Assembly: GCA_015065445.1 (NCBI GenBank)
Contig: SVQF01000001.1
Span: 1-37,198 of the forward strand
DNA: 37,198 nucleotides
Direction: 5' to 3'
Source: Oscillospiraceae bacterium
Lineage (GTDB): Bacteria > Bacillota > Clostridia > Oscillospirales > Acutalibacteraceae
Position 1 is the stretch's first letter, and the number at the start of each line of letters is the position of its first letter. Of this stretch, positions 1 through 37,198 are shown one piece after another. Position numbers and translations under genes: made by a program. The notes beneath the pieces were generated by a model, which did no database searches, was not told the origin of the DNA, and saw only the letters and a list, made by a program, of their open reading frames with translations.

Positions 1-2
1 CC

Positions 3-257
3 GAGGTTATCAAGCCTGTGCAAAAGCTCAAAGTTAACTATCTCGGCGGTCACAACCCACGCCTTCACACAGACGAAACTCTGCTTGCACTTTCAATTTC
101 AGCAAGCACCAACGAACACGCCGCAGCTGCACTTGCACAGTTGAAGAACCTCTGCAACACGGAGTTCCACTCAACAGTAATGCTTGCTCAGGTTGACGAA
201 AACCTGCTTAAGCGACTCGGCGTACGTGTGACCTGCGACCCCGTAATGAAAAAATAA
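3..257 (+). CDS. DUF1846 family protein, C-terminal fragment (5' end outside window)
   Basis: Open frame from the window edge to the TAA at 257. The translation ...LALSISASTNEHAAAALAQLKNLCNTEFHSTVMLAQVDENLLKRLGVRVTCDP resembles the end of DUF1846 proteins (AHSTVLL..VDE...LG...TCEP). The listed start at 18 (GTG) is probably internal. Confidence 0.75.
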   Translation, partial: EVIKPVQKLKVNYLGGHNPRLHTDETLLALSISASTNEHAAAALAQLKNLCNTEFHSTVMLAQVDENLLKRLGVRVTCDPVMKK

Positions 258-263
258 GTTTTA

Positions 264-345
264 AAGCCCCGACAAAGCCCCACTTGTTATAAGGATGTTA
301 CGCCTCCTTATGACAAGCGGGGCTAGAGTCGGGGTTTAATTTTTG
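264..345 (+). terminator. Rho-independent terminator with a long stem
   Basis: AAGCCCCGACaaAGCCCCaCTTGTtATAAGGatg / cgCCTTATgACAAGcGGGGCTagaGTCGGGGTTT, followed by a T-rich tract. Confidence 0.85.
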
Positions 346-390
346 TTTAATAATCCTTTTGTACTATGGCATCAGCAAAGGGGTGACATT

Positions 391-1122
391 ATGAAAAAGA
401 AAGCTATAAAATACATTATGATTGCAGCGATGTGTACAGTAATCAGTGCCGCAGTAAGTACGGGAACGTACTTTGCACTTGACTATGCTGATTTGCACAT
501 TGCAAGTACAAGCACGCAAAGCGAACGCAGTCACGGCAAATCACAGGACTCGCAAAACGGGACTGAGCATATGAGCCGCAGTAAAGACGAAACGGAGAAA
601 TCCGAGACGGAAAACACTCAGTCGGCTGATAAGGACTCGCACAAAAAGCCGTCGTCTGAAAGCAGCGAAACAAAAACGGACGGCACCGTAACCAAGACCA
701 AAAAAACAGGCAGCAAAAAAACTAACGGCACGGATAATTCCGAGCAGACGAACAAAACAACAAAAAGCGAAAAATCGCACTCATCGTCAACAAGCCGTTC
801 GCCGTCGGGCGAAAGTGATACCGACAACAGTTCGGACAAGAGTAAATCAGGTACCTCCGAAAAACCTTCCTCCTCTGCCATAGAAGATACGGACGATGAG
901 TTATCTTACAGCGATTTTATAGAACTCTATATCACCGAACTCGGCGGCGAGCTCAGCGAGGAGGAGGTTGAAACACTCAGAAACGGCAGCGTAACCGATG
1001 CGGTAAACATTATTCTTCTGCACAGCGGCGAGGACACCGCAACAGCAGTTGAGGAGATGACCGCCGAAGAAATTCAACCTGAAGAAACGCAGGCTGACGC
1101 TGACGAAATAACACAGGAGTAA
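391..1122 (+). CDS. Secreted or membrane-anchored Ser/Lys/Thr/Glu-rich low-complexity hypothetical protein
   Basis: Signal/TM start MKKKAIKYIMIAAMCTVISAAVSTGTYFAL, then a long disordered region and a short acidic C-terminal domain. RBS AAAGGGGTG lies just upstream of the ATG at 391; the upstream start at 343 is less likely. Confidence 0.75.
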   Translation: MKKKAIKYIMIAAMCTVISAAVSTGTYFALDYADLHIASTSTQSERSHGKSQDSQNGTEHMSRSKDETEKSETENTQSADKDSHKKPSSESSETKTDGTVTKTKKTGSKKTNGTDNSEQTNKTTKSEKSHSSSTSRSPSGESDTDNSSDKSKSGTSEKPSSSAIEDTDDELSYSDFIELYITELGGELSEEEVETLRNGSVTDAVNIILLHSGEDTATAVEEMTAEEIQPEETQADADEITQE

Positions 1123-1126
1123 CAAA

Positions 1127-1165
1127 AAAAGAGTATGCCGCAATAAACGACATACTCTTTTACTC
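1127..1165. terminator. Bidirectional terminator between convergent genes
   Basis: AAAAGAGTATG...CATACTCTTTT inverted repeat with A and T tracts, between convergent CDSs ending at 1122 and 1171. Confidence 0.8.
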
Positions 1166-1170
1166 TTTAT

Positions 1171-1503
1171 TCAGTTAAGCAGCAGATAGCCCGCTACACC
1201 GTAAAGGCTCGAAACCATTACAAGCACGTTTGCAACGGCGTTTGTTTTGCCTGCCGCCATTCGCACAATAATTCCTATTCCGCTGAACAGCAAACCTGCC
1301 CAGGCAGCGATAACCTTGTTTGTCATAGACGCATCGTGCGAGGTTGCATTTACCACGGTTACAAGCACCGACAGTGCAACTGCAAGCCAGAAGAAAATCA
1401 GATGCAGTCTTTCGTCGCCCTTAGGCTTGAACATAAACACCGACGTTACAATAAATGAAAATACTATTACAACATACAGAATTGTGATGGGCTGAAATAC
1501 CAT
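1171..1503 (-). CDS. Small membrane protein (about 4 TM), hypothetical
   Basis: 110-aa hydrophobic ORF in the minus-strand gene cluster. Confidence 0.7.
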   Translation of the reverse strand: MVFQPITILYVVIVFSFIVTSVFMFKPKGDERLHLIFFWLAVALSVLVTVVNATSHDASMTNKVIAAWAGLLFSGIGIIVRMAAGKTNAVANVLVMVSSLYGVAGYLLLN

Positions 1504-1505
1504 AG

Positions 1506-2450
1506 TTATATTCTCCTTATACTGATTTCACCGCTTGTGAGAGTGGTGAGTTCGCCGCTTTCAAGACGGACGGTGAGTCCGCCGTTTTCGTCAATAGCCA
1601 CTGCTGTTGCAGGGGTTACAACCCTGTCTTTGATAAAATTGATTTTTTCGCCTATAATCATTGAGTGCGTGCGGTAGTAATCAATAAACTCAGATGCTGG
1701 CGACGACGCCACCCTGCAGAGTTCGTCCGCAATCGCTGCAATAAGAACGCTGCGTTTTACCTGTGCATTAAGGCTTGCGGCGTTTTCAACGTCGCTCGGA
1801 AAATGCACGGTTCTGATATTCATACCCACGCCGATTACAACCGAGGTGACTGTCTGCGTTTCAAAGTCCGTAATTGCCTCCGTAAGAATTCCGCAAATCT
1901 TTTTACCGCCGAGATAAACGTCGTTAACCCACTTAATCTGCGGTTTTTTATCGGTCAGCCTTTCGACAGCTCTGCACACTGCAACCGCCGCTGCGGTTGT
2001 TGCACTTACGGTGTTGCCGAGTGAACTCATCGGGTGAAGAACAAGAGTCATATAAACGCCAGTAAGTGCGGGAGAGTAAAACGATTTGCCCTGCCTGCCC
2101 CTGCCGCTCGTCTGCTCGTCTGCAGTAACAAGAAACACGTTGTTTTTTCCCGAACTGATAAGCCGCTTTGCCTCGTTATTCGTTGAATCAATTGTAGGAT
2201 AGCACAGCACCTCAATATCGTTTTGAAGGTTTGCTGCAATAAGCTCGGGGGTGATAATATCGTTTTCTTCCCCGAGTCTGTAACCCTTGTTTGTTACAGC
2301 GTCAATAACATACCCGTCGCTTCGCAGAGCCTTAACAGACTTCCACACGGCTGCACGGCTGATTTGAAGAGTCTTTGCCATTTCTTCGCCGCTGATAAAA
2401 CCGTCGGCGTTTTTTATAAGCAGACTCAGTATTTTTTCTTTAGACGTCAT
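1506..2450 (-). CDS. birA: Bifunctional biotin--[acetyl-CoA-carboxylase] ligase / biotin operon repressor
   Basis: N-terminal HTH (ISGEEMAKTLQISRAAVWKSVKALRSDGYVIDAVTNKGYRL), ligase motif TSGRGRQGKSFYSP, and IKWVNDVYLGGKKICGILTE. Confidence 0.95.
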   Translation of the reverse strand: MTSKEKILSLLIKNADGFISGEEMAKTLQISRAAVWKSVKALRSDGYVIDAVTNKGYRLGEENDIITPELIAANLQNDIEVLCYPTIDSTNNEAKRLISSGKNNVFLVTADEQTSGRGRQGKSFYSPALTGVYMTLVLHPMSSLGNTVSATTAAAVAVCRAVERLTDKKPQIKWVNDVYLGGKKICGILTEAITDFETQTVTSVVIGVGMNIRTVHFPSDVENAASLNAQVKRSVLIAAIADELCRVASSPASEFIDYYRTHSMIIGEKINFIKDRVVTPATAVAIDENGGLTVRLESGELTTLTSGEISIRRI

Positions 2451-2451
2451 A

Positions 2452-3312
2452 CTACTTTTTTATGTAAAAAATTGCAAGCGTTCCGGGTCCGCAGTGCGAC
2501 GAAATAGTGCAGCCTGCGTCGGCATAAATAACCTCGTCAAACCTGCCGTTGCCCTCTACAAGACCTTTGACAAATGCAAGCGTTGACGGTTCAATACTTC
2601 CGCTGTTTGCAATTACAATGCGTGTTGTGTCAATTTTGTTGGCTTCGGCAAGGCAGTCGCCTGCATACTGTTTGTAAACGGCGTCCATCTTGCCCCTGTA
2701 CTTTTTGGCAACGTCCATCGCACCGTTTTCGTCAACGGCGATTGACGGCTTTATGCCAAGCACGTTTGCACCGAACTTTGCAACTCCCGAGCATCTGCCG
2801 CCCTTGTGCAGATACTCAAGCGAGCTGAGTACAAAGGTGGCACTGACTTTGGGTACAAGTTTTGCGATTTTGTCTGCAATCTTTTTAGCGTCCATACCCT
2901 TGTCACGAAAATCGCAAGCCTTCAGAACAAGCAGTCCCATTGCGGTGCAGAGCGATTTTGAATCAACAACGTAAACGTCGTCAAACTCTTCTGCGGCAAG
3001 GCAGGCGTTCTGGTAAGTTGACGAAATAGCCGACGACAAACTGATATGCACAACCTTTTTGCCCTCTGACACAGCACGCTCAAAAACCTCGTAATACCTG
3101 CCGAGCGGCACTGCCGAAGTTTTGGGGAGTATACCGTTTTGCTCAACAAAACTGTATATGTCGTTTGGTTTTACATCCACGCCGTCAAGAAACTCGTTTT
3201 CGCCGAGAAGAATTGACAGCGGTATAATCTGAATATCCCTTTTTTCTGCAAGCTCAAAAGGAAGGTCGCAGGTGGAATCTGCTGTGATTAGTACATCCTT
3301 TGCAGTTGCCAT
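2452..3312 (-). CDS. DegV family (fatty-acid binding) protein
   Basis: ITADSTCDLPFELAEKRDIQIIPLSILLGENEFLDGVD start and SLEYLHKGGRCSGVAKFGANVLGIKPSI are typical of DegV. Confidence 0.93.
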   Translation of the reverse strand: MATAKDVLITADSTCDLPFELAEKRDIQIIPLSILLGENEFLDGVDVKPNDIYSFVEQNGILPKTSAVPLGRYYEVFERAVSEGKKVVHISLSSAISSTYQNACLAAEEFDDVYVVDSKSLCTAMGLLVLKACDFRDKGMDAKKIADKIAKLVPKVSATFVLSSLEYLHKGGRCSGVAKFGANVLGIKPSIAVDENGAMDVAKKYRGKMDAVYKQYAGDCLAEANKIDTTRIVIANSGSIEPSTLAFVKGLVEGNGRFDEVIYADAGCTISSHCGPGTLAIFYIKK

Positions 3313-3332
3313 ATGAATAACCTCTGTTTTTT

Positions 3333-4613
3333 TTATTTTGTGCCGTAGTTTATCGCTACGGTCTTGATTTCGCTTTGCGGGTACGACTTGTCAAAAGTAA
3401 TCTTAAGCACTTCGGCACCCTTTACCTCTCTTATTTCGGCAGTGTAGGCAATATCGTAAGCGTCTTTCTCGCCAGAGTTGATAATTACCGAAAACTCGCC
3501 GTTTGTTTTTGCTTCGGCGGCAAAGCTGAATCCCTTTTTAGCCGTAAGTTCGGCGTAAGAATTGGTGATTTTTATTTTGCTGACGTTCTTTATATCGGTC
3601 GCCTGCGACGACAAATCAAGCGTCTGCGTCGTTGTGTCGGCGTTGTATCCGGTGGTGTAGGTAACCCAATCGATTATCTTGTCCGCCGAGTCGGTGGACT
3701 TGTCCGAATTAAGCTCGGTATAGCTCCACTTTACGTCTGACGCCGTGTGCGGGTCGGACACTTTGTACTCGGCAGCCGCCTTAAAGTTCATCGTCTTGTT
3801 TTTGACTATGAACTCGCCCTTTTTTATGTCGAGTTTGAAGTTGATATAGCCTGCGGTCTGAACAACGTCGGTACCCTTGTACCTTGCGTTAACTTCAACG
3901 CTGATACATATTTCTTTCTTTTTGTTTATGGAGTAAGTGCCTTTGCCCTTTGACCAGCCCTCAAACGTCAGATACTTGCCGCCGTTTTGCATCGCACGGG
4001 CGTAACCGTTAAAGCCGTCGAGTGCAAGACCCGTGTCTGCGTCGTAATTAATAGTCTTTGACTTGCTGTTCATAGAAACCTGCAAAAACTTTTTGCAGTT
4101 CTTGAGCTGACCGATTTCCTCACGAATCTGCTTGTCAAGTATGTCCGTCCAGGTTGTCTGCGACGCACAGTAAACGGTGTAGTTCACGTTCTTTTTTTTA
4201 TCGGTCTTGGGGTCAAGAAGATAAACCTCGTAAACGTACTCGCCCGAAGACTCGTTTTGCGAACTGACCGCCTTGATGATAAGCTCCTTGTCGTCGTCCT
4301 TATCGAAGTTTGTAAGATACATCTCGGGCGGCTGGGCGTCAATCATCTTGCTCCAGTTGGTAAACTCATATTCTTTTTTGCCGTGTGTCAGCACCACGCC
4401 CCTGCTGCCTTTGTAAAGGTAAAAATCGTCGTCGGGAAGCGACGCAATAAGCACACGGTTTGAATTTTTTTCCGTTGCCGGCTGCTGCGAAACCGTGGTA
4501 AGCTGCAGCGTGTTTGTTTTGTCAAACGGGTTGCCGTTTGTGCGATAGTACACGCCAAACACAACTGCGACTGCAAGCACGAGAACGAGCAGCACTCTGA
4601 AAAAATACTTCAT
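3333..4613 (-). CDS. Hypothetical protein with N-terminal TM/signal anchor
   Basis: MKYFFRVLLVLVLAVAVVFGVYY start. The ATG at 4613 avoids most of the overlap with the upstream CDS ending at 4618. Confidence 0.7.
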   Translation of the reverse strand: MKYFFRVLLVLVLAVAVVFGVYYRTNGNPFDKTNTLQLTTVSQQPATEKNSNRVLIASLPDDDFYLYKGSRGVVLTHGKKEYEFTNWSKMIDAQPPEMYLTNFDKDDDKELIIKAVSSQNESSGEYVYEVYLLDPKTDKKKNVNYTVYCASQTTWTDILDKQIREEIGQLKNCKKFLQVSMNSKSKTINYDADTGLALDGFNGYARAMQNGGKYLTFEGWSKGKGTYSINKKKEICISVEVNARYKGTDVVQTAGYINFKLDIKKGEFIVKNKTMNFKAAAEYKVSDPHTASDVKWSYTELNSDKSTDSADKIIDWVTYTTGYNADTTTQTLDLSSQATDIKNVSKIKITNSYAELTAKKGFSFAAEAKTNGEFSVIINSGEKDAYDIAYTAEIREVKGAEVLKITFDKSYPQSEIKTVAINYGTK

Positions 4614-4617
4614 TTCT

Positions 4618-5208
4618 TTAATCTCCGAATTTGTCGCTGTAAACAAATTCAACTTTTTTGCTTTTAACTATATGATAGCATTTGCCTGTGGCAAGTGCAA
4701 AAATATGTTTGTCAAATTTAAGTGAGTCGGAGTAAACATCTACAACTCTTATGTCCTTTTTGTCCAGTTCCTCGTGCAGCCGTCTTACCTTTTCTTCGCC
4801 ACGGCAGTTTTCACCCACAATGGCACCCGTCACGGGATTGTGCCGTGTGCATATAAGTTTTTCAAAGCCGAGCCTCTGCTGAATTTCGCCGAGCAGAAAG
4901 TCGGGGCTTGCACTAATCACAACGCTGTACCGCTGACGTGATTTGAACCAAGGGTGAACCTGCTTTTCGTGACGGTTCCAGAATCCTTTGACCGCACGCT
5001 TTTTAGGTATAAGCGGAAGGAACATAAAACAAATACGTTTAAACTGCGTAAAAGTTATAACTCTGAGCAGCATAAGAACAAGACCGACAACTACCACGGG
5101 CATCCACAAAATGCACCACGGGTAATGCAGCAAACAGTAACCCACAAACAGCGAGCCGCTGTCAAACGGAACTATTGTTTTGTCAAAATCGTAAATATCT
5201 ATCTCCAT
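4618..5208 (-). CDS. HAD-IB family phosphatase
   Basis: DFDKT motif (MEIDIYDFDKTIVPFDSGSLF), SASPDFLLGEI, and DVYSDSLKFDKHIFALATGKCY. Confidence 0.85.
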   Translation of the reverse strand: MEIDIYDFDKTIVPFDSGSLFVGYCLLHYPWCILWMPVVVVGLVLMLLRVITFTQFKRICFMFLPLIPKKRAVKGFWNRHEKQVHPWFKSRQRYSVVISASPDFLLGEIQQRLGFEKLICTRHNPVTGAIVGENCRGEEKVRRLHEELDKKDIRVVDVYSDSLKFDKHIFALATGKCYHIVKSKKVEFVYSDKFGD

Positions 5209-5221
5209 ATTATACTATTTG

Positions 5222-5719
5222 TTATACTTCTTTCTCGTCAAAAGAGAAGGTGATTTTTTTGTCGCTCTTAAACTGAGTAAGCTTTACGCCTGCGGAATTG
5301 AGCATTTTTTTGCTGGCGATTGTGCCCGGCGTGTTGGCGTATTTGTCCGAAATATACACAACCTCTTTTATTCCGCTCTGTATAATCGCCTTTGCACACT
5401 CGTTGCACGGAAAGAGTGCAACAAAGATGCGTGAGCCTCTTAAATCCTGTCCGCCCGAGTTGAGTATTGCATTAAGTTCTGCGTGGCAGACAAAGGGATA
5501 CTTTGTGTCGTTCGGCTCTGCCGCACTGCGTTCCCACGGAAAATCGTCATCGCTGCAGCCACGTGGAAAACCGTTGTAGCCAACCGACATAATTTTGTTG
5601 TCGTCGCTCACAATGCACGCACCGACCTGCGTGCTTGGGTCTTTGCTACGCATAGACGAAAGCAGCGATACGCCCATAAAGTATTCGTCCCACGAGATAT
5701 AGTCGCTTCTTTTTGGCAT
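5222..5719 (-). CDS. dCMP deaminase family protein (ComEB-like)
   Basis: CHAELNAI and PCNECAKAI zinc-binding motifs, and RSKDPSTQVGACIVSDDNKIMSVGYNGFPRG. Confidence 0.93.
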   Translation of the reverse strand: MPKRSDYISWDEYFMGVSLLSSMRSKDPSTQVGACIVSDDNKIMSVGYNGFPRGCSDDDFPWERSAAEPNDTKYPFVCHAELNAILNSGGQDLRGSRIFVALFPCNECAKAIIQSGIKEVVYISDKYANTPGTIASKKMLNSAGVKLTQFKSDKKITFSFDEKEV

Positions 5720-5743
5720 AGTATTCTCCTCTTTTTGCTGTTA

Positions 5744-6562
5744 TTAAAAAATGTTGAGTGCGTTTACAAAATCGTTGAGTTCGGCAGCCTCAATATCTTC
5801 TACTCTGCCCTCGTCAACAAGCTTTGCATTTTCGGGGTCAATAGGAAGTTTTGCCAGCACGGGAAGATTGAGTTCAGCTGCGGTTTCGTCAATCTGCGAC
5901 TCGCCGAAAATACTGTGCTTTTTGCCGCAGTCGGGGCATACAAAGTAGCTCATATTCTCTATAAGACCAAGCACGGGAATATTCATCATCTGTGCCATAT
6001 TGTACGCCTTGTTTACAATCATCTTTACCAAATCCTGCGGAGTTGAAACAATAACAATTCCGTCAACGGGAAGTGACTGGAAAACCGTAAGTGCAACGTC
6101 GCCTGTTCCGGGAGGCATATCAACAAAAAGAATGTCGAGGTCGCCCCAGTTTACGTCTGTCCAGAACTGCTGAATCATTCCGCTGATTACGGGACCACGC
6201 CATACAACAGGTGCGTTCACGTCTTCAAGAAGAAGGTTAACGCTCATCATTTTTACGCCCGTTTTTGTAACGGTGGGAAGAAGACCCGTTTCGTCCTGCA
6301 TTGCGTGGCTTGTGATGCCAAATGACTTTGGCACCGACGGGCCCGTAACGTCGGCGTCAAGAATACCGACTTTAAGCCCTGCCTTCTGGCACTTAGCGGC
6401 AAGCAGACAGCTTACCAGACTTTTGCCTACGCCGCCCTTTCCCGAAACAACGCCTATTACTTTTCTGATTTTTGAATGCTCGTTTGCGGGCTGAATAAAG
6501 CTCTGCTGTCTTGATGAACAGTCCTCGCCGCAGGTTGAGCAGTCGTGTGTACATTCACTCAT
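5744..6562 (-). CDS. Mrp/NBP35-family P-loop ATPase (Fe-S carrier)
   Basis: GVVSGKGGVGKSLVSCLLA Walker A, DADVTGPSVPKSFG, MPPGTGDVALT, and an N-terminal Cys motif. Confidence 0.93.
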   Translation of the reverse strand: MSECTHDCSTCGEDCSSRQQSFIQPANEHSKIRKVIGVVSGKGGVGKSLVSCLLAAKCQKAGLKVGILDADVTGPSVPKSFGITSHAMQDETGLLPTVTKTGVKMMSVNLLLEDVNAPVVWRGPVISGMIQQFWTDVNWGDLDILFVDMPPGTGDVALTVFQSLPVDGIVIVSTPQDLVKMIVNKAYNMAQMMNIPVLGLIENMSYFVCPDCGKKHSIFGESQIDETAAELNLPVLAKLPIDPENAKLVDEGRVEDIEAAELNDFVNALNIF

Positions 6563-6574
6563 TTCTGTATCTCC

Positions 6575-7162
6575 TTATTCGTAATTTCTTATTAAAGCGA
6601 TTACCTTGCCGAGCACTGCGAGTTCGTCCACGATAATCGGCTCATAGTTATCATTCTCAGGTTGCAGACGAAAATGCCCGTTTTCCTTGTAAAATCTTTT
6701 TACGGTTGCCTCGTCGTCAATAAGTGCAACAACAATTTCGCCGTTTTCGGCAACGGGTGTTTTTTCAACAATTACAAGGTCGCCGTCCGAAATAGCGGCG
6801 TTAATCATAGAGTCGCCCTTAACGTGCAGGGCAAAAAGCTCCCTGCCTGCACTGTTAATCGGAACGGGAATGTAGTCCTCTATGCTTTCAACCGCAAGAA
6901 TCGGCTGACCTGCCGTAACAGTACCTACAAGCGGCACGTAGTTTGCACGCCGGCTTCTGCCTGCGATGGTTATGGAGCGTTTTTGATTTGCGTCGCCACG
7001 CTCAATAAGTCCGCCCTCGGCAAGTGCGTTAAGGTGGTACTGAACCGTGGACGTGGACTTAACGCCAACCGCCTTGCAGATTTCACGCACCGACGGGGCA
7101 AATCCTCGCTCGTCTATGGTTTCTTTGATGTAGTCAAACACTTTCTGACGGGTTTTGCTCAT
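6575..7162 (-). CDS. lexA: LexA repressor
   Basis: MSKTRQKVFDYIKETIDERGFAPSVREICKAVGVKSTSTVQYHLNAL plus S24 peptidase motifs (VKGDSMINAAISDGDLVIVEK). ATG at 7162; the ORF track extends to 7180. Confidence 0.95.
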   Translation of the reverse strand: MSKTRQKVFDYIKETIDERGFAPSVREICKAVGVKSTSTVQYHLNALAEGGLIERGDANQKRSITIAGRSRRANYVPLVGTVTAGQPILAVESIEDYIPVPINSAGRELFALHVKGDSMINAAISDGDLVIVEKTPVAENGEIVVALIDDEATVKRFYKENGHFRLQPENDNYEPIIVDELAVLGKVIALIRNYE

Positions 7163-7206
7163 TTTTTCCAAAAGGCACACCTCTTTATATTATAATATAC
7201 TTTAAT

Positions 7207-7235
7207 ATACTAACACTTAATTAGTGCTTTGTCAA
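7207..7235 (-). promoter_or_regulatory. lexA promoter with a dyad occupying the -35/-10 spacer
   Basis: Minus strand TTGACA - N17 (AAGCACTAATTAAGTGT) - TAGTAT; the spacer contains CACT-AATTA-AGTG. Confidence 0.7.
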
Positions 7236-7284
7236 ACAAATGTACACAACATATAAGATTACTTTTAAAAAATTTGAAAAAGTG

Positions 7285-7313
7285 TTGACATTTGGCAAAT
7301 AATAAGATATAAT
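7285..7313 (+). promoter_or_regulatory. Consensus sigma-70/A promoter for the tRNA pair
   Basis: TTGACA (7285-7290), N17, TATAAT (7308-7313), about 20 nt upstream of the first tRNA. Confidence 0.9.
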
Positions 7314-7332
7314 CTTGCTTGCAATTTGAAAT

Positions 7333-7409
7333 GGCTTTATAGCTCAGTTGGCTAGAGCATGCGGTTCATACCCGCAGTGTCACTGGTTCGAATCCAGTTA
7401 AAGCCACCA
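7333..7409 (+). tRNA. tRNA-Met (CAT), elongator type
   Basis: GGCTTTA...TAAAGCC acceptor stem, anticodon loop TTCATAC, CTGGTTCGAATCCAG T-arm, encoded CCA. Confidence 0.95.
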
Positions 7410-7412
7410 AAT

Positions 7413-7487
7413 GGCCCGGTGGTCAAGAGGTTAAGACACCGCCCTTTCACGGCGGTAACACGGGTTCAATTCCCGTCCGGGTCACCA
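7413..7487 (+). tRNA. tRNA-Glu (TTC)
   Basis: GGCCCGG...CCGGGTC acceptor stem, anticodon stem CCGCC/GGCGG with loop CTTTCAC, CGGGTTCAATTCCCG T-arm, encoded CCA. Confidence 0.95.
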
Positions 7488-7494
7488 CCCTTTA

Positions 7495-7532
7495 GCGATA
7501 GAAGTTAAACAGCTTCTATCGCCTTTATTTTA
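7495..7532 (+). terminator. Rho-independent terminator after the tRNA pair
   Basis: GCGATAGAAG ttaaacag CTTCTATCGC followed by CTTTATTTT. Confidence 0.85.
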
Positions 7533-7586
7533 GCCAAATTTGGCTCTATTACTGCGTTTGCGGACTTTTGAATTTCAAAAATAAAA

Positions 7587-7682
7587 GTCGATACAAGTCG
7601 ATACAAACCCCGTACAAGACGACAAAATTGGGGTAGATTTGTGGGGTACTGGGGTACTAATTGGGGTACTAAATGGGGTACT
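7587..7682 (+). repeat. Short direct-repeat cluster near the presumptive ICE left end
   Basis: GTCGATACAA at 7587 and 7597. GGGGTAG at 7630, then GGGGTACT at 7643, 7651, 7663 and 7675. Confidence 0.7.
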
Positions 7683-7770
7683 AATTTTAACTAAATAATC
7701 TTTACATAAGGCAGTCTTATTTGATGAAAGAATAGGACTGCCTTTTTCTATTTTAAGGAGGAAATTTAAT

Positions 7771-8202
7771 ATGACAAAAGAACAGAAATTACAGACCATT
7801 ATGGAGTACAAAGGCATCAAAGATATTGAGGTTGAAGTGGACTTCATTTCTGACCTTCCGATTAGTGGACAGAGCTTTGATGAGTACGAGAAAATCAAGG
7901 AAATAAAAGAGAGGTTCCGAGCAGTTGTCACAAGAAAGATTGGCGTATCTCCCAATGTACTTAAAGGCTGCGACACCGATGATGTTATTGAGCTTATGGA
8001 AACAATCTTCTGGATTGAAGCAAACGGCGAAAATGAGGTAAAGGTTGTTGATGGAAAAATCATTTTGGATATTCCAAGCCTCTATCCTTATCTTGAAAAT
8101 TATCGCATTATGAAAAAGGCTGCTGAACTCAATATGATTTCAAACAAATCATATATTGATTGGAAGCTGAATTGGAACAGAAACACAATACCCAACTCAT
8201 AA
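7771..8202 (+). CDS. Hypothetical ICE protein (143 aa)
   Basis: ATG preceded by AAGGAGGAAATTTAAT; family not recognised. Confidence 0.75.
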   Translation: MTKEQKLQTIMEYKGIKDIEVEVDFISDLPISGQSFDEYEKIKEIKERFRAVVTRKIGVSPNVLKGCDTDDVIELMETIFWIEANGENEVKVVDGKIILDIPSLYPYLENYRIMKKAAELNMISNKSYIDWKLNWNRNTIPNS

Positions 8203-8217
8203 AAAAATGGGAAGGAC

Positions 8218-8697
8218 TTACTCCTTCCCCTCTGCTACATTAAATATTTGCAAACCGTTTTCTTTTGCATAGTTATATGTGTAATATGTTCCGCCACGAT
8301 TATGTGTAAGATAGCAAATGCAATAAGCACTGTTGTCAACAAGATGGCGATTCCTTTTCTTCATACACTCATCATAATATTCTTTACTTGTATAAACATA
8401 TTTATCACATTTTGATTTGATATACTCGTACATATCTACGTCCGATTGCTTCCATTTAGCAGTCTGATTTATGCAGGGCAATACAAGAATTAACTTGATT
8501 TGCGGATATTCCGCTTTCAGATCAAGTATTGTTTGAGCGGCGATAGTATCAAATCCGAGTGCTCCACCAGCCCCATAATAAATGACACCCTTATTAATCA
8601 ACTCAATAACGGTGTTTCGTAATCTCTTTCTAACAATAGGGATTTCGCTTTTAGCGATTAACCTATGTCCGGTAAAACAACAGGTTTGTTCTTTCAT
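8218..8697 (-). CDS. SLOG family protein (DUF1273/YpsA-like)
   Basis: MKEQTCCFTGHR start, GAGGALGFDTIAAQTIL, LILVLPCINQTAKW. ATG at 8697 is preceded by TTTGGAG. Confidence 0.85.
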   Translation of the reverse strand: MKEQTCCFTGHRLIAKSEIPIVRKRLRNTVIELINKGVIYYGAGGALGFDTIAAQTILDLKAEYPQIKLILVLPCINQTAKWKQSDVDMYEYIKSKCDKYVYTSKEYYDECMKKRNRHLVDNSAYCICYLTHNRGGTYYTYNYAKENGLQIFNVAEGKE

Positions 8698-8710
8698 TTT
8701 ATCTCCAAAT

Positions 8711-8875
8711 AAAAAAGCGTACAGCAGAACTGTACGCAAAAAACGCAAAGCTCAACTGTCGCCAAACACTTTACAAACTACAGACAAATAGTATGCAAAA
8801 AAGAGCCTGCATTTTTATCATAAGATAAAAACGCATACTAAAAGTCTGTAAATTCAATTTATAAAGTATTTGGCA
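8711..8875 (-). ncRNA. Candidate structured RNA / 5' leader ending in an intrinsic terminator, upstream of the SLOG gene
   Basis: Minus-strand arms GCCAAATACTTTA (8874-8862) / TAAAGTGTTTGGC (8773-8761); TACAGAC/GTCTGTA; TAGTATGC/GCATACTA; inner hairpin GTTTTTATC-TTAT-GATAAAAAT. Terminator GCGTACAG-TTCTG-CTGTACGC-TTTTTT (8737-8711). A promoter places the start at about 8875. Confidence 0.65.
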
Positions 8876-8881
8876 TTTCCT

Positions 8882-8910
8882 ATTGTAACATTTGAACCTT
8901 GAATAGTCAA
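8882..8910 (-). promoter_or_regulatory. Promoter for the structured RNA / SLOG leader
   Basis: Minus strand TTGACT (8910-8905), N17, TACAAT (8887-8882). Confidence 0.75.
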
Positions 8911-8930
8911 TAAATACATTAAACGCACAA

Positions 8931-8959
8931 TTAACAATAATGCATAATATATGTATAAT
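8931..8959 (+). promoter_or_regulatory. Divergent promoter for the metallophosphoesterase
   Basis: TTAACA (8931-8936), N17, TATAAT (8954-8959), then AAAGGAGG and the ATG at 8982. Confidence 0.75.
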
Positions 8960-8981
8960 AACTGCGAAAGGAGGTTAAGAT

Positions 8982-9554
8982 ATGACATACTTTACTGCAG
9001 ACCTACATCTCGGTCATAAGAATGTTCTGCGTTTTGACAATCGCCCGTTCTCTACCATTGAAGAAAATGATGAATATATAATAAGTCAGTGGAACGATAC
9101 AGTTGGCGATGATGACGATGTATGGATACTTGGCGATATAAGTTGGTATCCTGCGGCAAAAACAGCAGAAATACTTAAAAGGCTCAAGGGCAGAAAGCAC
9201 CTATGTATTGGTAATCACGACCATAAGTTACTCAAGAGTGCTGATGTTAGGCAGCAATTTGTTGAAATTGTTGATTACAAGGAAATATCCTTTGGCGACG
9301 GTACAGGCGTAGTTCTTTGTCATTACCCTATTCCGTGCTACAACAAGCACTTTTACGGTTGGTATCATCTTTACGGTCATGTTCACAGCACTTTTGAGTG
9401 GCGAATGATGGCTGAGGTACAAACAAAAATGCGTGAAGTTCACAATGCAAAAATAGAGATGTATAATGTCGGCTGTATGATGACATATATGAGATACAGA
9501 CCGAGAACGCTTGAAGAAATACTTGAAGCAAACAACCGAACGCACAATTCATAA
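8982..9554 (+). CDS. Calcineurin-like metallophosphoesterase
   Basis: TADLHLGHKNV, WILGDISW, CIGNHDHK, LCHYPI, LYGHVHS motifs. Confidence 0.92.
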   Translation: MTYFTADLHLGHKNVLRFDNRPFSTIEENDEYIISQWNDTVGDDDDVWILGDISWYPAAKTAEILKRLKGRKHLCIGNHDHKLLKSADVRQQFVEIVDYKEISFGDGTGVVLCHYPIPCYNKHFYGWYHLYGHVHSTFEWRMMAEVQTKMREVHNAKIEMYNVGCMMTYMRYRPRTLEEILEANNRTHNS

Positions 9555-9598
9555 AATATCTCTTGTGTGCTAATATATAACTGTAAGGAGGGATACCT

Positions 9599-9772
9599 AT
9601 GAAAAACAAGTACCATTTAGTTTTTACAGATACAGATAAACGCAGCATAGTCACTTGCTTAATGGATAAACGAAATGAGCTTATTTCCGAAGGTAAATAC
9701 ACAGACGGAATTGACGAACTGCTTATCAAGTTCGGTAAATGCAAAAAGAAAAAATTTAATATCTCAGGTTGA
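9599..9772 (+). CDS. Small ICE protein (57 aa), paralogous to the CDS at 35082-35276
   Basis: MKNKYHLVFTDTDKRSIVTCLMDKRNELISEGKYTDGIDELLIKFGKCKKKKFNISG, preceded by AAGGAGGG. Shorter than the ORF-track cutoff. Confidence 0.8.
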   Translation: MKNKYHLVFTDTDKRSIVTCLMDKRNELISEGKYTDGIDELLIKFGKCKKKKFNISG

Positions 9773-9808
9773 CCTATCGTTTAGAAATAAATGGTAGGTC
9801 TTTTTTTT
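9771..9808 (+). terminator. Intrinsic terminator overlapping the stop codon of the 57-aa ORF
   Basis: GACCTATC...GGTAGGTC followed by eight Ts. Confidence 0.75.
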
Positions 9809-9815
9809 GTTTACA

Positions 9816-9840
9816 TAGCCGAGGGATATTCCTTCGGCTA
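9816..9840. repeat. 25-bp inverted repeat upstream of parA
   Basis: TAGCCGAGGGA-TAT-TCCTTCGGCTA, 10 of 11 Watson-Crick pairs plus one G-T, about 23 bp before the parA ATG. Confidence 0.7.
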
Positions 9841-9863
9841 AATTTTATGAAAGGAGGCAAAAG

Positions 9864-10691
9864 ATGTCTAATTGTAAGGTTATTACCATAAGCAACCAGA
9901 AAGGCGGTGTCGGTAAAACCACCACAACGCTCAATCTCGGTGCCGGACTTGCTTTGCAAGGTAAACGGGTGCTTTTAATTGACGCAGATCCACAGGGCGA
10001 CTTAACAACGAGTCTTGGATATACCGATAATGATGATTTAAGCATCACATTGGCAAACAAGCTCGTTGATATTATGAATGATAATTGTTCAAATGCTCTT
10101 GACGGAATACTGCATCACAAAGAAGGCTTTGACCTTTTACCCTCAAATATTGAATTGTCATCTGTTGAAATGAGTTTGTTCAATGCCTTGAGCAGAGAAA
10201 GCATAATGAAAGAGTATATAAATAGTATTAAAAACAACTATGAATATATCCTTATTGACAATATGCCCTCTCTTGGTATTCTGACGCTCAATTCTCTTGT
10301 GGCTGCTGATTCGGTTATTATTCCGATTCAGGCTCAGTATTTACCTACAAAGGGTATGACGCAGCTTCTCTCTACTATTAACAAAGTGAGAAGAAGCCTT
10401 AATCCGAACTTAAAGATTGACGGGTTGCTTATGACTCTTGTTGACGGCAGAACTAATTTATCAAGGAATACCATTATGGCGATACACCGTGCATACGGAG
10501 GAACTATTAATGTATTCAGGGCGACCATCCCTGTTGGTGTGAGAGCTGCCGAAACAAGTTCAGTTGGAGAGAGCATTTTCAGTTACGATAAGAACTGTAA
10601 TGTCGCAAAGGCGTATGCCGAACTTTCAAAGGAGGTGGTAAGCCTTGGCTCAAAGAAAAGGTCAGAGCTTCAATTTGGAGCCGTTAGATGA
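9864..10691 (+). CDS. ParA/Soj-family partition ATPase
   Basis: [24 protein letters not shown] deviant Walker [42 protein letters not shown]. Confidence 0.95.
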
Positions 10692-11577
10692 TTTCTTTAA
10701 AACGGACGAAGAACGCAAGGAGGACAAGTTATCAAAAATAAGGGATATTCCTATTGATATGATTGATGATTTTCCCGACCACCCGTTCAAGGTTCGTGAT
10801 GACGAGGATATGCAAAACCTTGTTGAAAGCATCAGAGAGCGTGGCGTTATTACTCCTGCGACTGTTCGCAAAAAGGAAGACGGCAGATATGAAATGATTT
10901 CAGGACATAGGCGAATGAGAGCCTGTTCGCTGCTCGGTATGGACACACTTCGTTGTGAGGTTGTTGAACTCAGCAGAGATGAGGCTACAGTCCTTATGGT
11001 TGAAAGTAATTTTCAAAGGTCTGAAATACTCCCAAGCGAAAAAGCCTTTGCCTACAAAATGAGGCTTGAAGCGATGAATCATCAGGGAAAAGCAACTTCT
11101 GCCCCAGTGGGGCAAAAGTTATATTCAAGAGAAATGCTGTCGCAGGAATCGGGCGAAAGTCATTCCCAAATCCAACGATATATCCGCTTGACATACCTTG
11201 TTCCCGAATTGCTTGAATTTGTTGACGAGGGCAGGATTAAAATGCGACCTGCTGTTGAACTCTCATACCTTGACGAAGATGCTCAAAGGGATATTGTTGA
11301 AGAAATTGACCTCAATGATTGTACTCCTTCACACGCTCAAACAATCAAAATGCGAAGGTTCTTTGAAGAAGGCAAACTTGACACCGCTGTAATACAATCA
11401 ATTATGGAGGAGGAAAAACCTAATCAAAGGGATAAAATCGTTATTCGTGGCGACAAAGTAAAAAAGCTGTTGCCGCAAAATTTGAAAGTATCCGAGCGTG
11501 AGGAATATATCTGCAAAGCGCTTGAACACTACACAAAGTTTTTGATAAGGCAGCGTGAGGACAGGTCTGACCGCTAA
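10645..11577 (+). CDS. ParB/Spo0J-family partition protein
   Basis: [40 protein letters not shown], and a central HTH. Overlaps parA by 47 nt. Confidence 0.94.
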
Positions 11578-11745
11578 TCCCTTCCCTACAACCTAACCCT
11601 ATTACCATAAGTAACTACCAACCGAAAGAGAATTAAACAATCTCATCAATTCTACAACTATCTCCTTAACTATATCAATCTCCAAATTGCAAAGTTGCTA
11701 AAAACTAAATAGATGATATTCTTGAGGTTGAAAGGAGCGATGGAT

Positions 11746-12393
11746 ATGAAAAAAACAAGTTTAATCTTAATCGCAATAATAGTAATGGTTACGGCGGGTT
11801 GTTCGGCTAAAAATGTCGCAGATAATAATATTTCTTTTTCGGTAAGTAATACAGAAACTACTCTTTCTGTTACAACCACTGAGATGAATTCGGAGGTTGA
11901 AGAAGTTACAACAGATGTTGCAAAAAATGCAACAACTGAAAATGAAATAACTGCGGCTAAAAGCACAACAAATAATACTGTTTCTTCTACGGTTGGTAAA
12001 AATAACAATTCTCCAACTGAAACAACCACAAAACCGAAAGAAACAACAACTAATCAAATAACACAAAAGGTTAGCACAACAGCAAAGCCGACTACAACGC
12101 AGAAGGAAACGACCACGCAGAAAGAAACAACTACAAAAAAGAATGTTGATATTGATTACTATATCAATTATGCCAAAGAATACGGCAAGAGCATAGGACT
12201 TCACTATGACTCCTCTGCGACAGACTGCTGGGATAACCCTATATCAGTAACCGCAACAAACGGCGATTCGGTCAGGAGTTCCATAAAATCACGACTCAAC
12301 CGATACAAAAACATTGAGGGTTTCACAGACTTTTGCGTATGGGCGGAAAAACGAAGTGATGGTGGATATTACCTATATGTCGGCTATGCTTAA
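11746..12393 (+). CDS. Lipoprotein with Thr-rich linker and small C-terminal domain
   Basis: MKKTSLILIAIIVMVTAGCSAKN lipobox, repeated TTT/KETTTQ linker; RBS AAAGGAG. Confidence 0.8.
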   Translation: MKKTSLILIAIIVMVTAGCSAKNVADNNISFSVSNTETTLSVTTTEMNSEVEEVTTDVAKNATTENEITAAKSTTNNTVSSTVGKNNNSPTETTTKPKETTTNQITQKVSTTAKPTTTQKETTTQKETTTKKNVDIDYYINYAKEYGKSIGLHYDSSATDCWDNPISVTATNGDSVRSSIKSRLNRYKNIEGFTDFCVWAEKRSDGGYYLYVGYA

Positions 12394-12411
12394 AAGTGAA
12401 TAACCGAACAG

Positions 12412-12441
12412 ACGGCACATCAGACGATGTGCTGTTTTTTA
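12412..12441 (+). terminator. Intrinsic terminator between the lipoprotein and adhesin genes
   Basis: ACGGCACATC-AGAC-GATGTGCTGT followed by TTTTT. Confidence 0.75.
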
Positions 12442-12464
12442 TTCTAATGAAAAGAGGTATTTTA

Positions 12465-15400
12465 ATGGCAAAAAAATCAAAAAAACTGATTGCGCTGTTT
12501 CTGGCAATTCTTACGATTTTGTCATCAACAGTAATTGGCTTAACTGCATTTGCAGCCACGAAAGAGGATGTGTATTTGATTAACATTCCTCGTGGCGATG
12601 ATCCCGTACAGTCAGGCTGGGGACACCCCTCTCTTGATTTTATGAATGGATGGGATGCATCAAGCGTTGATTTTACCACTGTTAAGGCTATGGGAGATTA
12701 TGAGGGTGATTGTTGCTATTGTATTGAGCCGGGCGTTGCCTTGTTTTCGGGCGATTCGCTTTCAAAGGAAGCAGAAGGCTTTTGGGATAATTATCCCGAA
12801 AAATACAATAAGACAATTGATCCCGATACCATCAAGATCTTCATTGGTAGAATTATGCAGTACGGTTTTACCGGCAAAACAAGTATTGATTGGAAAACCA
12901 ACAATAAAAAAGGTGCTGATGAGCTTGCTCATTATATGGGAACTCAGCTTCTTATTTGGGAAGTAATCGTAGGTGAGCGTGATGAGAACTTCAATAAGAT
13001 TAACGCAAAAGATTACGGTAAGGACAATGTGAAGCAGCAAATTAAAAGCACAAATCCTCTGCGTGATGAAATCTTCGCATACTACAATTCTATTGAAGCA
13101 AAGGTTAAAAATCACACAGTTGCACCGAGCTTTATGGCTAAATCAAAGAATAAGGCACAAACCGTTGAACTCACTTGGAACGGCAGCGAATACACTGCTA
13201 CCCTGACTGATTCTAACAAAGTGCTTTCAAACTATGATTTTTCCGCTTCGGGCTTAACCTTCAGCAAAAGTGGCAACAAATTGACCATTACTGCAAGTAA
13301 AGCACCTTCAGACACAGTAACAATTACTGCTAACAAGGGTTCAAAGCGTAAAGGTGTTATCACTTGGACTGATGAAAAAATCGGTCCTATTACAGGTACC
13401 CGTCAGGACATTGTAACTTGGGGTGCAGAAGTTAACGATCCTGTAAAAGCATATCTTAATGTCAAGGTTTCCTACGGCTCTTGTAAAATCGTTAAGACCT
13501 CCGAAGATGGTGTGGTAAATAATATCAAGTTCCATATCAAAGGCGGTAACATTGATAAGGATGTTACCACAGGTTCAAACGGTTCTGTTCAGATTGACAA
13601 CCTTATTCCCGGCAAATACACTGTGACTGAATATGACATTAACCGTTATGAACCGCAGAGCGCAAAAACGGTAACGGTTCAGGCAGGTCAGACAGCTTCT
13701 GTATCATTTAGCAATGTTTTGAAACGTGGCGATTTACAGGTAACAAAGACCTCCGAAGACGGACTCGTTGAAGGAGTTAAATTCCATTTAACAGGCACTT
13801 CACTTTCGGGTAAAGCTGTAAACGAATACGCAACTACAAATTCAAGTGGCGTAGCGACCTTTAAGGATGTGCTTATCGGTACAGGATATACTCTCACAGA
13901 GGTTGATACGGCAATTCGTTATGTTATCCCTGATAGCCAAACTAAAAACATCGAGTGGAAGAAAGTAACCAATGCCAGTGTTAACAACAAGCTCAAGAAG
14001 TTCAAAGTTACGGTTACAAAGGAAGATAGTGAAACCAAGAACGCACAGGGCGATGCTTCCCTTGCAGGTGCAGTTTATGGTATCTATAAGGGCAGCACTC
14101 TTGTTGATACCTATACCACAGATGCAAACGGACAGTTTACCACAAAGTATTATGTCTGCGGAGATAATTGGTCGGTACAGGAAATCAGTCCGAGCGAGGG
14201 TTATCTGCTTGATGATACCAAGTATCATGTAGGCGCAGAAGCAAAGAACTTTACGATTGAGTATAACCCGCTTTCAAATACTGTTAAGGAAGATGTAATT
14301 AAGGGTAAAATCGCTATTATCAAGCACTCCGATGACGGCAGTACACAGATTGAAACTCCCGAACCCGAAGCAGAATTTCAGGTGTATCTAAAGAGCGCCG
14401 GTTCTTATGCAAATGCTAAAGCAAGCGAAAGAGATATCCTTGACTGCGATGAGGACGGCTTTGCCGAAACAAAGCTTCTGCCCTACGGCACATATACAGT
14501 GCATCAGACCAAGGGCAAAGAAGGTAATGAGTTTATGCCCGACTTTACGATGTATATCGCACAGGACGGCAAGACATATAAGTACCTTATCAACAATGCA
14601 CCCTTTGAGGCTTATCTCAAGATAACAAAGGTTGACAGAGAAACGGGTAAAACAATTCCCTATGCAGGCGCAGGCTTTGAAATCTACGATGCAAGCGGAA
14701 AGAAAATTTCACAGACCTTTACCTATCCAAAAAAGACCACGATTGATGTGTTCTACACAAGTGATGAGGGATATTTAATCACTCCAGAAAAGCTTGATTA
14801 CGGTAAGAACTACAAGCTTGTTGAGGTTCAGGCTCCGTATGGCTATGTGCTTGACAGTACACCTATTATCTTCAATGTCAGCAAGGAAAATGCTACAGAA
14901 GAAGATGCCCTTACTGTGATTAAAGTAAAGAGAGATAATATCGCACAGAAAGGCGTCATTAACATCACTAAGACAGGCGAAGTATTCGCTTGCGTTACTG
15001 CTGTCGGCGGTGCAACACTTGATGAAGACGGGAACGAAACCGTATTCCCGACAGTCTATACACCGCAGTATGAGGTGCAGAACCTTAAAAATGCGGTATT
15101 TGAAATCTATGCTGCTGAGGATATTGTTACTCCCGATGGCACAAGAAGGTATCAGCAGGGAGAAAAGGTTGACGAAATCACCACAGGCAACAACGGAACA
15201 GCCAAGTCAAAGGAACTGTATTTAGGCAAGTACACACTTGTTGAAAAGACAGCTCCCGACACTTTCTTTAATGCAAATAAGCAGTATGATGTTGAGCTTG
15301 TATACGCAGGACAGGATATACGGGTAACAAGTACGGCTCTTTCGGTATTTAATGAAAGACAGCGTGTTGAGGTAACGCTCACAAAAGCAATGCAACAGGA

Positions 15401-16922
15401 CGAAACCTTCGGTATCGGCATGAACGGCGAAATCAAATCAGTTCAGTTCGGTATTTATGCTGCCGAGGATGTAACAGCATCAGACGGCTCAAAAATCCCT
15501 GCGGATTCACTCGTTTGTATGGCAAACTGCGATGAAAACGGTAAGATTGCGTTCAGTGTTGACCTTCCTATCGGCTTTAAGTGGTATGCAAAGGAAATAG
15601 CTACGGATGAGCATTATATTTTATCAACCGACAAGCACGAATTTGATACCAAGTACCAGGGACAGGAAGTAGAAACCATAAACATTGATTTCGGTAAAGA
15701 TGAACCTATTGAAAACAAACTGATTTACGGTTCGGTTAAGGGATATAAGTTTGACAGAGAAACCGAGAAAGCAATTAAGGGCGCAACCTTCGGCTTATTT
15801 AGGAATGACGAAGTTAAGTTCAACGAGGACACAGCGATCCTCACTGCCGTAACAGATGAAAACGGAGTCTTTGAATTTAACAATGTGCCGTTCGAAAAAT
15901 GGGCAATCAGAGAGTTAAAGCCTGCTGACGGTTATCTTGAAAACATAGATATTCATCACTTTGATGTTGAAAGAGACCAAAAGGTAATTGAAATCAAAGT
16001 TGCGAACGACCTTATCCCCGAACTCAAGACAACCGCAACAGTAGACGGCGAAAAGACTATCTGTGCAACAGAAACCTTTACTCTCACTGATACGGTTGAG
16101 TATAAACACCTCGTACCCGGAACAGAGTATGTCGTAAAGGGCGTCCTTATGGATAAATCAACAGGAAAAGAACTTGTGATTAACGGAGAAATCTTCAAAT
16201 CCGAAGTAACCTTTATTCCTGATACTCCAAGCGGCTCGGTTGATGTAACCTTTACCTTTGACAGCAAGTATATCAAGGCTGAAACAGATATTGTAGTCTT
16301 TGAAAGCCTGTATAAAGATAGCAAAGAGCTTGCCGTTCACGCCGATATTGAGGATAAAGGACAGACGGTAACGGTTAAGGTGCCTGAAATTAAGACCTCT
16401 GCAAAAGCTGACGGCAAAAGTGAGGTTGAGGCAAGTAAGAAAATCACCATTGTTGATACCGTAACTTACAAGAACCTTACAGTAGGTAAGAAATATGTAA
16501 TCAGCGGTGAGCTTATGGATAAGGCAACGGGTAAACCGTACTTAATCAACGAAAAGCCGATAAGGGCAGAGGTGAAGTTTACACCGAAAAAGAGTGATGG
16601 AACAGTTGATGTAACATTTGTGTTTGACGGAGGCGGCATTACAACTGATACAGAGCTTGTCGTATTTGAAACCTTATATCGTGAAGGTGTTGAAATCGCT
16701 TCACACGCTGACCTCAAGGACAAAGGGCAGACCATTAAGATTACCGTACCTGAAAAGACTACTACCACAGTTGTTAAGAAAACGCCGAAAACAGGCGATG
16801 ACACAAACAATACTATTTGGTGGGTAGTGGCAGCTCTTTGTGCTGCAGGTGCAATCGGCGCAGGTGTAAGCATTTACAGAGGCAGAAAGAAAAAGGAGGA
16901 AGCTGACGATGACAGTGAGTAA
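12465..16922 (+). CDS. Cell-wall-anchored adhesin: thioester domain, Cna-B/SpaA repeats, VaFE (T-Q ester-bond) repeats, sortase signal
   Basis: Signal peptide MAKKSKKLIALFLAILTILSSTVIGLTAFA; CYCIEPG plus TQLLIWEV; repeated Cna-B-like segments; two repeats ending VVFESLY..HADIEDKGQTV / VVFETLY..HADLKDKGQTI; C-terminal TPKTGD, TM, basic tail. ATG at 12465 with upstream AAAAGAGG. Confidence 0.92.
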   Translation: MAKKSKKLIALFLAILTILSSTVIGLTAFAATKEDVYLINIPRGDDPVQSGWGHPSLDFMNGWDASSVDFTTVKAMGDYEGDCCYCIEPGVALFSGDSLSKEAEGFWDNYPEKYNKTIDPDTIKIFIGRIMQYGFTGKTSIDWKTNNKKGADELAHYMGTQLLIWEVIVGERDENFNKINAKDYGKDNVKQQIKSTNPLRDEIFAYYNSIEAKVKNHTVAPSFMAKSKNKAQTVELTWNGSEYTATLTDSNKVLSNYDFSASGLTFSKSGNKLTITASKAPSDTVTITANKGSKRKGVITWTDEKIGPITGTRQDIVTWGAEVNDPVKAYLNVKVSYGSCKIVKTSEDGVVNNIKFHIKGGNIDKDVTTGSNGSVQIDNLIPGKYTVTEYDINRYEPQSAKTVTVQAGQTASVSFSNVLKRGDLQVTKTSEDGLVEGVKFHLTGTSLSGKAVNEYATTNSSGVATFKDVLIGTGYTLTEVDTAIRYVIPDSQTKNIEWKKVTNASVNNKLKKFKVTVTKEDSETKNAQGDASLAGAVYGIYKGSTLVDTYTTDANGQFTTKYYVCGDNWSVQEISPSEGYLLDDTKYHVGAEAKNFTIEYNPLSNTVKEDVIKGKIAIIKHSDDGSTQIETPEPEAEFQVYLKSAGSYANAKASERDILDCDEDGFAETKLLPYGTYTVHQTKGKEGNEFMPDFTMYIAQDGKTYKYLINNAPFEAYLKITKVDRETGKTIPYAGAGFEIYDASGKKISQTFTYPKKTTIDVFYTSDEGYLITPEKLDYGKNYKLVEVQAPYGYVLDSTPIIFNVSKENATEEDALTVIKVKRDNIAQKGVINITKTGEVFACVTAVGGATLDEDGNETVFPTVYTPQYEVQNLKNAVFEIYAAEDIVTPDGTRRYQQGEKVDEITTGNNGTAKSKELYLGKYTLVEKTAPDTFFNANKQYDVELVYAGQDIRVTSTALSVFNERQRVEVTLTKAMQQDETFGIGMNGEIKSVQFGIYAAEDVTASDGSKIPADSLVCMANCDENGKIAFSVDLPIGFKWYAKEIATDEHYILSTDKHEFDTKYQGQEVETINIDFGKDEPIENKLIYGSVKGYKFDRETEKAIKGATFGLFRNDEVKFNEDTAILTAVTDENGVFEFNNVPFEKWAIRELKPADGYLENIDIHHFDVERDQKVIEIKVANDLIPELKTTATVDGEKTICATETFTLTDTVEYKHLVPGTEYVVKGVLMDKSTGKELVINGEIFKSEVTFIPDTPSGSVDVTFTFDSKYIKAETDIVVFESLYKDSKELAVHADIEDKGQTVTVKVPEIKTSAKADGKSEVEASKKITIVDTVTYKNLTVGKKYVISGELMDKATGKPYLINEKPIRAEVKFTPKKSDGTVDVTFVFDGGGITTDTELVVFETLYREGVEIASHADLKDKGQTIKITVPEKTTTTVVKKTPKTGDDTNNTIWWVVAALCAAGAIGAGVSIYRGRKKKEEADDDSE

Positions 16923-16998
16923 CTATATTGCAATCGGACTTTTAGTCTTTATCATCGCAGGTCTTGTGTTCCTGAACACAAGGAAAAAGAAAAAGTAA
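16909..16998 (+). CDS. 29-aa single-pass membrane microprotein
   Basis: MTVSNYIAIGLLVFIIAGLVFLNTRKKKK, overlapping the adhesin 3' end in another frame and preceded by AAAGGAGG at about 16892. Confidence 0.65.
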   Translation: MTVSNYIAIGLLVFIIAGLVFLNTRKKKK

Positions 16999-17007
16999 TA
17001 TGACACT

Positions 17008-17044
17008 AAGGGTGGCTATGAGAAATCACGGCCACCCTTTTTTA
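17008..17044 (+). terminator. Intrinsic terminator
   Basis: AAGGGTGGC...GCCACCCTT followed by TTTT. Confidence 0.85.
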
Positions 17045-17057
17045 CTTGGAGGTGTTT

Positions 17058-17645
17058 ATGAGTAAAAACGAAAAAAGAATGGCGGGAGAATATGAGGTCA
17101 TTCAGAGTATTGAAATCGGTCCCCGCGAAATAATCGTATGCGAAAACAAAGAAAAATCTCCACGCTATGTTTGTTCCTTTGTTGAATATTTCGGAGTGCT
17201 TGAACTGTATCCCGATGAAAAGGTCAGCGATGACTATATCGAGATTATGAAGGATTTTGTCGGCAGAATAAGCCACGAAATTGAAGAGCTTGAAAAGAAC
17301 AAGCCGAAGGAAATAAACATAATTACAGCCGAACAATGCGAGCCGTTATCGGACTTTGATAGTCTTGTCGGTAAGGTCGTAGTAGTCAGAGCAGACACGC
17401 TAAAGCGAGAATATCAGAGCGACAGAAATCAGTTGTATCTCGCATCCGGCGGTAACGGAGCAAGAGCAGGAGCAATAGGAAATGCCGTTTTTGCATACAA
17501 CCTTGATGACAAAAAGCAAGTGAGACTTGAACGTTATGATTTGCTCGGTGTTATTAATGAAAACGAACTTCCCGATTGGGCAAATAACTCACTTGCTGAA
17601 TTACAGAAAAGTATAAAAGAGCGCTCCGATATGGACGCTCGCTAA
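17058..17645 (+). CDS. Hypothetical ICE protein
   Basis: RBS TTGGAGGTG upstream of the ATG at 17058; family not recognised. Confidence 0.75.
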   Translation: MSKNEKRMAGEYEVIQSIEIGPREIIVCENKEKSPRYVCSFVEYFGVLELYPDEKVSDDYIEIMKDFVGRISHEIEELEKNKPKEINIITAEQCEPLSDFDSLVGKVVVVRADTLKREYQSDRNQLYLASGGNGARAGAIGNAVFAYNLDDKKQVRLERYDLLGVINENELPDWANNSLAELQKSIKERSDMDAR

Positions 17646-17667
17646 GACGAAAGGAAGGGATGAAAAA

Positions 17668-18018
17668 TTGATTTATTTTAATGAAACAATTGCTACCCGA
17701 TACGGTGTAAATGCCGCTGTAGTTGCCGAATACCTTATGAGCGAATTTTTATGCTCAGAGTCAACCGCTAAAAATATAAGGTGTTTGCGAAACCGTGAAT
17801 ACTGTCGCTGCGGAGCAAGGATGCTTTCAGGCGAGTTAATGTGCCTGTCGCAACATCAAGTAAGACACGCTTTTAACAAATTGGTTGAAAAAGGTGTACT
17901 TGTGAAAAAGCAACTCAGTAAATCTGAGTTTGACAACACAAATTGGTATGCCTTTACCGATTACGGTTGGCGTCTTGCAAGAGATAGAGACGGCGAGCAG
18001 TATGAACTATATTCATAA
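17668..18018 (+). CDS. Winged-helix-like protein, possible replication/regulatory function
   Basis: GELMCLSQHQVRHAFNKLVEKGVLVKKQL looks like a wHTH. TTG start after AAGGAAGGG. Confidence 0.65.
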   Translation: MIYFNETIATRYGVNAAVVAEYLMSEFLCSESTAKNIRCLRNREYCRCGARMLSGELMCLSQHQVRHAFNKLVEKGVLVKKQLSKSEFDNTNWYAFTDYGWRLARDRDGEQYELYS

Positions 18019-18034
18019 AGACGGAGGTTAAAAT

Positions 18035-18289
18035 ATGGAAAAACCGAAACCTTTTAAGCAGAAAACAGCCGTTTTAGAGAAACTCTATAAAAATGGCTAT
18101 ACAGACAGAAAAAAGCTGGCAGGCCTCACCTTAGAGAAACTCGGTGAGATTAAAGACTTGAATTTTAATGATGTCAGCATCATATCCGAAATCGTAAAGA
18201 GTATTCGTAACGGTACCTTCTTTGCCTACTTAGGCGAGGAATGGGCTGAAAAGGAGGAAAACAATAATGATGGGACAAAAGATAGGTAG
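18035..18289 (+). CDS. Hypothetical small ICE protein
   Basis: 84-aa ORF preceded by GGAGG, in a tightly packed run. Confidence 0.65.
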   Translation: MEKPKPFKQKTAVLEKLYKNGYTDRKKLAGLTLEKLGEIKDLNFNDVSIISEIVKSIRNGTFFAYLGEEWAEKEENNNDGTKDR

Positions 18290-18551
18290 TACAGATTATG
18301 TCGTGGTACAGGAATTACACATTGACGAAGCAATTCTGGTAATCGGTCATAATCAGAATATGGACGGAAACGACCTCTCTACCCCTTATGCTACTTGGGA
18401 AGCAAATTCCGAAATGAACAGCTTTTATTGGGGACATTATTTCAAAGATAAATACTCAGCCGAAAGAGATTTAGTAAAGCGTGGTATGGATAAGGTACGC
18501 TTTTATGACAGAATGCACGGCATTGAACAGTCGGAGCGTGATACCCGATGA
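18267..18551 (+). CDS. Hypothetical small ICE protein
   Basis: 94-aa ORF with upstream AAAAGGAGG, overlapping both neighbours. Confidence 0.65.
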   Translation: MMGQKIGSTDYVVVQELHIDEAILVIGHNQNMDGNDLSTPYATWEANSEMNSFYWGHYFKDKYSAERDLVKRGMDKVRFYDRMHGIEQSERDTR

Positions 18552-18793
18552 AAAAGAAATTCTTTACCTATAAAGTAATCAGAACACTCACTATCGGCGA
18601 TGTTCACTTTCATATCGGCATCAGTAAAACGGATAAACACCGCTATGCTACCTTCTTTCACAGGGACGGAGACAAGGAATATGCGTGGATACGCTTCTTT
18701 GATTATCTGTTTGATGCTGAAAAAGATATTGTGGACAGAGCCTACCGAGAAATCGGATTACTTGAACTTAATATGCAAAGGAGGAATGAGTAA
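18548..18793 (+). CDS. Hypothetical small ICE protein
   Basis: 81-aa ORF, ATGA overlap with the upstream gene. Confidence 0.65.
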   Translation: MKKKFFTYKVIRTLTIGDVHFHIGISKTDKHRYATFFHRDGDKEYAWIRFFDYLFDAEKDIVDRAYREIGLLELNMQRRNE

Positions 18794-19725
18794 TGACGGA
18801 ATATACACTTACACCTATGACTAAAGTGGAAAACCTTTATTCTTACCGTCAAAGTCAGCAAATATCTATGCAAACAGGATATTACGGCTATTTGCACGGC
18901 GACTTTGGCAAGGACGGAAAGTATTTTAATTCAACTTTTGAACAGTTCAGCGGTGCTCCCCTCCGTGAGCATTTTGAAACCGAGCGAGATAATCTGCTTG
19001 ATTTTCTTGAAAAAGAGATATTGCGTGATCTGCACGCTATGACAAAATACTGTGATAATCACGAAGAAGCAGCTTTTAAGGGTGCTTTCGGAAAAGATTA
19101 TGGCTTCCGTATTGATTCCGGTAACCAAACATTTCTTTTGGTAATGCACCCTCGTAATGTAGCCGATTATGCAGTTCATCTGTATTCATACGATAAGCAC
19201 TTACTTGACGAACATATCAAAAGAGCCGAAAAAGGTATTCGCTTTATTAATTCCAATTATGAGCCTCTTTTTAATATTGAGGACGGAGACGGAATTATGA
19301 TTAGGTATCCCGACGGAGATACCTCTATAAGAGCCTGCCGATATATAGACGATTACCATACTCAAATCGGCAACAGTATATATCATATATGCGAATTTGC
19401 GGAGATTACAGAGAAAAACGGTGCCACAGTTATTCCGTATCGCAATTCGCTTCCTGAAAAGTGTTATGTGTATGTAGATACCCGTGAGGCTTTTGGTATT
19501 GTGACCAAAGGTAAAGACGGGTTTGAACTTTGTGCAGAAGCAAAATTCCCCGATGGAAAACGCAATTTTGAATATGCTGATAAGCTCAATGAAGAACTCG
19601 GCATTACAAAAGCACAATCGGAAGCAATGACAATGGCAAGCATGATGGGTTGGGCAGACAAGCTTGCAGACCCCCGCACCTACGAACCAAAACAAAAGAC
19701 TGACTATGACAGAGGAGGCAGATAA
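18793..19725 (+). CDS. Conserved ICE protein with C-terminal domain common in Tn1549-like elements
   Basis: C-terminus SLPEKCYVYVDTREAFGIVTKGKDGFELC...KLNEELGITKAQSEAMTMASMMGW follows a recurrent ICE pattern (recalled, not searched). Confidence 0.7.
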   Translation: MTEYTLTPMTKVENLYSYRQSQQISMQTGYYGYLHGDFGKDGKYFNSTFEQFSGAPLREHFETERDNLLDFLEKEILRDLHAMTKYCDNHEEAAFKGAFGKDYGFRIDSGNQTFLLVMHPRNVADYAVHLYSYDKHLLDEHIKRAEKGIRFINSNYEPLFNIEDGDGIMIRYPDGDTSIRACRYIDDYHTQIGNSIYHICEFAEITEKNGATVIPYRNSLPEKCYVYVDTREAFGIVTKGKDGFELCAEAKFPDGKRNFEYADKLNEELGITKAQSEAMTMASMMGWADKLADPRTYEPKQKTDYDRGGR

Positions 19726-22700
19726 TGAGAAAATATGATTTTATCAGAGATTTATTTGATGAAAAATCCAAAGAAATTGTGCGCTCCCCTGACGCATGGC
19801 AGCACTTTTTAACTTCTGCTTGCAGGAATTACCGTTTGCGTTTTGATGAACAGGTACTTGTCTATGCACAAAGACCTGACGCAACGGCTGTTCTTGAGAT
19901 TGAAAAGTGGAACAGAAACTTTGGGCGCTGGGTAAACAGAAATGCAAAAGGCATTGCTGTCTTTATATCCCCCGACAGAGAAAAGCAAAGGCTTAAATAC
20001 TACTTTGATATTTCTGATACCCACGAGAGCAGAAATGCAAGATCTGTTCCTATATGGAACTTTAAGAGAGAATACTCAGAAGCAGTTATTGAAACACTTG
20101 AAGCAACCTTCGGCGAGCTTGAAAAGAAAGACGATATTGTTGATGCTGTTTTTTCTGCGGCGAAAAATGCTGCCTATGATAATTTACAGGACTATTTACC
20201 CGACCTTCTTGACGGTAAAAGGGACAGTTTTTTAGAGGAACTTGACGAAAGTGCAACAGAAACTTTTTACAGAAGAACGGTTGAAAACAGCATTGCGTTT
20301 ATGCTTCTTTCAAGGCTTGGTTATGATGCGACAGAGTTTTTTGAAAGAGAAGATTTTGCCGATGTTGTAAACTTTAACACGCCCGATACTTTGAGTGCAT
20401 TAGGGCTTGCAACAAGCGAAATCAGCGAAATGGCTCTTAACGAAGTATCCCGAACAATACTTTCACTTGAAAGAGAAAATCGCATAATTGAAAAAAATAA
20501 CGATGATAAATATACTGGGATTGTAATAAAAACCGAAAGGAGTAATGACTATGAGAGAGATAACCTACCATCAGGAAGGCAATTATCAGATACCGAACTT
20601 AGTGCTTCCGGTGAGGAACGACCTTCAGCTCGGACGGTATTCGGAGCTTCGCAGGAAGTTTCTGAAGGAACACCACAGAGTGAAGTACACGAGCCTTCTG
20701 ACACAATGCCGTCTGGACGAGCATTTAGCAGAGATACAGACGAGAGCAACCGAGATGAGAGAGAATCTTATCAAAGAAATGGCAGCGAAGGAAGGACTGA
20801 CGGAGGAACTGAAAGCGAGCGATATGATGACTTGGGTTCAGGGAATGAACAACCTTCGCAACAGAGTGGAGGAAATAGTCCTGAGCGAAGTGATTTATCA
20901 GTAACAGAAACAGAACCCGAATTACCTGCATTTACGGATGAAAGCAAAATTCTGTATATGCTTCAAAATCCTAAAAATGATTTAACACATCGCAAGGAAT
21001 TTGCAGTTCAAAGGTGGAGCGAGCTTAAAAGCATAGACGAAAAGGGCAGATATGTCCCTATCCTGTATGCAGGCAAGTGGGGGGAATTAGAAATTGACGG
21101 TGAAACCGTCGGCTACAAACACGATAAAGAGGGACTTCTACTGTACGAGGGCACTTACAAGCAGCGTACAAAGGAGTCTCTTTTTTCTTGGAATTTAGTG
21201 GCAGAAATCATTGACGGCTTAATTAAGTCCGGTGAATACTACAAGGAGCCCGAAAAGGTTGAAACAACACCGCAGTATTCACTCTTTGATATGCCCGACT
21301 TGCCCGCAGAACAAGATACGGAACAAGTATCATTCTTTACCGATTTCGGCATTTCACAGCAGATTATTGATGAGGCGCTATGTCTTGGTTCTAACGAGGT
21401 AAACAGCACTCTTGATATTGCTATGACTTTTCGTAGGGACAGAGGGACAAAGTATAATGAAATATGGCTCAAAAATCACTACGGAACAAATGGTGCCGGC
21501 TTCTTCTTTGAGGGCGAAAAGGTATCTGTTTGGTACGACAAAGACGGCTTCAATATTGCAAAGGGCGATACGGCAAAAAGGTCATCTGCAACGCATTTAT
21601 CTTGGGAACAGGTTGCAAAGCGTATTCGTGAACTGCTTGAACTTGGCAGATATATGCCACAGTATCAGCTTGATAAGGTTGACGACCATGAATTAACCGT
21701 AGTAGCCGATAGGATAGTTACCTTTTATCGTGATGCCGACAAGGAAGAAGGTGTCTCCTTTTTCCCCTCTCTTGATAAGGCATTGGCAGATAAACACGGC
21801 TATCCCGACCAAGTAGAAATTGTAAAAGGTTTACTTGCTAACCCCGAAACCTTTATTGAACTCACTAAGGAATATGACGAGTTTATGGATAACCGCAGAA
21901 AAGGCAATATTTATGGGCTTTACAGATATGCTTATCAGTATTCGCCGGAATATATTCACGAGGTTATTGAGGGTATGTCAATGGAGCCTGTTGCTTTCAA
22001 AGCACAAAGCGGTTATAACCCTGAACGAAAGTATTTCATTACCGAAGATGAAATTAACAGGCTTATTCGTGGACACTCCTCGTTGAGCGAAGCAAAATAC
22101 CGTATATATACTTTCTTTGTTAATAACTCAGATTTGCAGGATAGAGCAAAGATGATAAAAAATGAATACGGTATAGGAGGTTACGGAGGCGGTAATGACC
22201 ACAGCAACTATGATGGCAAGGGTTTATCCTTCAGTCACGGAAGCGGTCTTGAACCTTATGCAAAGGTTGAGTTAAAGTGGACTGATGTTGCAAGGCGTAT
22301 TGACCGAATGATTAAGGCTAACGAGTATTTCTATCCTGATGAAATCGTAAGGATACCCGAAATTGAACGGGAACATATTGCAAGAGACCTTACAAGTTTC
22401 TTTATGGCATTACCCAACGAATATGCAAAGCCTTATAACGAAAGCACACCCGCTTATGATATTCAAAAGGTCATAGAAGCGCAGCTTGTTGATCCACAGG
22501 CTCTTGAGAGCATTGAAAAAATGATGGATGATGCAATTTCACTGATGAACGAAGAAGATTATGTTGATTATCCATTACGCAAAGAACAGTATGAAACCTT
22601 TATTTCATTCAAAAATGGCGAATATCATCCGTATGCAATACCTACTCCGTCTAAACCTTTGCCAAGACCGAATAAGTTTTCTCAACCTGCTAAAAGCACA

Positions 22701-25700
22701 AACGAAGAACAGGACAAAGAACTTGAAGCAGTATATAACCTGCTTGATGCCTGCAAGATTGACGATATGGTCGTTGATTTTGAAAATGGCGAAATTGTGG
22801 CAACAGATACCGAAAGCGAGTGGCGTGGTGCTGAATTGTACCGTTTTTTGCTTGATGATGTTCTTGCTTTTGATGAAAACGGAGAGCTTGCAGACGGTTA
22901 CGATATTGATGAAAAAATCATCAATACAATTAAGGAGTACGCTAAACATTATGATGTAGAGCCTACACTTGTACCGCAGAAGCCTCGCAGCGTTGTATCA
23001 CAGTATAACATACTTAAAAGGGATTACCCCGATACCATTGTTTTTATGCGTGTAGGCGATTTCTACGAAACCTTTGCGGATGATGCTAAAACCGTTGCGA
23101 AGGAACTTGACCTTGTATTGACAGGTCGTAACACAGGCGTTGAGGGAGAGCGTACTCCTATGTGTGGCGTTCCGAGACACGCTGTTGATGCGTATATCAG
23201 CCGTTTGGTCGCGAATGGGTATAAGGTGGCTCTTGCTGAAAACGAAGAACTGCAACGCTCTGTTGTTCCTTCTAATGAGCCTGATAATTCATTGGATAGA
23301 GCAAAAGAGTTGATAACCGAATATTCGCTTGAGGAATTTGAGCACGAACCCGATTTCAGCGATATGTCAAATGTTGAACTCGCATATACCGAAACAGAGG
23401 ATGGCAAGCATACAATTCAAGTAAGTGCCGACCTTGTTAATTTCAATCTCAACACTTATGTTGATGGCAGCCTTTTCAAGCAACATAAGGCTGATTCGCT
23501 TGATATACTCATCAAAACTCAGCTTACAGGATTAAACTTTAACGATTTAGTTTATCTTGATGAGGAAGAGTCAAAGCGTATTGAAACCGAAAAAGAAAAT
23601 ACAGTTGAAACTCTTGCCGAAAGACTTGTTGCATTTGCAAAGGACACCGATTTTTATGATTATATGGATAACCTTGAAATCGGTGAAACCGATGCTGACA
23701 CCATATCAAAACTGACCGAGCAATTACAAAGCAAGATGTTTTGTGAAGGTGCAATCAGTTATATCACAGACTATATCGCTGAGATAAGCATTAACGAACA
23801 AGAAAAGCTGCAGACATTTGATACTCCTGATATGACAAGAGTTGAAAACCTGCAAACGCTTCTTGATGATTTAAGTGCATATACCGAAACTCTTGCAGAT
23901 ATAGTTAAGGTTGATGCACCGGACAACTCAGATTTGCTTGGCGAGGAACTAACTATTGATGGAAGGCACTTTGTTGTAGATAGTGTTGACGGCGATTATG
24001 TTTCAATGAGGGATAATACCTTTGAAGAAGGCACAGGCTTCCCGATATTCCGCAGAGAACGAATTGAGGATATAAAGCCTTATCTTACAGAGAAAGAAGA
24101 ACCCATAGTTGAGATACTCCCTGCACCGCCTAAACAGCCGAGAACAAGGGTGCAAACCTTTGATTTACACCCCGAAATTCCTATGGAATTTCGTCACGAC
24201 TATAACTTTGCTGAAAAGGATATTGAAAGTGTAGGCAAAAAAGAACGCTTCCGTAGAAATATAGAAGCAATAAGAGTCATTAAAGAATGCGAATTTGATA
24301 ACAGGTTTGCTACCCCTGAAGAACAGGAAATATTGTCGCAATATGTCGGTTGGGGCGGTATTCCCGAAGCGTTTGACGAAAACAACAGCGCTTGGGCAGA
24401 CGAATACAAAGAACTTGTGGTTGCACTTTCTCCCGAAGAATACGAAGCCGCAAGAGAAAGCACCTTGACTGCATTTTACACACCGCAGCCTGTTATATCT
24501 GCGATATATAAAGCACTCGGAAATATGGGCTTTAAGCAAGGCAATATCCTTGAGCCTTCGTGTGGTATCGGTAATTTTATCGGTATGTTACCTAACGAAA
24601 TGAAGGATAGCAAGATGTACGGCATTGAGCTTGATAGCATTTCAGCGCAGATTGCTCAACAGTTATACCAGACCTCATCAGTTATGGCTTCGCCTTTTGA
24701 AAAAGCAAACTTGCCTGATTCATTTTTTGATGCAGTTGTAGGCAATGTTCCTTTCGGCGACTTTAAGGTTATGGATAAGCGCTATGACAAACATAATTTC
24801 CTTATTCACGACTATTTCTTTGCCAAATCGCTTGATAAGCTTCGTGCGGGCGGTGTTATGCTGCTTGTTACCTCAAAGGGTACAATGGATAAAGAAAACT
24901 CCTCTTTCAGAAGGTATATTGCTCAAAGAGCAGACCTGCTCGGTGCAATAAGACTTCCGAATGATACCTTTAAGGGTAACGCAGGAACAGAGGTTGTATC
25001 TGATATTCTTGTCCTTCAAAAGCGTGACAGAATAATTCAGACCGAGCCTGATTGGACTCATATTGATACGACTGAGGACGGTATTAGGATGAACAAATAC
25101 TTTGTTGATAATCCCGATATGGTTCTCGGAAATATGGTTATGAAATCAGGAAGGTTCGGTATGGAAAGCACTTGTGAGCCTTATGAGGATAGCGATTTAT
25201 CCGAACTTCTTAATGAAGCAATATCAAACATTCACGGTGAGATTACCGCTTATGAGGTTGATGAAGAAATTGAGGAAGAAGATAATTCTATTCCGGCTGA
25301 TCCAAACGTGCGTAACTTTTCTTTCACTATCGTTGACGGAGAGGTATATTTCAGAGAAAATTCCGTAATGGTTCCCCGTCAGGTTTCTGCAACGGCAAAG
25401 AACAGAATTAAGGGTATGGTTGAAATACGGGAATCGGTAAGAAGGCTTATTGACCTTGAAATCAATGACTATCCTGATGCTGATATACAAGCCGAACAAG
25501 AAAACCTTAATTTCCTTTATGATAAGTTTACTGCAAAATACGGTGTTATCAATTCAAGAGCAAACATCTCTGCTTTTTCGGATGACAGTTCGTTCCCGCT
25601 TATTTCTGCACTTGAAGTGCTTGACGATGAAGGCAATCTTGAGCGAAAAGCGGATATGTTCACAAAGCGAACTATCAAACCTCATACGCCTGTTACAAGC

Positions 25701-28700
25701 GTTGACACACCAATGGAGGCGCTTGCCGTTTCTATGGGCGAAAGGGCAAAGGTTGATATGGAATATATGTGTGAACTCTCACACAAAAGCAAGGAAGAAA
25801 TCGTTTCTGCCCTTGCCGGTGTTATATTCCGTAATCCCTTATCTGATGAGGAGGAATACCTCCCTGCAGATGAATATTTATCGGGCAATGTTCGTGAGAA
25901 ACTGAAAATTGCAAAGGAATTTGCAGAAAACAATCCCGAATATCAAATCAATGTTGAAGCGTTAGAAAAGGTGCAGCCGAAGGATTTAACAGCAAGTGAA
26001 ATTGATGTCAGACTCGGCGCAACTTGGCTTCCGATAGAAGATGTTCAGGACTTTATGTATAACCTGCTCGAAACTCCGTATTATGCAAGGTGGAATGTAA
26101 AGATTCACTTTTCAGAGTACACAGGAGAGTGGAATGTTGAAGGCAAATCGTATGACAGAATGAATGTCAAGGCGAATAACGCATACGGCACAAGCCGTGT
26201 TAATGCCTACAAGATTATTGAGGAAACCTTAAACCTTAAGGATGTTCGTGTCTTTGATTATGTTGAGGATGACGAAGGTAAGAGAAAGCCTGTTCTTAAC
26301 AAAAAGGAAACCGCTATTGCACAGTCCAAACAGGAACTTATTAAGCAAGCGTTTCAGGATTGGATATGGAGCGATCCTGAAAGAAGGACAAGACTTTGCA
26401 AGATATACAATGAAAGGTTCAATTCTATCAGACCTCGTGAGTATGACGGAAGCAACATTACCTTTTCAGGAATGAACCCCGAAATATCACTCAGAGAACA
26501 TCAAAAAAACGCTGTTGCACATATCCTTTACGGCGGTAATACACTCCTTGCGCACGCAGTAGGCGCAGGTAAAACCTACGAAATGGTTGCTGCAGCACAG
26601 GAAAGCAAAAGACTTGGTTTATGCTCCAAGTCTTTATTTGTTGTCCCGAATCACTTAACAGAGCAATGGGCAAACGAATATTTACAGCTTTATCCTTCAG
26701 CCAATATTCTTGTGGCAACTAAAAAAGATTTTACCACCAAAAACCGAAAGCGATTTTGCGGCAGAATTGCTACGGGTGATTATGATGCAATTATCATAGG
26801 ACACTCTCAATTTGAGAAAATCCCAATGAGCGTTGACAGACAAATTCAAATACTTGAAGACCAGCGTGATGAGGTTCTTGAGGGTATTGCCGAGCTGAAA
26901 TATAACAGAGGCGATAAGTTCTCTATCAAGCAGCTTGAACGCACTAAAAAGAGCATTGATAACAAGTTGCAGAAACTTAATGACCAAAGCCGTAAGGATG
27001 ATGTTGTTACCTTTGAGGAACTCGGTGTTGACAGAATATTCATTGACGAAAGCCACTACTACAAGAACCTTTTCTTATTTACAAAAATGAGAAATGTAGG
27101 CGGTATTGCACAAACCGAAGCACAGAAGTCAAGCGACCTGTTTATGAAATGCAGATACCTTGATGAAATCACAGGCGGCAGAGGTACAGTTTTCGCAACG
27201 GGAACTCCAATATCGAACTCTATGGTTGAGTTATATACTATTCAGCGTTATCTGCAATATGAAACCTTACGCAAACATCATTTGCAGCATTTTGATGCTT
27301 GGGCTTCCACCTTCGGCGAAACAATTACAGCCATAGAGCTGACACCCGAAGGAAGCGGATATAGAGCAAAAACCCGTTTTGCGAGGTTCTATAACCTGCC
27401 CGAACTGATGTCAATGTTCAAAGAGGTTGCAGACATTCAGACTGCGGATATGCTCAATCTCCCCGTACCGAAAGCGAACTATCACAATGTTTCTGTTAAG
27501 CCTTCCGAAATACAGGCTGATATGGTTGAAACACTGTCCGAAAGAGCAGATAAGGTGCGAAATGGAGTGGTTGATTCCACCGTTGATAATATGCTTCTCA
27601 TTACCAATGATGGCAGAAAGTTAGCGCTTGACCAAAGGCTCCTTAATGAGATGCTCCCCGACAATGAAAACAGCAAAGTCAATGCCTGCATTGGTAACAT
27701 TTTCAAAATTTGGGAGGATACAAAAGATAAGAAATCGGCACAGCTTGTGTTCTGCGACTTATCAACTCCTAAAGGAGAAGGACATTTTTCCGTTTACAAT
27801 GACATTCGTAAGAAGCTCATAGAAAGAGGTGTTCCAGAAGAAGAAATCCGCTTTATTCACGAAGCCGATACAGAGGCTAAAAAACAGGATTTGTTCAAAA
27901 AAACACGAAGCGGAGATGTACGAATACTGCTCGGTTCAACACAGAAAATGGGCGCAGGCACCAATGTTCAGGACAGGCTAATTGCATTGCACGACCTTGA
28001 CTGTCCTTGGCGACCTTCCGATTTGGAACAGCGTTCAGGCAGAATTATCCGTCAAGGTAATTCAAATCCCGAAGTAGAAATATTCCGTTATGTAACGGAG
28101 CAGACCTTTGATGCCTATCTGTATCAGCTTGTTGAGGGCAAGCAGAAATTTGCGAGTCAGATTATGACCTCAAAATCTCCTGTTCGCTCGGCTGAGGATA
28201 TTGATGAAACTGCATTGTCTTATGCAGAAATCAAAATGCTTGCAACGGGTAATCCGTATATCAAGGAAAAGATGGATTTGGATATTCAGGTTCAGAAACT
28301 GCGACTTCTCAAATCCAACTTCCTTTCAGAGAGATACGCTCTTGAGGATAAAATCCTTAAAGACTATCCCGCTGAAATTGCTCGTTTGACATCAAAAGTT
28401 GAGGGCTTAAAGGTTGATATTGCAACTGCAAAGGCACACCCAAAAACAGTTGCAGATGAGTTTACGGGTATGATTGTAAACGGTGTTGAATATGTGGATA
28501 AGGCAAAAGCCGGTGAAGCAATAATCAATGTTTGCAAGACACTCCCCGACTCACAGACTTATCCTCTCGGCGAATACAGAGGCTTCCAAATGGAAGTGTA
28601 TTATGAGCCGTTTTCGCATCAGCACAGAGTTAATATTCGTGGTGCGATTTCACATCAAGGTATTCTCGGTACCGACGCTCTCGGTAACATTACCCGTATT

Positions 28701-28964
28701 GATAATGTGATTGACGGGTTTGAAGAAATGCTGACTAAAACAGAGGGACTTCTTGAAAATGCAAAAAAGCAGCTTGAACTATCAAAAGAGCAGCTTGAAA
28801 AGCCGTTTGCAAAAGAGGATGAACTAAAGCAAAAGGAAGCAAGACTTGCAGAACTTAACGCCCTTCTCAATGTTGATAAACGAGAAAACGAAATCGTTGA
28901 TGAAGCACCCGATGAGGGCAATTCAGCCCCTGCTCGTTCAGATGTTGACAGAGATGAAAGATAG
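19725..28964 (+). CDS. 3079-aa polyvalent ICE protein: ArdC-N-like, disordered linker, repeated LPD-like modules, MutS-I-like, N6-MTase-like, SNF2-family helicase
   Basis: [112 protein letters not shown] and [54 protein letters not shown]. Confidence 0.93.
   Translation: [3079 protein letters not shown]
20551..20904 (+). CDS. tnpV: TnpV-like transposon-encoded protein, nested out of frame in the 3079-aa CDS
   Basis: MREITYHQEGNYQIPNLVLP...LGRYSELRRKFLKEHHRVKYTSLLTQCRLDEHLAEIQ...MMTWVQGMNNLRNRVEEIVLSEVIYQ matches the remembered TnpV pattern. RBS GAAAGGAG is 8 nt before the ATG at 20551. Confidence 0.8.
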   Translation: MREITYHQEGNYQIPNLVLPVRNDLQLGRYSELRRKFLKEHHRVKYTSLLTQCRLDEHLAEIQTRATEMRENLIKEMAAKEGLTEELKASDMMTWVQGMNNLRNRVEEIVLSEVIYQ

Positions 28965-28980
28965 ATAAGGAGTTGATGTT

Positions 28981-29325
28981 ATGACAAATTCAGACGCACT
29001 GTATTGGAAAATGCAAAACGAATATAACGCATATCTTAATGACATCAAAACTAAATCGCCGAAAGAAATCGTTGAGGCTGCCTATGAAATCACATATAAG
29101 CAGGACATTCTGTATATATTTGAGGATAATGACTGCCCGCTTTCCGAAGATGAAATCAAAGCCTTGTTAAGTAAAAAGCAACCGCTTGAAACACTTTATC
29201 AGGGCTGGCTTGATACCGATGTTTCTGTTATGGAGGATTTGAGATACAGCGTTAAAGAAACTGCCGAAAGCTTTGCAAAAGAAATAGCAAAAAGCAAAAC
29301 GGTTATTGACAAGGAAAGCAGATAG
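28981..29325 (+). CDS. DUF3848 domain protein
   Basis: Short ORF with YWKMQNEYNAYLNDIKTKSPKEIVEAAYEI...KQDIL; position after the helicase and pattern fit DUF3848. Confidence 0.7.
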   Translation: MTNSDALYWKMQNEYNAYLNDIKTKSPKEIVEAAYEITYKQDILYIFEDNDCPLSEDEIKALLSKKQPLETLYQGWLDTDVSVMEDLRYSVKETAESFAKEIAKSKTVIDKESR

Positions 29326-29327
29326 TT

Positions 29328-30293
29328 ATGGTATATATCAGTCCGAAAACGCTTAATAGAGCAAAGGATATGGACTTGCTTACCTATCTGCAAACCTACG
29401 AACCAGATGAGCTTGTTTCTCTTGGACAGGACACCTACTGCACCCGTTCACACGATAGTTTGAAGTTATCAAATGGTATGTGGATGTGGTGGAGCAGAGG
29501 CTTCGGCGGACGGTCTGCACTTGACTATTTAATCAAAGTAAAAGGGCTTACCTTATACGACGCAGTTGAGAGGATTATAGGTCAAGCAGACATTCCCCCG
29601 CCTGATAAGTATGTTGCACCAAAAACCGAGAAAAAGGAATTGCATTTACCAATTAAATCCACCAATAACGACACCGTAAAACAGTATTTGCTGAGTCGTG
29701 GAATTGATGAAGAAATCATTGATTATTGCTTTGATAATAACCTAATTTATGAGGACTTAAATCATCATAATTGTGTATTTGTCGGCTATGACGAAAACGG
29801 TAAAGCAAGACACGCAGCATACCGAGCAACGAACGGACATAGATTACTCGGTGATTACGGAGGCTCAGACAAACAGTATTCTTTCCGGTTGGTAAATAAT
29901 TCGAACAGTAATGCGGTTCATATATTTGAGAGCGCAATAGATTTACTGTCCTATGCAACCTTGATAAAAGACTATGAAAAGGACTTCAAAAACTACAATT
30001 TGCTATCTCTATCAGGCGTATATCAGCCGAACAAGAAGATTGAAAAAAGCAAAATTCCCGTTGCTCTTACCAAATATCTTGAAACATATCCTGATACTAA
30101 AATCATAACCTTGCATTTTGATAATGACAAGGCAGGCAGACTTGCAGCAAAAGCATTACCAATAGTGTTGCCGAACAGATATAAAGTCATTGATAAACCG
30201 CCCTTGACGGGTAAGGATGTCAATGACTTTTTGTGTATCAAAAAAGGTATATTTAAGGAACCGAGAGAGCAACAATTAAATGATGAAAGGTAG
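29328..30293 (+). CDS. CHC2-type zinc finger / Toprim (DUF3991) primase-like protein
   Basis: DLLTYLQTYEPDELVSLGQDTYCTRSHDSLKLSNGMWMWWSRGFGGRSALDYLIKVKGL, then Toprim-like VHIFESAIDLLSYATL and ITLHFDNDKAGRLAA. Confidence 0.88.
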   Translation: MVYISPKTLNRAKDMDLLTYLQTYEPDELVSLGQDTYCTRSHDSLKLSNGMWMWWSRGFGGRSALDYLIKVKGLTLYDAVERIIGQADIPPPDKYVAPKTEKKELHLPIKSTNNDTVKQYLLSRGIDEEIIDYCFDNNLIYEDLNHHNCVFVGYDENGKARHAAYRATNGHRLLGDYGGSDKQYSFRLVNNSNSNAVHIFESAIDLLSYATLIKDYEKDFKNYNLLSLSGVYQPNKKIEKSKIPVALTKYLETYPDTKIITLHFDNDKAGRLAAKALPIVLPNRYKVIDKPPLTGKDVNDFLCIKKGIFKEPREQQLNDER

Positions 30294-30299
30294 GACTTT

Positions 30300-30713
30300 A
30301 TGAGTATAGAAGTATTGATTGTTGAACCCGAAAAAAGACCATATATGAAAACAATCGGCGATGATTTAACATCGCTGCAGCAAGAGGTAGGCGGATGGAT
30401 TGAACAGTTTCCGCTTTCAGATGACTGTATGATTATATGTAACGAGGAAGGAAAGATAAACGGCTTGCCCCTTAACCGTGCTGTTTATGACAACAAAACG
30501 AAGGAAATGATTGATATTATTGCGGGCAAATTCTTTATCTGTTACGCACCGATTGAAAGCGAAAATTATCTTTCGCTTCCTAAAGACCTTCAGGAAAAAT
30601 TCACAAAACGATTTTGGAACCCTGAAAGATTTGGAAGAATAGGCAGTGAAATAGTAGCAATTCCGGTTCCGCCGATTAATCAAAGCAAAGCAAACGAAGT
30701 GCCTGAAAGATAA
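30300..30713 (+). CDS. DUF3846 domain protein
   Basis: LIVEPEKRPYMKTIGDDLTSLQQEVGGWIEQFPLSDDCMIICNEEGKINGLPLNRAV. Confidence 0.85.
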   Translation: MSIEVLIVEPEKRPYMKTIGDDLTSLQQEVGGWIEQFPLSDDCMIICNEEGKINGLPLNRAVYDNKTKEMIDIIAGKFFICYAPIESENYLSLPKDLQEKFTKRFWNPERFGRIGSEIVAIPVPPINQSKANEVPER

Positions 30714-30732
30714 ATACTTGAGGCAAACAAAA

Positions 30733-30758
30733 GGCCTAACGAGGAATCTCGTTAGGTC
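30733..30758. terminator. Bidirectional hairpin between convergent genes
   Basis: GGCCTAACGAG-GAAT-CTCGTTAGGTC with flanking A/T-rich tracts; the minus-strand CDS stop lies in the right arm. Confidence 0.7.
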
Positions 30759-31198
30759 ATATTTGTCTCAATTTCATCTTCCGAATTGCTCAAAAAACAA
30801 TCGTTTTCAAATAGATAATTGATGACTGTGTTATGTATCCAAGATGAAGCATTGACAATCATTTCTGCATAATCTGTTTTTACTGTTTTAACCCAGACAT
30901 ACTTTAGGTCAACATTTATTCTATCCGGCGTGATTATTAGGTCAAGCGAGTAGGATTTTTTTCGTTCGTGTTCTTTGGGTATAGGCTCAACAGCGAGTTG
31001 CATTTTGTACTCATTTTCGGCAGGAAATCCACGAGCAAACCATAGTAATTCGTATTCGTTTATTTTGTGAACAATCATTTCATCCTCATTATCAGAATGA
31101 TTTTTGAAGAAGGTTAGCAAAGAAGTCTCAAGAATTTCATAGTGAAATCCATTCATTTCTCTATTTAATTCCTTGAATTTGGCAAAGTCAATTTTCAT
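30752..31198 (-). CDS. Hypothetical protein (148 aa), second gene of a reverse-oriented cassette
   Basis: MKIDFAKFKELNREMNGFHYEILETSLLTFF...; ATG at 31198 overlaps the upstream stop as ATGAAAATTGA. Confidence 0.7.
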   Translation of the reverse strand: MKIDFAKFKELNREMNGFHYEILETSLLTFFKNHSDNEDEMIVHKINEYELLWFARGFPAENEYKMQLAVEPIPKEHERKKSYSLDLIITPDRINVDLKYVWVKTVKTDYAEMIVNASSWIHNTVINYLFENDCFLSNSEDEIETNMT

Positions 31199-31355
31199 AT
31201 ACAGCCTCCAGAGCAGATAATAATTCTTCGACGAAATCTGTATCCATTTCATCACTTGGCTTATCAAGTTCTTCATCAAGCATATCTCTAATCTCTGCTA
31301 TTGTAAATCTTTCGCTTTTTGAAGATAGTATTTCTTTTAGAGCTTCTTTAGTCAT
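31188..31355 (-). CDS. Hypothetical acidic small protein (55 aa), first gene of the cassette
   Basis: MTKEALKEILSSKSERFTIAEIRDMLDEELDKPSDEMDTDFVEELLSALEAVYEN, preceded by GAGGTGACC; below the ORF-track cutoff. Confidence 0.7.
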   Translation of the reverse strand: MTKEALKEILSSKSERFTIAEIRDMLDEELDKPSDEMDTDFVEELLSALEAVYEN

Positions 31356-31429
31356 AATTGGTCACCTCATTTATGTAGTAACCTAATTATAAAAAAGTAA
31401 CACAACTTTTTTTGAAAATACAACATAAG

Positions 31430-31466
31430 AGGCATAAATGCAGAAAAATCAGGCATAATTGCAGAA
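31430..31466. repeat. Tandem 16-bp operator-like repeats, 21-bp period
   Basis: AGGCATAAATGCAGAA (31430-31445) and AGGCATAATTGCAGAA (31451-31466), each with a GCA(T)..(A)TGC dyad. Confidence 0.7.
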
Positions 31467-31575
31467 CTTTTAATCAAATAAATATAACCTAAAACCATTT
31501 TTTAAGCAATATAATTTGCAAAAATGTATCAAAATAAGTACAAAAAAATCAATTTCAGACAGTTTTTATAGTGTC

Positions 31576-31690
31576 AGAAATGCCGATGTCATTTCTTAGC
31601 GAGCAGACCCTTTTTACTCCTATCGGGCAAAAACGGTAATAAGCTCGTTAGGGGTGACCCCTAATACCCCTTTGGTGGGAATACTTGCAG
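31576..31690 (+). other. Candidate oriT region upstream of mobC/relaxase
   Basis: Inverted repeats AGAAATG-N7-CATTTCT (31576-31596), TTAGCGAGC...GCTCGTTA (31596-31650) and TTAGGGGT-G-ACCCCTAA (31648-31664), immediately upstream of mobC. Confidence 0.55.
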
Positions 31691-31704
31691 AAAGGATATA
31701 GTCT

Positions 31705-32043
31705 ATGAAACACAACATAAAAAAGAACTTTTGGTTCAATGAAAAAGAGGCAGCAACTCTTAAAATGAAAGCAGAGATGTGTTGCCTTACCGAAGCAGGA
31801 CTAATAAGGATGCTTGTAATGGGTTTCAAGCCCAAAGAAGCACCGCCCAGAGAGTTCTACACAAGGGTTAACGAGATTAATATGATTGGTGTTAATCTTA
31901 AACAGCTTGTCGCTAAGGCTAACACTCTTGGCTTTACTGATGTTGACAGGTTAAAGGAAGTAATCAACCGTATAGATGAATTAGCCTTTGAACTCAAACG
32001 CCAATATGTTCAGCCCGAGAGGGACGATGAGTTTTGGCAGTAA
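31705..32043 (+). CDS. mobC: MobC-like relaxosome accessory protein
   Basis: RHH-like N-terminus (FWFNEKEAATLKMKAEMCCLTEAGLIRMLVMGF) and INMIGVNLKQLVAKANTLG; directly precedes the relaxase. Confidence 0.88.
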   Translation: MKHNIKKNFWFNEKEAATLKMKAEMCCLTEAGLIRMLVMGFKPKEAPPREFYTRVNEINMIGVNLKQLVAKANTLGFTDVDRLKEVINRIDELAFELKRQYVQPERDDEFWQ

Positions 32044-33407
32044 CAAAACTATGGAAGGTTGAGTTTTCTCTCGGTAATGTTTTGAAATATGTTAAGAACC
32101 CTGATAAGACAGATGAAGAACTAACCTATTCCAGACAGGATTTTCAAGCACTTCAAGATGTCATTGACTATGCCGAGAATGAAAGCAAAACACACCAAAG
32201 GTATTATATTTCAGGTATCAACTGTAACCCTGACAAAGCCCGTGAAGAATTTATTATCACAAAGCAAGCGTTTGGCAAAACAGGTGGGATACAAGCATAT
32301 CACGGATATATGAGTTTCCCGAAGGATGAACCCATTACACCCGACGAGGCACATCAAATAGGTATTGAATATGCAAGCGAGGTATGGGGAAAAGACTTTG
32401 AGGTTGTTGTAACTACACACCTTGACCGAGAACACCTTCATAATCACTTTGTCATTAACTCCATATCCTTTGTTGATGGGCATAGACTTCACGATGAAAA
32501 GGCTTGGGTTATCAATCGACACATAGCTGACAGAATATGTCAGGAACACGGATTATCAATTATTGAAAAGCCCGAAAGGAATATTGATACACAGTATCTC
32601 ACTAATAAGGATAAGAAGGGATACCCGACAAGATATAACATGGTTAAGGATGCAATAGATTATTGCATTGCTAACAGCTATAACTTTACACAATTCAAAC
32701 AACAATTATGCTCTATGGGCTATAGCTATGATTTCAATATGAATCACACCTATTGGACGGTTACTCCTAAAGGTTACAGTAAACCAATAAGGTTATATCG
32801 TTTGGGTGATGACTATACCAATGACCGTATTCAAGAACGCATCAAGGAACACAGTTGGGAACCAAGGACAACACCTTTTGTTAAGCACATCACATATTCC
32901 GTTCCCAAAACTGTTGACCTTTTGCGAAGGAAAGGCAGCCTATATAACCTTTATCTTTTCTACTGCTATAAACTTGGTTATCTGCCTGAAAGAAAAAAGA
33001 ACGCCAAGAACTCATCTCGCCTTCACTATATATACCGTGAGGACTTGATGAAGATTGACAGAATATCTGATGAACTGAAACTGCTTGAGGAACATCACAT
33101 TGATGATACCGAGCAGTTGTTTTCTTTTAAGGAAAGCGTTGAGGCAGATATTAAGGCACTAACCGATGAACGAGCCGAGCTATATAAAGTGAAACGGCAT
33201 AAGGATACAGCCGGAGAGAAACGCACAGAGGTTGAAACTCGCATATCGGATATTAACACACGGCTTAAGAAACTTCGTAAGGATGTCCGTATGTGCGATG
33301 ACATTGCCGAGAGGTCAAAGGTAATAGAGCAAAACATAGAGATAGCAGAGCGTGATGAACAATTAGAACAAACAAAGGAGGTAGAACTTAATGAACGCAT
33401 CCAGTGA
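32034..33407 (+). CDS. MOBP-type relaxase / mobilization nuclease
   Basis: TTHLDREHLHNHFVINSISFVDG histidine motif and QAYHGYMSFPKDE; probable TTG start overlapping mobC. Confidence 0.9.
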   Translation: MAVTKLWKVEFSLGNVLKYVKNPDKTDEELTYSRQDFQALQDVIDYAENESKTHQRYYISGINCNPDKAREEFIITKQAFGKTGGIQAYHGYMSFPKDEPITPDEAHQIGIEYASEVWGKDFEVVVTTHLDREHLHNHFVINSISFVDGHRLHDEKAWVINRHIADRICQEHGLSIIEKPERNIDTQYLTNKDKKGYPTRYNMVKDAIDYCIANSYNFTQFKQQLCSMGYSYDFNMNHTYWTVTPKGYSKPIRLYRLGDDYTNDRIQERIKEHSWEPRTTPFVKHITYSVPKTVDLLRRKGSLYNLYLFYCYKLGYLPERKKNAKNSSRLHYIYREDLMKIDRISDELKLLEEHHIDDTEQLFSFKESVEADIKALTDERAELYKVKRHKDTAGEKRTEVETRISDINTRLKKLRKDVRMCDDIAERSKVIEQNIEIAERDEQLEQTKEVELNERIQ

Positions 33408-34179
33408 TGCTGCCGAACAGGTTGTCAGGTTATCACTTGAAGGCGTTGAGGTTGCAGCCAAAATATCAGGCGAAGCAACAAAGGAACTTATCGTTCTTTT
33501 AATCTCAGCGCTGAAGCAGGAACAGAAAACCAAAGGCAAAGCAAGACTTACCAATATGATTAAGTCCGGCAAAGAGTTAAAGGTTTTCCAAATAAGCAAC
33601 AAGGAACTTGAACAGTTTGTTAAAGAGGCAAAACGCTACGGTGTCCTTTATAGCGTTCTTCGTGATAAGAACAATAAAGACCCAAATGCAACCATTGACA
33701 TCATTGCTCGTTTGGATGATGCTTCTAAAATCCAAAGGATACAGGAGAAGCTGCAGCTTGCAACCGTTAAGGATAAGGCAGGTATTGTAACAGAAATTCA
33801 AAAGAGCAAGGATGAAAAGGAAACAAAGGAAAAGGTTAAACCTGAAAAGACACAGGGACAGCGTGATGCTGAACGCATCTTAGCAAGACCTATTAAGAAG
33901 GAGGAGAACCATCGTTCAAACCCCTCCGAGGCGAGGACGGAAAAATCCCCTCCGTCCGAGCGATCCTCAACTTCTACAAAAATGCTCACTGATGAGGGTA
34001 CTACCAAGAAAGACCGCCCTTCTGTAAGGGAAAAGTTAAAGAACTTTAAGGCACAGATTAATGAGCAGAACGAAATCAGCAGAGAAAAGGAAGTTGCCGA
34101 GAGAAAGGCTGAACCAAACCGTGAAACAAAACATACACAACCAAAGCGTAAGCGTGTCAAGAAAGAAAAGGAGAGATAA
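33391..34179 (+). CDS. PcfB family protein (DUF3801)
   Basis: SSDAAEQVVRLSLEGVEVAAKISGEATKELIVLLISALK...GKARLTNMIKSGKELKVFQI; Lys/Glu-rich tail. Confidence 0.88.
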   Translation: MNASSDAAEQVVRLSLEGVEVAAKISGEATKELIVLLISALKQEQKTKGKARLTNMIKSGKELKVFQISNKELEQFVKEAKRYGVLYSVLRDKNNKDPNATIDIIARLDDASKIQRIQEKLQLATVKDKAGIVTEIQKSKDEKETKEKVKPEKTQGQRDAERILARPIKKEENHRSNPSEARTEKSPPSERSSTSTKMLTDEGTTKKDRPSVREKLKNFKAQINEQNEISREKEVAERKAEPNRETKHTQPKRKRVKKEKER

Positions 34180-34182
34180 TTT

Positions 34183-35067
34183 ATGACAGCTAATTTTAAT
34201 GCTAAAACAAAGGACTCAAGACCTCGTTATACCAAAGAGGAATATGCTATTCATAAGCAGGAGGAAAAGGATCAGGTATATCAGACCATTGATGAAATGC
34301 TTGACCTCATTTCAAAGGACCCTGACCAGCTTCAGGCATACCTTGATACTCAGGCAAGAATGGACAGATATTCAACCGCCAACGCCCTGCTCATTATGAA
34401 GCAGTGTCCCGAAGCAACACAGCTTAAGGACTACAATGACTGGGCTGAATCAAAGGCTCAGATTAAGAAAGGTGCAAAGGCTATTTCTATTCTTGAACCT
34501 GTTGAATACACCAGACAAAACGGCACTCAGGGCATTTCCTACAATGTCAAGAAGGTATTTGATGTGTCACAGACTACCTCAAGGAGAATGCCTGCACCGA
34601 CAGTTGTGCATGATCCTACAAGGATTGTTGCAGCAATGCTTGACACTTCCAATGTGAAGTATGAGATTGTTGAGAATTTTAGCACACCGAATACCCTTGC
34701 ACACTATGACAACGATAAGGCTACCCTTTATGTCAAAGAAGGCGTGGGTATGGAATACGGCGTATCACTCTTTCAGCAGCTTGCAAGGGAGATGTCCTAT
34801 GCTGAGATTGCACTTAACAGTGATGCTTTTGACAGAAAGGACGCAAGTATGGCCGCAGGTTGCAGCACATATATGCTTTGCAAGAAATACGGCGTTGATA
34901 CCAGAGCGATTTCTGTCGGTATTCCTGAAAAGTGGGATTCAATGGAACATTCCGAAATCCGTGCTGAACTCTCAAAGGCAAGACAGGCTATGAGTAATAT
35001 TCATCAGAATGTCTATGAGGAACTCAACCGTCAGAGGCAGGATAGAGAGCAGGATATTTCCAGATAA
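34183..35067 (+). CDS. ArdC-like / LtrC-like antirestriction family protein
   Basis: MLDLISKDPDQLQAYLDTQARMDRYSTANALLIMKQCPEATQLKDYNDWAESKAQIKKGAKAISILEPVEYTRQNGTQG. Confidence 0.8.
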   Translation: MTANFNAKTKDSRPRYTKEEYAIHKQEEKDQVYQTIDEMLDLISKDPDQLQAYLDTQARMDRYSTANALLIMKQCPEATQLKDYNDWAESKAQIKKGAKAISILEPVEYTRQNGTQGISYNVKKVFDVSQTTSRRMPAPTVVHDPTRIVAAMLDTSNVKYEIVENFSTPNTLAHYDNDKATLYVKEGVGMEYGVSLFQQLAREMSYAEIALNSDAFDRKDASMAAGCSTYMLCKKYGVDTRAISVGIPEKWDSMEHSEIRAELSKARQAMSNIHQNVYEELNRQRQDREQDISR

Positions 35068-35081
35068 TCGGAGGTGTCCTA

Positions 35082-35276
35082 ATGAAAGAAGAACGCAACT
35101 ATGTTGTCCTTGACGATGCAGAGCAAGGCGTAATTATCAACTGTATGGTAGAAAAACGAAACGAGCTTATTCGTGACGGAAAGGATACCGAAATAGTTGA
35201 CGAAGCCTTGCTTAAGGTTGCTCAGGCACCTAAAAAGAAAGTTAAGGTGATTGAACGAGATGACGAGGCGAGATAA
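35082..35276 (+). CDS. Small ICE protein (64 aa), paralog of 9599-9772
   Basis: MKEERNYVVLDDAEQGVIINCMVEKRNELIRDGKDTEIVDEALLKVAQAPKKKVKVI. Confidence 0.75.
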   Translation: MKEERNYVVLDDAEQGVIINCMVEKRNELIRDGKDTEIVDEALLKVAQAPKKKVKVIERDDEAR

Positions 35277-37074
35277 CGAAAAGAAATCTCTGATTATCTT
35301 ATCAATAATCGGTATTATTCTCGTTTCGTGGCTCGGACTGTTCATAGCACCCTACCGTAAGGAAGGACTTGCTGAAATCATAAAGCATTTAAGCGACTTC
35401 TTTAACAACCCGTTTCAGATAACAATCACGAAGGACAGCGTAACAACTGTCCTTCTTTTGTTGCTGATTTATGGCTTTGCCGTGTTAGTCGGTATCTCAA
35501 ATATGAAGAATTACCGACACCGAGAGGAGCACGGTTCAGCCAAATGGGGCAGCATTGAGAAAATCAATAAGAAGTATAAGCAAAAGCCAGATACAAATAA
35601 CCGTATTTTAACGCAGAATGTAAGGCTCGGATTGAATGCTAAAAAGCACAGACGAAACTTAAATACTCTTGTTTGCGGAGGTTCCGGTTCAGGTAAAACC
35701 TTCTTTTACGCTAAACCGAATATCCTTCAGGCAAACACCTCGCTTGTCGTGCTCGATCCTAAAGGCGAAAACGCAAGAAACTGCGGAGGTGTTTTAGAGC
35801 AGAACGGATTTGAAGTCAGAATACTTGACCTTGTTAATATGAATCAGAGTCATTGCTACAACCCGTTTGTATATCTGCAAGATGATAATGATGTTCAGAA
35901 GCTCGTTACCAACCTGTTTAAGAGCACAACACCAAAGGGAGCGCAGAGCCAGGACCCGTTCTGGGATACGGCTGCTCAAATGCTTTTACTTGCCCTTATC
36001 TTTTATCTGCATTATGAAGCACCCGAAGAAGAACAGAACTTTGCTATGGTAATGGAAATGCTTCGTGCAGGCGAAGTGCAGGATGAAGAACACTCGACCT
36101 TTAGCCCTCTTGACTTGCTCTTTAATGAGCTTGAAGGCTTTAACCCCTCGCATATTGCAGTTAAGTATTATCATGCTTATCATTCAGGCTCTGCAAAAAC
36201 GCTGAAGTCAATACAGATTACGCTTGCTTCAAGACTTGAAAAGTTTAATCTTGATGCACTTGCTTCAATGACAAGTACAGATGAACTCGACTTGCCATCA
36301 ATGGGAGAAAAGAAGGTTGCTTTATTCGCTATCATTCCCGATAACGATACAAGCTTTAATTTTCTTGTTTCTATTCTATATACCCAACTGTTTCAGCAGT
36401 TGTTCTATTCAGCCGACCATATTCACGGAGGTTCTTTACCTGTTCCCGTTCACTTTTGTATGGATGAGTTTGCCAATGTATCGCTTCCCGATGACTTTGA
36501 CAAAATCCTTGCAGTAATGCGTTCAAGAGGCGTATCCGTATCCATTATTATTCAGAATTTGGCTCAGCTCAAGGCGTTGTTTGAAAAGCAATGGGAAAGC
36601 ATTGTCGGTAACTGCGATGAATTTCTGTATCTCGGCGGTAATGAGCAGTCCACGCACAAGTATGTATCCGAGCTCCTCGGCAAGGAAACTATTGATACCA
36701 ACACCTTCGGCAGAAGTCTTGGTAGAAACGGTAACTATTCCACAAATTATCAGATTGCAGGCAGAGAGTTAATGACACCCGATGAGGTGCGTATGCTTGA
36801 TAACCAATATGCAATTCTTTTTATTCGTGGCGAAAGACCGATTATTGACCTGAAATACAATATCTTTAAGCATCCTGCCTTCCATTTGACAGAAGACGGT
36901 GGCGGTAAGCCTTACCTTCACGGCGTTGTTGATAAGGATGTTGCAACGATTGTCTTAACGAATATTGATTACAGAGATTTAGACAAATTTGATGTTCCGG
37001 ACACGGACTTCACTCTTGAATCCGAAGAAACCTTAATTGAGGAATTCAAGAAACTTGAAAAAGAAAAGGAGTAA
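35260..37074 (+). CDS. VirD4/TraG-type conjugative coupling ATPase
   Basis: LVCGGSGSGKTFFYAKPNILQANTSLVVLDPKGE Walker A, FCMDEFANVSLPDDFDKILAVMRSRGVSVSIIIQNLAQLK Walker B region. Confidence 0.95.
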   Translation: MTRRDNEKKSLIILSIIGIILVSWLGLFIAPYRKEGLAEIIKHLSDFFNNPFQITITKDSVTTVLLLLLIYGFAVLVGISNMKNYRHREEHGSAKWGSIEKINKKYKQKPDTNNRILTQNVRLGLNAKKHRRNLNTLVCGGSGSGKTFFYAKPNILQANTSLVVLDPKGENARNCGGVLEQNGFEVRILDLVNMNQSHCYNPFVYLQDDNDVQKLVTNLFKSTTPKGAQSQDPFWDTAAQMLLLALIFYLHYEAPEEEQNFAMVMEMLRAGEVQDEEHSTFSPLDLLFNELEGFNPSHIAVKYYHAYHSGSAKTLKSIQITLASRLEKFNLDALASMTSTDELDLPSMGEKKVALFAIIPDNDTSFNFLVSILYTQLFQQLFYSADHIHGGSLPVPVHFCMDEFANVSLPDDFDKILAVMRSRGVSVSIIIQNLAQLKALFEKQWESIVGNCDEFLYLGGNEQSTHKYVSELLGKETIDTNTFGRSLGRNGNYSTNYQIAGRELMTPDEVRMLDNQYAILFIRGERPIIDLKYNIFKHPAFHLTEDGGGKPYLHGVVDKDVATIVLTNIDYRDLDKFDVPDTDFTLESEETLIEEFKKLEKEKE

Positions 37075-37081
37075 TTAAACT

Positions 37082-37198
37082 ATGAAAAGATTAAATTCAC
37101 ATTCAGACACTCAGTCGATTCACATGAGCAAGAGAGGCAAGCAGCTTTTCGGCGTCTTTGCCGCAGTTATTCTTGTTCTCAGTGCTTTTACCATTACG
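37082..37198 (+). CDS. N-terminal fragment of a membrane protein of the conjugation module (truncated by window edge)
   Basis: MKRLNSHSDTQSIHMSKRGKQLFGVFAAVILVLSAFTIT, preceded by AAAAGGAG. Confidence 0.65.
   Translation, partial: MKRLNSHSDTQSIHMSKRGKQLFGVFAAVILVLSAFTIT

Follow-up and report, generated by a model that had tools for sequence, protein, structure and literature searches.

In the preQ1-I, fluoride (crcB) and c-di-GMP-II riboswitches a leader pseudoknot competes with an antiterminator or a terminator, and a pseudoknot that overlaps the switch strand within a large conserved fold is a typical riboswitch trait. T-box leaders are terminator/antiterminator leaders of the Firmicutes. 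EAR and put antitermination RNAs are cis-acting structured RNAs that stand before terminators, and EAR RNA contains a pseudoknot. The HMP-PP (thiS) riboswitch has its aptamer built into the stem of the terminator (PMC6478431).

The window analyzed here is a stretch of 37,198 nt from an Oscillospiraceae bacterium (GenBank assembly GCA_015065445.1, contig SVQF01000001.1, positions 1 to 37,198). An initial annotation, made from the letters alone, had described a promoter-driven structured RNA of ~165 nt with its own terminator upstream of a SLOG-family gene. All of the features that it listed were located on the minus strand (Table 1). Between 8910 and 8711 the promoter TTGACT-17-TACAAT, with an extended TG, is followed by an RNA of 164 nt, the first hairpin base of which is G8874. 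The closing arms, the two helices above them and the 9-bp inner hairpin, which is apical, were recovered. The terminator with its U6 run was also present, and its distance from the SLOG ATG (8697-8695) was corrected from 14 to 13 nt. The window RNA folded with a minimum free energy of -66.5 kcal/mol, compared with -31.3 +/- 3.4 kcal/mol for 200 dinucleotide shuffles (z -10.4), none of which folded as well. It matched positions 1-170 of a covariance model of the family, R1, with 145.6 bits (E 5e-26).

Table 1. Coordinates of the RNA, its promoter and the following gene in the window
Feature	Position	Strand	Evidence or remark
-35 element TTGACT	8905..8910	-	sequence; TTGACT/TTGACA commonest among 211 copies
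-10 element TACAAT with extended TG	8882..8887	-	expected start at G8874 or adjoining base
Whole RNA	8711..8874	-	fold energy and model R1
P1 5' arm GCCAAATACTTTA	8862..8874	-	covariation, e.g. GCCAAACA/UGUUUGGC to GCGACACA/UGUGUCGC
J1, A-rich internal loop with conserved AATA core	8851..8861	-	probable bend
P2 5' arm TACAGAC	8844..8850	-	fold; sequence and length variable
P3 5' arm TAGTATGC	8833..8840	-	double changes in 9/9 pairs (A3) and 10/10 (A7, helix 2)
P4 hairpin TTTTTATC-TTAT-GATAAAAA	8812..8831	-	98.9% of cells paired (A7)
3' bulge TGCAGGCTCT, putative pseudoknot partner	8802..8811	-	covariation with switching strand
P3 3' arm GCATACTA	8789..8796	-	covariation
P2 3' arm GTCTGTA	8779..8785	-	fold
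P1 3' arm TAAAGTGTTTGGC	8761..8773	-	covariation
Linker GACAG, P1 to switching strand	8756..8760	-	conserved
Switching strand GAGCTTTGCG	8744..8753	-	predicted partners: bulge (pseudoknot) or terminator 5' arm (antiterminator)
First U-run	8738..8743	-	4-7 U in 125 copies (set selected for at least 4)
Intrinsic terminator hairpin GCGTACAG-TTCTG-CTGTACGC	8717..8737	-	arms covary, z -18
Terminator U-run (T6)	8711..8716	-	sequence
SLOG-family gene (YpsA, PF06908), 159 aa	8218..8697	-	SD GGAG 8706-8703

The RNA had not been recognised as a named class, and database searches agreed. At the gathering threshold of Rfam 15 the window and 20 diverse loci matched tRNA only, with no family for the RNA, and a permissive local search to E 5 returned sub-threshold matches only (best MIR6140, 23.8 of 140 bits). 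No description was found in a literature search and in motif-discovery papers, covering the main texts of mostly open-access articles, and an earlier unnamed listing is possible. The RNA family is large and is missing from the public RNA-family library searched.

A BLAST search of the source genome located two more full copies, preceding an acyltransferase-like gene and a lipoprotein gene, and model R1 located four copies in all, the fourth preceding a gene for a secreted-type protein. R1 matched 66/81 genomes of the genus, 96/298 of the order and 83/342 of the class, the last representing 53 of 204 genera. In an even sample of 300 genomes of the phylum, nearly all of the listed genomes belonging to other classes, it matched the query's own genome and 0 of the 299 others; R1 is therefore specific and the family appears to be confined to the class. 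By record title, pattern matches were mostly from Clostridia, Oscillospiraceae, Ruminococcaceae and Eubacterium of rumen and gut. The promoter-RNA-terminator unit reaches 34 copies in a congener (G097), several as tandem pairs or triples, and the joins that were read retain a promoter for the next copy. About a quarter of the sampled genomes of the class carry the RNA, some with 10-34 copies, and no catalogue searched lists it. A phage or plasmid element was considered and rejected: BLAST gave no match to the RNA in phages and plasmids, and a pattern search of IMG/VR returned 2 contigs only.

Across 211 copies, 88% of the promoters matched at least 9 of 12 consensus bases, compared with 3.8% of shuffles. 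In 182 of these copies the distance from the end of the -10 element to the first G was exactly 6 nt; in the window copy it is 7 nt. As a family feature the promoter is more than chance and forms one unit with the RNA. Riboswitches do not usually have a promoter locked to the RNA, and this counts against such a reading.

The RNA is co-oriented with the downstream gene and the spacing is fixed. An SD-preceded start codon lay within 60 nt past the terminator in 111/162 copies, mostly at 15-25 nt, compared with 69 of 810 random points in the same loci. Copies from other families had a start codon within 60 nt in 29/54 cases, and in 30 of the 216 copies of the two sets together none was found within 260 nt. 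A gap of 15-25 nt leaves almost no room for a promoter, so the gene is probably read by polymerase that passes the terminator.

Copy number, the long inverted repeat, tandem duplications and copies at contig ends are properties of a MITE or other mobile palindrome, and the initial annotation had named a hairpin scattered at unrelated loci as the outcome that would count against its reading. That origin is hardly credible given the fixed orientation and spacing relative to start codons, the fixed promoter spacing, the compensatory changes in helices and pseudoknot described below and the lack of phage or plasmid matches. A free-standing trans-acting small RNA, perhaps the partner of a SLOG effector, would explain a complete promoter-RNA-terminator unit with many copies and tandem arrays. 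It would not explain why start codons with an SD follow in the same orientation 15-25 nt on with almost no promoter space, why many unrelated genes lie downstream, or why the terminator appears specialised for opening, and it is considered very improbable.

Covariation among relatives, which had been proposed as a check, was present in the helices and in a pseudoknot. On 92 distinct rows the P1, P3, P4 and terminator helices had 96.9% of cells paired with double changes in 27/36 pairs (0/500 shuffles), and on 54 divergent copies, a set largely separate from the first, 98.0% of cells paired with double changes in 32/36 (0/500 shuffles); both alignments were fitted to the model and are biased towards it, while slid controls reached only 30-56%. 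In distant copies the near-invariant foot GCCAAACA/UGUUUGGC is replaced by GCGACACA/UGUGUCGC or GCUACACA/UGUGUAGC. Variation in P4 was found mainly in the loop-side pairs (A7). A conserved folded domain of aptamer type with covariation, as is looked for in a riboswitch, is present.

The conserved bulge 5'-YGCAU-GCUCU, located between P4 and P3 on the 3' strand of the hairpin, is complementary to 5'-GAGC-U-AUGCG just 3' of P1. This pairing is not part of model R1 and was tested by duplex energies against permuted partners. Bulges preferred their own strands with z -7.9 in 125 non-redundant copies and z -6.7 (0/5000 permutations) in the 54 divergent copies, a few of which (e.g. L193) belong to both sets; permutation leaves shared ancestry in, and bulge x terminator-arm controls with the same ancestry gave z -1.3/+1.8 in the first set and -2.1/-0.4 in the divergent set. 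Compensated bulge/strand variants were ACUC/GAGU (L185, L193 and L204), ACAU/AUGU (L028 and L189), UGCAC/GUGCA (L101) and GCUCCG/CGGAGC (L096 and L144). A predicted pseudoknot that joins the internal bulge to the strand 3' of the hairpin is thereby shown computationally. For it to close, the ~30-bp stem would have to bend, probably at J1, a demand that tells against the model. The pseudoknot became visible through comparison of copies and could not be revealed by one sequence; like the switching strand and the multicopy nature of the RNA, it is beyond what the single sequence available to the initial annotation could show.

The GAGC-U-AUGCG strand has a second complementary partner, the terminator 5' arm. 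With pseudoknots disallowed in the folding of the tail, 100/125 copies (80%) had a minimum-energy fold in which the strand displaced the terminator of the same copy, compared with 3.5% of 269 unrelated terminators of similar energy from the same loci and 4.2% with a shuffled strand. In the divergent set the strand beat the terminator in 27/54 copies, compared with 3%. Preference for the native terminator arm was absent from the first set (z -0.5) and modest in the divergent set (z -2.8), which may reflect the low variability of both partners. In L271 the strand CAAAGCG, the bulge GCUUU and the terminator arm CGCUUUG have changed together, and in L274 the strand CAAGAG faces the terminator arm CUCUUG. 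Duplex energies for the window copy were -10.9 for the pseudoknot, -7.7 for the antiterminator arm and -12.3 for the terminator hairpin, and the antiterminator-containing tail gave -17.3. A terminator between promoter and start codon, as required of an attenuator, is present, and a mutually exclusive antiterminator is supported by the predicted folds (native covariation is weak). With three mutually exclusive pairings predicted around a single strand, the RNA is laid out like a transcriptional riboswitch.

In the proposed mechanism polymerase would start at the built-in promoter and make the long P1-P4 hairpin, a step suggested by sequence and covariation. The bulge YGCAU-GCUC would then pair with the next-made strand GAGC-U-AUGCG, closing the pseudoknot as covariation indicates. 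While the pseudoknot is closed the strand would be kept from the terminator, which would form and leave the gene off. With the pseudoknot open, complementarity suggests that the strand would pair with the terminator 5' arm and block the terminator, and polymerase would read through into the gene 15-25 nt on; the direction of control is inferred. The first U-run, after the pseudoknot strand, could possibly serve a terminator built by the pseudoknot itself.

A processive antitermination element of the put/EAR/LoaP-target type, in which the folded RNA modifies polymerase so that the terminator is ignored, is improbable; a conserved cis RNA with a pseudoknot does stand before a terminator, and the first U-run could be a loading pause, but a terminator 5' arm specifically complementary to the switching strand would be needless in such a system. 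We conclude with good confidence, from comparative sequence evidence, that the RNA is likely a cis-acting transcription attenuator and most probably an orphan riboswitch. Of the two interpretations offered by the initial annotation, the terminator-controlled, riboswitch-like leader is strongly supported by covariation, the antiterminator, the co-oriented start codons and the small promoter space, and the free-standing RNA paired with a SLOG effector is not upheld. The pseudoknot/antiterminator model yields exact mutations and is hence directly testable.

The identity of the downstream gene in the window was borne out by a match to Pfam YpsA (PF06908, E 1.8e-21). Among 116 non-redundant downstream proteins only 2 matched YpsA, the window gene and its counterpart at L146, and many unrelated genes follow the RNA. 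A SLOG partnership is rejected on these tallies, SLOG not being a recurrent neighbour; the SLOG gene is incidental, one occasional member of the regulon. At L146:5628-6943, in another genome, a phosphoesterase-like gene, the RNA and a SLOG gene are arranged as in the window, the first gene being divergent from the others. BspA-type leucine-rich repeats were found in 10 of the 116 proteins, and others had zinc ribbons, CHAP domains, subtilases, M23 peptidases, ricin-type lectins or AMP-binding enzymes. Signal-like N-termini, called by a simple hydrophobicity rule, were present in 60/117 downstream proteins compared with 66/406 other ORFs of the same loci (p 2e-13). PADLOC returned scattered matches among the 116 proteins and no defence theme. 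The best reading of these neighbours is that the family would serve a regulon of many genes, among which those for surface and secreted proteins are over-represented.

In G097 (L219-L238) paralogues of a ~91-aa protein (MTEKTYSYDIEGKDLHEFF...), which matches no Pfam family, follow about ten of the 34 RNA copies; this is an expanded RNA-plus-small-protein family. A higher-GC subgroup of the RNA (L084, L096, L125, L129, L144 and L156) precedes short related proteins of about 50-80 aa, for example MVNYEELYHLMVHASEDALAALETGN..., and that of L084 has no Pfam match.

The window also contains conjugative-element genes at 28981-35067, encoding Toprim/DUF3991 (29328-30293), a MobA/VirD2 relaxase (32034-33407), DUF3801 (33391-34179) and an ArdC N-terminal domain (34183-35067), together with ParA/ParB (9864-11577) and tRNA-Met/tRNA-Glu genes (7333-7487). 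It looks like an integrative conjugative element adjoining the tRNA genes, and the SLOG gene and its RNA may therefore be cargo of the element. Repeated GGGGTACT units directly after the tRNA-Glu gene (7630-7690) are possibly part of an attachment site. Positions 12396-16922 encode a surface protein of 1508 aa that combines thioester, SpaA and T-Q ester-bond domains. The open frame at 19725-28964 encodes 3079 aa, and within its first 1592 residues, the part scanned, a MutS domain I lies at about residue 1100 (E 7.9e-28).

If the attenuator is a riboswitch, the regulon under its control would comprise adhesin-like (BspA), secreted, lipoprotein and accessory genes of gut and rumen Clostridia, and a new intracellular signal may come to light. 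Ligand sensing is inferred. We favour a small metabolite or second messenger as the signal, at somewhat better than even chances, and a protein or other factor ranks next as a distinctly less probable one. An RNA-binding protein, a trans RNA or the speed of polymerase could govern the pseudoknot of the same attenuator; the 116 downstream proteins share no common pathway pointing to a ligand, and a protein might bind at the conserved bulge and J1, but the pseudoknot overlapping the switch strand within a large conserved fold speaks for a riboswitch, and we regard such control as rather unlikely. c-di-GMP was considered as the signal and is unlikely, as no GGDEF domain was detected in 46 of the 66 carrier genomes of the genus (the genomes are incomplete), including that of the window and G015, which has 13 copies. 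We suggest tentatively, at a little under even chances, an unrecognised riboswitch class for a widespread signalling compound other than c-di-GMP; as a portable cassette of promoter plus switch, it would serve across the Clostridia to coordinate surface, secreted and accessory genes.

The pseudoknot competition of the preQ1-I, fluoride and c-di-GMP-II riboswitches has its likeness here, but the present RNA has a longer hairpin domain and no Rfam match, comes with a built-in promoter at a fixed distance and reaches 34 copies per genome. It resembles c-di-GMP riboswitches in being multi-copy in Clostridia with diverse targets that include surface proteins, and differs from them in lacking an Rfam match and in that most carrier genomes of the genus are without a detected GGDEF domain. 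T-box leaders have a comparable terminator/antiterminator arrangement, whereas the RNA had no T-box match in Rfam and no specifier or T-box sequence was recognised in it. It shares with EAR and put RNAs a cis-acting structured domain ahead of a terminator; here, however, the switch strand of the RNA has its complement in the terminator arm itself. As in the HMP-PP (thiS) riboswitch (PMC6478431), aptamer and terminator functions would overlap in few bases, but the fold is different, and here the pseudoknot strand is predicted to toggle between two partners.
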